Below, piece by piece: positions 1 through 50,560 of a stretch of 50,560 bases of DNA (positions are counted from its first letter, which is position 1; each line of letters begins with the position of its first letter). The notes beneath the pieces are model-generated. The model worked only from the letters and a program-made list of their open reading frames with translations. It ran no database searches and was not told the DNA's origin. Source of the DNA: Nitrosomonadales bacterium (GTDB lineage: Bacteria; Pseudomonadota; Gammaproteobacteria; Burkholderiales; Gallionellaceae); contig CANJMS010000005.1 of the NCBI GenBank assembly GCA_947475825.1, positions 1 through 50,560 on the forward strand. Direction: 5' to 3'. The translations under genes were made by a program, and so were the position numbers.

Positions 1-74
1 CGAATAAATTTCCTCGTATAGGCGAATCAGAGGTTGCACAACGAACGATCAGACAAAATGGGACTCCCCCTACA
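1..74. repeat. Terminal direct repeat (circle junction), first copy
   Basis: Bases 1-74 are identical to 50487-50560. The simplest reading is a circular molecule of 50,486 bp cut at an arbitrary point with a short assembly overlap. The overlap lies inside a MITE-like element, so a multi-copy repeat at both ends of a linear contig is a less likely alternative. Confidence 0.9.
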
Positions 75-148
75 TCCTTCAAAATAGAATTTGCCTAAGC
101 GGCTTAAATTATTTTTAGCACCTTGAAAAAAGAGTTTTTCAACAGAAT
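1..148. mobile_element. MITE-like element, right part
   Basis: The 18-base terminus at 131-148 (AGAGTTTTTCAACAGAAT) is the exact reverse complement of 50419-50436. Joined across the circle junction they enclose about 216 bp with no gene. Perfect 18-bp terminal inverted repeats around a short non-coding core fit a miniature inverted-repeat element or an internally deleted insertion sequence. I see no clear target-site duplication. The rest of the gap up to base 324 holds nothing I can name. Confidence 0.5.
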
Positions 149-324
149 AGGCACGAAGCGGCCTGTCAAGCCAATAGATTTATTCTAATTCTACGACCGC
201 TTACTGTCTGCCAGCCATTCAACTCCCGTGAATTAGAGCATTTTGTAATGTGGCGGATTAGGGCTTTATCGGTCGCGCTTTTGGAGCATTATAGGCGGTA
301 GGCTTGGAGCATAATTCGCACAGC

Positions 325-1980
325 TCAGGCACTAAAGTTAAAACCGGGTTTTTGTTTCATGCCTGCCTTGGCTTCATCGCGTCCTTTTACCTTTTGTTCC
401 ACCGCCTTCGATTCAGCCGCCGCCGCTTCGATTTGTGCAGTCGCATGTACCTCAGCAAGCTTGGCCGGATTCATGTATCGAGTCCACAAAGACAAGCCCT
501 CCCCTTCTTTATGTTCACGCGCTGACGGCATAGAAATATTTTGCCAGCCGGGAAACGCTGGCAGCGGCAAGCGCAGTTTCCAGAGCGGGTTCGACATCTT
601 GTCGTCGTGGATCGCCAGCGTTGAGATATACGCCTCCCCTGCTTGCAACTCGCGCAATTGGCGCGGCTCAATACGCGCACGCTGCATATAGCGCAAGCTC
701 GTGCCGCTTGATCCATTATTGATGCTGGATTCAGAAGTCCCAACGTCGTGCGTCTCGTATTGCCCAAGAAGCCTCACGGCATATTGACTCGTCGCGTCGC
801 CTTGCACGCGCAAAATAATCTTTGTTGCGATGGTGTCGTCCAGCTCGTCCGCGAAGCTTGATCCAACGGCATCGAGTTGGGCGCGCGATTGAAAACCGAA
901 ACTGAGCGGCATGCCAGCGGAGCGGCAGCGCGCAGAATAAGGGCCAAACCCAATGTGGAAAAACGCGCCCCAATCGTCAAAAAGCTGCGGGTACATTTTC
1001 AGGTTCTCAGTGCCCGCAAGCTGTCTTTTTCTGGCCTCAACGCCGAAGGTTTCGATGATCGCAATCGCAACATCTTTGGCAAAAGAGGTAAGCGGTAGAT
1101 GCAGATAGATTGATTCATTCGACGCGACCGCCCTGCTGATGTCGATGTCTGGCTGGTAAGCGTTAAGCCGATCAGCATACTGGCCATTCACAAAAACGAA
1201 CAGGCGATTCAGCAAGCCGGATACGTTCTTTAAACGGTTTGCAATAGGCTGAGCAAACCATGCTTTGGCCAGTTCGATATCAACCACATTCGCGCCCGCC
1301 TCGCGGGCGCGCCACAACAGCTCATTGCCCGCTTTCTCAACACTCAGGGCGACATACAGGTCGCGCAGGTTGGTGGCTTGCGGCAAGCAGCGCAGCAGCG
1401 GCACAACACGCGCCAGCACGGCTCTTTGTTCGTCGCTGTAAAAGCTGGTCGAGGCGGTTTCTCCGATCAGCACTTTGCACAACCGATCAACCACGTCGTG
1501 CGACTCCCCTGCAAAAAGATTGATCGTGTCCGACCCGGGCAACTCGGATGAGAAAAAATGTTGTGGCCGGTTTCCCATGGCCACGCATTTTTTGTAGATA
1601 TCAATGTCGCCCTTCCCTTCAAAATACACCCAACCACAACCCGGCGAGTGATCTGGCATGGACTTGATAAAGCCCAGGGTGGCCGATTCTGTTTTACCCG
1701 CCCCAGGGCCACCAATGAACAGCATGCCCAGATTGAGAATGTCCGGCGTGATCACGGCCATCTCAACCGGCGTTGGCCGGTCTGGATTGCTCAGCTCCAA
1801 GGCTGAGCCTAAGCACCACCCTACCCTCTTGGTTTTGGTTTGTTTTTTGTATAGCAGCAGAAACACCGTCACCACCGAAAGCAGCAACAGCACGCCTGCA
1901 AGCCATGAATGAAAAAAATACAGTGCCGCAATCATATCCAGGGCGAACACCGCCAGCATGATCCCCGCGATTATTTTCAT
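325..1980 (-). CDS. Type IV coupling protein (VirD4/TraD-like ATPase)
   Basis: Hexameric inner-membrane ATPase of the kind that links a conjugation relaxosome to a type IV secretion channel. The protein opens with two hydrophobic segments (about residues 1-45), followed by a P-loop GPGAGKTES at about residues 91-99 and a Walker-B-like stretch ending in FDDWGAFF. The C-terminal tail is Ala/Lys/Glu rich. The start chosen is the ATG at 1980, which overlaps the stop of the upstream gene as ATGA. An in-frame ATG at 2040 would add 20 residues but lacks a good ribosome site. It is the last gene of a four-gene minus-strand operon. No VirB-type channel genes and no relaxase are present, so it probably serves another element's machinery. 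The family is clear; the substrate is not. Confidence 0.8.
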   Translation of the reverse strand: MKIIAGIMLAVFALDMIAALYFFHSWLAGVLLLLSVVTVFLLLYKKQTKTKRVGWCLGSALELSNPDRPTPVEMAVITPDILNLGMLFIGGPGAGKTESATLGFIKSMPDHSPGCGWVYFEGKGDIDIYKKCVAMGNRPQHFFSSELPGSDTINLFAGESHDVVDRLCKVLIGETASTSFYSDEQRAVLARVVPLLRCLPQATNLRDLYVALSVEKAGNELLWRAREAGANVVDIELAKAWFAQPIANRLKNVSGLLNRLFVFVNGQYADRLNAYQPDIDISRAVASNESIYLHLPLTSFAKDVAIAIIETFGVEARKRQLAGTENLKMYPQLFDDWGAFFHIGFGPYSARCRSAGMPLSFGFQSRAQLDAVGSSFADELDDTIATKIILRVQGDATSQYAVRLLGQYETHDVGTSESSINNGSSGTSLRYMQRARIEPRQLRELQAGEAYISTLAIHDDKMSNPLWKLRLPLPAFPGWQNISMPSAREHKEGEGLSLWTRYMNPAKLAEVHATAQIEAAAAESKAVEQKVKGRDEAKAGMKQKPGFNFSA

Positions 1981-2636
1981 GATTTCCAGAGGGGCTTGAT
2001 GTGCATGACTTCGGCGGGCAAGCTGGTTTTTAAAATCCATTCACGGTGGCGCAGCGCGTGTTGCTCGTCAGTTGATATGACTAAAAAGCGCTGCGCCACG
2101 TCGCACCAGGCGCGACCGGTTGGATCGGGCCAGTGTTTCCGGTTGGGTGTGTGTCGTCTTGTCCAGGCGCGATTGATCCGATCCGAACCCATCATGAAAT
2201 CGTCCAGAAGCACAAACCAGGCCGTACCGGCATCGTCAATCGCACCGTGTTCGCCATGCCCAGGATTGAACCCTTGCTGATGCAAGGTCATCCTAGACAG
2301 GAAGCGAAAACCTTTGTGTTGAGCTGCGAGTATTTCGCCTGCCGCATTCCGGTGACAACCGTGAGCCATGACAGACCATGACGAATGCCGACGGCCTGAA
2401 GGCGTGGGCACACCCAGCAGGCGACCGGCTCCAGGGGTGAGCTGCAGGATCATGGGGCGTGTTTGCAAGCTTCCATCGATCAGTCCTGCGTTCAATAGAG
2501 CCTTGATCGCATTGGATACGTTCGAGGCTTGCGAGCTGCACAACGCCGCAAGCTGCATATTGGTCGCGAACTGGACTTGAGCCAGCTGCTCAAGGATAAG
2601 CCCCTGCAGCTTCGGCAAGGATGCGGATCGCCTCAT
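1977..2636 (-). CDS. Winged-helix protein of mobilisation operon
   Basis: A 219-residue protein with a MarR-like winged helix over about residues 8-75 (QLAALCSSQASNVSNAIKAL is the helix-turn-helix part) and a C-terminal alpha/beta domain of unknown function (FVLLDDFMMGSDRI, then FLVISTDEQH). The layout resembles the first gene of the operon at 3258-3899, so the two may be distant relatives acting together on DNA. Its start overlaps the stop of the upstream gene by 4 bases, and its own stop overlaps the coupling-protein start, so the four genes are translationally linked. A relaxosome accessory role is inferred from this linkage only. I cannot name a family. Confidence 0.6.
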   Translation of the reverse strand: MRRSASLPKLQGLILEQLAQVQFATNMQLAALCSSQASNVSNAIKALLNAGLIDGSLQTRPMILQLTPGAGRLLGVPTPSGRRHSSWSVMAHGCHRNAAGEILAAQHKGFRFLSRMTLHQQGFNPGHGEHGAIDDAGTAWFVLLDDFMMGSDRINRAWTRRHTPNRKHWPDPTGRAWCDVAQRFLVISTDEQHALRHREWILKTSLPAEVMHIKPLWKS

Positions 2637-3256
2637 TTTTTGAATATCCCGCGAATTTCTCCCGCCCGCTGATTCAATATGCCGGTGATGTCCTTCTTGT
2701 TTGATTTTTCATCAAACCGGATCGGTGCCGCACCGAGTTGTGTCGCCAAGTCTTGAAGAATCGAGGCCACGGCCTTTGCGGCCTCGATGCTGATCGTAAC
2801 GGTCGGCATTCGTTTGTAGCGCAACGTATCGCCACTCCCATGAATCCCGGCTTTTATGTTTTGGCGGTTATCATAGTATTCCGACTCGGTCAGTGCGCCC
2901 GCCTCGATCAGACGCTGGATGTCCTTGGGTGCATTCAGCAACCCAAGGCGTTTTGACAGCCATGCGTCGCTTTTACCCAAGTGAACGATTAACTCTTTTC
3001 GTTTCACCTCACCGGCCAGGATCGCTGTCAACATTCGGGCGATCTTGAGGGGGTTGTCCCCTGCGGCAATGGCGTTGATCGCCTCCGATATGGCCGGGTC
3101 AACTTCTTTGTTTGGTTCGGGTTTTGATTCTTGATGCGCCAAGGTGGGCTGGGGCACGACCGTCAGGGCAGCTTGTTCTCCCCTCCTCGCCCGTTCATTT
3201 GCTTCACGCCTTAATCGGATCCGCTCGGCCAGTTTGTCCTTGATTTCTTCTTCCAT
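2633..3256 (-). CDS. ParB/KorB-like DNA-binding protein
   Basis: A 207-residue protein. The N-terminal 55 residues are charged and probably disordered. The middle (about 60-125) matches the helix-turn-helix of ParB/KorB proteins: an ILAGEVKRKELIVHLGKS segment, then SDAWLSKRLGLLNAPKDIQ, then a short helix after EAGALTESE. There is no N-terminal ParB CTPase domain, so it is not a full partition protein. It is more likely an operon repressor or relaxosome DNA-binding factor of the KorB type. It starts 2 bases after the upstream stop and overlaps the next gene by 4 bases. The parS-like palindromes at 4532-4554 and 5340-5395 are possible binding sites, although the plasmid's own ParB is the stronger candidate. 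Confidence 0.65.
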   Translation of the reverse strand: MEEEIKDKLAERIRLRREANERARRGEQAALTVVPQPTLAHQESKPEPNKEVDPAISEAINAIAAGDNPLKIARMLTAILAGEVKRKELIVHLGKSDAWLSKRLGLLNAPKDIQRLIEAGALTESEYYDNRQNIKAGIHGSGDTLRYKRMPTVTISIEAAKAVASILQDLATQLGAAPIRFDEKSNKKDITGILNQRAGEIRGIFKK

Positions 3257-3257
3257 C

Positions 3258-3899
3258 TTATAGTCTCATGACATTTATTCCCGGCAGAGTCGGTACTTGG
3301 GCACTCCGCGCATGCTGTGGTTGTGCCCACACCTGACGGGTAAGCCCTGCCGCCCGCCAGTGGGCGATCTTGACTGTGATCTGGCTTCGTGTGTAATGGC
3401 CGCTGTCTGCCTCCACCAAAACCATTTCACCAGTTGATACATCGGTGTAAATAGCATCGGGCCGCATCGAGCCACACAAGGCAATTTCCGCCTTGGTGAA
3501 GTCGGTGGCCAGCTTGAAAGTTGCCGGTCGACCCAGCTCGAAATAGGCACGGCTGGCTATCAGCTCATGCAAGTCGGTACGTTTTGCACCCGTCACCGGC
3601 AACCGCCCTCCCCACGCTCCGGCGATCGACTTGTCCGCGAATTGGTAAGTTTTAATCGGCGCAGCCCAGGGCTGGTAAAGAATCTTGCTGGTGATGATCC
3701 CGGCTTTTTTGAGACGTTCAAGAGAACGACCGGACGCACCTTTCAAGTGCGCGTAGTGATGGCGGTCAGCCAGATCCGACGAAATGAGTTGCACTTTCGA
3801 CAGGTCTTTCAAAAAATCACGGTCAGCGACCGATAACCTGACATTCGCATTGGTCCCTGCGAGTCGAATCAATCTTGCCGTTTTTGGATTGCTTGCCAT
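3258..3899 (-). CDS. Winged-helix, nuclease-like protein (replication-relaxation-like)
   Basis: First gene of the mobilisation-like operon, 213 residues. The N-terminal half is a winged helix (LSVADRDFLKDLSKVQLISS through RSLERLKKAGIIT). The C-terminal half has the outline of a PD-(D/E)XK nuclease fold: RPDAIY, then VLVEADSGHY, then a lysine in ITVKIAHW. This arrangement is typical of the Pfam replication-relaxation family of plasmids. Whether it cuts DNA is unknown. The ribosome site AGGGA lies 5 bases before the ATG. If the plasmid codes its own nicking enzyme, this protein is the only nuclease-like candidate in the operon, but that is conjecture. Confidence 0.55.
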   Translation of the reverse strand: MASNPKTARLIRLAGTNANVRLSVADRDFLKDLSKVQLISSDLADRHHYAHLKGASGRSLERLKKAGIITSKILYQPWAAPIKTYQFADKSIAGAWGGRLPVTGAKRTDLHELIASRAYFELGRPATFKLATDFTKAEIALCGSMRPDAIYTDVSTGEMVLVEADSGHYTRSQITVKIAHWRAAGLTRQVWAQPQHARSAQVPTLPGINVMRL

Positions 3900-3960
3900 T
3901 TATTCCCTAATACCAGTTATTCCCTATTATTAGCATGGTTATAATTTTTACAACTTACCA
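3900..3960 (-). promoter_or_regulatory. Putative promoter of mobilisation operon
   Basis: Read on the minus strand, TTGTAA and AATAAT are separated by 16 bases just upstream of the first mobilisation gene, a fair sigma-70 match. TTATTCCCTA occurs twice on the plus strand (3900-3909 and 3917-3926). The first copy doubles as the ribosome site of the gene, and the second may be an operator half-site. Confidence 0.4.
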
Positions 3961-4452
3961 GCCATCCCGACACTCGCCGTCAGCCCGAGAGGGTGCAGGA
4001 TTTCGAGTGTCGTCTTCCGGCTGCATGTCACCCAAAGCCCGAAAGGTGTCGCGCCGTCATCCGGCGCGAGGTGAGGCAGTCCGCCCCCAAATTAGCCTGG
4101 TTATATCTGCGCCCTGCTCTTCTGTTTTTGCTTTTTACAACCCGCCAAACTACCACCAAACAGCAACTACGGAGCAGAACACTTGGAACTGCGGAACGAG
4201 GGAATCGACGCGCGTCTTACCGATGATTCTCCAGGTAAGCCGCAAAAAAATCTATCCCGTTTCACCGGATAGATTTTGCGTCGAGGCGACAAATTGAGGT
4301 GCGCAGCACGTTGCGCAGCAACCTTAATTTGACCCGAGTTCCGCGACGAACCTTGCACGTTTTTCCTGACTATCTATCAGATATTAAAAAGTATAACGAA
4401 TAATTTTATATAATGATACCTATAATTTACCCCCAGAGTAAATAAATACAGG

Positions 4453-4485
4453 TTTTTCGGACGAAAGTATTTTTCGTCCGAAAAA
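4453..4485. terminator. Bidirectional terminator-like hairpin
   Basis: TTTTTCGGACGAAA pairs perfectly with TTTCGTCCGAAAAA across a 5-base loop. Each arm begins or ends in a run of T or A, so either strand would give a hairpin followed by a short U run. It could separate parAB from the mobilisation operon. A role as a protein-binding site is also possible. Confidence 0.45.
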
Positions 4486-4531
4486 TGAACCGCTGAAAGC
4501 GGCCTGAAAGGCGTTCATTATTATTTCGCTG

Positions 4532-4554
4532 CCGTGTCCAATAATTGGACACGG
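4532..4554. promoter_or_regulatory. parS-like palindrome
   Basis: Arms CCGTGTCCAAT and ATTGGACACGG form a perfect 11-bp inverted repeat around one central base, downstream of parB. Two relatives with the same GTCCAA/TTGGAC core lie within the parB reading frame at 5340-5357 and 5375-5395. The shared core next to a parAB operon suggests ParB-binding (centromere) sites. Confidence 0.5.
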
Positions 4555-4594
4555 TGACCGATGGCTAGCTGAATCAAGCAGTTTTATCTAGGCA

Positions 4595-4620
4595 AAATAA
4601 AGGAGGCCGAAGCCTCCAAA
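4595..4620 (-). terminator. Rho-independent terminator of parAB
   Basis: On the minus strand a GGAGGC stem, a TTCG tetraloop and GCCTCC are followed by TTTATTTT. This is a classic intrinsic terminator about 55 bases after the parB stop. Confidence 0.8.
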
Positions 4621-4672
4621 GTTAAACATTTTGCTGACCGCTCAACGGTAGGAGAAAGTAGTTTATGCCATT

Positions 4673-5710
4673 TCATTCGTTCCCTTTGGGGATTTCGCCA
4701 CCTAGTTCCAGAAGGAGTTGTTGTACAAATTCGCGTAGGCGGATTTCTTTTTCATCTGAAAGTAAAACCGTCTTGATCTTGACCGTAATGGCATTTTGAT
4801 CACGGGTGATTGATCCGGCCTGCACCTTGTTAACGAAGAGCTTCCTGATGTCTCTATCGGTACGTGCCGCCTTCCCAGCAAGTAAAGCTTCAACCGAGGA
4901 TGCTAACTTTCCCTCGTTGAGCTGGCCTTCCTTGACCTTCGGCCAGATGACAGAAAGCGCGTTGATAGCTTCTGGCCCACGATCCTTGATCAGGCTGACA
5001 ATCTGACCTGCTGCAACGCGACCGAGCAATCTTGGATTTGACTCCAGATCCACTTTGACAAATTCAGGCAAGGAATCGAAGGCTAGGAAACGATACAAAT
5101 CGGAGCGTTCGATGCCTATGGCTTTTGCCATGTGCTTGCGGGTTGGGAATTCCTTTTCGGCCCGTCTGATGGCTTTGCTGATTTCATAATCAGCCAAATC
5201 GGCGCGATCAAGATTCTCCGCTAGTGCCATCACGGCCAGCTCATCATCTGCCGCATCCAGTACGATTGCTTTGATTTCTGAACGGCCAAGCTCCTTGTGA
5301 GCACGTAATCGTCGTTCGCCAGCTATCAGTTGATAACGCGTGTCCAAACTTTGGACGTTTTTACTGGTGGGCTTCGTGTCCAAAGTTTGGACACGCCGCA
5401 CGATGATCGGCTGAATCAAACCAACTTCTGCAATGCTTGCGGCCAACTCTGATATTTCTTGAGGATCAAAATATGTTCGGGGTTGCCACGGGTTGGGGTC
5501 TATGTTCTCGACCGGGATTTCAGTTCGTTTGGCGTCTGCAAGTTCCGCTTCGAGTGCGGCAATCCGATCTTCGTAGGTCGCCATTTCGTTTCGAAAAGAC
5601 ATCAGTTGCCCAGGAGCGGTTTTAGCGCGCGTTGGTACCGAGCTAGCCAGTTTATCCAGTGTCTCGCCGAGTCCCGCCGAAAGCTTATCAAGCTTGTCTG
5701 CCTTTTTCAT
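4673..5710 (-). CDS. parB: ParB partition protein
   Basis: Centromere-binding protein of the plasmid partition system. An N-terminal coiled stretch is followed by the ParB/Spo0J core: VENIDPNPWQPR, then LAASIAEVGLIQPIIVRR, then the arginine-rich GERRLRAHKELG motif typical of the CTP-binding pocket, then a helix-turn-helix near KHMAKAIGIERSDLYRFLAF. The start chosen is the ATG at 5710, which overlaps the parA stop as ATGA and has GGGAGG just upstream. A start at 5731 would lie inside parA without benefit. Two parS-like palindromes lie in its own reading frame (5340-5357 and 5375-5395). They encode a linker where TLDT and SLDT repeat, so the DNA site appears to have shaped the protein. Confidence 0.9.
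   Translation of the reverse strand: MKKADKLDKLSAGLGETLDKLASSVPTRAKTAPGQLMSFRNEMATYEDRIAALEAELADAKRTEIPVENIDPNPWQPRTYFDPQEISELAASIAEVGLIQPIIVRRVQTLDTKPTSKNVQSLDTRYQLIAGERRLRAHKELGRSEIKAIVLDAADDELAVMALAENLDRADLADYEISKAIRRAEKEFPTRKHMAKAIGIERSDLYRFLAFDSLPEFVKVDLESNPRLLGRVAAGQIVSLIKDRGPEAINALSVIWPKVKEGQLNEGKLASSVEALLAGKAARTDRDIRKLFVNKVQAGSITRDQNAITVKIKTVLLSDEKEIRLREFVQQLLLELGGEIPKGNE
5340..5395. promoter_or_regulatory. Two parS-like palindromes inside parB
   Basis: The first, at 5342-5356, has arms GTCCAAA and TTTGGAC. The second, at 5375-5395, has perfect arms CGTGTCCAAA and TTTGGACACG around one central base. Both share their core with the palindrome at 4532-4554. Centre-to-centre distance of the two internal sites is 36 bases. 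Confidence 0.5.
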
Positions 5711-6888
5711 TTTGCCTCCCTTTTGGCCCAAACCATCCGAATGGATTCCTCAACTGCCAGGGCCAATGACTCGTATGCCTCCCTAGCCCGTTTATAAGTT
5801 CGCGCATCCCCCTCATACTTGGTGATATCGAATACCGTGGCAAACTCGCTTGCCGCACTGCCGCTTACCGCCGTCATCGGGATTTCGACGGGCATCACCT
5901 TGCCTCCATAGACCGTTGATATCCAATCTCTCACGGCTCGGGTTGTCGTGTCGTTATTGTTTATCTTGGCCAGTAGTATGTTGATGAAGTCATACTTTTT
6001 CGGGTCAGGCAGCCTCTTGGAGATCGATGCGGCCAGGTCGGAAAATAAACTCCAGAATTGAGCACTCGATACCATGTCAAGCATACTTGCGGTCATGGGA
6101 ATGATCATGCCGTCCGAGGCGAAAAATGCATTGATCGTCATGTATGAAAGACTTGGCGGTGTGTCGATTAAGATCACATCATAGTCATCACGAACCGCCT
6201 CCAATCCTTTATTCAGAACGTCCCAGAACTCAAAGTTGCGATCCCGCATCTGTTGTGCGGGCAAGGCAAATTCTGCTGAAAACATCGCTGAAGCCGCTGG
6301 GATTAAATCAATTCCAGGCCAATATGTTTTTCGGATCGCATACCTCACGTCCTGTTGATCGCCGTGAAATAGTGGCCCTAACGTATCTTCATCCTCAATC
6401 TCGGAATCGGGGAGCAGGCCGTGTAGGGTCGTCAATGATCCTTGGGGATCCATATCGATATTGAGCACACGATGTCCCAACAAGCTGAGTCCTTGTGCCA
6501 AGGTCATTGTGGTCGTCGTTTTAGTAACCCCGCCTTTGAAGAAGGCGATCCCGATAGTGACAGCTTTGCCCCCCTTGGGCCTCATGTTTTCACTTCGTTC
6601 GATTTTTGTCCAAGCCTGTGCTTCCTCCAGCGTAAACTCACGTCTCCCACCACGAGAAGCTACGGTGCCAGGTGGGGCACCATTTTTGATTCGGTAATTG
6701 AGTTGCCCTTTGGTTATACCGCAAAGTGATGCCACCTTTTCGGACGACAAAGTGGGTGGATTTTTACTGGCGTTGGGTAACAACATGCGCTTTCTGAGCT
6801 CTGCGATAATACCTCTTGCTCGCACTGCCAGATGATTGAGGTCTTCTATGGATACAGGATCAGAAATTGGAATGGAGTCACGTTGCAT
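5707..6888 (-). CDS. parA: ParA partition ATPase (with N-terminal HTH)
   Basis: Walker-type partition ATPase that moves plasmid copies over the nucleoid together with ParB. The deviant Walker A motif FKGGVTKTTT is at residues 117-126, the A' region NIDMDPQGS at about 143-151, and Walker B in VILIDTPPSLSYM. The first 110 residues hold a MerR-like helix-turn-helix (ITKGQLNYRIKNGAPPG), which marks the type Ia ParA class that represses its own promoter. It is translationally coupled to parB through an ATGA overlap. The promoter should lie in the AT-rich stretch 6889-7130. Length (393 residues) is normal for the class. Confidence 0.93.
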   Translation of the reverse strand: MQRDSIPISDPVSIEDLNHLAVRARGIIAELRKRMLLPNASKNPPTLSSEKVASLCGITKGQLNYRIKNGAPPGTVASRGGRREFTLEEAQAWTKIERSENMRPKGGKAVTIGIAFFKGGVTKTTTTMTLAQGLSLLGHRVLNIDMDPQGSLTTLHGLLPDSEIEDEDTLGPLFHGDQQDVRYAIRKTYWPGIDLIPAASAMFSAEFALPAQQMRDRNFEFWDVLNKGLEAVRDDYDVILIDTPPSLSYMTINAFFASDGMIIPMTASMLDMVSSAQFWSLFSDLAASISKRLPDPKKYDFINILLAKINNNDTTTRAVRDWISTVYGGKVMPVEIPMTAVSGSAASEFATVFDITKYEGDARTYKRAREAYESLALAVEESIRMVWAKREAK

Positions 6889-7137
6889 GTTAAAGTCCAG
6901 TTATCAGGTAAGAATATCAAAAAGAAGGTCTTTCACGGTTTCTATGTTATTATCTAGAAAGTGTATTCATTGTAGCATATGTCGCTAATATTTAGCAGGA
7001 CAATAAATAGGAAGAATTCTTTAGCCCGGCCTCATGTTGGTTAAAAATGTTTTTGGGTTTCTGCAAATGTGCAGTTTCCCGTAAACCTTCACCTGTAAGT
7101 AGATTTAAATCTTGGACAATGTTTTTTAAGAGGATCA
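6889..7137. other. AT-rich spacer between parA and the iterons
   Basis: No gene is supported. The stretch is AT-rich and must contain the parA promoter and perhaps the melting region of the origin. I see no convincing DnaA box. Confidence 0.4.
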
Positions 7138-7440
7138 GGTGAGTAATTTGGGGAATTGGATTCCTTCGATATCTGGGTATTACAATGAAGGACATGCGAA
7201 TTAAATTGAAGCTAAAAATACTCGCATATTGAGTGTTTCAATAGCTAAATACAAAAACAAATTCAGTGGTCTTCAAACCCGCGCCTGCTCTACGTTTGCG
7301 CGATTGAAGGTGAGTGATTAAGGAAATGAAACCCGTTTGGGTGAGCGTTAAAGGGAATTCTTTGTTTTTAGGTGAGCAAAATAGGAAACTCGGTGATGAA
7401 TAAAGGGAATCTTTGTCCTCAGGTGAGTAATTTGGGGAGC
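7138..7440 (+). repeat. Plasmid replication origin iterons
   Basis: Six direct repeats of the form GGTGAGYRWWTWRGGGAA begin at 7138, 7309, 7340, 7371, 7392 and 7422. Copies 1 and 6 are almost identical (GGTGAGTAATTTGGGGA). Spacings among the last five are 31, 31, 21 and 30 bases, all close to whole helical turns, so a bound initiator would line up on one face of the DNA. Their place directly upstream of rep is standard for Rep_3-family plasmids, where iterons are the initiator-binding sites and also limit copy number. Confidence 0.8.
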
Positions 7441-7480
7441 GCTTGGGCTTTACCATTTGAGAAACACCGGGACTTTTTTG

Positions 7481-7508
7481 ACACGATGAATCTTACGATC
7501 GTGAGGAG
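7481..7508 (+). promoter_or_regulatory. rep leader: inverted repeat and ribosome site
   Basis: CACGAT and ATCGTG form a small inverted repeat just upstream of rep, a likely site for self-repression by the initiator dimer. GAGGAG at 7503-7508 is the ribosome site. It stands 3 bases before a GTG (7512) and 6 before a TTG (7515). Confidence 0.4.
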
Positions 7509-7511
7509 TTT

Positions 7512-8846
7512 GTGTTGAACGTCTCCATCAGGAATCCAAAGCAATCGGAGTCGAGTGTCGATAAAAAGGAACGTGACACCAGGATAATTCGCAAGAACAA
7601 TGACGAGATTGGCTATAAGGTCAAATCGGGTCACCTGTCGCTGCTTTCCAGGAAACTTTTCAATATCCTCATTTGGTACGCGCAGGACTTGCGTGACAAA
7701 GAAGATAAAGACGGTCGTTGGTGCGTATCTGTCGCTCACCTGGTCAAGGACGCAAAATTTCATAGCAAGGATTATGATTTGCTTCGTGCCAGTCTGGACG
7801 AGCTGCAAGAAGTTAGAGTGATTCGTCCGCGCCGTTCTGGCGGGGTGACTTCTGAAGTTCTGATTCCGTCATTTACGTTGGATAATGTGTCCCATGAAGG
7901 CAATGAGGAAATGGAGCGCGGGCAAAAGAAACGTGGAGGGCATCTGATGCTGTGGTTCATGCTTCCACCGGAACTGAAAAGCCAAATGCTGGACCCGGAT
8001 CAATATACTCGATTGCCAATCGTCTATATGGCGTTATTGCGCACGATTCCTGGACTTGCCCTATACGAAATATGTCGTCGTTACGTGACGAATCCTGGCG
8101 GTGTGACCAACCGTGACAATTGGCAGAACTGGTGGCGTGTGCTTACTGGTTCGACGGATGACGCTGCTCCGCCGGAGTACAAATATGCCAAGCGAGATAT
8201 TTTCAAACGTGGCACGGAGGAGGTCAATAAAGTTACCGACATCGAGATTGAGCTGATTGAATTCAAGGTCGGCAAATTTGTGCGCGATCTTCAATTCTCT
8301 GTAAGACTGAAACAGCAAGCCAATCTGGATATGGGCCCACCTCCCATCGATGCCGGCTTGCTATCAAGAATTGTTTCGTTGGGCATTCCGATTACAGAAG
8401 CGGAACGTTTGACGGCTCGGTACTCTGAGGCCGATATAGTAGATACACTCGATCTGGTAGAAGGCAGGATAGGGAAGACTCATCTGGCAAAAATAGAATC
8501 GCCCGCCGCCTATTTCAAGAAAGCATTGAAGGATAGCTATGCTCAATCACAAAAACTCATTGAATCGGCAAAGGCGAAGCAGTCAGAAGAGCGCAAGACA
8601 AAACAATTAGAAAAGAGCCGTGCTGAGACGGAAGCGAAGCAAGAAAGTCACATGAAGCATCAGTTAATCCTGGAAAGATTTGATACGATGCCGGAAGAAA
8701 GAAAGAGTGAGTTGCTGAAAGAATTTGAAGCCTCATTGGCAACGTCAACGCAGGCCATCTACAGAAAATCTGGGATCAATAGCAAAATGCTCAGAGCAAC
8801 TTTTGCAGCATGGCTTTTACAAAAAACTGATTTGATTGATCAGTGA
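7512..8846 (+). CDS. Plasmid replication initiator (Rep_3 family)
   Basis: Initiator that binds the iterons and opens the origin. The N-terminal domain (about residues 30-150) is the first winged helix: YKVKSGHLSLLSRKLFNILI and VSVAHLVKDAKFHSKDYDLL. The second winged helix holds YMALLRTIPGLALYEICRRY and WRVLTGSTDD, the usual RepB signature. About 120 extra C-terminal residues are charged and partly coiled (QSEERKTKQLEKSRAETEAK). The start is a GTG with GAGGAG upstream; TTG three bases later is better spaced. The last 47 codons are duplicated at 9962-10108, behind the inserted higBA module. The best-conserved part of the duplicate is the extreme C-terminus, so that tail may matter for function. 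Confidence 0.88.
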   Translation: MLNVSIRNPKQSESSVDKKERDTRIIRKNNDEIGYKVKSGHLSLLSRKLFNILIWYAQDLRDKEDKDGRWCVSVAHLVKDAKFHSKDYDLLRASLDELQEVRVIRPRRSGGVTSEVLIPSFTLDNVSHEGNEEMERGQKKRGGHLMLWFMLPPELKSQMLDPDQYTRLPIVYMALLRTIPGLALYEICRRYVTNPGGVTNRDNWQNWWRVLTGSTDDAAPPEYKYAKRDIFKRGTEEVNKVTDIEIELIEFKVGKFVRDLQFSVRLKQQANLDMGPPPIDAGLLSRIVSLGIPITEAERLTARYSEADIVDTLDLVEGRIGKTHLAKIESPAAYFKKALKDSYAQSQKLIESAKAKQSEERKTKQLEKSRAETEAKQESHMKHQLILERFDTMPEERKSELLKEFEASLATSTQAIYRKSGINSKMLRATFAAWLLQKTDLIDQ

Positions 8847-8859
8847 AGGGTGCCCGTCT

Positions 8860-8930
8860 TTAGAGCTTCAAGTATGAGTAGCCTACCCGCTCACACAGCG
8901 TGGTGAATTCAGCAGGCATTGAGCAGCAGC
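8860..8930 (-). pseudogene. Remnant of the small gene at 10133-10357
   Basis: After the rep stop the sequence follows the 3' end of the intact gene (GGGTGCCCGTCTTTAG, then GTAGCCTACCCGCTCA) and then jumps to its 5' part (CACAGCG, then GGTGAATTCAGCAGGCA). The middle is deleted. It is the decayed left partner of the duplication that brackets higBA. Confidence 0.6.
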
Positions 8931-8955
8931 ACCCTGGCCGATAGTTTTGCGAAAG

Positions 8956-9258
8956 CTAGGCGGCCAGCAATTCTTTGGGTTTTACGCTTTTCTCAATCTC
9001 TTTGCCTACCGCCGCTCGCGCTATCTTTACATCGTAGTTGCTTTGCAGACTCATCCAGAAATCCGGCGTGCTGCCGAAGAATTTAGCAAAACGCAGGGCG
9101 GTATCGGCAGTAATGCCACGTTGTTCGTTAAGAATTGCGGTGATTCGGTTGGTAGGTACGCCCAACGCGTGAGCCAAGACATTGGCGGATAAATTCAACT
9201 CTTCCAGCTCACCCTTGAGTATTTCGCCCGGATGGATTGCGCGCATTTTGTTAGTCAT
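8956..9258 (-). CDS. higA: HigA-type antitoxin
   Basis: Antitoxin of a type II module. An XRE helix-turn-helix covers about residues 20-75 (PGEILKGELEELNLSANVLA, then NRITAILNEQRGITADTALR, then FFGSTPDFWMSLQ), the typical HigA/VapI sequence. It would neutralise HigB and repress the operon. The start chosen is the second ATG (9258), which stands 7 bases after AGGAG; an ATG at 9264 is too close to it. It lies 12 bases downstream of the toxin gene, in the toxin-first order usual for higBA. Confidence 0.9.
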   Translation of the reverse strand: MTNKMRAIHPGEILKGELEELNLSANVLAHALGVPTNRITAILNEQRGITADTALRFAKFFGSTPDFWMSLQSNYDVKIARAAVGKEIEKSVKPKELLAA

Positions 9259-9270
9259 GTTCATTCTCCT

Positions 9271-9549
9271 TTAATGGTAATCAACGATTTCCACATTGTA
9301 AGCATCAGCATCTTTCCACTCGAAGCACAAGCGCCATTGTTGATTGACACGGATGCTGAATTGGCCGGAACGGTCACCCCCTAAAGATTCGAAGCGGTTA
9401 CTTGGCAAAGCCATCAAGTCCCCGATAGTTTTGGCGTTGTCCAGAATTTCCAGCCTTCTTTCTGCCTGAGCAGCGCAGGACTCAAATTTTCTGACGCGCT
9501 TTCCTTGGTAGAGTGCTTCCGTATTCTTGCAGCGGAATGATTTAATCAT
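9271..9549 (-). CDS. higB: HigB-type toxin
   Basis: RelE-superfamily toxin, 92 residues, expected to cut mRNA on the ribosome. The family pattern is clear: MIKSFRCKNTEALYQGKRVR at the start, LEILDNAKTIGDLMALPSNR in the middle, FSIRVNQQWRLCFEW as the core strands and the C-terminal EIVDYH. It precedes higA on the minus strand. The promoter probably lies in the AT-rich stretch 9550-9590, where ATAGTGTATTTTATG and GTTATACG occur. Confidence 0.9.
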   Translation of the reverse strand: MIKSFRCKNTEALYQGKRVRKFESCAAQAERRLEILDNAKTIGDLMALPSNRFESLGGDRSGQFSIRVNQQWRLCFEWKDADAYNVEIVDYH

Positions 9550-9560
9550 GGCTAAATATA

Positions 9561-9890
9561 GTGTATTTTATGTTATACGTCAAGCATAAAATTGTTTCGG
9601 TAGACATTCGTGGAAAATATGCAACCAGCAAAAAGCCCGTTTTAATATCACCAAAACAGAGACCCACGGTCGTTATACCAATGCGTCAAGATACAGCGCC
9701 AAACCCAGATATAGCAGCGGCACTGGATGCTTTTGACAAAATGGATAGCCTGCAAAAGGCCGAAATACTTGAAGAGTTTGCGCAGGGGAATGCATTGGTC
9801 GCGGGCAGAATTCGGAAGTCCCCGGAATCACCTTTCGTCCGTAAAACACTAGGCCCATGGCTTGCAGCTAAAGCCGCTGCAGAAACTTGA
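9561..9890 (+). CDS. Small hypothetical protein (doubtful)
   Basis: An open frame of 109 codons divergent from higB. The part from the internal ATG at 9684 looks more protein-like (an acidic helical stretch around AALDAFDKMDSLQKAEILEE). No good ribosome site is visible at either start. It may be a fragment brought in with the higBA insertion. I do not recognise it. Confidence 0.3.
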   Translation: MYFMLYVKHKIVSVDIRGKYATSKKPVLISPKQRPTVVIPMRQDTAPNPDIAAALDAFDKMDSLQKAEILEEFAQGNALVAGRIRKSPESPFVRKTLGPWLAAKAAAET

Positions 9891-9961
9891 GAGGGTAGGG
9901 GAGGTGCCCCTTATTGATTGTCAGGCAAAAGGTGGCCGAAAGCTACCTGGTTTTAGCGCTT

Positions 9962-10108
9962 CAAAAGAGTGAGTTCCTGAAAGAGTTTGAAGCCTTATTA
10001 GCAGTGTCAACGCAGGCCATCTACAGAAAATCTGGGATCAATGGCAAAATGCTCAGAGCAACTTTTGCAGCATGGCTTTTACAAAAAACTGATTTGATTG
10101 ATCAGTAA
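9962..10108 (+). pseudogene. Duplicated 3' end of rep
   Basis: Encodes a copy of the last 47 residues of the initiator, with only a few changes (KEFEALLAVSTQAIYRKSG against KEFEASLATSTQAIYRKSG), then stops at the same point. It has no initiator domains. Together with 8702-8930 it forms direct repeats that bracket higBA. Confidence 0.8.
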
Positions 10109-10132
10109 AGGAGAAGGGGAGGGTGCCCGTCT

Positions 10133-10357
10133 TTAGCGCTTCCAGTGTGGGTAGCCTACCCGCTCATAGTAAGCCCGCGCCATGTCGCGCTCGTCCGAAC
10201 CGTTGCTGCTGTAGCCGTCTGCGCGCGGGCTTGCGGCCTGGTTCATGATGCGAGCGAGATCGGCGATGAAACCCCGCAGCACGATTTCCGGCGACACGCC
10301 ATCACGCGCACACAGCGCGGTGAATTCAGCAGGCAGTTCGATAGTCAATTTATTCAT
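10133..10357 (-). CDS. Small plasmid protein, unknown
   Basis: A 74-residue protein starting MNKLTIELPAEFTALCARDG, reminiscent of small DNA-binding or antitoxin-like plasmid proteins, with an acidic and polar C-terminus (YSSNGSDERDMARAYYERVG). AAAGGAAAG stands before the ATG. A decayed second copy exists at 8860-8930. It may belong to the same transcript as the genes to its right. The function is unknown. Confidence 0.55.
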   Translation of the reverse strand: MNKLTIELPAEFTALCARDGVSPEIVLRGFIADLARIMNQAASPRADGYSSNGSDERDMARAYYERVGYPHWKR

Positions 10358-10390
10358 TTCAACTTTCCTTTCAATACAGCTACGATCATT

Positions 10391-10609
10391 TTAACTTTCC
10401 CTTACCAAAATGTTGTTCCCCTCGGCTATACCAGCAAAGTACGCATCAAAGGCGGCTGTACCTGCCTTGAATGGCACCTCACCATACCCTACACCATGAA
10501 TCTTAAAATTGAGCACGGCCATCACACCAACCTTGTATGCCTTACTACGCTTTTCGCGTGTGGGATTATCCGTAAAGTTTTCATCAAAAAGCTGTTGTGC
10601 TGTTCGCAT
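10391..10609 (-). CDS. Small hypothetical protein
   Basis: A 72-residue protein with an amphipathic start (MRTAQQLFDENFTDNP) and a Gly/Ala-rich second half (FKAGTAAFDAYFAGIAEGNN). It lies between the RelE/ParE-like toxin gene and the 74-residue gene on the same strand, with short gaps. I do not recognise it. Confidence 0.5.
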   Translation of the reverse strand: MRTAQQLFDENFTDNPTREKRSKAYKVGVMAVLNFKIHGVGYGEVPFKAGTAAFDAYFAGIAEGNNILVRES

Positions 10610-10632
10610 GCTTTAATCCCCACAGTTTGTTG

Positions 10633-10905
10633 TTATCGCTTCATGTCCCGGTAAAAATTCTCATGTGTGCCCAGCGCAATCAGCAACAATTCCTCGGAGC
10701 CAACACTATACGACAAAAGAATTTCTTGCTTGTTGATTTTGAATTTATAAACACTCACGCCAAACAAGTCACCTTTTTTTGCCTCCCCGATGGTTGGCTT
10801 GGCCAGTATTTTGCGCACCGCCTCATCAACCGTCTTTTTATCCTTGCCATGTAGTTTTTTTACTACCTTGGCAAAGGTTGGAGTGGTTATTATTTTCAAA
10901 GCCAT
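10633..10905 (-). CDS. RelE/ParE-family toxin
   Basis: About 90 residues with the family outline: LKIITTPTFAKVVKKLHG, a DEAVRKI helix, YKFKINKQEILLSYSV as the central strands, and a C-terminal LLIALGTHENFYRDMKR. The start is the ATG at 10905, which overlaps the antitoxin stop as TGATG, so the pair is translationally coupled. The product probably inhibits gyrase or cuts mRNA; sequence alone does not decide which. Confidence 0.82.
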   Translation of the reverse strand: MALKIITTPTFAKVVKKLHGKDKKTVDEAVRKILAKPTIGEAKKGDLFGVSVYKFKINKQEILLSYSVGSEELLLIALGTHENFYRDMKR

Positions 10906-11126
10906 CACACACCAAACTTGTAATCAACAGACTGTCCGGCTTTCGCCTCTTCAAGACCCAGCAGCGTGTCCTGGATGAACTGCAAGGGGAGCTCTGGATT
11001 ATCCTCGACAACCTTACCCAGCCGCGCCCAGTATTCAATTTGCTTTGGAATGGAACGATGCATGGCAGCGGCGTGGGGTTTCGCCAGATCAATCAACTCA
11101 TCAGATAATTTCAGTGCAACGGACAT
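10905..11126 (-). CDS. ParD-like antitoxin
   Basis: A 73-residue protein starting MSVALKLSDELIDLAKPHAA, the ribbon-helix-helix start typical of ParD-like antitoxins, followed by HRSIPKQIEYWARLGKV. The C-terminal part would wrap the toxin. The start at 11126 is fixed by AGGAG 6 bases upstream; the longer frame to 11186 has no such site. It lies directly before the toxin gene. Confidence 0.82.
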   Translation of the reverse strand: MSVALKLSDELIDLAKPHAAAMHRSIPKQIEYWARLGKVVEDNPELPLQFIQDTLLGLEEAKAGQSVDYKFGV

Positions 11127-11207
11127 GGTTTTCTCCTTAATGAATAAGGCTGCATAATACATATAAAGGCAACCATTTGCAACCATAGCAGGGGGGCAGT
11201 TAGTCGT

Positions 11208-11633
11208 TCAGATTTCACTCAGCTTGCGAGGCTGCCAGTACAAGTCCAGCTCGGCACCGCACTTCAAAATTTCCACGATGCTGATATAACCCAGTTCCCC
11301 GCCATAGCCCAAATCTGCCTTGCCAAACGCCTGCAGCTGCTCAGTCGCACAATCACGCTCTGTGATGTACCAGTCTGCACCAGCGGTGAAATAATGCAGG
11401 TGTGCGATGGCTTGATTGCCCTGTCCGTCCGTCGCATAGGTCACTGGCATCGTTTCTACAATGTTGGCCAGCTCGACGAGTTTGTCGTAAAAGAACTGCT
11501 TTTCTTCGCCGTAGCACAGTTCACCAATTACTTGACGTTGAACATTGCCGATGAAACTTTGCAGCTTGTGTAGTGCCTCGGCTGCTTGCATACGGGTTGC
11601 TGGTAGTGTGTTTGCGCTCATATTTTTTTGCAT
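11208..11633 (-). CDS. DUF2958 protein
   Basis: A 141-residue protein matching the DUF2958 pattern: HLHYFTAGADWYITERD, then LGYGGELGYISIVEIL and a closing GAELDLYWQPRKL. The family is common on conjugative elements next to anti-restriction genes, but its biochemical role is not known. The ribosome site AGGAG stands 8 bases before the ATG. The gene is third in a short minus-strand operon whose leader region is nearly identical to that of ardC at 28.4-29.0 kb, which hints at joint expression. Confidence 0.8.
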   Translation of the reverse strand: MQKNMSANTLPATRMQAAEALHKLQSFIGNVQRQVIGELCYGEEKQFFYDKLVELANIVETMPVTYATDGQGNQAIAHLHYFTAGADWYITERDCATEQLQAFGKADLGYGGELGYISIVEILKCGAELDLYWQPRKLSEI

Positions 11634-11636
11634 AGT

Positions 11637-11822
11637 TCAGACTCCTGTAAAAGTTTCACGAATCCACCAGCAAGAGCGTTTTAGTTGCCTTCCAGTGATC
11701 GGGTTGTAATCCAGCAAAGCGGCGAATGTTTCCCAGCCTGCCGGTGATCTGGTAGTGCGTACGTCTCCATTGCCGGTATATTTTTTCCAGCGCATAGCGC
11801 CAAGCTCATATAGGTAGGTCAT
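11637..11822 (-). CDS. Small hypothetical protein upstream of DUF2958
   Basis: A 61-residue basic, aromatic-rich protein (MTYLYELGAMRWKKYTG, RSCWWIRETFTGV). The start at 11822 has GAGG upstream and overlaps the end of the preceding small gene; its stop is 3 bases before the DUF2958 start. The tight spacing supports a real, coupled gene. The function is unknown. Confidence 0.5.
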   Translation of the reverse strand: MTYLYELGAMRWKKYTGNGDVRTTRSPAGWETFAALLDYNPITGRQLKRSCWWIRETFTGV

Positions 11823-11958
11823 AACTGGCCTCGCGTTTGGTTGCTGCATAAAGCAGGCGGTCTTTGAATTGGATGTCTTGAATTTCATCCATGCTGTTGT
11901 GAAGCTCGCTGCCGCAGGTGGTTTTGCTTTCGGTTGTGTTGGTTTGTTGATCGCGCAT
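11806..11958 (-). CDS. Leader-type small protein (MRDQQ start)
   Basis: A 50-codon frame starting MRDQQTNTTESKTTCGSEL with AGGAG 8 bases upstream. The same 22 residues, the same ribosome site and the same upstream DNA recur before ardC (frame start near 28497), after which the two sequences diverge. Here the frame ends in an unrelated acidic and aromatic tail. It may be a genuine small protein or a translated leader that couples downstream genes. Confidence 0.5.
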   Translation of the reverse strand: MRDQQTNTTESKTTCGSELHNSMDEIQDIQFKDRLLYAATKREASYDLPI

Positions 11959-12472
11959 CTGTCTTCTCCTTGTCGTTATGTAGTGGGTCATGCCGTCGTA
12001 TCGCTCGCCCGGGGTGGCGTTAAGGCGGTCGCGCTTTTAGGACGGCGGCATCAGGCATGACAGACAAGAGGAGCAACCGAAGCCGCAGCGCAAGCGACCG
12101 CAGGGAGTGCGAACGGGTGAAGGGGTGCGCGAAGCGGCACGGCTGTACCGTGCCCTCGATGGCTGGCGTGACTTATGATTAGCCTCCGCGACCGACCAGC
12201 CAATGGCGATGCGACGGTATGACCCATGAAAGATCAGGTGAAGGCGCTCAACAAACGGCCTGTAACAACCGATTCAAAAGCCGGTGCAGTTAGTTGTTGA
12301 GGTCTTTAGGTGTGGCCGTTCTGCACAGCAGTACGGCGGGGTTAGGCGCGTTCTTTCGTGGTGTGACTACACGACGTTTGCGCCGTTGTTGACCTTGCTT
12401 GTGACGTTCTGGCCGTGATGCTCGAAGAGTTACAACGAAGGCGCACGACCATCGCTAGTGAACTGGTGCCTT
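11892..12472 (-). repeat. 580-bp direct repeat, copy A
   Basis: Nearly identical to 28431-29012 in the same orientation. It covers the MRDQQ start, its ribosome site and about 500 bases upstream. Conserved foldable parts include GGCACGG/CCGTGCC at 12136-12154, GGCTGG/CCAGCC at 12161-12201, GCCGT-CTGC/GCAG-ACGGC at 12315-12337, and a long-range 22-bp pairing of about 11982-12003 with 12206-12227. The two copies could recombine and remove 16.5 kb. No gene is supported between 11959 and 12621. Confidence 0.85.
12360..12436 (-). promoter_or_regulatory. 77-bp shared upstream element, copy A
   Basis: This 77-base block recurs at 22165-22241 and 28901-28977 with 2-3 changes, each time upstream of a minus-strand gene of the anti-restriction type (DUF2958, RadC-like, ArdC). 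Strong conservation without coding capacity implies a regulatory or single-strand function. Confidence 0.7.
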
Positions 12473-12621
12473 ATACAATTGATGTTGTTTCGGTTATTAT
12501 CAAAATCACCGCCGACCCAACTGTCAGTGACATCAATTGCATCGCTGAAGCTGCTGTGACGTTCGTTGTGTTGTTGCCGGATTCCAAGGTGCGTTCCCCG
12601 AACTATTGAAAGTTATCGTAT

Positions 12622-13692
12622 ATGCATAAGCAAGCACCAGAGATTTTTCAACGCCACATTACATCGCTCGATCTGGCCGGCCTGCCGCCAACCACCGATT
12701 CCGGGTTTGAGGAAGCGGTCATCATGCAGTACGCCATGCAATACGCTGCCAAGGGCTGGACTGCGGCGGTGGTTGTGAGCGATGGGATGGTGCGCGTTGT
12801 CGCGGTGCCGCAGCAGGGTATTGAGCCAAAGACTTACCTGATGGGACTGCTCAGCCACAGCTATATCGAAGATGCGCTGCCAGGGCTGGAAGCCATGTAT
12901 GGCATGGTCGATGACCCGGACATCTGCTTTAACTACGGCGTTGCATTGTCCGAGCTGGGCCGCGTCGAGGAATCACTGTCACCGTTGAACAAGTGCCTCA
13001 ACCTCGATCCGGGCTACGACAACGCGGCCATCGCCATCGGCGTTTCGCTCTCCAAACTTCAGCGCTACGACGAGGCTGAAGTCGTGCTCAAGGCGGCTGC
13101 GAAAATCCAGCCGGACAATGCCCTCGTCAAGCAGAACCTCGCTGCAACTTTGGCTCGGGCTGGAAAGTATGCGGAGGCGCTGCCGTATTTCCGCCAAGCC
13201 GCTTCGCTGGCACCTGATAACCCAGCGGTGCTGATGGGGTTGGCGCATTGCCTCGACTCGATGGATGCGCACCGAAAGGAAGCGCTGAAGGTCTACAAAA
13301 ATGTGGCGAAGCGGTTTCCAGATTCGCAGTTCGCGGAAGCGGCCAAGCAGATTCTAAATCGGGCCGGACAGGCGGATCTCCGCAAAGTTGTGGATGACGG
13401 GTATCGCCCGGATGCGGTTGAGTACATGATTGGTGCCATGAAGCGGTTCGCTGAAATTCCGCGTGAGCAAGTTGGGCGTGTGGCCATGGAGATCGCGCGG
13501 CTTGGTGAGACTGGACTGGAAATCAACAATCCATTGAAGCGCTATTCACTCACGAATCTCGACGGGGATTTTTCTGGTCTGCAACTACTTTGCTACATGC
13601 ACGTAGGCATGGCGCTATTCGACCCGAAAGTGGATTGCGGCTCCGGGTTGCAACGTGAATACGAGATGGCCAAGGGGATCACCGGCAAGTGA
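12622..13692 (+). CDS. Tetratricopeptide-repeat protein
   Basis: A 356-residue protein. The N-terminal 95 residues are an unassigned domain. Three to four TPR units follow at about 95-235: ICFNYGVALSELGRVEESLS, then NAAIAIGVSLSKLQRYDEAE, VKQNLAATLARAGKYAEALP and VLMGLAHCLD. A C-terminal domain of about 120 residues is unassigned. There is no signal peptide. It is first in a three-gene plus-strand operon, and its stop overlaps the GTG of the methyltransferase gene as GTGA. TPR proteins are scaffolds, so it probably holds the other two products or a target together. The start has no strong ribosome site. Confidence 0.75.
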   Translation: MHKQAPEIFQRHITSLDLAGLPPTTDSGFEEAVIMQYAMQYAAKGWTAAVVVSDGMVRVVAVPQQGIEPKTYLMGLLSHSYIEDALPGLEAMYGMVDDPDICFNYGVALSELGRVEESLSPLNKCLNLDPGYDNAAIAIGVSLSKLQRYDEAEVVLKAAAKIQPDNALVKQNLAATLARAGKYAEALPYFRQAASLAPDNPAVLMGLAHCLDSMDAHRKEALKVYKNVAKRFPDSQFAEAAKQILNRAGQADLRKVVDDGYRPDAVEYMIGAMKRFAEIPREQVGRVAMEIARLGETGLEINNPLKRYSLTNLDGDFSGLQLLCYMHVGMALFDPKVDCGSGLQREYEMAKGITGK

Positions 13693-14348
13693 CCCACACC
13701 GCCATTCTCGCCAAGCTTGAAGTTGCTGAACAGGCAGGGCCATTGCTTCCCGGTTTGCCTGCTGCCTCATATTTTTCTGCCGACCTGCTGGACCAGCCGG
13801 ATGAATTCGATGTGCCCTACCACCAACGCAAGCGTTACAACCGGGAATTCGGCTTCTGCCTGTTTACGGCAGAATGCATTTGCTCTCTTGCTGCCCTGTG
13901 CAAAGGTAAAAAGGTGCTTGAAGCGGGTAGTGGTTCCGGCTGGCTTGCCGACCAGCTTGCGCAACAGGGAATAGCAATCACTGCTGCCGACTGGACGGAC
14001 TATCGTCAAGCCCGCGACAAGAATCGCGGTTATCCCATGCGATCCGTGTTTCGCCTTGATCACCACGGCGATGCTGTTGCGCTGCTGCCAGGCAGTTTCG
14101 ACATGGTGCTGCTGGTCTGGCCAAACCTCGACACATCGTTCGGCGAACAGGTTGCTCACGCGATGCGCTCCGGACAGGTTATGATTCTCGAAGGCGAAGA
14201 GAAAGGCGGCAACACGGCGACCGAAAAGTTTTTCGATGTGCTCAGCGCCGATTTCGAACGCCTCGACGCCGAGACGCAGGCGCTCAACGAACATCACCGC
14301 ACGTTCCCCGGTTTGCACGACCGGTGGCAAGTATTGAGGAAAAAATGA
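13689..14348 (+). CDS. Class I SAM methyltransferase-like protein
   Basis: A 219-residue protein with the Rossmann motif I VLEAGSGSGWLADQLAQQG, followed by an acidic residue at the end of strand 2 (ITAADW) and a motif IV-like FDMVLLVWPNLDT. No DNA-methyltransferase motif (NPPY or PC) is visible, so a small molecule, RNA or protein is the likelier substrate. The GTG start overlaps the TPR gene stop by 4 bases, and the stop overlaps the next ATG by 4 bases. All three genes must therefore act in one pathway, which I cannot identify. Confidence 0.7.
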   Translation: MTHTAILAKLEVAEQAGPLLPGLPAASYFSADLLDQPDEFDVPYHQRKRYNREFGFCLFTAECICSLAALCKGKKVLEAGSGSGWLADQLAQQGIAITAADWTDYRQARDKNRGYPMRSVFRLDHHGDAVALLPGSFDMVLLVWPNLDTSFGEQVAHAMRSGQVMILEGEEKGGNTATEKFFDVLSADFERLDAETQALNEHHRTFPGLHDRWQVLRKK

Positions 14349-14881
14349 CTGAGGCACCCATTAGCACTCCCCCGCAAGCGTACATGGACATCATCAGTTC
14401 GCTGATCGACAAAGCGCGGGGTTTTTTGGAGGTTGGCGAAAGGCTTCAGGCGATGGCATTCGTTGGTAACCTGACCACCAAGGCAGTCATCCCGGTGATG
14501 ATTCAGCCGGGAAGCGTCGAGGACAAAGATCAGTCTGCGCGGACGATCCAGTCAGCGGCGTTGGCATTGGAGGCTGATTTTGTATTCGCGATCATGGAAG
14601 CATGGACGCTTCGGCCAGACAAAATGCGCCAAATGAATGCGATCCTGGACAAGTACGGAAGCATAAGCGCATCGCCCTATGCGATAGATACGTGCTCACT
14701 TATGCTGGAAACGAGGCATGGGGTGTGGGCTGCACAACCGCAGATCAAGCCCAAGGGAATTTCAAAGAAGAAACGGACAATTGGGGTAGTCGAGTTTCGC
14801 TATTTCACGGAAACTGAAGGCCGGTTTGCACACCTGCTACCCAAGAAGGAAGGCGACGAGCCACCGACGATTTTACATTGA
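14345..14881 (+). CDS. Hypothetical protein, third gene of TPR operon
   Basis: A 178-residue soluble protein with no family I recognise. The first 110 residues look helical (YMDIISSLIDKARGFLEVGE, then ALALEADFVFAIMEAW). The last 60 are basic, then strand-like (KKKRTIGVVEFRYFTETEG). The start at 14345 overlaps the methyltransferase stop as ATGA. A start at 14324 would overlap more without benefit. Confidence 0.65.
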   Translation: MTEAPISTPPQAYMDIISSLIDKARGFLEVGERLQAMAFVGNLTTKAVIPVMIQPGSVEDKDQSARTIQSAALALEADFVFAIMEAWTLRPDKMRQMNAILDKYGSISASPYAIDTCSLMLETRHGVWAAQPQIKPKGISKKKRTIGVVEFRYFTETEGRFAHLLPKKEGDEPPTILH

Positions 14882-14953
14882 TTTACTGCAGGATGCGCCG
14901 ATGAGACTTCTTCTACATCGTTAGACAATTCTGTCCAAGGGGAGATAATAAAA

Positions 14954-15442
14954 ATGGATTTAATTGTTCTGCTGTTGGTTGTTGTCGTAGCTGTGGTGGT
15001 CTTTTTAGCTTTTCTCAAAGCAAAGGGGCGGGGTGGCATTGGCGATCAGGCTTGGCCCTTCTACGCAAAAAAACCTCTTTCACAACCTGAGCAAGTTCTT
15101 TATTTCCGCCTTGTACAAGCTCTACCAGAGCATATTATCCTCGCCCAAGTTCAGCTTTCTCGTTTGCTTGGCGTCAAAAAAGGCAACAACTATCAGGCTT
15201 GGTTTAACCGCATCAACCGCATGAGCGCTGATTTCGTAGTGTGCAATAAGGATTCGAGCATTGTCGCCGTCATCGAACTTGATGATGCAACGCACCAGAA
15301 AGAAGATCGACAGGCCGCAGATGCAAAAAAGGACAAGGCATTGGCGTCAGCCAATGTCCGTGTAATTCGCTGGCAGGCCAGGGCAATCCCAGATGTTGCC
15401 AACATCCAATCTACTTTTATGAATAACACTACGGTCAAGTAG
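14954..15442 (+). CDS. DUF2726 protein with N-terminal membrane anchor
   Basis: A 162-residue protein. Residues 2-22 form a membrane segment (LIVLLLVVVVAVVVFLAFL). The rest matches DUF2726: PLSQPEQVLYFRLVQAL, then RMSADFVVCNKDSSIVAVIE, then DKALASANVRVIRW. The conserved D, the E in IELDD and a following K resemble a restriction-endonuclease fold, so a membrane-bound nuclease-like protein is possible. GGGGAGA before the ATG is a good ribosome site. It follows the TPR operon after 72 bases and may be cotranscribed. Confidence 0.75.
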   Translation: MDLIVLLLVVVVAVVVFLAFLKAKGRGGIGDQAWPFYAKKPLSQPEQVLYFRLVQALPEHIILAQVQLSRLLGVKKGNNYQAWFNRINRMSADFVVCNKDSSIVAVIELDDATHQKEDRQAADAKKDKALASANVRVIRWQARAIPDVANIQSTFMNNTTVK

Positions 15443-15563
15443 GGCGCGCCCCTTGTAATGTTGAAGGGCAGCTTCTAAGAAAGCAATCAACATAAGCGGT
15501 AGGCAGATTGGTACCATAATCCGTCAGTCGAAAACAGTACCCCAAAACTGCCGTGGGTAACTT

Positions 15564-17528
15564 CTAGCTGGTCTGCATGCCCTGCCACGCCTGTACCACC
15601 ATTACCATCGCCAGAGTATCCAGTTCGCAATATCGCAGAAGAGCTGAGCAAATTCTTTCCCGAGATCGATCATCCAATTCCTCGAACTGAAGTCGTGCGT
15701 AGGCGGTTGCTGCCGCGCCGCCCTCGGCAATGATGCTGTCATGTCCCTCATCTTCTCTTGACCCACTGGAGATCATGTCTATTGCCAGTTGCTTGAGCTT
15801 GGCATATGGATCGCTGGATGCACCATCCTTTGCAATCTCTATCCAAGCGAAACCATCGGGTGAGCTAAAGTTGCAACTGGATATACCATCAGGCGAGCCG
15901 TAAATCGGCTGACTATATTTCTCGCGCAGCACATCTGAAACCTTGAGAATCGCGGGGAGTACTACTTTGATCGAGTTACCGCCCTTGGTGTCTGGGTGGA
16001 AAAAAGTTTTCTCCGCCATCGTACATAAGTCAACCATCGCACGATCACCACCCTTAATCAGGTGCTTGATGAAAGAGGTCAATGCTTCGGCGTTATCAGG
16101 CCGACTGGTGTCTTCAGCAAGCTGCTCGATGATTTTTGCAAGAATGGTATTTTCGTGGTGGCTCCACATGAACACAGAACCGTTATCTTTATCCAATGCA
16201 TCTTTCAGCGCCTGTGCAAACCGATAATTTGGAAACACACCCGGCTCCACACATAAAAACTGCCCGTCATGCCGCACACTGCCATCGGCCTCCATGATGT
16301 GATGCGAAAACTGGAAAGCCAGCGGTTCGTATGGGCGCATTCCCTTATAAAAAGGCAACGCCACAGTAGAGGTTTCAAAATCAATGAAGTGCAAGGGAAA
16401 GCGCCAGCGTGACATTTCCACCGCAGCTAGAGCACGGTCGAAATAGAAACCACCGCAGTTGTAGGTATCCGGGATGCCGCTCACTTGCAGCCACTGGCGT
16501 TGCTTGCGATTGAGGCCATCCACATTTGACTCATCATCAAACTCACCAATGTCATCGCGTGTGACTTGACTGATTTTTAATACCCCTTGGTCAATTAATT
16601 TCTGCTTGCCATGGAAATTCCACAAATCCAGTACAGTGCCGCCATCGAAGTCTTGATCTCCCCAACCATTTGCCATTTTCCAGCATTCGTGGAACCCACT
16701 CTTGAGCGCATCGCCCGGCGCGGCCTTGAACTGGCATCCGCCACATTGAGCGCCGATAACAGGAACAATGCGCTGATCATTAAGGTAAGCTTCAGCCCAT
16801 GATGCCACAGCATCGCCGAATATGGCCGGGCCACCGGGTAAATCAAGAGGTTGGTTGAGTATCTGCTCGACATAGCGGTCTACACACACCTTGGCTAGTA
16901 GTGTATCTGCCAGCGCCTTCGTATCCATTCCATGTGGGATGCGTACCTCGACATCAGAGTTCTCATTGATCTTGAACATCTGATTTATCCCGTCTACTGG
17001 CGCAAGCTGTGCCTTGTCCGGCATCATCAGTGATGTGGTGATTTGCGCAGCTGGATATGCTTGCCGCAACACCCAGGTCTGAAAAGCGGCATCCTGTATG
17101 TAGGGCAACATCTTGGAATTGATGCCACCACGCTTACCCTCAATATTCGGACTCAGCGAGTTATACGACTTGGCCTTCACTTCAATCAGTTCGAATTGAT
17201 TCCCTGACTTGACTAGCACGTCTATGCGGATAAAAAAATCGCCCACTCGGATAGCCGGTTCGAACAACACCACATTTTCACACCTGAGATATTTTTGGGT
17301 TTGGGCTTCTGCTTCTGCGTGGCTCAACCCCTCGACTTCGATACCGCCGGGATAGCGCAGCTTTGCGAGTGCGCCAACTTGATGTCCTCCCTCTGCAAGC
17401 ATTGCGAGAAAAGCATTCTCGGCCATTGTGTCACGGTATTCTTTGCGCTTGTCGCCGTAAAATAATTTTGTTGGGCAGTCAACCGCGAGCTTGAACCGGG
17501 ATTTGGTCAGGTAGCGAGGCGTTGTCAT
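15564..17528 (-). CDS. DUF2779 protein: RecB/Cas4-like nuclease plus DEDD exonuclease-like domain
   Basis: A 654-residue two-part enzyme. The N-terminal part has a RecB/Cas4-like pattern: C18, H49 (EGGHQVG), D103 (FIRIDVLV) and E116-x-K118 (IEVKAK). C262, C265 and C282 follow, the Cas4 layout of one early and three late cysteines for an iron-sulfur cluster. The C-terminal DUF2779 part has an RNase-H-fold exonuclease outline: D383/E385 in FIDFET, H457/E459 in WSHHEN, D500, and D637 in YCELDTLAMV. It lies 84 bases after the DUF6527 gene on the same strand, so it may be the last gene of the ubiquitin-like operon and its DNA- or RNA-degrading effector. That link rests on position only. Confidence 0.75.
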   Translation of the reverse strand: MTTPRYLTKSRFKLAVDCPTKLFYGDKRKEYRDTMAENAFLAMLAEGGHQVGALAKLRYPGGIEVEGLSHAEAEAQTQKYLRCENVVLFEPAIRVGDFFIRIDVLVKSGNQFELIEVKAKSYNSLSPNIEGKRGGINSKMLPYIQDAAFQTWVLRQAYPAAQITTSLMMPDKAQLAPVDGINQMFKINENSDVEVRIPHGMDTKALADTLLAKVCVDRYVEQILNQPLDLPGGPAIFGDAVASWAEAYLNDQRIVPVIGAQCGGCQFKAAPGDALKSGFHECWKMANGWGDQDFDGGTVLDLWNFHGKQKLIDQGVLKISQVTRDDIGEFDDESNVDGLNRKQRQWLQVSGIPDTYNCGGFYFDRALAAVEMSRWRFPLHFIDFETSTVALPFYKGMRPYEPLAFQFSHHIMEADGSVRHDGQFLCVEPGVFPNYRFAQALKDALDKDNGSVFMWSHHENTILAKIIEQLAEDTSRPDNAEALTSFIKHLIKGGDRAMVDLCTMAEKTFFHPDTKGGNSIKVVLPAILKVSDVLREKYSQPIYGSPDGISSCNFSSPDGFAWIEIAKDGASSDPYAKLKQLAIDMISSGSREDEGHDSIIAEGGAAATAYARLQFEELDDRSRERICSALLRYCELDTLAMVMVVQAWQGMQTS

Positions 17529-17612
17529 TATTATCGAAATCCCCTTGTGGTTTGATTTTCAACACACTACTTCTCCGCAAAGAGCATTACGAATATCAAA
17601 CTTGAATAATTA

Positions 17613-18155
17613 CTATGCAAAAATATTAATGCGGCCCTTTGTATCGGATACTGTTTTTTTGTAGTAATAGCCGCGCTTCTTCCCAGCCGCAGCCTTGTGC
17701 CTACGCACCAATTCATCACACGCCCAACTTACGTCCCATGGTACAACATTTAACATTTCTGCCAATACTTGATAGTCAGTCTCCTCTTCGGGCAGTGCCT
17801 CAAAAACGGTCGTAATCCAATCTTCCGAAACCAGTTCGCTACGCGCTGCACCAAATGCATCACACCATAGTATCTTGTCGTTCCAAACAATAAAGTGTGC
17901 TTTGCAGCCGTCCGTCTTCCATACAGATGGAAACAACGTGATTGCTTCTTTGCGTTTGTAACGCCGCCAAGCTGGGCCACTTCGCTTGTCCAGATTAACG
18001 CTGATAGTCTCCCCGCAACCATCGGGGCACAGAATTAATACCGAACGTGGAATACCTCGCTCAATAGTTACGAAATCACCAGGGTTCTTTAGCAACTGAA
18101 TGCCATCCGCATATCGTTCAGCGGTACCACAACGCCGCATTCTATTAACTCTCAT
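17613..18155 (-). CDS. DUF6527 protein of ubiquitin-like operon
   Basis: A 180-residue protein with a probable zinc site: C43 and C47 (CPDGC), C84 and C98 (DGCKAHF, ILWCDAF), with H87 nearby. It matches what I know as DUF6527, a frequent neighbour of E1/E2-like genes in bacterial ubiquitin-like operons. Its role (target binding, ligase-like or deconjugating) is not settled from sequence. The start at 18155 has GAGGTG 5-6 bases upstream and overlaps the JAB-E1 gene by 11 bases. The longer frame to 18197 lacks such a site. Confidence 0.7.
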   Translation of the reverse strand: MRVNRMRRCGTAERYADGIQLLKNPGDFVTIERGIPRSVLILCPDGCGETISVNLDKRSGPAWRRYKRKEAITLFPSVWKTDGCKAHFIVWNDKILWCDAFGAARSELVSEDWITTVFEALPEEETDYQVLAEMLNVVPWDVSWACDELVRRHKAAAGKKRGYYYKKTVSDTKGRINIFA

Positions 18156-19485
18156 AATCCACCTCGTGAAGTGGGTCGCCGTAATCGCCATTACCAACGA
18201 CGCTTGACGAGCAGAAGGGACAATTAGGTTTAGGTTGGGCTTTAGTTGGCCTCATGGTTGCATCAGCGCCGTAATAATACACATATCGCCCTTTATGCGG
18301 GATTCCGGTAACTGCCGCAAGTGCCATTGTTACGGCAAGTGATGCAGCTGTCGAAGTGAGAGAGATTACGGCTGGTTGTTTTACGGAATTCGAATTCGAA
18401 AAATACGGATCCGCTTGGCGCTGTTCCGGGGACATTAATTCGTACATTATCCGTTTCGCATTTAGGCGCCCCATGCACCATAAACAAGGCAATCCTGGGC
18501 CAATCATGCTCGCTTGTGCGCCATAGATAAGTGGCATCCCGGCGCTTTTTTCTATTACAACACCCATGTCAAAAACTGGAATCATGTATTTGTAGGAAAT
18601 CCGATTAAGCTGATCGCGACTTGCATGAGAGTCGGTGCTGCAAAATATTATGTCCGCATCTACTAACTTCCTCCCCACATTTCGCGTGATCACATCCGCA
18701 CATATAAGCGAAATATGTGGAGTTGGGCGAACCTCTCGTATCACTCGTTCAGCAACCGATATTTTCGTCAGACCGACATCGCCATTGGTTGCACCATAAA
18801 CTCGATTTAGATTGGTTTCATCAATGACATCCCAGTCCACTAGGATATACGAGTCGATACCTAAGCGAGCCAGTTGATACACAAGAGCTGATCCTGTCCC
18901 ACCTAAGCCGACGATCCCAACACGTAGGCGATGCAATCTCTGTTGACCCTCTTCACCAAACGCAAGCACCTGCCGATTATGTTGTTCTTCGAGAAGGATT
19001 GCCTCTCCTGTGTTACAGGCAAACTTGATTTCCTCTCCGACTTCTACTACTCGAATTTTTTCACCGGTAGTCATAACTCTTGCATCAATGCCACCAGTCC
19101 CAATCAGCAAAGATATATGAGGCACGCCCGGACTCCGGTAGCTCATGTATGCGCCAAACTGCTGTTCGGTATTATCATCAACGGATGAAAATACTGGTTG
19201 GCACTCTCTCGGATGGCTATGGCAGTAGATAACAGACCAACCCTTATCCTTTGCACGGCGCTCCAACGGCATTGCGAATTCTGGTGCAAGTCTTACTCTC
19301 GTAGCCGACCGATATGCATGATCACCCTCTGTCGGCAGATGGACTTCACGGACAAGCAACCTAAACCCATCCGTACGAGTTACGGGTGTCGCCAATAAGA
19401 TTGCAGCGCTTTCCATCACCGGCTCCGCCAATAGCTTTTGGCGGAGCCGAACTAGCTCTGGATCACTGAATATTAGATCAATCAT
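18145..19485 (-). CDS. JAB peptidase-E1 (ThiF) fusion
   Basis: A 446-residue fusion. Residues 1-165 form a JAB/JAMM metallopeptidase with E25, H89-S-H91, and S100/S101 then D103 as zinc and catalytic residues. Residues 185-430 form an E1-like adenylating domain with the GLGGTG loop at 193-198, a WDVIDETNLNR motif at 218-228 and two CxxC pairs (C334/C337 and C422/C425) for zinc. The E1 half would activate the Ubl C-terminus with ATP, and the JAB half would trim or remove the Ubl. I cannot point to an E1 catalytic cysteine. Its ATG overlaps the Ubl-E2 stop by 4 bases. Confidence 0.85.
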   Translation of the reverse strand: MIDLIFSDPELVRLRQKLLAEPVMESAAILLATPVTRTDGFRLLVREVHLPTEGDHAYRSATRVRLAPEFAMPLERRAKDKGWSVIYCHSHPRECQPVFSSVDDNTEQQFGAYMSYRSPGVPHISLLIGTGGIDARVMTTGEKIRVVEVGEEIKFACNTGEAILLEEQHNRQVLAFGEEGQQRLHRLRVGIVGLGGTGSALVYQLARLGIDSYILVDWDVIDETNLNRVYGATNGDVGLTKISVAERVIREVRPTPHISLICADVITRNVGRKLVDADIIFCSTDSHASRDQLNRISYKYMIPVFDMGVVIEKSAGMPLIYGAQASMIGPGLPCLWCMGRLNAKRIMYELMSPEQRQADPYFSNSNSVKQPAVISLTSTAASLAVTMALAAVTGIPHKGRYVYYYGADATMRPTKAQPKPNCPFCSSSVVGNGDYGDPLHEVDYES

Positions 19486-20162
19486 TCAACTCGCCCCAGC
19501 CGATCCCGAATCGAGCTCACATATGAAAGCAAATCGTCTGTTATAGGTGACCACGCTTTAACGTGCCAGGAATACCACCGGGATCCTGTCGGCGCAAAAG
19601 GATGCATGTTTCCGGTGTTACTGTTTTTCGGCTCAACGCCTCCTATCGTTCGCAAGTCTTCTGACCAAAAACAATCTGGCGTTGAAGACGGGTAACCGGC
19701 AGGCACGATAAACCATACCGATGTTTTGTTCTTATTCCAACCAGCCGGTAGGTCAATTTCTGGGATATGTACGCTAAACGTCTGCGTGTCCTGAATAGTT
19801 TGTATGGTCGCATTGGTATAGCGGGCAGTTAAGCGAGTAACATGCTTCTCAAGGGTGCTCCCTGATGGCAGCTCAAAACCAAAATCAGCATTTGGCCGAC
19901 AATGAAAATGTTTTGGGACATTTTCTTCGCGGCCATGTGTTAAATCAACTGGATCGTTATCCCCAATCGGGCGGTCAGCTTCATCACCATGCCCTTCAAG
20001 AACCAATGTGTGGGCTGGATCAATGGTCTTCCCCGCGCCACGGACAGCCTCTTTAATTTGCGCCCCTGTTAACACGGCTTGATTCACATTGATTTTTTCA
20101 CCCACGAAAAAGAAGAACAGGTTAGGATGGGTATCATTTTCTTTAATATTTTCGGAAGTCAT
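19482..20162 (-). CDS. Ubiquitin-like (multiubiquitin) domain fused to E2-like domain
   Basis: A 226-residue protein. Residues 14-90 match the bacterial multiubiquitin domain: FFFFVGEKINVNQAVLTGAQ, then LVLEGHGDEADRPIGDND and a closing KHFHCRP. Residues 92-222 match a prokaryotic E2-fold domain: FIVPAGYPSSTPDCFW, then GNMHPF, WYSWHVKAWSP and a last helix LLSYVSSIRDRL. Only two cysteines exist (C88 and C164), and none lies at the usual E2 active-site place just before WSWH-like residues. The C-terminus has no Gly-Gly, so any conjugated Ubl must be cut out or act as a fusion. First gene of the operon; AAAGGAAA stands before the ATG. Confidence 0.8.
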   Translation of the reverse strand: MTSENIKENDTHPNLFFFFVGEKINVNQAVLTGAQIKEAVRGAGKTIDPAHTLVLEGHGDEADRPIGDNDPVDLTHGREENVPKHFHCRPNADFGFELPSGSTLEKHVTRLTARYTNATIQTIQDTQTFSVHIPEIDLPAGWNKNKTSVWFIVPAGYPSSTPDCFWSEDLRTIGGVEPKNSNTGNMHPFAPTGSRWYSWHVKAWSPITDDLLSYVSSIRDRLGRVE

Positions 20163-20200
20163 TGTTTTATTTCCTTTAAGTAGTTATTTAAGCCATCTAA

Positions 20201-20285
20201 TGCATATAAAAAGTATATGTATCTAGCTCTAGGTTCGCATGGTAATATGAGCATATAAACTATGTCAATATACTTTTTATGCTGA
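20201..20285. promoter_or_regulatory. Divergent promoter with inverted operator-like repeats
   Basis: The 135-base gap between the Ubl operon and the WYL gene holds GCATATAAAAAGTATATG (20202-20219) and its near mirror CAATATACTTTTTATGC (20266-20282). A second imperfect palindrome runs from AGCATATAAA (20250) to TTTTTATGCT. On the minus strand TTGACA (20263-20268) is followed 17 bases later by TTACCA, a strong -35 with a weak -10 for the Ubl operon. Operator palindromes in such gaps are typical of CapW/BrxR-type WYL repressors. Confidence 0.6.
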
Positions 20286-20297
20286 CAAAAGGAAGTC

Positions 20298-21158
20298 ATG
20301 GAAAAACCAAATAGGGCATGGAGTGTCGAAGCAAGACTCAAATTTATTGAGTTCAGGCTTTACTGGGAAGGACGTATCAACCGTGGAGATTTGCAAGGCC
20401 ATTTCGGAATATCAACACCGCAGGCATCGCTCGATTTGAAGGCATATACTGAAATAGCACCGAATAATTTATTTTACGATAAGCAACGAAAAGCGTACTT
20501 TGTGACGGATTGTTTCAAGCCAGTATTGATAATACCGAACGCAAAAGATTATCTGACACAGCTTGAATTGATAAGTGCAGAAAATAGTAGCCCCTTTTCG
20601 CACACATCTTTTATCGGAGAAAAGCCAAGCTTTGATGTCACTCAATTACCTCACAGAGTTGTAGATGCTGAAACGTTAAGGTCAATTCTTCGCGCAATTA
20701 ATGAAAATAAGGTTCTTGAAATTCAATACCAATCAATGACTCGCCTTGAACCAATGTGGCGGTGGATTGCACCCCACGCTTTAGCATCAGATGGTTTTCG
20801 TTGGCACATACGTGCTTACTGTTTCGAGAAAAATAAATTCATCGATTTCGTGTTTGGACGAATACTTGCTATCAGAGCAGAAAAGAATAGTGAAATTGTC
20901 ACATCGACTGATTTGGAATGGAACAGTTGGCTGGAACTCAATATTGGACCCAATCCGGCGCTTTCAGCAGCGCAGAGGAAAGGGATTGAACTGGATTATG
21001 GAATGTGTGAAGGAACTACGAGTCTTGTGATACGAGAGGCGTTACAGCACTATGTCAAAAAACAACTGGGTCTAGATAAAATAATACCAGAGGGTGAGGT
21101 TGCTCCAAAAAATCAACACATATGCTTGATTAGTGAAAAAAGGATAACACCAAGTTAG
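20298..21158 (+). CDS. WYL-domain transcription regulator (CapW/BrxR-like)
   Basis: A 286-residue regulator. Residues 5-75 form a winged helix (ARLKFIEFRLYWEGRINRGD, then GISTPQASLDLKAY). Residues about 125-195 form the WYL sensor domain (VLEIQYQSMTRLEPMWRWIA, FRWHIRAYC, FIDFVFGRILAI). The last 80 residues are the WCX-like tail. This layout is that of CapW/BrxR, homodimeric repressors that hold defence operons silent until a ligand appears. It is divergent from the Ubl operon across a gap rich in inverted repeats, so it probably represses that operon. AAAGGAAG stands before the ATG. Confidence 0.85.
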   Translation: MEKPNRAWSVEARLKFIEFRLYWEGRINRGDLQGHFGISTPQASLDLKAYTEIAPNNLFYDKQRKAYFVTDCFKPVLIIPNAKDYLTQLELISAENSSPFSHTSFIGEKPSFDVTQLPHRVVDAETLRSILRAINENKVLEIQYQSMTRLEPMWRWIAPHALASDGFRWHIRAYCFEKNKFIDFVFGRILAIRAEKNSEIVTSTDLEWNSWLELNIGPNPALSAAQRKGIELDYGMCEGTTSLVIREALQHYVKKQLGLDKIIPEGEVAPKNQHICLISEKRITPS

Positions 21159-21226
21159 CGCCAATAAATAAAACACGAACGTCTCGTTTGTGTCAAAAGG
21201 CCGGTGCAATCTGCAGGCCTCTTGGT

Positions 21227-21853
21227 TTAGATCATGCCACGCTCGGCAAAGCTCATTGTCTGATTGCCTGCCACAACAAAATGATCCAGTACGCGCACGT
21301 CAACCAGTGCCAAAGCCTGTTTTAATGCATCAGTTAACATGCGGTCGGATTGGCTCGGCTCGGTTACGCCGCTTGGGTGGTTGTGGGCTAATATTACCGC
21401 TGCCGCATTGTGCTTTAGTGATGCTTTCACGACTTCGCGGGGGTAGACGCTAGTCTGCGTCAATGTGCCTCTGAAAAGCTCATCGGAAGCAATGACACGG
21501 TGTTGCGCATCCAAAAAAATTACCACAAAACTTTCGAATTCACGGCCTGCAAAATGCATTTTCAGATAGTCGCGGACTGCCTGCGGTGCATTCAGCGAAG
21601 CACCGGCCATGATTTCTTCGTTGAGCCAGCGGGTCAGCAATTCACGGGCAACCAGACAAATTTCAGGAGCTTGGTCTTTAAACACTGCATTGAGGCTTCC
21701 GGCGTAAATTTTTTTTGCTTCTCTCACGCCTAACAGTTTTCCAAGAAGTTCGAGGTCGGAGTATTTTTTAACATCGGGTTGGTGAGTCTCGCGGTGCGCG
21801 AAGGGCGCGGTTTGTTTGGTTTGATTTCCGGATTGATTATTTAGCGTAGTCAT
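21227..21853 (-). CDS. radC: RadC-family JAB protein
   Basis: A 208-residue protein with the RadC metallopeptidase-like core: [20 protein letters not shown], then [20 protein letters not shown] and [14 protein letters not shown], which holds the HxH-S-D zinc set. Plasmid RadC copies lack the N-terminal helix-hairpin-helix of chromosomal ones, as here, and are usual among anti-restriction genes. Their biochemical role is not established. The start MTTLNNQSG at 21853 is preferred; a frame to 21946 has a basic, unlikely extension. A copy of the 77-bp shared element lies about 310 bases upstream. Confidence 0.85.
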
Positions 21854-22544
21854 GATGTTTTCTTTCGTTTTGTGGTTGTCATCGGTTCGGCGTTGCCTCA
21901 CCCGAAAGGTGGAAACTGACTGCGCTTTGACGTGGGCAATGGACATGACACAAACGGGGGAGGGGTGCGGCCAGCGCGGAATGCAATGAGCACTGCCACG
22001 GTCGCCTGGACTGTTGGGGCAATTGCGCTTCTTACACGTCTGTAGGCAGTTGAAGCCGGGTGACGCTGAAAAGATGATTACAAAAAGGAAGGTGGAATAC
22101 GCTGAATGGTTTTCGATCTGGAAAGCAAATGCTTCGAAGACTTTGGATTTAGTTTGCTGTTAAGGGTGTGACTGCACGACGTTTGCGCCGTTGTTGACCT
22201 TGCTTATGACGTTCTGGCCGTGATGCTCGAAGAGCCACAACTAATACACTAGCATGGGCGGGTGCCTTGCGATTCACTTTGCAGGCGCATGACCGTGCGG
22301 TCAACGAAGTGTGGTGTTATTGTGCCAACCATGTCACGCCCCAGTATCCAAGATTGCCCTTGGATACATATTGACTGGAACGCAAAGGGGGGAGGGGGAA
22401 AATCTATTGCTTTGATTTGTTATGTAGTGGAATTGACACAGCGCAGCGTTATCCACCGCATGGTATTCTTGCATATCGCTCTCAACATCTGATAGGGGTT
22501 GCTATGTTTTATTGCCGCGAGCTGAAAATATGGGCAGGTAGAAA
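21854..22544. other. Gene-free stretch upstream of the RadC-like gene
   Basis: No gene is supported in these 690 bases. They contain copy C of the 77-bp element (22165-22241), a G-rich run near 22384-22400 and presumably the promoter of the lipoprotein gene. The 76-codon frame at 22262-22492 looks random in composition. Confidence 0.5.
22165..22241 (-). promoter_or_regulatory. 77-bp shared upstream element, copy C
   Basis: Same 77-base block as 12360-12436 and 28901-28977, differing at about three bases (TGCTTATGAC instead of TGCTTGTGAC; CCACAAC at the end). Here the surrounding 580-bp repeat is absent, which marks the 77 bases as the conserved core. Confidence 0.7.
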
Positions 22545-25043
22545 ATGAATCTATTGAAAAGCCTGACTCAACATCACTCCCCCAAGCTCCGCAATAGCCT
22601 GCTTGTTGTCGCGACTTTATTGCTCTCTAGCTGCGGAGGCGGCGGGGGCAGTAATAGCGGAACGCCGGCACCCGCAACACTTACCAGCATTGCCATCACC
22701 CCTGCCACGGCGACGGTTGCCAACGGCCAGATCACCCATTTCACTGCCACCGGCACTTACGCTAATGGCACAACTGCCAACATCACCAGTCAGGTTGCTT
22801 GGGCATCTGGCAACATAAGTATCGCCACGATCAACAGCACCACCGGTGTCGCCACTGGTATTGCCGTGGGGAGCACTACTGTGACCGCCTCAGCTAACGG
22901 CATTACCTCGCCCACTGCCAACCTGTCCGTCACTGCGACGGTGATGATTGGACTCAGCGTCAGCCCGATAGCGCCTTCTACCCCCAAAGGCACGCCCGTC
23001 ACGTTCACCGCCACGGCTACCTATTCGGATGGCAGCACCGGCAACGTGTCGGGATCGGTGACTTGGGCATCCAGCAACGCAACGGTGGCAACGCTAAATC
23101 CCAGTGGTATTGCCTCCACCTTGGCGCAAGGCAACACCACCGTCACCGCATCAGCTAACGGCATTACTTCTAACGATGCCACATTGACTGTGACCGCGCC
23201 GGTGTTGGCTGCCATCGCCATCAACCCGGCCACCGCCTCTGTGGCAAAAGGGCTAACAACCAACTTCACTGCCACCAGTACCTACTCCGATGGCACCACT
23301 GCCAACATCACCAGCCAAGCAAGCTGGGCATCGGGCAACATAAATATCGCCACGATCAACAGCGCCACCGGCATCGCCACTGGCGTTGCGGTGGGCAGCA
23401 CCACGGTGACCGCTTCGTTGAATGGCATTACCTCGCCTACCGCCAGCATGACGGTCACGACAGCGACGATTACTGGAATCAGCATCAGCCCGATAGCGCC
23501 CTCCACCCCAAAAGGCGTGTCTGTTACATTCACCGCCACGGCTACCTATTCGGATAGCAGCACTGGCAATATTTCTGGATCAGTGACTTGGGCATCCAGC
23601 AACGCAACGGTGGCAACGCTAAATCCCAGTGGCATTGCCTCCACCTTGGCGCAAGGCAGCACCACCGTTACCGCTTCGTTTAATGGCGTTACCACCAACA
23701 GTGCAACCTTGACCGTGACTGCACCTGTGTTGGCTGCTATCGCGATCACGTCGAGTACCTCATCGGTGGACATTGGAACCACGAATACTTTCACCGCCAC
23801 CGGCACTTACACCGATGGCAGCACTGCCAACATCACCAGCTTGGTGACTTGGGCATCCAGTAACACCACAGTTTCCACGATCAACACCAATGGTGTTGAA
23901 ACCAGACTGGCGCAAGGCGTCACCACTATTACTGCCTCGTTAAACGGTATCACCTCCAACAGTATTACCTTGCGAACTCTAATGGTTGGGGCAGGACCCA
24001 CTCACACCATGGCGCTCAAAGCTGACGGCACGGTTTGGATGTGGGGATATAATTACCAAGGCCTACTGGGTGATGGAACCACGACGGATCGCCATAGCCC
24101 GCAGGCAGTGCCGGGACTCACTGGTGTGGTGTCCTTGACGGCAAAGGGGCGTGGCTCTCACACTGTGGCGCTCAAATCCGACGGGACGTTAGTAGCGTGG
24201 GGATGGAATCTATACGGCCAACTGGGCGATGGAACCACAACGTCCCGCTCAAGTCCTGTGGCAGTGCCGGGACTCACCGGCGTGGTGGCGGTGGGGGCGG
24301 GTTACTATAACACCGTGGCGCTCAAATCCGATGGCACGGTTTGGTCGTGGGGATACAACCAATACGGCCAACTGGGCGATGGAACCACAACGTCCCGCTC
24401 AAGTCCTGTGGCAGTGCCGGGACTCACCGGCGTGGTGGCGGTTGCGGTGGGAAGTGGGTACATCATGGCGCTTAAATCCGATGGCACAGTGATGGCTTGG
24501 GGATATAACATCCAAGGACAACTGGGTGATGGGACTACGACGAATCGTACAAGTCCGGTGGCAGTGCCGGGTCTCACTGGAGTGGTGGCGGTAGCGGCAG
24601 GCGATAATCACACCGTAGCGCTTAAATCCGATGGCACGTTAATGGCGTGGGGATATAATTACCAAGGCCAACTAGGTGATGGAACCACGACGGATCGCCA
24701 TAGCCCGGTGGCAGTGCCGGGTCTTACTGGAGTTGTAGCGATGGCAGCTGGTTACTATAACACTGTGGCGCTCAAATCTGATGGTACGGTGATGGCGTGG
24801 GGTTATAACAACTCCGGCCAACTGGGTGATGGAACCACAGGGGCACCCGCCTGTCTTTGTCGCGCAAGCCCGCAGGCAGTGCCGGGACTCACTGGTGTGG
24901 CGGGAGTGGGGGTGGGTGATTATCACACCGTGGCGCTCAAGTCCGACGGTACGGTGGTGGCGTGGGGAGTTAACGGCTTCGGCCAACTGGGCGATGGCAC
25001 GACGACGGATCGCTTGAGTCCGGTGAGTGTATTGGGATTTTGA
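22545..25043 (+). CDS. Large lipoprotein: five Big domains plus RCC1 propeller
   Basis: An 832-residue exported protein. The signal peptide ends in a lipobox LLLSSC at about residues 25-30, then a GGGGG linker, so it should be a lipid-anchored surface or periplasmic protein. Five bacterial Ig-like (Big_2) domains of about 86 residues follow; domains 1 and 3, and 2 and 4, resemble each other most, pointing to duplication of a two-domain block. Seven RCC1 repeats of about 50 residues follow (HTVALKSDGT, AWGYN, GQLGDGTTT, AVPGLTGV), exactly enough for one seven-bladed propeller. Adhesion or ligand binding is likely; the ligand is unknown. An insert in repeat 6 carries two cysteines (APACLCR). 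Confidence 0.85.
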   Translation: MNLLKSLTQHHSPKLRNSLLVVATLLLSSCGGGGGSNSGTPAPATLTSIAITPATATVANGQITHFTATGTYANGTTANITSQVAWASGNISIATINSTTGVATGIAVGSTTVTASANGITSPTANLSVTATVMIGLSVSPIAPSTPKGTPVTFTATATYSDGSTGNVSGSVTWASSNATVATLNPSGIASTLAQGNTTVTASANGITSNDATLTVTAPVLAAIAINPATASVAKGLTTNFTATSTYSDGTTANITSQASWASGNINIATINSATGIATGVAVGSTTVTASLNGITSPTASMTVTTATITGISISPIAPSTPKGVSVTFTATATYSDSSTGNISGSVTWASSNATVATLNPSGIASTLAQGSTTVTASFNGVTTNSATLTVTAPVLAAIAITSSTSSVDIGTTNTFTATGTYTDGSTANITSLVTWASSNTTVSTINTNGVETRLAQGVTTITASLNGITSNSITLRTLMVGAGPTHTMALKADGTVWMWGYNYQGLLGDGTTTDRHSPQAVPGLTGVVSLTAKGRGSHTVALKSDGTLVAWGWNLYGQLGDGTTTSRSSPVAVPGLTGVVAVGAGYYNTVALKSDGTVWSWGYNQYGQLGDGTTTSRSSPVAVPGLTGVVAVAVGSGYIMALKSDGTVMAWGYNIQGQLGDGTTTNRTSPVAVPGLTGVVAVAAGDNHTVALKSDGTLMAWGYNYQGQLGDGTTTDRHSPVAVPGLTGVVAMAAGYYNTVALKSDGTVMAWGYNNSGQLGDGTTGAPACLCRASPQAVPGLTGVAGVGVGDYHTVALKSDGTVVAWGVNGFGQLGDGTTTDRLSPVSVLGF

Positions 25044-25077
25044 AAGCCCGTCAGCACTTACAGGATCAGGTTTATAG

Positions 25078-25395
25078 TCGCCTAACGATGCAGAAGGAAC
25101 GAATGGGAAGGGTACTTATTCTCGCGAGGTTCAAGACTTCTATGCCTCGATCAAACAACTCGGATTCACGGACACGGATTTTGAATTGAAGGAAGCCCGT
25201 GACCTACCATCGAGTGGTTCGACATATGCGGTTACGGGTAGTGTCACCGTAAAGCGAAAGATCACTGGCACCGAGAAAACATATCTCGCTGGTCATGGCT
25301 CGTCTTGGCCAGCAGCCTTTTACGAGGATCTGAAACAAGGTGTTTTTGGCGCCCAACAGGTCATATCAGAGACTGAGAAGATACATCATGTTTAG
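25078..25395 (+). CDS. Hypothetical protein, start uncertain
   Basis: The frame is open from 25078 and reads like protein (TYSREVQDFYASIKQLGF, then SVTVKRKITGTEKTYLAG, then WPAAFYEDLKQGVFG), but it has no ATG. The only usual start is a TTG at 25186, which would skip the first well-formed part. It may be the 3' remainder of a longer gene. Its stop overlaps the start of the metallopeptidase gene, so the two formed an operon. I do not recognise the family. Confidence 0.45.
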   Translation, partial: SPNDAEGTNGKGTYSREVQDFYASIKQLGFTDTDFELKEARDLPSSGSTYAVTGSVTVKRKITGTEKTYLAGHGSSWPAAFYEDLKQGVFGAQQVISETEKIHHV

Positions 25396-25849
25396 CTGTA
25401 GCTACGACGCAAAGTTCTGGATTTGCCACGCGCTCCGCTGTTTGCCGAGCGAAATATGGGATAGTCTTAGGGAGAGGCTGGCATTTGTCTGCATGGATTC
25501 CTCTGATGGCCGCCGTCTGACTCACGAGTTTTGTGAAAACCACGAAATTATTATCCTGTCCGAGCGTATTGTTCCAAGAGGAAACGTGGCTGAGGACGAC
25601 TCGAAAGTTCGATACTTTATGTTTGCCGTCCTGCACGAAGTTGCCCATGCTGTTTGCGACCACCAAGCCCCCAAAGCTATTTCCGAAGCAGAAAACGTGG
25701 GGCAAGAAAATGATGCTGATAGATTTGCGTTCGCATGGTTCAACGAGTATCTGAAATCGAAAAACCAGCAAGAGTTTACGAGCGCCGAACTGGCAAAGGC
25801 ACAGATGGCGAATAAAGAGGCTTGGGAGAGAGCTCTCGGGAGCCATTAG
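25388..25849 (+). CDS. HExxH metallopeptidase-like protein
   Basis: A 153-residue protein with a zincin site HEVAH in AVLHEVAHAVCDH and a downstream ENDADRFAFAWFNEYL helix supplying the third ligand, the ImmA/IrrE-like pattern. Such proteins often cleave repressors or act as stress sensors. The start at 25388 is preferred because its ATG overlaps the previous frame's stop; an ATG at 25340 gives a basic, non-homologous extension. The partner is the unknown protein just upstream. Confidence 0.65.
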   Translation: MFSCSYDAKFWICHALRCLPSEIWDSLRERLAFVCMDSSDGRRLTHEFCENHEIIILSERIVPRGNVAEDDSKVRYFMFAVLHEVAHAVCDHQAPKAISEAENVGQENDADRFAFAWFNEYLKSKNQQEFTSAELAKAQMANKEAWERALGSH

Positions 25850-26033
25850 GGCCCGTGGGCGATGCACGCCTCTTCACGAAAGCCATCGGTCGTGGTGATT
25901 TGTATTTATTGCTGGAGCTACCTGAGAAAGTTTATGACAATCATTGAAATCACCCCCGGCGCGGTCGCCCCGTAAGGGGCTGCCTTGTCGTCTGCAACGC
26001 GCCAGTGCGCACACTATTACGTTAAGGTGACCG

Positions 26034-26627
26034 ATGCCCAGTCTCGAACAAGCAGTGAAGGAACAATTCGCAAAAATCTTTCCACAAGATGATTGGAAGC
26101 TATTTAAGGAAATTGCTGAGATAAATTTTACGGAGGCTGCTTTCCTAAAAAAAGCATCGCTGAAAGTGCCCGCAAATAGGAAGCTGTTAGTCAGGAATAT
26201 CAGGAAGAGGCTATTGATCGGCATCGGGGTTGAACTTCTCTTGAAGGCTGTTTATCTCAAGTCCGGCTACGGCATCAATAAGCCACTGAAAAATGTTACT
26301 GGACTGAACTTTCCGTATAAGCTGACAGAGGTTGACAAAGAATTACTTGATGCCAATGACACATTTAGACTCGGTGAATTGATTGCGCAAATGAATAAGG
26401 TGCCAAACTTTGAAAATTCCGAAACATCCCTTGAGGGGCTTAAAGTAGCTAAGGTTTTTCGTAACAAGGAGGGGCACGTTGTGACAGATTCGCACAAATT
26501 CTATCCTTCTAGTTATCGAGCGATTGAAGCTGCGCTTGTGAAGGTCTATGAGTTAGCCTTTGATGAGCATCTGAAAGTTCAGTTTTCCTTCGAAGTTGGG
26601 GAAAAAGGTGAGTGGCATTTGCGATAG
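26034..26627 (+). CDS. HEPN-like protein (putative RNase)
   Basis: A 197-residue, helix-rich protein. The motif R143-NKEG-H148 in [10 protein letters not shown] fits the Rx4-6H active site of HEPN ribonucleases, and an earlier helix ([19 protein letters not shown]) has the Glu/Lys pattern common in that fold. HEPN proteins often act as toxins or abortive-infection effectors with a nucleotidyltransferase antitoxin, but none lies next to it. AAGGTGA stands before the ATG. Confidence 0.55.
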
Positions 26628-26671
26628 GGTCGCTCTGGGCGCGGGTAGCACAACGCACACGAATAAAGGGG

Positions 26672-26818
26672 ACGCTACCCTTTTGCTTACGCAAGCGCGC
26701 AGCCCGTAATGGCCGCAACCCGGCGACTGGTGCAGCCCTCAAGATCAAAGCTTCCAAGGCTCCAGCATTCAAGGCTGGCGCTACATTAAAGGCGGCGGTG
26801 AACGGCATCAAGAAATAA
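26672..26818 (+). pseudogene. 3' fragment of an HU-type DNA-binding protein gene
   Basis: The frame ends [20 protein letters not shown], then [13 protein letters not shown], the conserved arm and C-terminal helix of HU proteins. The first half of HU (about 50 residues) is missing, and the sequence before the arm is unlike HU. It is a truncated relic, perhaps left by recombination. Confidence 0.75.
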
Positions 26819-27224
26819 TTGTTTCAATAGCAACCGTCAGGGGCATCTTGGTGGTTTCGTTTATGAAGGTCGGCTTTCGGGTGGCTATTAACGAGGGGTG
26901 GACAACCGGATCGTGCCATGCGGACGGTCAAGTTAAAGAGTGAGGGTTGGTTTAAGGCTTTGGAGCAGGGCGCAAAGTGCCGTGCGTAGGTTTGGGGATA
27001 AGCCCAGCGGCGAAGGGGTTGGCGGATTGCCGGAACCCAGCGTAGCGGGAGTAGGGGAGTTGGCAGCCCCTTCTTGAGCGTCAGGCAAGGGGTGGCCTGA
27101 AAGGTGGCCGGCGGCTAGTCGCGGAAGTGACCCAGTGCGAAGGCGCGCGCGTGAAATGGGCATCCCGGTTTTCGCGTACGCGAAAATACTCTGGTGTGGG
27201 TTGCATCATCAAAGAACAACGAAT
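26819..27224. other. Gene-free stretch with an 18-bp perfect palindrome
   Basis: No gene is supported. TTTTCGCGTACGCGAAAA at 27169-27186 is a perfect palindrome. A GC-rich piece at about 27050-27105 loosely matches 9895-9945, suggesting old duplicated non-coding DNA. Confidence 0.4.
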
Positions 27225-27443
27225 TCATAACACGAACATAAGTGGCGCGGGCTTATTGACGGGAATGGTGAACGGACCAACTTGTGCGCCGGGCTGCGCC
27301 TTTGCGGCGATACCAGCAACAAGCGAATTTTGCATTTCTTCCGGTACGCCTTGCGCCGTCCAGAGCGCGCGAATGTTAGCTTCTGGATCAGCTTCAATAG
27401 TGGCGGCCAGCAGTGCGGTGGCCTCTTGATCGACGATGAGCAT
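27225..27443 (-). CDS. Small hypothetical protein downstream of ardC
   Basis: A 72-residue acidic protein (MLIVDQEATALLAATIEADP, then WTAQGVPEEMQNSL, then a Pro-rich end). The ribosome site AAGGAGAAAAG before its ATG is the same as that of ardC, 85 bases upstream on the same strand. The shared start region supports a real gene in the ardC operon. The function is unknown. Confidence 0.6.
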   Translation of the reverse strand: MLIVDQEATALLAATIEADPEANIRALWTAQGVPEEMQNSLVAGIAAKAQPGAQVGPFTIPVNKPAPLMFVL

Positions 27444-27528
27444 TTTCTTTTCTCCTTGGTTTTAATTGATTGCAAAGTGGTGCCAACGTAGCACCATAAT
27501 GGGGGCAGGGTGTCCCGCCCCGTTTGGT

Positions 27529-28398
27529 TTACGCTGCTGCCTGTTCTTCTTCCTGCTCTTGTTCGCCGACCAGAAATACAGCGGCCTTGCGCGCTGCTGC
27601 ACTGGCTGTGAAGATCGCGCGCTTGTCGTTCTTCAACACCTTCAACCAGTTCCCGATATAGCTGGCATGTTGCAATTGGCCGTTGATGCTGCAATGAGCG
27701 CACAGAAAGGCGGCTCCCAGCTCTGCAATCAATTCCTCGAACGCATAGCTGCTGTCCCCGAAACGTCCATTAAAGTCGCGAGCAAGGCGGCTTGTGTGGC
27801 CTGTCCAGTGTGTGAGCTCATGGAGTCCGGTTGCGTAGTAGTCCGGGATTGAATTAAATTCGACTTTGTTCGGCAAGTGGATTCTGTCGAGAGTTGGAAT
27901 AAAGCAGGCTTTGGGCTTGCCGTGTTCAATGATGGCCTTGGCAAGTAGCGCCTCGGCTTGTTCGTTGTCTGCAAAACTGTCGAGCTGTGGCTTAATGGCT
28001 TGCGTGTATTTCTCTGGCAGGTTGTCGATTTGCTGCGCATTGAATACCGTGTAAGTGCGTAACAGCGGGATGGTTTTTTCATTGTCCCCTTGTGGGGCTG
28101 TGCTTTCCGCATCGTTCTTGTCGGTGATTTTGAAGGGCTTGAAAAAAACAACCTGCGTGCCGTGTTCGCCTTTCCGCACCGTAGCATTCACTGCACGGGC
28201 TTGGTTGTAGGTCAGCCATAAAGGGTTTGCAAAGGGCGACATTGCCAAAAGAATCATATTGATTCCAGAATACTCGCGGCCTGTGACTGCATTGCGTGGT
28301 GCGCCACAGCTCGCCCAAGGCTTGACCCAAGGTGCCACACCGTTTTCCAGTGATTCAATAATTCTGTCTGTGATTGCTTGATAGATGTCTTTATTCAT
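27529..28398 (-). CDS. ardC: ArdC-like anti-restriction protein
   Basis: A 289-residue protein. The N-terminal domain is the ArdC single-strand DNA-binding domain (IYQAITDRIIESLENGVAPW, then AVTGREYSGINMILL, then VRKGEHGTQVVFFKP). The C-terminal domain is a zincin with HELTH in YYATGLHELTHWTGH. ArdC proteins protect incoming plasmid DNA from restriction. The start at 28398 is fixed by AAGGAGAAAAG just upstream. An open frame runs in the same phase from an upstream MRDQQ start (about 28497), shared with the DUF2958 operon, so an N-terminally extended form is possible. Confidence 0.88.
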   Translation of the reverse strand: MNKDIYQAITDRIIESLENGVAPWVKPWASCGAPRNAVTGREYSGINMILLAMSPFANPLWLTYNQARAVNATVRKGEHGTQVVFFKPFKITDKNDAESTAPQGDNEKTIPLLRTYTVFNAQQIDNLPEKYTQAIKPQLDSFADNEQAEALLAKAIIEHGKPKACFIPTLDRIHLPNKVEFNSIPDYYATGLHELTHWTGHTSRLARDFNGRFGDSSYAFEELIAELGAAFLCAHCSINGQLQHASYIGNWLKVLKNDKRAIFTASAAARKAAVFLVGEQEQEEEQAAA

Positions 28399-28430
28399 TT
28401 TCTTTTCTCCTTGGTTTGCTTTCAAAGTGA

Positions 28431-29012
28431 TGCTGTTGTGAAGCTCGCTGCCGCAGGTGGTTTTGCTTTCGGTTGTGTTGGTTTGTTGATCGCGCATCTG
28501 TCTTCTCCTGGTTGTTGTGTAGTGGGTCATGCCGTCGTATCGCTCGCGCAGGGTGGCGTTAAGGCAGTCGCGCTTTTAGGAGGCGGCATCAGGCATGACA
28601 GACGAGAGGGGCAACCGAAGCCGCAGCGCAAGCGACCGCAGGGAGTGCGAACGGGAGAAGGGGCACGCAAAGCGGCACGGCTGTATCGTGCCCTCGAAGG
28701 CTGGCGTGACTGATGATTAGCCTCCGCGACTGACCAGCCACTGGCGATGCGACGGCATGATTTACAAAAGACAGGTGAAGGCGCTCAACAAACGGCCTGT
28801 AACAACCGATTCAAAAGCCGGTGCAGTTAGTTAGTTGTTGAGGTCTTCAGGTGTGGCCGTTCTGCATAGCAGTACGGCGAATTTAGGCGCGTTTAAACGT
28901 GGTGTGACTGCACGACGTTTGCGCCGTTGTTGACCTTGCTTGTGACGTTCTGGCCGTGATGCTCGAAGAGCTACAACGAAGCCGCACGACCATCGCCGGT
29001 GTACGGGTGCGG
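28431..29012 (-). repeat. 580-bp direct repeat, copy B
   Basis: Second copy of 11892-12472, upstream of ardC. The same hairpins are kept. In the long-range pairing the right arm differs from copy A (GGCATGAT here, GGTATGAC there) but still pairs with the left arm, as expected if the fold matters. Confidence 0.85.
28901..28977 (-). promoter_or_regulatory. 77-bp shared upstream element, copy B
   Basis: Third copy of the conserved block, about 500 bases upstream of the ardC start, differing from copy A at only two or three positions. Confidence 0.7.
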
Positions 29013-29586
29013 TCGCTTTATGGAGCGCAGCGATAGGTGCGAAGATCCCGGTGCTGTAGGCGTGTTGGGCGAAGGTGTAGGCGGTGGATCGAGGTCATGA
29101 CGGCTGGTTTCAATCGCGTTTTAACGTGTGTCCAAAGAACACAGAAGAGCCGTAAAGCCCGCCGTGGCTAGGCGATGATGAGTGATGCAGGACTGACGTT
29201 TGCGGCTTTGGTTTTACCAAGCGGAGCGCGGAGTTACGAGCTGGCCGGTCTGCGTTGCATAGCAGCGTCCCGAAGGGATGAGCGTATAGCGAAAAAGGGG
29301 AGGGTGGCGTACCCCAAGGGGGCGTCCGGGGTGTTGTGGAGAATGAGGGGGAGGATACGCGAGTTGCATTTATGAATGTCGTCTTTCGGGCTGTGTAGTA
29401 ACGAGGCATGACCATTTACCAATTGCCGTCAGACACAAACGTCTGCTATGTGCCAAGCAGCTGCTAGGGATGGCAGTAATGTGAAAGCAGCGGGCCGCCA
29501 CTACCTACACAAGTCATTACAAGCTTTATCTCATTGCGATTGTCCGTTATTAACCCCAGAATACGACGCTTGCGGATACTCAAGAA
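29013..29586. other. Gene-free stretch upstream of BREX
   Basis: No convincing gene. It must hold the BREX promoter, which I could not place. GAATGTCGTCTTTCGGGCTG near 29374 loosely resembles pieces near 4003 and 26866. Confidence 0.4.
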
Positions 29587-30192
29587 TTGAGAATAGACTT
29601 GCCCCCATACAACGCTGAAATTTCTGCTGGTTCTCTTATGTTTACTGAGAGCAGGCGAATTGCATTATTGCTTCTGACGCATCCATCAACTCAGGAATGG
29701 GATCATGCTTTAAAGATTGAGAATATATTGCAGAAAAAAACTCCCGCTACGGCTTATCGGCAGGCTAATTTGATTAGAAAACGCCTGATGATGCTAAACG
29801 AGGAGGCGTGTAAGCTGATTGGCCAAGGAGACTTTGAAATTGCTACGCAGTTACTGTTGGCTGCCGCGATTAAGCATAGCCGCTTGCTTGGAGATTTTCT
29901 TCGAGACGTTTATGCCCGACAACTTCGCCGGATGGAATTAGCTCTGAATAGCAATTTATGGGATGCATTCTGGGTGGAGTGTGCGCACCGTGATGGTGAA
30001 ATCGAGCACTGGTCTGCATCCACAAAAGAAAAACTTTACCAAGTCATTATCCGAATACTGGTCGAAGCAAAATACCTTGATTCCAGCAGAAAATTGAACA
30101 TGACCCCACCCAATCTGCATCCGACTGTCGTCTCTTTTCTAAAACAGCATGGCGAGCTTGAGGTTCTCGCGGCCATGAAGGTATCGCGATGA
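29587..30192 (+). CDS. brxA: BREX protein BrxA
   Basis: A 201-residue DNA-binding protein of type 1 BREX. The start of the fold is typical (YNAEISAGSLMFTESRRIAL, then LLLTHPSTQEWDHAL). No ATG suits the full domain: the frame is open from 29554, and the best start is the TTG at 29587. An ATG at 29638 would lose 17 conserved residues. It is the first gene of the BREX operon and overlaps brxB by 4 bases. The weak start codon and poor ribosome site suggest low expression. Confidence 0.88.
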   Translation: MRIDLPPYNAEISAGSLMFTESRRIALLLLTHPSTQEWDHALKIENILQKKTPATAYRQANLIRKRLMMLNEEACKLIGQGDFEIATQLLLAAAIKHSRLLGDFLRDVYARQLRRMELALNSNLWDAFWVECAHRDGEIEHWSASTKEKLYQVIIRILVEAKYLDSSRKLNMTPPNLHPTVVSFLKQHGELEVLAAMKVSR

Positions 30193-30764
30193 GTACATTT
30201 GAAGAGCGCTTGAATCAGATTCTTCCGCGACTCACCTCGAAGGAGCTATTAAACAACCATGGGCTGGGGAATGAAATCGGCTTTTGGGTGTTTGATTACC
30301 CGCCCGAGTTTGAGCTGGAAATGCGCGCGTTTCTGAATGAAGTCATTGAGCCTGCCCTTGCCAAGCATCACCCGCCGATTCGATTTGCCACGGTGAATCT
30401 TTTTGACTTGGCGATTGGTGTGTTGGAAGAACGCAATCTGCTCGATAAAGCGCTTGATATGCAGCAAACACAAGGCGATACCAAAGCACTTGAATCCATG
30501 CGGCGTGTTCTGAAAGAGGATAAATTGGCAGAACGTCTGGTTGCTCAGATTGATGTCGATAATCAAGACTTGGTCATTCTGACGGGTGTCGGGTCAGTCT
30601 TCCCTATTCTGCGCACACACACTTTGCTTTCGGCTTTGCATCCGTTGATGAAAGACACGCCTTTGTTAATGCTGTATCCGGGCAAATATGACGGCCACTC
30701 TTTCCGCCTGTTTAACAAACTTTCCGAAGACCACTATTACCGCGCTTTCCAGCTGGTATCCTGA
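30189..30764 (+). CDS. brxB: BREX protein BrxB
   Basis: A 191-residue DUF1788-type protein of type 1 BREX, needed for defence and probably part of the complex with PglZ and PglX. Recognisable stretches are NEIGFWVFDYPPEFELEMRA, then LVILTGVGSVFPILRTHTLL and PLLMLYPGKYDGHSFRLFN near the C-terminus. The ATG overlaps the brxA stop as ATGA. Confidence 0.9.
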   Translation: MSTFEERLNQILPRLTSKELLNNHGLGNEIGFWVFDYPPEFELEMRAFLNEVIEPALAKHHPPIRFATVNLFDLAIGVLEERNLLDKALDMQQTQGDTKALESMRRVLKEDKLAERLVAQIDVDNQDLVILTGVGSVFPILRTHTLLSALHPLMKDTPLLMLYPGKYDGHSFRLFNKLSEDHYYRAFQLVS

Positions 30765-30790
30765 CGCGCATTCAACATAGGGCAAAAAAT

Positions 30791-33700
30791 ATGAAAATCA
30801 GGGAGCTCTTTAAGAAACCAATCGACCGGCCAATCAACGGCGTGATTAAGGCCGATCAGCGAGATGCCGAAAGCATTTGGCAAGAGTTGGACGAATACGT
30901 CGTCACCAAACAACTGACCGAATATTTCCGCCGATTTTTTGATGCGTTTCTGGCTGCAGCTGATAATCCAAAAGACCCGGTAGTCTCGTCGCGCATGGGC
31001 GTATGGGTTTCGGGGTTCTTCGGCTCAGGTAAATCTCACTTCATCAAAATCCTGTCCTACCTGCTGGAAAACATCGAAGCGGTTGATCCAAAAACCGGCA
31101 TCCCTAAAAAAGCGGCAGCCTTCTTTGATGAGCACAAAATCAAAGATGCCTTGCTGTTGGCCGACATTCAGCGTGCGGCAAAGGGTAGCTCCGATGTCAT
31201 TCTGTTCAACATCGATGCCAAGGCCGACAGCAAGTCTGATCGGGATGTAATTCTCCAGGTATTCATGCGAGTCTTTAATGAAAAGCTCGGCTACTCCGGC
31301 GATGCGCCACACGTTGCGGAAATGGAACGATACCTGGTCGGCAAGGGCGCTTATGAAGCGTTCAAAGCGGCCTTCCAGGAAAAAAACGGCTCGATCTGGA
31401 ACAAACAGCGTGACGCCGTTGATTTTCTGCGCGATGACGTGGTATGTGCCTTGGCCAAGGCGCTCAACATGACGGAAGAGTCTGCCGGGCGCTGGTTCGA
31501 TAAATCCCGTGATGACTACAAAATCAATATCGAGGGCTTTGCCAAGCTCATCCGTGATTATCTCGACACCAAACCAGCGGGGCACCGTGTCATCTTTTTG
31601 GCGGATGAGGTCGGTCAGTTTATTGGTGACAACACCCAGCTCATGCTCACCCTGCAAACCATCACGGAGCAACTTGGCACGTTATGCCAAGGACGCGCAT
31701 GGGTTATCGTGACCAGTCAGGAAGACATTGACGCTGCCATTGGTGAAACGAACAAGGCCAAATCACAAGACTTTTCCAAGATTCAGGGACGTTTCCACAC
31801 GCGGCTATCCCTGGCCAGCTCCAATACTGACGAAGTGATCGGCGAACGCCTGCTGTCCAAGACACAAGCGGCACACGATGCGTTGCGCGATTGCTTTGAG
31901 AAACAAGGCGACATCATCAACAACCAATTGGCTTTTGTCGGTAACTCGGTCTCGATGCGCAGCTACAAGGATGCGGCAGAATTCGTAGCTTGCTATCCGT
32001 TTGCCCCATACCAATTCACCTTGCTGCAAAAGGTCTTCGAGTCCATTCGCAAGGTAGGCGCAACCGGCATGCACCTGTCCAAAGGCGAGCGCTCATTGCT
32101 GGATGCATTTCAGTCTGCCGCCGTGCGCAATGCGGAGCGCGGTATTGATGTGCTCGTGCCGATATACGACTTTTATCCCTCCATTGAGAGTTTCATCGAC
32201 ACCAGTGCCAAGCGCTCGATTGATGAAGCGCCTACCAATCCATCGCTTGAGCCATACGATGTTCAACTGCTCAAGGCGCTGTTCCTAATCCGCTATATCC
32301 CTGACATCATCAAACCCAACGTCGATAATCTGGCGACGCTCTGCGTGGATCAGATTGATGCTGACAAGCTGGCACTCAAACGCAAAATTCAAGAAAGTCT
32401 GACTCGTCTGGAGCATCAGCGCTTGGTCAGCCGCAACGGTGATCTCTGGTCATTCCTGACCAATCAGGAACGCGATGTGGCGCGCGAAATCGCCCATGAA
32501 GCAGTTTCAGCCGTTGAGAAGTCTCGGTTGCTGAGTAACTTGATCTACGAAGAAATTCTGGGCGACATAAGCAAGATTCGCCACCGGGGAACCAAGAGTG
32601 ATTATGAGATTAACCGCCTGCTGGATGGCGCGCCCTGGAAAAATGCCAACCACGAACTCTCTCTGGAAATCGGCACCCCGTTAAGCGACGACTACGAGGC
32701 CTTGAATGATGCCAAAGGAATTCTGCGGAGTGCGGATCGTGCCCTGATCCGCATGAAAGAGAGCAACCGTCTGGACATTGAGTTGACCCTTTACCTGCAA
32801 ATCGAGAAATATATTGATAGCCCCAAGGGCAGTTCCGCTGCGGCGCCTCTCAAACGTATTCTTGCCGACCGCAAAGATGAAAACCGCGAACGTAAAACCC
32901 GTTTGATTGAGCAGCTCAGCACGGCCTTGGTCACCGGCGACTGTTACGCCCTCGGCCAAAAGTTGCCCTCCAAGTCCGCAGCTCCCTCTACGCAAGTGGA
33001 TGAGTTGGTCAACTACCTCATCTCCAACACCTATACCAAACTGTCCTACCTCAAGGTGCGCCAAATCGAACCGATTGCCGAAATCAAGGCCATTTTAACG
33101 GCGGACAATATCGGTCAAAGCGCATTTGTATTGGGCGGAGAAGAGGGCAACCCGCTGGCGCTCAATGAAATGCGCGAATACCTCCAGCTCAAAGCCAGCC
33201 AGAGTCGCGTGTTACTCTCGGAAGTGGTTGAGCGATTCAGTGGCGCACCTTGGGGTTGGAAGCCCGAATGGGAGGTGGTATTGCTCATCGCGCGGCTGTT
33301 TATGGCAGGTGAAATCAAACTCATGCTCGAAGGCTCCGACCTCGAACCCAAGAGTGCGATTGATCCACTCACCAAATCCGTCCGTTTCAAACAAGTTTCC
33401 ATCCTCAAGCGCAAATCTGCCGATGCTGCTCAGCTCAAGCGCGCGCGCGATCTTCATAAAGAACTATTCTCCAAGTTGGGCCGGGAAGAAGAGGATGGAC
33501 TGGTTGCAGATTTCCGGGGCAATCTCAGCCAATGGCAAGCCGAGTTGAAGGAGTTCTCTCATACGGCTACAGCCAAACACCACCCCGGTAAGCAAACCAT
33601 AGATCAAGCCCTGTTGCGGATTGCCAAACAACTGGCGGTTCGCGACTCCTTTGAATTCGTCGAAGCAATCTTGGCGGATAAAGAGGCGTGGAAGGATGTA

Positions 33701-34414
33701 TCGGAAGACATTCACGACCTCACCAGCTTTTACAAGAATCAAATCGCCATATGGCGGCGAATGCTGGAAGCCCTGCAACGCTTCGAGCCGAACCGCCCCG
33801 CGCTGATAAAAGAGCCTGTAGCAGCAAGTGCCTTGCAGCAATTAGCCGCCATTCGAGACAATTCGGCTCCCTATCAGCAAGTCAATCAGATCGAGGCGTT
33901 GATCCAATCCGTGGAAGCGGTGAACGCCAAACTGGTCAATGCCAAGCGTGAACATGCCTTGCTTCTGCTGGAAAAGAAGATTGTCGAGGTCAGCCAGGCA
34001 CTGGATCAGGCACACGCCCAGCCTGACTTACGCAATCGTGCTTTACATTCATTGCAACAAATCAAGATCGACATCTCAGCGCAGACCAGCATCCCGCAAA
34101 TCAATTATTTGCAGGAGCAGTCTGGCAATGCGCTGGATAGTGCAATGGACATGATTAGTATTGCCGTGAGTGCCGCAGCCAAACCGCAGCCGCTCGCCGT
34201 AAAAGCCGCCGGCGATAACCCCACTGTTATTAACCTCGGTGCGTCGCAAACAACTCAAACGGTCGCACCCAAACCCGCCAAGGTGATTCGCGCCGCCGAT
34301 CTATCCAGCAAATCCTATCTGGAAACTGAGGCCGAGGTGGAGGAATACCTGGCGAAGCTCAGGGCTGAACTGCTTGCCGCGATCAAGGCCGGACAGCGTG
34401 CGCGGATACAGTAA
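30791..34414 (+). CDS. brxC: BREX ATPase BrxC
   Basis: A 1207-residue AAA-type ATPase of type 1 BREX. The P-loop GFFGSGKSHFIKIL lies at about residues 75-88, followed by a long helical region with FLADEVGQFIGDN as the likely Walker B area. Length is normal for BrxC. It probably powers the BREX complex in host methylation or phage exclusion. A 74-base gap with an AT-rich promoter-like stretch follows, before the AbiE-like pair. Confidence 0.92.
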   Translation: MKIRELFKKPIDRPINGVIKADQRDAESIWQELDEYVVTKQLTEYFRRFFDAFLAAADNPKDPVVSSRMGVWVSGFFGSGKSHFIKILSYLLENIEAVDPKTGIPKKAAAFFDEHKIKDALLLADIQRAAKGSSDVILFNIDAKADSKSDRDVILQVFMRVFNEKLGYSGDAPHVAEMERYLVGKGAYEAFKAAFQEKNGSIWNKQRDAVDFLRDDVVCALAKALNMTEESAGRWFDKSRDDYKINIEGFAKLIRDYLDTKPAGHRVIFLADEVGQFIGDNTQLMLTLQTITEQLGTLCQGRAWVIVTSQEDIDAAIGETNKAKSQDFSKIQGRFHTRLSLASSNTDEVIGERLLSKTQAAHDALRDCFEKQGDIINNQLAFVGNSVSMRSYKDAAEFVACYPFAPYQFTLLQKVFESIRKVGATGMHLSKGERSLLDAFQSAAVRNAERGIDVLVPIYDFYPSIESFIDTSAKRSIDEAPTNPSLEPYDVQLLKALFLIRYIPDIIKPNVDNLATLCVDQIDADKLALKRKIQESLTRLEHQRLVSRNGDLWSFLTNQERDVAREIAHEAVSAVEKSRLLSNLIYEEILGDISKIRHRGTKSDYEINRLLDGAPWKNANHELSLEIGTPLSDDYEALNDAKGILRSADRALIRMKESNRLDIELTLYLQIEKYIDSPKGSSAAAPLKRILADRKDENRERKTRLIEQLSTALVTGDCYALGQKLPSKSAAPSTQVDELVNYLISNTYTKLSYLKVRQIEPIAEIKAILTADNIGQSAFVLGGEEGNPLALNEMREYLQLKASQSRVLLSEVVERFSGAPWGWKPEWEVVLLIARLFMAGEIKLMLEGSDLEPKSAIDPLTKSVRFKQVSILKRKSADAAQLKRARDLHKELFSKLGREEEDGLVADFRGNLSQWQAELKEFSHTATAKHHPGKQTIDQALLRIAKQLAVRDSFEFVEAILADKEAWKDVSEDIHDLTSFYKNQIAIWRRMLEALQRFEPNRPALIKEPVAASALQQLAAIRDNSAPYQQVNQIEALIQSVEAVNAKLVNAKREHALLLLEKKIVEVSQALDQAHAQPDLRNRALHSLQQIKIDISAQTSIPQINYLQEQSGNALDSAMDMISIAVSAAAKPQPLAVKAAGDNPTVINLGASQTTQTVAPKPAKVIRAADLSSKSYLETEAEVEEYLAKLRAELLAAIKAGQRARIQ

Positions 34415-34488
34415 AAGGTTAATTTGCGCTATGAATAAATATACTTAAGGGGTATGATTCTGCATGAAACGTAAATGAGGAAACATTC

Positions 34489-35121
34489 ATGAGCACTCAA
34501 CTTTTAGCGCAGGTAAAAGTATCGCCCCTTGCACGACACCTTCGTGCCGGAAAAGTGTATCGCCGCGAAGACCTCGCACCTTATTCAACCAGCGTCGACC
34601 GGGAGCTACAGCAACTGGTTGCCGCTGGTCGTCTGACCAAGGCTGCGCAAGGGTTGTATTACGCTCCGAGAAAAAGTGTTTTCGGTGATGCACCACCAGC
34701 CGAAGAAGAAATGCTGGAGGCATTTCTAAAAGATAAAAATTTTCTCAGTTTTAATCCCAGCGTCTATAACTCGCTACGCTTGGGCATGACCCAGCTTTAC
34801 AATAAAACCATCGTTTATAACCACAAGCGCCATGGGAAATTTCGCCTTGGCAATCGCGAGTTTGATTTCCGCGTCAAGCATCGATTCCCTCTGACCAATC
34901 AAGTGACCAGCGAATATCTGTTGGTCGATATGCTGAACAATCTTGATGAGCTGGCAGAAGACGAAACTCAGGTGTTGGCTACTGCGCGTCGCAAGCTGGC
35001 ACAATTTGATGCAAAGAAACTGCAAAAATCCTTGCAGGATTACGGCTCTGCCGCAACCCGTCGCCTGATGAAAAGCTGGCTGAATGACTTGGCCGTGACT
35101 AAACCCGAGCCTGCTAAATGA
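34489..35121 (+). CDS. AbiEi-like antitoxin (DUF6088-type)
   Basis: A 210-residue protein with an N-terminal winged helix (GKVYRREDLAPYSTSVDREL, then RLTKAAQGLYYAPRKSVFG) and a C-terminal domain of about 130 residues, the layout of AbiEi/DUF6088 antitoxins. It would repress its own promoter and counter the NTase toxin. GAGGAAA stands before the ATG. The gene lies within the BREX operon, between brxC and pglX, and overlaps the toxin gene by 4 bases. Confidence 0.75.
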   Translation: MSTQLLAQVKVSPLARHLRAGKVYRREDLAPYSTSVDRELQQLVAAGRLTKAAQGLYYAPRKSVFGDAPPAEEEMLEAFLKDKNFLSFNPSVYNSLRLGMTQLYNKTIVYNHKRHGKFRLGNREFDFRVKHRFPLTNQVTSEYLLVDMLNNLDELAEDETQVLATARRKLAQFDAKKLQKSLQDYGSAATRRLMKSWLNDLAVTKPEPAK

Positions 35122-36068
35122 AGGCCACTGGCTTTTTGCATGAACATGAGGGTTTTCTTGTTCTTATCGAGCAGATTGCAGACGCACAGAACATTGCGCC
35201 ACCACTGATTGAAAAAGACTACTGGCTGATGCATTGCCTGTGGGGTTTGCAACAACAAGGCTGGAAATTTGAACTGAAAGGCGGCACATCACTTTCCAAA
35301 GGCTATCAGCTCATCCACCGTTTTTCGGAAGACATTGATATTCGTTTCGAGCCGCCCGCAGAGCTTGGCGTTAAAACTGGAAAAAACCAGGATAAGCCCG
35401 CTCACCAAGAATCTCGTCGTGAGTTCTTCGATTGGCTGGCTCATCAGATAAAAATTCCCGGACTGAAATCAATCACGCGCGACACCGACTTTGACGATGC
35501 CAAATATCGCAACTGCGGCATCTTGCTCAATTATCCCATTCTGACATCGTCGTTACCGGGCGTGAAAGACGGAGTCCTGCTTGAAGTCGGCTTCGACGAC
35601 ACCGCCCCAAACCGCCCGTGTACCATCTCCTCGTGGGCGCTGGATGCCGCCTTTAAAGCGAAAGTCGCGGTCATTGATAATCGGGCAGTGGATGTTGCCT
35701 GCTACAGCCCCGCTTATACCTTTGTCGAAAAATTGCAAACCGTCTCGACCAAGTTTCGGATGCAGCAGGAAAGCAGCACGTTTCCGAAAAACTTCATGCG
35801 CCATTATTACGACCTCTATTGCCTGCTCGATAGCCCTGAAGTGCTGAACTTTATCGGCACACCGACTTATCTCGCCCGCAAAATAGAGCGCTTCCGTTTC
35901 GGCGATAATCTCGATATCGCCAGTAACGAAGCCTTTCTGTTATCCGATCCCAAAGTGCGCAGCCTGTACGAAACCAAATATCGCGAAACCGAAGCGCTGT
36001 ATTATACGGGGCAGATTCCTTTCAGCGACATTCTCGCCCGCATCCATCAGCATATCGGGCAGCTATAA
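35118..36068 (+). CDS. AbiEii/AbiGii-family nucleotidyltransferase toxin
   Basis: A 316-residue protein of the NTase superfamily. The hallmark motifs are present: IEKDYW at 31-36, GGTSLSKGY at 55-63 and the metal-binding SEDIDI with D72 and D74. AbiEii-type toxins transfer nucleotides to tRNA and stop growth, giving abortive infection. It is coupled to the AbiEi-like gene by an ATGA overlap, and pglX starts 6 bases after its stop, so it is expressed with BREX. Confidence 0.82.
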   Translation: MKATGFLHEHEGFLVLIEQIADAQNIAPPLIEKDYWLMHCLWGLQQQGWKFELKGGTSLSKGYQLIHRFSEDIDIRFEPPAELGVKTGKNQDKPAHQESRREFFDWLAHQIKIPGLKSITRDTDFDDAKYRNCGILLNYPILTSSLPGVKDGVLLEVGFDDTAPNRPCTISSWALDAAFKAKVAVIDNRAVDVACYSPAYTFVEKLQTVSTKFRMQQESSTFPKNFMRHYYDLYCLLDSPEVLNFIGTPTYLARKIERFRFGDNLDIASNEAFLLSDPKVRSLYETKYRETEALYYTGQIPFSDILARIHQHIGQL

Positions 36069-36073
36069 CCAGA

Positions 36074-39000
36074 ATGAACAAATCCAAACTAAAATCCTAC
36101 GCCCCGCAAGCCCGCAAGGATTTCATCGCCGCCGTCACGGCACGCGCCAACTTGCTCGGCTTATCGGAAGCAGGCGGCAAACTTGAAGTTGCACCCGGCG
36201 AAAGAAAAGGCGACATCGCCATCATTGCCGGACGCGAATGGCCGGTTAAGGTGTTTGAACAACGCGAGCGTCTGATCAAGCATATCAAGACAGTAGGCTT
36301 CAGCCAGACGATGGAAGCCGTCGCCTACACCTGGTTCAACCGCTTTGCCGCTTTGCGCTACATGGAAATCCACGACTATCTGGATCACGGCCATCGCGTG
36401 CTATCCAACCGCGAAGGCGGCATGCCGGAAATCCTCAACCATGCCACCGAGCTGGAACTGCCGGGCTACAACAAAGCCAAAGCGGTCGAACTCAAGCTGG
36501 CAGGAAACAAGGACGGCGAGCTTTACAAAATGTTGCTGGTCGCCCAATGCAACGCGCTATCCATCGCCATGCCTTTCCTGTTCGAGCACATCGACGACGA
36601 AACCGAACTGCTGCTGCCGGACAATCTGCTGCGTACCGATTCCGTCATCGCCAAGTTGGTGGAAGCCATTCCAGAAGAAGACTGGCAAGAGGTCGAAATC
36701 ATCGGCTGGCTCTACCAGTTCTACATCAGCGAGAAAAAGGACGAAGTGATCGGCAAAGTGGTCAAGAGCGAAGACATTCCCGCCGCCACCCAGCTTTTCA
36801 CCCCCAACTGGATCGTGCAATATCTGGTGCAGAACAGCGTCGGTCGCTTGTGGTTGATGGCGAACCCGGCTTCGACGCTGAAAAGCCAGTGGCCGTATTG
36901 CATTGAACCTGCCGAGCAGACGCCGGATGTAGGAGCGGCTTTAGCCGCGATAACCCAAGCCAGAATGGATGAAGACGGTGGCAGCATCAATCCTGAAACT
37001 ATCACCATGCTCGATCCCGCCTGTGGCTCCGGCCACATCCTGGTGGTGGGCTACGATGTGCTCAAGGCGATTTATTTGGAACGCGGTTATCAGCTCCGAG
37101 CCATTCCCAGACTGATACTGGAAAAGAACCTCTACGGCCTAGACATTGATGATCGAGCCGCGCAACTGGCTGGGTTCGCCCTGCTGATGAAAGCCCGCGC
37201 CGACGACCGACGCCTGTTCGACAATCCGCCCAAGCTAAATGTGCTGGCCTTGCAGGAAAGCAAGGGACTCGACGCTGATGAAATTGTCCAGGCACTCGAT
37301 GCCGTTCGTGCTGAGCTTGTCGAAGCACAATCCATCCGCCAATTGATAGACACCTTCGTCCAAGCCAAGACCTTTGGCTCGTTGATCCAGATTCCGCCAG
37401 AACTGAATGTGCAACTGCCAGTTCTTGCCGAGGGTTTGCAGCGGACTATACAGAACGGCGACCTCTATACAAAAGCTGCGGCGCAAGATTTATTGCCGCT
37501 GGTGGCTCAGGCAAGAGTGCTGGGGATGCAGTTCGATACGGTGGTAGCGAATCCGCCGTATATGGGCGGAAAATACCTGACGCCACTGCTTAAGAAGTAT
37601 CTCAAAGACAATTACGATGGATTTGAGAAAGACTTGTTTTCAGCCTTCATGATCCGAGATTTGACGCTGACCAAAGAGTCCGGCCACCTTGGTTTCATGT
37701 CGCCTTTCGTGTGGATGTTCATTTCTTCTTACGAAGAGCTACGCCAGCACTTTCTCGACAACGCGACATTGACGAGCTTGGTGCAACTTGAATATTCCGG
37801 TTTTGATGGGGCGACAGTGCCGATTTGCACCTTCACGCTAAGCAAGGCTCATGTTTCTGGCTTTACTGGATCATACATCCGTCTTTCTGATTTTAGAGGC
37901 TCAGATCTGCAAGGGCCGAAAACACTGGAGGCTATTAGGATACCGAACTGCGGATGGTTTTACACAGCCAAGCCTGATGATTTCAAGAAAATTCCAGGGA
38001 GTCCAATTGGGTATTGGGTGAGTCAGCGCCTCCGAGATGCATTCGTTAAGAATAAATCTCTTTCAAGCTTTGCACAGGCTGCAGTTGGACTGCAGACCAG
38101 CGATAACACTCGTTTTGCTCGCTATTGGCATGAGATAAATCTGCACAAATTAGCGCTCCCTCCAAGCACTCCAAATGAGCGGAAGGATAAGAAATGGTTC
38201 CCATTCAACAAGGGCGGTGACTTTCGAAAGTGGTATGGAAATCATGAATACGTGGTCAATTGGGAGAGGGATGGTGAAGAAATTCGTGGATACGTGGACT
38301 CAAACGGGCGACAAATGTCTCGCCCGCAAAATGTGCCTTTCTATTTTGAACCTTCCGTAAGTTGGTCAAAAATCTCTTCGAGTACATTTTCTGCACGGTA
38401 TTTTCCTCAGGGGTTCATATTTGCTGATGCCGGAATATCACTTTTCCCCAAGAACAGAAATACTTTGTTCTTCGCTGCATTGTTGAATTCAAATATCTGC
38501 CAAAAGATTCTTACAGCCTTAAGCCCAACATTGAATTTCGAGGCAGGGACAATTGAAAAGCTGCCTACAGCTTTAGATTCCAATCCGGAGATTGAGAAGT
38601 TTGCTAAACGGTGCATTGATGTTGCAATGAAAGATTTCCATTCATTTGAGTCCAGTTGGAATTTCGAAAAACACACTCTTATAAACTCGTCGATGCCTTC
38701 TTTGGAAGAAGCATGGCATGTATACAAGACAGAAACAATTGCGCAGGTTAAAGATGTCAAGCAATCAGAGGAAAGCATCAATCAACTTTTCATTAATATT
38801 TATGGCCTGCAGGACGAACTCTCTCCTGAAGTCCAGGAAGACAAGATCACTCTCGCCCGTGCCGACCGCGAGAAGGACTGCCAGCGCCTGATCTCCTACG
38901 CCATCGGCTGCATGATGGGTCGTTACAGCTTGGACGAACCCGGCCTGATCTACGCCCACGCCGCTAACGTCGGCTTCGATGCCACTCGCTACCCGACTTT

Positions 39001-39619
39001 TCCCGCCGACGCCGATGGCATCGTGCCGCTCACCGACGAACTCTGGTTCGAGGACGATGCCACCAACCGCATCCGCGAATTCCTGCTGGCCATGTGGGGT
39101 GTCGAGACACTGGAAGAAAACCTGGCCTGGTTGGCGGAAAGTCTCGGCAAGAAGGGCAACGAAACCCCGATCGAGACCATCCGCCGTTATCTCTCAGGCA
39201 GCTTTTTCAAAGACCACCTGCAAACCTACAAGAAGCGCCCGATCTACTGGCTTTTCTCCAGCGGCAAACAAGGCGCATTTCAAGCGCTGGTCTATCTGCA
39301 CCGCTACCACGAAGGCACACTGGCGCGGATGCGCAGCGAATACGTCGTGCCGCTGACCGGAAAAATCCAGTCCCGCATCGAGATGCTGACCAAGGATGCC
39401 GAAGCCGCCGCCTCCACCGCCGCCCGCAACAAGCTCAACAAGGAAATCGAAGCGCTGCGCAAGAAACACGTCGAGCTACTGTCCTACGACGAAAAACTCC
39501 GCCACTACGCCGACATGCGCATCAAGCTCGATCTGGATGATGGGGTGAAGGTGAACTACGGGAAGTTTGGCGATTTGCTGGCGGAGGTGAGGGCGGTGAC
39601 TGGTGGGGTGGAAGAATAA
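36074..39619 (+). CDS. pglX: BREX DNA methyltransferase PglX
   Basis: An 1181-residue adenine-N6 DNA methyltransferase of type 1 BREX. SAM motif I DPACGSGHILVVGYD is at about residues 314-328 and the catalytic NPPYMGG at about 493. A target-recognition region follows in the middle (about 560-900), where codon use and AT content change visibly (37.8-38.8 kb), as usual for swapped specificity domains. The C-terminal 250 residues are helical. It marks host DNA as self. The recognised sequence cannot be read from the gene. Confidence 0.95.
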   Translation: MNKSKLKSYAPQARKDFIAAVTARANLLGLSEAGGKLEVAPGERKGDIAIIAGREWPVKVFEQRERLIKHIKTVGFSQTMEAVAYTWFNRFAALRYMEIHDYLDHGHRVLSNREGGMPEILNHATELELPGYNKAKAVELKLAGNKDGELYKMLLVAQCNALSIAMPFLFEHIDDETELLLPDNLLRTDSVIAKLVEAIPEEDWQEVEIIGWLYQFYISEKKDEVIGKVVKSEDIPAATQLFTPNWIVQYLVQNSVGRLWLMANPASTLKSQWPYCIEPAEQTPDVGAALAAITQARMDEDGGSINPETITMLDPACGSGHILVVGYDVLKAIYLERGYQLRAIPRLILEKNLYGLDIDDRAAQLAGFALLMKARADDRRLFDNPPKLNVLALQESKGLDADEIVQALDAVRAELVEAQSIRQLIDTFVQAKTFGSLIQIPPELNVQLPVLAEGLQRTIQNGDLYTKAAAQDLLPLVAQARVLGMQFDTVVANPPYMGGKYLTPLLKKYLKDNYDGFEKDLFSAFMIRDLTLTKESGHLGFMSPFVWMFISSYEELRQHFLDNATLTSLVQLEYSGFDGATVPICTFTLSKAHVSGFTGSYIRLSDFRGSDLQGPKTLEAIRIPNCGWFYTAKPDDFKKIPGSPIGYWVSQRLRDAFVKNKSLSSFAQAAVGLQTSDNTRFARYWHEINLHKLALPPSTPNERKDKKWFPFNKGGDFRKWYGNHEYVVNWERDGEEIRGYVDSNGRQMSRPQNVPFYFEPSVSWSKISSSTFSARYFPQGFIFADAGISLFPKNRNTLFFAALLNSNICQKILTALSPTLNFEAGTIEKLPTALDSNPEIEKFAKRCIDVAMKDFHSFESSWNFEKHTLINSSMPSLEEAWHVYKTETIAQVKDVKQSEESINQLFINIYGLQDELSPEVQEDKITLARADREKDCQRLISYAIGCMMGRYSLDEPGLIYAHAANVGFDATRYPTFPADADGIVPLTDELWFEDDATNRIREFLLAMWGVETLEENLAWLAESLGKKGNETPIETIRRYLSGSFFKDHLQTYKKRPIYWLFSSGKQGAFQALVYLHRYHEGTLARMRSEYVVPLTGKIQSRIEMLTKDAEAAASTAARNKLNKEIEALRKKHVELLSYDEKLRHYADMRIKLDLDDGVKVNYGKFGDLLAEVRAVTGGVEE

Positions 39620-40410
39620 TGGGACAGAAGATCAATCAGCTCAAACGTCGACGAGCCGCTCGCAAAGAACTTGCTGAACTTTTTGAACGAGCATCAGGAG
39701 TTGTGGTTGTCCATTACTCCTGCGAGAGTTTTTACGACAGACAAGATGGCTCATCACCACGCGTCACATCGATAGCCGTCCGAAACATGGATACTGGGCA
39801 AACGAAATCATTCTCAATCCATCAGATGGCAGAGAAGAAGAAAATCGCATCCGACCAGATCGTTGAACAGTTTGGCGATCTCGAAAAACGGATGCTCAAC
39901 GAGTTCTTTGAGTATGCCAAGACTCATCAGCGTAGCCAGTGGCTGCATTGGAATATGCGTGACATTAATTATGGGTTTGCCGCGCTAGAACACCGATGCC
40001 AAGTGCTGGGGGGTACGTCAGTGGAAATACCGGAAGAAAATCGGCACGACCTCTCCCGAATTCTCATCTCTCTATACGGGGTTGGATACACTGGGCATCC
40101 ACGCTTGGAAAGTCTCATGGCTAAAAATAAAATCACCTCCCGTGATTTTCTGGTTGGTGCAGATGAAGCGAAAGCTTTTGAAAACGGTGAATATGTGAAG
40201 CTTCACCAGTCCACCCTCAGAAAAGTGGACGTGCTCGCAAATATCGCGGAGCGGGCGGAAAACGGCACTCTTAAAACCAACGCAACCTGGTGGGAGATTC
40301 ACGGCGGCACCATAGCGGCCGTCGGTGAATGGCTGCGAGAACATTGGATTATTAGTGTCATATCGGCAATAGGCACGGTAGGTAGTGCCATTTATAAATT
40401 CATTCCATAG
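39619..40410 (+). CDS. Unknown BREX accessory protein with C-terminal membrane anchor
   Basis: A 263-residue protein between pglX and pglZ. A basic N-terminus is followed by a domain with strands GVVVVHYSCESFYD (27-40) and VTSIAVRNMDTGQT, then a helix ending in WLHWNMRDINYGFAALEHR (108-126). The order loosely recalls RNase-H-fold DEDD exonucleases, but the acidic set is incomplete. Residues 241-262 form a membrane segment (WIISVISAIGTVGSAIYKF). Its ATG shares one base with the pglX stop, and pglZ follows after 10 bases, so it is part of the operon. It may be a membrane-bound sensor or effector. No family name is claimed. Confidence 0.6.
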   Translation: MGQKINQLKRRRAARKELAELFERASGVVVVHYSCESFYDRQDGSSPRVTSIAVRNMDTGQTKSFSIHQMAEKKKIASDQIVEQFGDLEKRMLNEFFEYAKTHQRSQWLHWNMRDINYGFAALEHRCQVLGGTSVEIPEENRHDLSRILISLYGVGYTGHPRLESLMAKNKITSRDFLVGADEAKAFENGEYVKLHQSTLRKVDVLANIAERAENGTLKTNATWWEIHGGTIAAVGEWLREHWIISVISAIGTVGSAIYKFIP

Positions 40411-40420
40411 GGGTTCATAG

Positions 40421-43030
40421 TTGAGCACACAACGCATCGTTGATTCTCTATCCGCGCTTTATGCTAATCACGCCGTCGTGTTTTGGCATGATGCCGATGT
40501 TGAATTTTCCACTTCTATCGACAGTCTTGCCTTGCCTGAAGTGCAACTGGTGCGCATCGATTCCATACCTGCACTTCAGGTGAAATTGAACATTGAACGT
40601 GCGTCAAAACAGAAATGGCTGCTCTACAGCAACAAGCCAGAGCCTGTACTTGCCCAAGATTGGCTGCTAGATATTCGCCTGCGCAGCAAGTCATTTAGCG
40701 CAGATGCCGCTTCCATTCTGCTGGAAGACCTCGGTTTGTCATCCCAAAGCTTGCGCGCGCATCTGAAGCTGAGGGCGAAGTTTTTGCGCTCAAAAGAGCG
40801 CGTCGAAAAACTCAAGCGATTGGTTGTGCCAAGCGATACGGCGATCGATCTGGATCGCAAGATGCTGGCGGTCATGGCGCGAGCAGATCAGCCCGACTTG
40901 TCGGCAATATTGCTGCGTTTATTTTCTGCACTTGTGATTGGTGGGGAAGCTGACCTCGATGCCGTATCCAAGCAATGGCAGGACATTCAGAGCAACGAAC
41001 TGGAAGCGTCTTTCTGGACAAAGGTGGATAAAGAGTTCGGCTACGCCGTGGCGGAGCCGACATTGCGCGATTTGTTGTTCCATTTGCTGGCGACTGATTT
41101 CGCGCGTGCTCTGTCTGGTAATTGCCCCGGCCAGCTTACTCATTTTGTGCTATCTAATAAAACACAGGCGGGGAATGCGGCGGTGTTCGTTAGTCGTTGG
41201 CGTTCAGACATGTCGCACTTCGCCAGCTACAACGCTTTGTCATATTTGGTGGCCAAGGAGCTGGATATTGCCGGGATGCTGGGCACACTATCTGGTGATG
41301 CACTTTCGGATGTGATGACATTTGCGGTAGTCGAGCAGCGCATTATCAAATATCTCAAGGATCGGATTATTGCGGCATCGGGCGCTGAATCGAATGCCGT
41401 GCGTGCCTTGATCGCACGCCGTCGTGATGGTCATTGGGCGAACCGTTTGCTGGCTCAGGGTAGCTATACCAACCGTGCTTTGGCCGCGAGTTATGACGCC
41501 TTGGAAGCCGCATATAACTTTTTTGAGTTGAAGTCTGCACATGATGCAGGCTTTAGTTTTGCTGATGCAGCAGAAGGACTGGAAGCGTATCAGACAGAAA
41601 TTTTCCGCTTTGATCAACTCTATCGGCAGTTCAATTATGCCGCTGCCGCAGTGGAGCCGATGGGTTGGGCGGTGCTGCATGAACTGAGTGAGCGTATCGA
41701 AAGTACCTATTCGGGCTGGTTCATGCCGCAACTGACCTCAGCTTGGAGTAAGGTCGTTGAGGGCAACAGCGGTTTGTTGAAGACGTGGCGAGTTGATGGG
41801 TTGGTGAGTCAACCGGATTTTTATGTCAAGCATGTTAAGCCGGTGTTGGATGGCGGATCCAAGCGTGTATTCGTTGTGATCTCGGACGCTTTCCGTTTTG
41901 AGGCGGCAGAAGAGCTGGTGCGGATCATCAATGGTCGCAGTCGGTTCAAGGCATCTTTATCAGCAATGCTCGGTGTGTTGCCGTCTTATACTGCACTGGG
42001 TATGGCCTCGCTGTTGCCGCACAACAAGCTGGCTTACAAGCTGAATACCAATCTCGACTTAAGTACAGATGGAGCGGTGGTGTCCACAGTCGAGCAGCGC
42101 AGCACGCATCTTGAAAAATATGGTGGTGTAGCAATCAAGGCTGAGGATTTGCTGGCCTTGGGTAAAGATAAAGGGCGTGAATTCGTTCGTGATCGACAGG
42201 TGGTGTACATCTACCATGACCGGATCGACATGATCGGCGACAAACAGGCATCAGAAACCAAGACATTTGAGGCGGTAAACGATGCGCTGACGGAGCTTGG
42301 CCAGTTGGCAAATTTTATCATCAACAGCCTGAATGGCTCGGTAGTGCTGATGACGGCTGATCACGGATTTATGTATCAAGAATCTGCGCTGGACGATGTG
42401 GATAAATCGCCTTTGGATGAAAAGCCTGCCGGTACGCTGCGCGCCAAAAAACGCTTCCTGATAGGGCAGGGGATTGGGGTCAACACCAAGGCATGGTGCG
42501 GCAATACTGCCGTTACGGCAGGAACAGAAGCCGGTGAAGGAAGTATGGACTTCTGGCTACCCAAAGGAGCAGCGCGCTTTCACTTTGCGGGTGGGGCGCG
42601 ATTTGTTCATGGTAGTGCCATGCCACAGGAAATTGTGATCCCGGTAATTACTTTGCGCGAGAGCGAGTCGGATAAAGCTAAAACACGTATTGTGGAATTC
42701 AGTCTGTTGGGAGCCTCCAACAAGGTAGTAACCAACCGGCAGCGCTTCGAGTTTATTCAGACTGAAGCGATCTCAGAGCGGGTATTGTTACGCACCGTGC
42801 AGATTTCCATTCGCGATGGAGATACATTGATCAGCGATGAGCAATCGTTGACCTTCGACAGCGATTCGGAGTTAATGGACAAACGCAAGAGAACCGTAAT
42901 GCTAACGGTGCGTTCTGGAAGCTATGATCGGAACAAGGATTATTACTTGATTGTCCGTGATGCGCAAACCAAGGTGGAAGTGTTGCGTTCGCCATTGCGT
43001 GTTGACTTGGCGTTTGCCAATGATTTTTAG
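40421..43030 (+). CDS. pglZ: BREX phosphatase-fold protein PglZ
   Basis: An 869-residue PglZ protein of the alkaline-phosphatase superfamily. Metal-site motifs are visible: VFVVISDAFRFEAAEELV at about 482-499 and LMTADHGFMYQ at about 642-652. An N-terminal helical domain of about 400 residues and a C-terminal beta-rich domain flank the core. It works with PglX in BREX. The start is a TTG (40421) with AGGGG about 8 bases upstream. No in-frame ATG near it would keep the conserved beginning. Confidence 0.93.
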   Translation: MSTQRIVDSLSALYANHAVVFWHDADVEFSTSIDSLALPEVQLVRIDSIPALQVKLNIERASKQKWLLYSNKPEPVLAQDWLLDIRLRSKSFSADAASILLEDLGLSSQSLRAHLKLRAKFLRSKERVEKLKRLVVPSDTAIDLDRKMLAVMARADQPDLSAILLRLFSALVIGGEADLDAVSKQWQDIQSNELEASFWTKVDKEFGYAVAEPTLRDLLFHLLATDFARALSGNCPGQLTHFVLSNKTQAGNAAVFVSRWRSDMSHFASYNALSYLVAKELDIAGMLGTLSGDALSDVMTFAVVEQRIIKYLKDRIIAASGAESNAVRALIARRRDGHWANRLLAQGSYTNRALAASYDALEAAYNFFELKSAHDAGFSFADAAEGLEAYQTEIFRFDQLYRQFNYAAAAVEPMGWAVLHELSERIESTYSGWFMPQLTSAWSKVVEGNSGLLKTWRVDGLVSQPDFYVKHVKPVLDGGSKRVFVVISDAFRFEAAEELVRIINGRSRFKASLSAMLGVLPSYTALGMASLLPHNKLAYKLNTNLDLSTDGAVVSTVEQRSTHLEKYGGVAIKAEDLLALGKDKGREFVRDRQVVYIYHDRIDMIGDKQASETKTFEAVNDALTELGQLANFIINSLNGSVVLMTADHGFMYQESALDDVDKSPLDEKPAGTLRAKKRFLIGQGIGVNTKAWCGNTAVTAGTEAGEGSMDFWLPKGAARFHFAGGARFVHGSAMPQEIVIPVITLRESESDKAKTRIVEFSLLGASNKVVTNRQRFEFIQTEAISERVLLRTVQISIRDGDTLISDEQSLTFDSDSELMDKRKRTVMLTVRSGSYDRNKDYYLIVRDAQTKVEVLRSPLRVDLAFANDF

Positions 43031-43033
43031 GAA

Positions 43034-45070
43034 ATGACGATGAGTGATTTAAACCAAGACAAAAGCCTCGATGCGTTATTGAACGAATTCCTGCCTGGCA
43101 AGGTGGTGCGCAAGGATCTGACCAAGCAGATCAAAGAAGGTGCGAATGTGCCGGTGTATGTGCTGGAGTATTTGCTTGGCATGTATTGCGCATCGGATGA
43201 TCAGGCGACAATTGATGCAGGCTTAGTCAATGTAAAACGGGTACTGGCAGAAAACTATGTGCGCCCCGATGAAGCGGAGAAGGTGAAGTCAAAAATCCGC
43301 GAGAGCGGTAGTTACAAGGTGATCGACAAGGTTACGGTCAAGCTGAATGAGAAGCGGGATAGTTATGAAGCGCTGCTTTCTAATTTGGCGATCAAGGACG
43401 CCGAAATTTCTGATTCCTATGTGCGCAATTTTGAGAAGCTGCTGGTCGGTGGGATATGGTGCATCGTGACGTTGCAGTACCGCTTTGAAGAGAACCAGAA
43501 GGGTTCGCCATTTTCAGTATCCGAATTAAAGCCTATCCAGATGCCGAACATGGATATGGATGAGTTGTTCAAGTCGCGCAAGGGGTTTACTGAAGAGCAG
43601 TGGATCGATGGGCTGATCCGCTCGACTGGGATGGAGCCATCTTGTTTTGATCAACGAGTGAAATGGCACTTGCTGGCACGCATGATTCCGCTGGTGGAGA
43701 ATAACTATAACTTGTGCGAATTGGGGCCGCGTGGCACCGGCAAGAGTCACCTCTACAAAGAAATTAGCCCGAACAGCCTTCTGGTATCTGGCGGACAAAC
43801 TACCGTCGCCAACTTGTTCTACAACATGGGGGCACGCAAGGTCGGTCTGGTTGGACTTTGGGATGTGGTCGCCTTCGATGAGGTGGCTGGCATCAATTTC
43901 AAAGACCACGACGGCGTGCAGATCATGAAGGACTACATGGCCAGCGGCTCTTTCTCTCGTGGCCGAGAATCCATCAATGCCAGTGCATCCATGGTGTTTG
44001 TTGGCAACATCAACCAATCTGTCGAACAGATGGTGAAGGTCAGCAACTTGTTCGCGCCTTTCCCTGATGCGATGATCGACTCCGCCTTTTTTGATCGCTT
44101 CCACGCTTATGTGCCGGGCTGGGAGATTCCCAAGATGCGGCCGGAGTTTTTCACCAATCAGTACGGCATGATTGTGGATTACTTGGCCGAGTGGTTGCGC
44201 GAGATGCGTAAGCGCAGCTTCGCCGATGCGATTGATAAATGGTTCAAGCTGGGCAATAACCTGAACCAGCGCGATACGATAGCCGTGCGCCGCACCGTGT
44301 CTGGCCTGCTCAAACTGACCTGCCCTGACGGTGAATACGGAAAGGAGAACGTGCGTCGGGCGCTGGAATATGCACTCGAAACTCGTCGCCGAGTTAAGGA
44401 GCAACTCAAGAAAATCGGCGGCATGGAATTCTATGACGTCCATTTCAGTTACATAGACCTGGAAGATGGGCAAGAGCGATTTATCTCGGTTCCGGAGCAG
44501 GGTGGTGGTTCCCTCATTCCAGATGGGCGACCCAATCCCGGAACCTTGCATACAATTAGCATCGGCGAGAATGGTATGCCAGGTGTATACCGATTGGAGA
44601 TTCAATCTATCGCCGGCAATGGCAAAGTATCAGTCACCGGTAATAGTTTTCGGGAGCACTCCAAGGTTGCATTCGATTATTTCAAGGCAAATGCTTCAAG
44701 GGTAAGTGGAGCGATCAAGCCTGGAGATCACGACTACCATTTGCATTTGGTGGAGCTGCAAAATTCTGGAGCTCCCGAGGCGCTGACATTGGCCAGCTTG
44801 ATAGCGCTGTGCTCAGCAACATTAACCAAACCGGTGCAATCTCAGATGGTCGTGATGGGTGACATGACCCTTGGCGGAACCATTACTCAGGCACGCAACC
44901 TGGCTGAAAGTTTACAAGTTGCATTTGATGCAGGTGCTAAACGCATCTTACTGCCGATGTCGAGCGTGACCGACATTCCTACGGTTCCAGGTGAACTGTT
45001 TGCTAAATTCCAGACGAGTTTTTACTCAGATCCGGTGGATGCGGTGTTTAAGGCGTTAGGGGTTGAGTAA
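43034..45070 (+). CDS. brxL: BREX Lon-like ATPase BrxL
   Basis: A 678-residue Lon-like AAA+ protein. Walker A GPRGTGKSHL is at about residues 230-239, Walker B VVAFDEVAGI at about 277. The C-terminal Lon-protease-like domain follows from about 480, ending in LLPMSSVTDIPTVPGEL. BrxL forms ring multimers on DNA and is needed for phage exclusion. A second ATG at 43040 is equally usable. It closes the BREX part of the island. Confidence 0.93.
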   Translation: MTMSDLNQDKSLDALLNEFLPGKVVRKDLTKQIKEGANVPVYVLEYLLGMYCASDDQATIDAGLVNVKRVLAENYVRPDEAEKVKSKIRESGSYKVIDKVTVKLNEKRDSYEALLSNLAIKDAEISDSYVRNFEKLLVGGIWCIVTLQYRFEENQKGSPFSVSELKPIQMPNMDMDELFKSRKGFTEEQWIDGLIRSTGMEPSCFDQRVKWHLLARMIPLVENNYNLCELGPRGTGKSHLYKEISPNSLLVSGGQTTVANLFYNMGARKVGLVGLWDVVAFDEVAGINFKDHDGVQIMKDYMASGSFSRGRESINASASMVFVGNINQSVEQMVKVSNLFAPFPDAMIDSAFFDRFHAYVPGWEIPKMRPEFFTNQYGMIVDYLAEWLREMRKRSFADAIDKWFKLGNNLNQRDTIAVRRTVSGLLKLTCPDGEYGKENVRRALEYALETRRRVKEQLKKIGGMEFYDVHFSYIDLEDGQERFISVPEQGGGSLIPDGRPNPGTLHTISIGENGMPGVYRLEIQSIAGNGKVSVTGNSFREHSKVAFDYFKANASRVSGAIKPGDHDYHLHLVELQNSGAPEALTLASLIALCSATLTKPVQSQMVVMGDMTLGGTITQARNLAESLQVAFDAGAKRILLPMSSVTDIPTVPGELFAKFQTSFYSDPVDAVFKALGVE

Positions 45071-45106
45071 GACGTTCGGTAACGGCACTAACGACGAGGG
45101 GGTAGA

Positions 45107-47059
45107 ATGATTCTGACAGACAATGAAACAAGTATCGATCTGCTAAACAACGAAGCGATCGCCATAACGATCATCGACCTGCTACGTGAGCGTCCGGATC
45201 GGCCTGTGACGATCGGTGTGCATGGCGACTGGGGTGCTGGAAAGTCGAGCGTCCTAGAAATGATCGAAGCTGGCTTTGCCAGCGATGGCAAGGTTCTATG
45301 CCTTAAGTTCAACGGATGGAGATACCAAGGCTTCGAGGACGCCAAGATCGCGTTGATCGAAGGCATCGTGACTGGTCTTGTCAAGAACCGCCCGGCGCTA
45401 ACTAAGGCTGCCCACGCGGTCAAGGATGTTTTCAATCGGATTGATTGGCTGAAGGTCGCCAAGAAGTCCGGTGGCTTGGCTCTAACGGCTTTCACCGGCA
45501 TCCCGACAGTGGATCAAATCGACACCATCGTGAGCACGCTCGAGGGCGTGCTGGCTGATCCCGGACAGTTGGCGAACAAGGAAAATCTTACCACCGCGAT
45601 CAATGGCATCAAGTCGATCCTGAAGCCTGCCGAGACAAAGAATGTGCCAGAAGAGGTCGAGGCATTCCGCAAAGCCTTCGATCAGCTCCTGAAGGATGCA
45701 GGAGTTGAGCAACTGGTCGTTTTAATCGATGACCTCGATCGCTGTCTGCCGGACACGGCTATCGAAACGCTCGAAGCCATCAGGTTGTTTGTCTTCACCG
45801 CACGCACGGCATTTGTGATTGCCGCCGACGAGGCGATGATCGAGTATGCAGTGCGCAAGCACTTCCCCGACTTGCCTGAGACGACAGGCCCACGCGACTA
45901 TGCGAGGAATTACTTGGAAAAGCTGATCCAGGTGCCGTTCCGTATTCCTGCATTGGGTGAAACAGAGACACGCATCTACGTGACGCTCCTGCTGGCCGGC
46001 GCAGAACTCGGGGAGGACGACAGCGGCTACGCAGAACTCATCAAGGCGGCTCGTCTGAGGTTGAAGCGACCATGGGAAAGCGCGCCACTTGACGCCGCGA
46101 CTGTCAACAAGGCTCTCGGCGACAAAGCCGCCAAGGCGCATAACGCCCTGATGCTCAGTGACCAGATCGGGCCGATTCTCGCCAGCGGTGCGAAGGGTAA
46201 TCCTCGGCAGATTAAACGCTTTCTTAACACGCTGCTGCTGCGAAAATGCACTGCTGACGTTCGCGGCTTCGGCGACGAAATCAAGCTGCCAGTGCTCGCG
46301 AAGCTAATGCTGGCTGAGCGCTTTTTGCCCAGCCTGTTCGAGCAAATCGCGACCGTGGCGGTGACACATTCGCAAGGGCGCTGCGTGGATATAGCACCTT
46401 TGGAGGATGCCAGTGCATCGGGTGACAACGGTACCCCAAGAACCGAAACCAAGGAGAAGTCTTCCGACGAGAAAACGTCGAAGGCAGTAGTGGCCGCAGA
46501 GAGCGCCATCCTTTCCGAGTGGAAAGCATCGCAATCGATTTTGGCTTGGGCACGCGTGCAACCATCGCTCGCGGAGATCGATCTGCGTCCCTATCTGTTC
46601 GTGTCCAAGGATAAGAAGGACTACTTTGGCCCTGCATCTGCACTAGGGCATCTCGCCAAGGTCGCAGAGAAGATCTTCGGATCCAAGATGTCCGTCCAGG
46701 CATTGGAGTCGGAATTGAAACAACTCGCGCAGCCCGAGGTGGAGAAACTGTTTGAGGCGGTGCGAACCAAGATCATGAGTGGTGACAACTTCGATACCCA
46801 ACCCGCCGGGATCGATGGAATGGTTGTACTGGTCAAGGCACAACCCAGCTTGCAGGGCAAGCTGCTGGATTTCCTCCACGCACTGCCCGGTAGCCGATGT
46901 GGCCCTTGGGTCGTAGGCGGTTGGCAGAGTGCGCTCAAGGATGCCGATGCAATTGCCAAGTACGAAAGGCTGCTTGATGGTTGGTCCAAGCTCACGAACA
47001 ACCAGATGCTGAAACTTGCGGCGGATGCCGCGCGTAAGACTAGGAAGGGAGGTCGCTAG
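45107..47059 (+). CDS. qatA: QatA, KAP-family ATPase
   Basis: A 650-residue KAP P-loop NTPase, first gene of a QatABCD anti-phage system. Walker A GVHGDWGAGKSS is at about residues 36-47 and Walker B VVLIDDLDRC at about 204-213, with FVIAADEAMIEYAV as the following strand and helix. GAGGGGG stands before the ATG. It starts 36 bases after brxL, so it may share the BREX transcript. No membrane segments of the classic KAP type are evident. Confidence 0.9.
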   Translation: MILTDNETSIDLLNNEAIAITIIDLLRERPDRPVTIGVHGDWGAGKSSVLEMIEAGFASDGKVLCLKFNGWRYQGFEDAKIALIEGIVTGLVKNRPALTKAAHAVKDVFNRIDWLKVAKKSGGLALTAFTGIPTVDQIDTIVSTLEGVLADPGQLANKENLTTAINGIKSILKPAETKNVPEEVEAFRKAFDQLLKDAGVEQLVVLIDDLDRCLPDTAIETLEAIRLFVFTARTAFVIAADEAMIEYAVRKHFPDLPETTGPRDYARNYLEKLIQVPFRIPALGETETRIYVTLLLAGAELGEDDSGYAELIKAARLRLKRPWESAPLDAATVNKALGDKAAKAHNALMLSDQIGPILASGAKGNPRQIKRFLNTLLLRKCTADVRGFGDEIKLPVLAKLMLAERFLPSLFEQIATVAVTHSQGRCVDIAPLEDASASGDNGTPRTETKEKSSDEKTSKAVVAAESAILSEWKASQSILAWARVQPSLAEIDLRPYLFVSKDKKDYFGPASALGHLAKVAEKIFGSKMSVQALESELKQLAQPEVEKLFEAVRTKIMSGDNFDTQPAGIDGMVVLVKAQPSLQGKLLDFLHALPGSRCGPWVVGGWQSALKDADAIAKYERLLDGWSKLTNNQMLKLAADAARKTRKGGR

Positions 47060-47931
47060 TGGGAACATCAACCGCATACAAAGGACCAGGAGGAGGAACT
47101 CCACTTGTACCGTCGTGGCTCGGATCGGATGACGGAGACAATCCACCTAGCATACCGGCAGCACCGGGTGGCGCTACGCCAGCACCAGACCTCGTTCCTC
47201 CAGCACCTGCCAATCGACCTGCGATGCCCGCGCCCGCAGACCCAAACCGCTTCATGAGTGCACGCAACAACTTCACGCGCTTTGCTCACTCAGGTGGGAG
47301 AGACCGTGCCAGCTTGGGGAGAGCGGTTTCGAGCTATGTTTCCACGTCCACAGGAGGCGCGCGACAAGCTGCACAACGCATGGGCGCTTCACGGGGAGCC
47401 GGAGCACGACTGCTGGGGTTCCTTACGGATGTACAGGCTCTCGGTGTAAGAGAAGCTCTACGCACGCTGAACTTGGAGGGTTTGGCTGGGCGTCCAATCG
47501 ACGAAGTTTTCGTCGGGTTGGCCGATTATATATGCCCGAATGCTGGAACAGTTGACGATGGCGTTGCTAGGGAAGCGTTCGTCGAAACGATCATTGAGCT
47601 AACCACACTTGGCGTCACCGATCTGGATGCGCTTACGCCCGACCAGATGCAGACGGTCTTCGAACTGTATGCAACTCACGCCATCGAAGCGCGCTTGTGC
47701 AACGACATAGGGATCAAGGCCATCACCATGCCTGACGATGCGCAAGCTGCGCTGCGTATTCAAGAGCAGTTATGCGATTTCATTCGAAATGGTGTCAGTG
47801 ATGCCCTGACTGCAGCCCGCACAGAGACGCCAGTTCTGACGCAGGATCGCATCCAGTCTTTTGTCGATTCGGTCTATGAGCGTTCCTTCGGTATTCTAAA
47901 GGGACTTGGCGACGCGGAGGCTGACCAATGA
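47059..47931 (+). CDS. qatB: QatB protein
   Basis: A 290-residue protein of the Qat system. The first 70 residues are Pro/Gly/Ala rich (PGGATPAPDLVPPAP) and probably disordered. The rest is helical, starting near FMSARNNFTRFAHSGGRD. The start is a GTG that shares a base with the qatA stop (TAGTG). Its place between qatA and qatC gives the name; its activity is unknown. Confidence 0.85.
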   Translation: MGTSTAYKGPGGGTPLVPSWLGSDDGDNPPSIPAAPGGATPAPDLVPPAPANRPAMPAPADPNRFMSARNNFTRFAHSGGRDRASLGRAVSSYVSTSTGGARQAAQRMGASRGAGARLLGFLTDVQALGVREALRTLNLEGLAGRPIDEVFVGLADYICPNAGTVDDGVAREAFVETIIELTTLGVTDLDALTPDQMQTVFELYATHAIEARLCNDIGIKAITMPDDAQAALRIQEQLCDFIRNGVSDALTAARTETPVLTQDRIQSFVDSVYERSFGILKGLGDAEADQ

Positions 47932-49292
47932 ATCGACACCTCATTGTGGGTCGCTTCGGCTCCGACGATCAGATTGAAATCCCAAGCGCTACTGATGAAC
48001 AGACGACACGGTTGGAGCTTGTCGCTGGCGAAAAGTCACTCAACCACGGCATCGGCGGGGCTCTGACAAGTCTCAATCGCTTGGGCGTATCCCCATCCGA
48101 AATCGGTCTTGATCTGCTCATCGTTGCCGCTCACGTTCACGCCGCCGACACTCGAATCTCGCGCGAAGAACAATCGCAAGACTCATGGACGCGTGAAATC
48201 AGACTTGTGGTGCCCGTCAGCGACCCAAATCGTTGGCATGCTGCCGCAGGAACACTTTCACGCATGCTGGGGTTTCTGACTGGGGATCGTTGGTCCGTTG
48301 GATTCAGATTTAGACCAGAACGATTCATCAGAATTACTACGCCACGCGCCACATTACTGCCAACAACATTTGATGCTGTCAGCCTATTCTCGGGAGGGCT
48401 GGATAGCTTGATTGGTGCCATTGATCTTTTAGAGAACGGACGCACGCCACTTCTCGTCAGCCACGCGGGGGAGAGTGCATCGAGTGATGCTCAAAGCAAG
48501 CTGTTCTCCAAGCTGAAAAACCATTACACCGCTTCATCGTTTGATCGACTGCGTTTACCAATGGTCTTTGAAAATGGTATGGTGGAAGGCGTTGGCTCTG
48601 AGAACTCAACTCGGGGTCGGTCGTTCCTTTTCTTCTCACTTGGTGCTTTCGCTGGCACCGGTATTGGTTCAAATTTCGTGCTACGAGTACCGGAGAATGG
48701 ACTCATCGCACTCAATGTTCCGTTGGATCCCTTGCGACTGGGGTCGAACAGCACGAGAACTACACACCCTTTTTACATAGCCAGATGGAACGACTTTCTC
48801 GCCGAAATGGGCATCGATGGGCGAGTCGAGAATCCATACTGGGACAAGACAAAAGGCGAGATGGTTGTGTCATGCGCGAATGGGACGCTGCTTCGCTTGC
48901 TCGCTGACGACTCCCTTTCATGTTCATCACCAGCAAAGAGCCGATGGCAAGGTCACGGGATTGAGCACTGTGGGTATTGTCTTCCATGTTTGATCCGTCG
49001 CGCTTCGCTCGATGCGGCTTGGGGGCGTGGCCACGATTCGACTGTCTACACTGTACCTGATCTTCGCGCGAATCCGTTGGACACGCACGAGTCTAAAGGT
49101 CAGCAGGTGCGCTCGTTTCAGTTTGCGATCGAGCGGTTACGTGTACGACCTGACTTAGCACGGTTGCTCATTCACAAACCTGGGTCGCTTGCTGACGAGA
49201 TCCCACGCCTCGATCAATTGGCCGACGTCTATCGGCGCGGACTCAATGAAGTCGCGCAGTTAATAGACGGTGTTATCACGAAACCGATCTGA
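47928..49292 (+). CDS. qatC: QatC, QueC-like enzyme
   Basis: A 454-residue protein related to QueC, the preQ0 synthase. The PP-loop SLFSGGLDSLIGAID is at about residues 152-166. A zinc-type cluster lies near 346 (HCGYCLPCLIRR), as in QueC, and an N-terminal extension of about 150 residues is specific to Qat. It may modify a base or a protein with a 7-deazaguanine-like group; the real substrate is not known. ATGA overlap with qatB. Confidence 0.9.
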   Translation: MNRHLIVGRFGSDDQIEIPSATDEQTTRLELVAGEKSLNHGIGGALTSLNRLGVSPSEIGLDLLIVAAHVHAADTRISREEQSQDSWTREIRLVVPVSDPNRWHAAAGTLSRMLGFLTGDRWSVGFRFRPERFIRITTPRATLLPTTFDAVSLFSGGLDSLIGAIDLLENGRTPLLVSHAGESASSDAQSKLFSKLKNHYTASSFDRLRLPMVFENGMVEGVGSENSTRGRSFLFFSLGAFAGTGIGSNFVLRVPENGLIALNVPLDPLRLGSNSTRTTHPFYIARWNDFLAEMGIDGRVENPYWDKTKGEMVVSCANGTLLRLLADDSLSCSSPAKSRWQGHGIEHCGYCLPCLIRRASLDAAWGRGHDSTVYTVPDLRANPLDTHESKGQQVRSFQFAIERLRVRPDLARLLIHKPGSLADEIPRLDQLADVYRRGLNEVAQLIDGVITKPI

Positions 49293-49305
49293 TGGCAGAA
49301 GAGTC

Positions 49306-50061
49306 ATGACTGCGTCTGAAGGTCTAGTCGATTTCCACTGCCACCTTGACCTCTATCCAGATCATCGAGCGGCAGTACAAGAGGCAGAGGAAGCCGGCAT
49401 CTTCACGCTTGCCGTGACGACTACCCCGAGAGCTTGGCCGCGCAACCACGAACTCGCGCAAGCCACACGCCATGTGCGTGCGGCACTTGGGATTCATCCC
49501 CAACTCGTTGGGGAACGCGCCAGCGAGTTGGCTTTATGGGACGCATACCTTACGGAGACTCGATACATTGGCGAAGTCGGGCTGGATGCAGGACCACGTT
49601 TCTTCAAGTCGTTTGACCTGCAGAAGCAGGTTTTCGAGCATGTTTTGCGACGCTGTGCGGAAGCGGGTAACAAGGTGATCTCAGTGCATAGTGTTCGGGC
49701 GGCAAAGTCCGCGCTAGATCACATCGAGAAATATCTACCCCTAGGTCAAGGGAAGATCGTACTTCATTGGTTCACAGGAACAAAGGCAGAAGCTAAGCGT
49801 GCTATCGAGATGGGCTGCTACTTCTCCATAAATGCTGCGATGCTTAGCAGTGAGCGCCATATTTCAATGGTTTCGGCACTCCCGCTTGAAAGACTGCTGA
49901 CTGAGACGGATGGCCCATTTACCAAAACGGGGGAACGTCCATCAAAGCCATCCGATGTGCTGATTGTCGTTGAAGCACTGGGTCGGTTGCACGGTTTATC
50001 ATCTATTGAGGTGGTGGCGAATATAAAAGCTAACCTGCGCGGGTTACTTGAATTTACGTAG
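49306..50061 (+). CDS. qatD: QatD, TatD-like nuclease
   Basis: A 251-residue TatD-family metal-dependent hydrolase, fourth gene of Qat. The metal motif VDFHCHLDLYPD is near the start, then AALGIHPQLV, YIGEVGLDAG, VISVHS, IVLHWFTG and LLTETDGPF, the full TatD set. The ATG at 49306 is preferred to a GTG at 49270 inside qatC. Probably a DNase acting with QatA-C. Confidence 0.9.
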   Translation: MTASEGLVDFHCHLDLYPDHRAAVQEAEEAGIFTLAVTTTPRAWPRNHELAQATRHVRAALGIHPQLVGERASELALWDAYLTETRYIGEVGLDAGPRFFKSFDLQKQVFEHVLRRCAEAGNKVISVHSVRAAKSALDHIEKYLPLGQGKIVLHWFTGTKAEAKRAIEMGCYFSINAAMLSSERHISMVSALPLERLLTETDGPFTKTGERPSKPSDVLIVVEALGRLHGLSSIEVVANIKANLRGLLEFT

Positions 50062-50418
50062 TCATAGCCAGTGGTGGCATGAATTACTTAGCTGGCTAGT
50101 TTGGGGATCCATGCGAAATATCAACATTGTATTTCTGGTTCGTCTTGACAATGGAAAGTGGCGAAGTCCAGCTTTCGGGCAAATAATATTATGTTATTTT
50201 ACATAATGCTTATTATACGAAGTAACAATGTCAGGGCAAAATAGTAATGTCCGGTTTCAGCAAAATAGAAATGTCGTATTTTGCTAACTGCTTGCTCCAA
50301 AGCCTGGCATTAATAAATTTGCATCGCCTCAAACAGACCATGGCCACGAGCAGCGCCTGTTAAGGGCCGACACAACCGAAAGTTCAGGCTGGGAACCCTA
50401 AACGTCTCCTCCTCGGCG
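50062..50418. mobile_element. Insertion-sequence end remnant
   Basis: No gene is supported. GCAAAATAGTAATGTC (50236-50251) and GCAAAATAGAAATGTC (50260-50275) are direct repeats 24 bases apart, with a third partial AATGTCAGG just before. Repeated short transposase-binding sites of this kind occur at the ends of IS21-like elements. No transposase gene is left, so this is at most a relic. Confidence 0.4.
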
Positions 50419-50560
50419 ATTCTGTTGAAAAACTCTAATTTTTAGAAACGCTGAAATCCAGCCCAAGGCCGTTGCATTGAATATCGCGAATAAATTTCCT
50501 CGTATAGGCGAATCAGAGGTTGCACAACGAACGATCAGACAAAATGGGACTCCCCCTACA
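50419..50560. mobile_element. MITE-like element, left part
   Basis: ATTCTGTTGAAAAACTCT at 50419-50436 is the left 18-bp terminal inverted repeat; its partner is at 131-148 after circularisation. Confidence 0.5.
50487..50560. repeat. Terminal direct repeat (circle junction), second copy
   Basis: Identical to bases 1-74. Confidence 0.9.

Follow-up and report, generated by a model that had tools for sequence, protein, structure and literature searches.

Positions 15564–21158 of the window (the whole 50,560-nucleotide stretch of DNA that was analysed) carry, as judged from sequence, a nuclease-bearing variant of the Bub operon under predicted CapW control, and this variant is represented by only two related loci. 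We lean towards the view that it is a Bub operon of type 6e in whose lineage a kinase-like gene (TCAD9/APH) was lost and a DUF2779 nuclease acquired, with a single CapW operator governing all of these genes.

The gene set and order proposed in a sequence-only reading of the locus were borne out by the list of open frames and a Pfam search (E-values in brackets). On the minus strand, a Ubl–E2 fusion whose E2 is of the BubB type (19482–20162; PF14462, 1.7e-9) is followed by a JAB–E1 fusion of the BubCD type (18145–19485; PF00899, 8.2e-36, and PF14464, 4.3e-4, the latter below the Pfam cut-off), a DUF6527 protein (PF20137, 1.8e-16) and a DUF2779 protein of 654 amino acids (15564–17528; PF11074, 1.8e-23). 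The Ubl–E2 and E1 genes overlap by 4 bases. The DUF6527 frame opens at 18197 and runs to 17613, although an alignment of 13 sequences points to a start at 18155; its overlap with the E1 gene would be 53 bases from the initial TTG, 11 from the likelier ATG at 18155 and 0 from an ATG at 18140. An 84-base gap (17529–17612, minus strand), in which a weak scan picked up neither a terminator-like nor a promoter-like site on that strand, separates the DUF6527 and DUF2779 genes, and an intergenic control region (20163–20297) lies between the Bub arm and the divergent, plus-strand gene for CapW, a WYL-domain repressor (20298–21158; PF13280, 4.9e-11). The proposed defence-island setting is corroborated by a BREX locus ~8 kb from the operon. 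The same island also carries AbiEii and a RadC gene.

The nearest PDB relatives of the core proteins are those of the Citrobacter Bub system, with BubCD matched by the JAB–E1 protein (profile A1, 8.4e-70) and BubB by the Ubl–E2 protein (profile A4, 6.5e-12), and this homology supports the earlier proposal of a ubiquitin-like conjugation operon. As in Bub and type 6e operons, the JAB domain is fused to the E1; its catalytic residues E25, H89, H91, S100 and D103 are all found despite the sub-threshold Pfam score. The Ubl is, again as in those operons, of the multiubiquitin family (PF14452, 3.9e-4, under the cut-off); it finishes in NADFG at residue 95 and aligns with free Ubls that end in PPATFG or similar. 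The DUF6527 protein has the C-x3-C motif expected of the metal-binding type 6e component, with a second pair in the form C-x2-H, and this region is probably metal-binding. The C-terminal part of its structure model (pLDDT 81) resembles winged helices including Zalpha, at E-values of only 0.013 and up. Bil (BilABCD) and type II CBASS share E1, E2 and JAB logic with this locus. The PADLOC models matched the E1 part only (best E1–E2, 1.3e-15; BilD, 4e-4), and none of them fits the Ubl–E2, DUF6527 or DUF2779 proteins.

The in-frame fusion of Ubl and E2 has one counterpart among the 28 rows of the E1 clade that contains this locus (frames checked), and that counterpart, L181, is also the sole match sharing this gene set among 158 genomes of the family. 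A 346-residue frame at L056 was considered as a further fusion and dropped, the Ubl of that locus sitting in another frame. The family-wide search used the Ubl–E2 protein because the E1 probe was swamped by short ThiF/MoeB-like matches; a Prok-JAB probe failed to recover this locus's own gene. L181 has a fused Ubl–E2, a divergent CapW, the operator-like stretch described below and no kinase-like gene, and its DUF2779 gene begins 33 bases after capW, outside the Bub arm. An order-wide search for the Ubl–E2 pair returned three of 240 genomes, including this one, and the other two (L186 and L187) hold distant Bub-type loci (E1 28–30%) from which DUF2779 and the kinase-like gene are both absent.

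The sequence-only reading had called the pairing with DUF2779 unusual, and within the flanks examined this stands: a set of 80 other E1 loci contains no DUF2779 gene, and none of 19 other long-form DUF2779 loci has a Bub operon. Many of these loci end at contig ends, so that absence of a neighbour means absence within the available flank, and the short-form DUF2779 loci (L121–L131), with flanks of ~1 to 1.5 kb, are uninformative on neighbours. The pairing does recur in the sister locus L181, which disposes of the possibility, raised in that reading, that DUF2779 homologues never neighbour such operons, and rules out, too, a pairing restricted to this locus. Phage records gave no E1 match (E ≤ 1e-10) and no DUF2779 match (E ≤ 1e-8). 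Plasmid records gave E1 matches in 81 (E ≤ 1e-20) and DUF2779 matches in nine (E ≤ 1e-10), and the pairing was absent from the seven Bub loci and two DUF2779 loci viewed among them. On viral contigs the E1 profile found seven relatives (best 33% over the E1 part), and the Ubl–E2 profile found no match.

The E1 tree places this locus and L181 as sisters (93/82) in the 28-row clade, 26 rows of which carry a TCAD9/phosphotransferase-like (APH, kinase-like) gene that is absent from these two. DUF2779 is present in both kinase-less rows and in 0/26 of the others (Fisher p 0.0026, to be read as a guide only, since the two rows are kin and the kinase-less L058 is omitted). The next E1 relatives, L038 and L074 (99/99), have the kinase-like gene after DUF6527, where this locus has DUF2779: directly in L038, and beyond a small extra Ubl gene in L074. 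The clade as counted omits L046 (a near-copy of L044), L165 (identical in sequence to L059), L116 (a very long branch) and L058, which has a truncated E1 and no DUF6527, kinase-like or DUF2779 gene and which an earlier tree put inside the clade; L182, on the same contig as L045, lies outside this set, and L035, outside the E1 tree set, was included in the profile search. The matching group of the earlier tree, built from a set that lacked L181, numbered 30 rows; the kinase-like gene was present in 27 of them and absent from this locus, L058 and L116. Across the wider E1 set the kinase-like gene occurs in 27 of 94 rows, and among the remaining 67 DUF2779 is confined to this locus; the putative gene exchange is a claim about one clade only, absence of the kinase-like gene elsewhere not being tied to DUF2779. 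A TCAD9 search of this locus's own genome gave two sub-cut-off matches elsewhere, and a kinase-like partner could conceivably act in trans.

The DUF2779 protein is a predicted nuclease, with an N-terminal Cas4-like PD-(D/E)XK domain bearing four cysteines and a C-terminal DEDD 3'–5' exonuclease-like domain. Catalytic residues of both domains and the four cysteines are kept, and C18, D103, E116, K118, C262, C265, C282, D383, E385, D500, Y633 and D637 are invariant in 13/13 aligned long forms. The literature describes the family as RNase H-like family F.17, a predicted 3'–5' exonuclease of two-domain build with the PD-(D/E)XK-like DUF83. The AlphaFold model is poor (pLDDT 49.5), with weak matches to RNase H and RNase T (best E 0.02), and a search of PDB sequences gave no match. 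No link of DUF2779 to Bub or to defence turned up in print, and in papers containing the term neither the titles nor the opening abstract lines deal with ubiquitin-like operons.

A single inherited DUF2779 for this locus and L181 was rejected (p-AU 5.7e-39, in a tree of 17 rows that omitted L155, L156 and two short forms). Because the two genes are not sisters, the nuclease arrived, or was replaced, separately at the two loci. Its position differs as well, at the end of the Bub arm here and behind CapW in L181, both within the CapW locus. At this locus the copy is probably a later arrival, because its GC3 (0.54) differs from that of the Bub genes (0.43–0.45) and CapW (0.35).

Both this composition and the place of the L181 gene, behind capW and outside the Bub arm, would also suit a co-regulated passenger, a defence nuclease in its own right that comes to rest under WYL promoters responsive to stress and is made together with Bub with no biochemical link to the Ubl pathway. 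To this explanation we give a sizeable minority of our confidence. DUF2779 genes at other loci, away from any Bub operon, adjoin BrxL, SbcCD, AbiEii and WYL genes (the last at L158 and L175), and the family may simply be a frequent visitor to defence islands in general. Outside the clade, moreover, most Bub loci that have no kinase-like gene lack DUF2779 as well. The passenger reading is nonetheless harder to reconcile with the clade itself, where DUF2779 is confined to the two rows from which the kinase-like gene is missing. None of the 26 rows that bear the kinase-like gene has DUF2779 in the flanks examined, although CapW is adjacent in seven of these.

The proposal of a CapW/BrxR-like regulator was upheld by matches to Stenotrophomonas maltophilia CapW (PDB 7tb6, 1e-53) and to BrxR (1.6e-42). 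The protein is 61% identical to the CapW of L181, and its residues R29, S39, Q42 and S44 align with R32, S42, Q45 and S47 of S. maltophilia CapW, for which mutations designed to abolish DNA binding have been described. Two minus-strand promoter-like sites (20268–20239 and 20288–20259) are overlain by an inverted repeat (20250–20263/20270–20283), and the locus combines the features of CapW/BrxR control, namely a wHTH-WYL protein, DNA-contact residues and a palindrome at a promoter-like site between capW and the Bub arm; the WYL-type control that had been suggested agrees with this, the promoters being consensus matches only. At the better of the two sites the palindrome overlaps the −35 box, at the other the −10 box, whereas in the CBASS cases of CapW/BrxR control it overlaps the −10 site. 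The scan for such sites is weak evidence, the whole region giving five promoter-like sites (shuffles 9.0) and seven terminator-like sites (shuffles 5.7). The intergenic stretch is kept between this locus and L181 at 24/30 bases, a value reached by 0/200 base shuffles, and a pattern built from these two sites themselves found no second operator copy in the window or L181. CapW lies divergent from the Bub operon at both loci; seven other CapW–Bub loci have it upstream and in the orientation of the operon. According to a published survey, 219 of 544 Bub operons are found with CapW or CapH+CapP; the CapW–Bub pairing is already published, and the repressor here is a known kind of Bub partner. The survey gives defence against phage as not so far demonstrated for Bub.

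Under the favoured reading, a Bub operon with its kinase-like gene lost and a nuclease gained, we infer the following course from induction to effector. CapW bound to the palindrome would keep the locus silent in unstressed cells, and ssDNA arising from damage or phage attack would release it and allow expression; ssDNA-triggered de-repression is described for CapW/BrxR relatives in PMC13373217. Cleavage of the Ubl–E2 precursor behind Gly95 would then fall to the JAB domain and adenylation of the Ubl terminus so released to the E1 domain, after which the E2 would hand the Ubl on by way of Ser198 in place of a cysteine. The Cas4-like/DEDD nuclease would serve as functional partner and effector of the same burst, filling the role of the kinase-like protein in relatives. 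If this is true, the swap of an operon gene for a nuclease would hint at a nucleic-acid role for Bub and offer a concrete candidate for a target or effector, and the locus, small, linked to CapW and encoding Ubl and E2 as one precursor, would bring processing, activation, transfer and effector into one system.

A stronger version, which we put forward tentatively and think rather doubtful, has the Ubl pathway commanding the nuclease: in this Bub lineage the kinase-like partner would have given way, through different DUF2779 genes in two genera, to a Cas4-like/DEDD nuclease that the Ubl pathway activates or restrains, and DNA damage would lead through CapW release to Ubl-controlled nucleic-acid destruction. 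In a narrower form of the favoured reading, Ubl would be conjugated to DUF2779 itself and switch the nuclease on or off. The gene exchange speaks for this, as does the precedent of type II CBASS, where the co-encoded enzyme, the cyclase, is conjugated; the same E1 and E2 nevertheless occur in relatives with no DUF2779 at all, and we regard such direct targeting as unlikely.

Pure chance adjacency in a defence island, with no common regulation or function, is improbable: the island does hold BREX, AbiEii and the RadC gene, but this reading is weakened because L181 pairs DUF2779 with Bub too, and with a separate DUF2779 lineage, and it is weakened further by the lack of the pairing in the 80 other E1 loci (flanks examined) and by the 84-base gap before DUF2779, in which the same weak scan found no minus-strand terminator-like site.

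The proposed E2-fold module proved to be an E2 homologue of the BubB type; what it does not have is a conserved active-site cysteine, in place of which 93 E2 rows hold an invariant serine. The motif is S198-W-H200, with S198 and W204 present in 93/93 rows and H200 in 92/93, and the same S-x-H is kept in BubB, found in two PDB entries that hold BubCD too. An E2-like fold with a serine motif and no cysteine is characteristic of Bub and type 6e, and this conservation fits a serine nucleophile. Bub conjugation is said to have been reported in 2026 by Ye et al. Set against these points, a catalytically dead E2-fold domain that merely binds Ubl, with no conjugation, is very improbable, even though the active site has no conserved cysteine and Iyer et al. 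(PMC1779556) call the cysteine-lacking type 6e domains likely inactive.

In the same paper (Iyer, Burroughs and Aravind 2006), type 6e comprises PolyUbl, an E2-like fold without the cysteine, JAB–E1 and a metal-binding C-x3-C protein, with Ubl and E2 fused in some species, and these core components are common to the present locus; its main text never uses the term 'nuclease', whereas DUF2779 is present here. The DUF2779 protein shares the two-domain make-up and conserved residues of its family. Citrobacter Bub (BubCD/BubB), whose structures are deposited in the PDB (9ea4, 9ea5, 9eae and 9eav), shares JAB–E1 and serine-motif E2 homologues with this locus, which differs in having Ubl and E2 in one frame, in lacking the kinase-like gene of its clade and in carrying the DUF2779 nuclease. 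The core is the known operon type 6e, now called Bub, and the nuclease is the new part.

We found open reading frames at all five gene positions proposed in the sequence-only reading, and a Pfam search placed them in the same families. On the minus strand, a Ubl-E2 fusion (19482-20162) shares 4 bases with a JAB-E1 fusion (18145-19485), as had been claimed; the further overlap proposed between JAB-E1 and DUF6527 (17613 to 18197 or 18155) holds for two choices of DUF6527 start (53 or 11 bases) and disappears with another. DUF2779, a predicted Cas4-like/DEDD nuclease (15564-17528), follows after the 84 bases previously reported, a gap in which we found no minus-strand terminator-like or promoter-like site (using a scan that overall performed no better than on shuffles). 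The WYL-domain repressor CapW (20298-21158, plus strand) is divergent from these genes.

A search for co-occurrence of DUF2779 with Ubl, E1 and DUF6527 genes showed that the pairing recurs in one sister locus, L181. The Ubl-E2 type was matched in 4 of 158 family genomes: that of the window, G1238 (the source of L181), G1233 and G1162, the last two of which retain a kinase-like gene and have no DUF2779. In L181, one strand encodes a Ubl-E2 fusion, JAB-E1 and DUF6527, and the opposite strand a divergent CapW (61% identical to that of the window) followed by DUF2779, with 33 bases from CapW to the first ATG of the nuclease gene. The window and L181 alone, among 28 rows of the window's E1 clade, have the in-frame Ubl-E2 fusion (the line for locus L074 in this survey being its second Ubl, checked against a separate Ubl alignment). 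That second gene (L074 11841-12098) comes after DUF6527, in addition to one preceding E2. A palindromic intergenic stretch is also common to the window and L181 (24/30 bases, reached by 0 of 200 base shuffles); the Bub operator-like stretch has no second copy elsewhere in the window.

The same E1 clade features a gene of ~500 amino acids with TCAD9/APH phosphotransferase matches and a kinase-like HGDLH...N...IDF motif. In the careful E1 tree, this gene is present in 26 of the 28 clade rows (which leave out L046, L165, L058 and L116) and is missing from the window and L181; no remnant was detected in the window (best tblastn E-value 0.039, distant from the operon). Two loci, L038 and L074, join the window/L181 pair with 99/99 support, and in both the kinase-like gene is located after DUF6527, on the side occupied by DUF2779 in the window. 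DUF2779 is found in 2/2 kinase-less versus 0/26 kinase-bearing clade rows (Fisher p 0.0026, where both positive rows are kin and the truncated kinase-less row L058 is uncounted). Across the whole E1 set the kinase-like gene is present in 27 of 94 rows and is mostly absent outside the window's clade, where DUF2779 does not take its place; for that reason we claim the apparent exchange for this one clade only.

In a DUF2779 tree the window copy groups with L150/L151 and the L181 copy with L031, and a single inherited gene, with the two copies as sisters, was rejected (p-AU 5.7e-39). Because the copies lie on different branches and their joint placement fails, the nuclease has entered the same kinase-less, CapW-linked Bub lineage by two recruitments, or by one with a later replacement.

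An E1-alignment scan of genome contigs gave at least 250 confirmed relatives, of which the best 80 were taken as loci; DUF2779 was absent from the flanks covered at all 80, by tblastn and profile. Six plasmid loci and seven class/family genome stretches (including L165, identical in sequence to L059) contained no further case, and Bub genes occur at 0 of 19 long-form DUF2779 loci besides the window and L181, within the flanks covered (only 3.3 kb for L147). The pairing is unusual, as had been supposed. Near-full-length DUF2779 is itself rare, occurring in 8/399 genomes order-wide, including the window's (E <= 1e-30), and 3/398 phylum-wide. Some of the other long-form copies have as neighbours BrxL (DUF2779 at L132 9959-11941 and L175 7995-9977, both on viral-collection contigs, the latter with one gene between), SbcCD (L173 4728-9992 and L174, where genes recognised by eye as like SbcD and SbcC immediately precede DUF2779, whose frame is split in L174), AbiEii (L159) or a WYL gene (L158, and L175, where DUF2779 stands behind the regulator). 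Short pieces resembling the DUF2779 C-terminus lie beside the full gene at L151 8446-8685 and, as a weak match (E 0.001), L153 2696-2800. In the open-licence literature, none of the six papers that mention DUF2779 concerned ubiquitin-like or Bub operons by title and abstract start, no nuclease appeared among the matches listed for Bub, multiubiquitin, Prok-E2 or BilABCD, and DUF6527 was not mentioned in what was searched.

The JAB residues E25, H89, H91, S100 and D103 are present in the window. Since S198 is kept in 93/93 E2 rows (as is W204, with H200 in 92/93), the E2 probably works through a serine. The clade's free Ubls end in PPATFG or a near variant followed by 0-4 residues, and the window Ubl reads NADFG and runs directly into E2 without a break; cleavage after Gly95 would be required if this Ubl is conjugated, most obviously by the JAB domain as candidate protease. 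The structure model of DUF6527 (pLDDT 81) shows a beta-rich domain that carries a conserved C/C/C/H set, then a winged helix, with structure matches no better than E 0.013. Tandem DUF6527 pairs end the Bub operon at L059 12946-14060 and L045 12817-14049 (Sideroxydans sp. WB-IL-08; identical with L182, a stretch of G1233). L045 is assigned to Gallionellaceae and G1233 to the family of the window, which makes Gallionellaceae the probable family of the window as well.

Most likely, CapW keeps the locus silent until induction, after which the JAB-E1 protein would process and then activate the Ubl, the serine E2 would transfer it, and the DUF2779 nuclease, possibly tied to the Ubl, would be made alongside in the same induction as effector. 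CapW relatives are described as being released by single-stranded DNA (PMC13373217). The sequences establish the parts, how well they are conserved and their recurrence, whereas induction, processing, transfer and any link of the Ubl to the nuclease are inferred. The main rival explanation is that the nuclease is merely co-induced.

The surroundings are those of a defence island: a BREX locus at 29587-45070 runs from BrxA and BrxC through a DUF6088 (below cut-off)/AbiEii pair and an Eco57I-type methylase (by its position PglX) to PglZ and BrxL, after which comes a KAP ATPase. Closer by, a RadC-type JAB gene (21227-21946) adjoins CapW, and RadC relatives occur close to certain further Bub and DUF2779 loci as well (L048, L059, L186, L030). 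At 22545-25043 lies a gene for an 832-residue protein that, read by eye, begins like a lipoprotein and continues in Ig-like and RCC1-like repeats.

The genes other than DUF2779 resemble described systems. Row 6e of Iyer et al. 2006 combines a polyUbl, a cysteine-free E2-like fold, a JAB-E1 fusion and a metal-binding protein of C-x3-C type; some species have the Ubl joined to the E2-like domain (PMC1779556). This family is now named Bub, and a 2026 paper reports 544 Bub operons, 219 of them with CapW or CapH+CapP (PMC13373217). Against PDB sequences, the top match of the JAB-E1 profile is Citrobacter BubCD (8.4e-70) and that of the Ubl-E2 profile is BubB (6.5e-12). The assignment of a CapW/BrxR-like regulator was borne out by a CapW match at 1e-53, and the four Sm CapW residues whose reported mutation was meant to abolish DNA binding are all kept. 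Judged by these matches and kept residues, the Bub core with its CapW is therefore of an already known kind.
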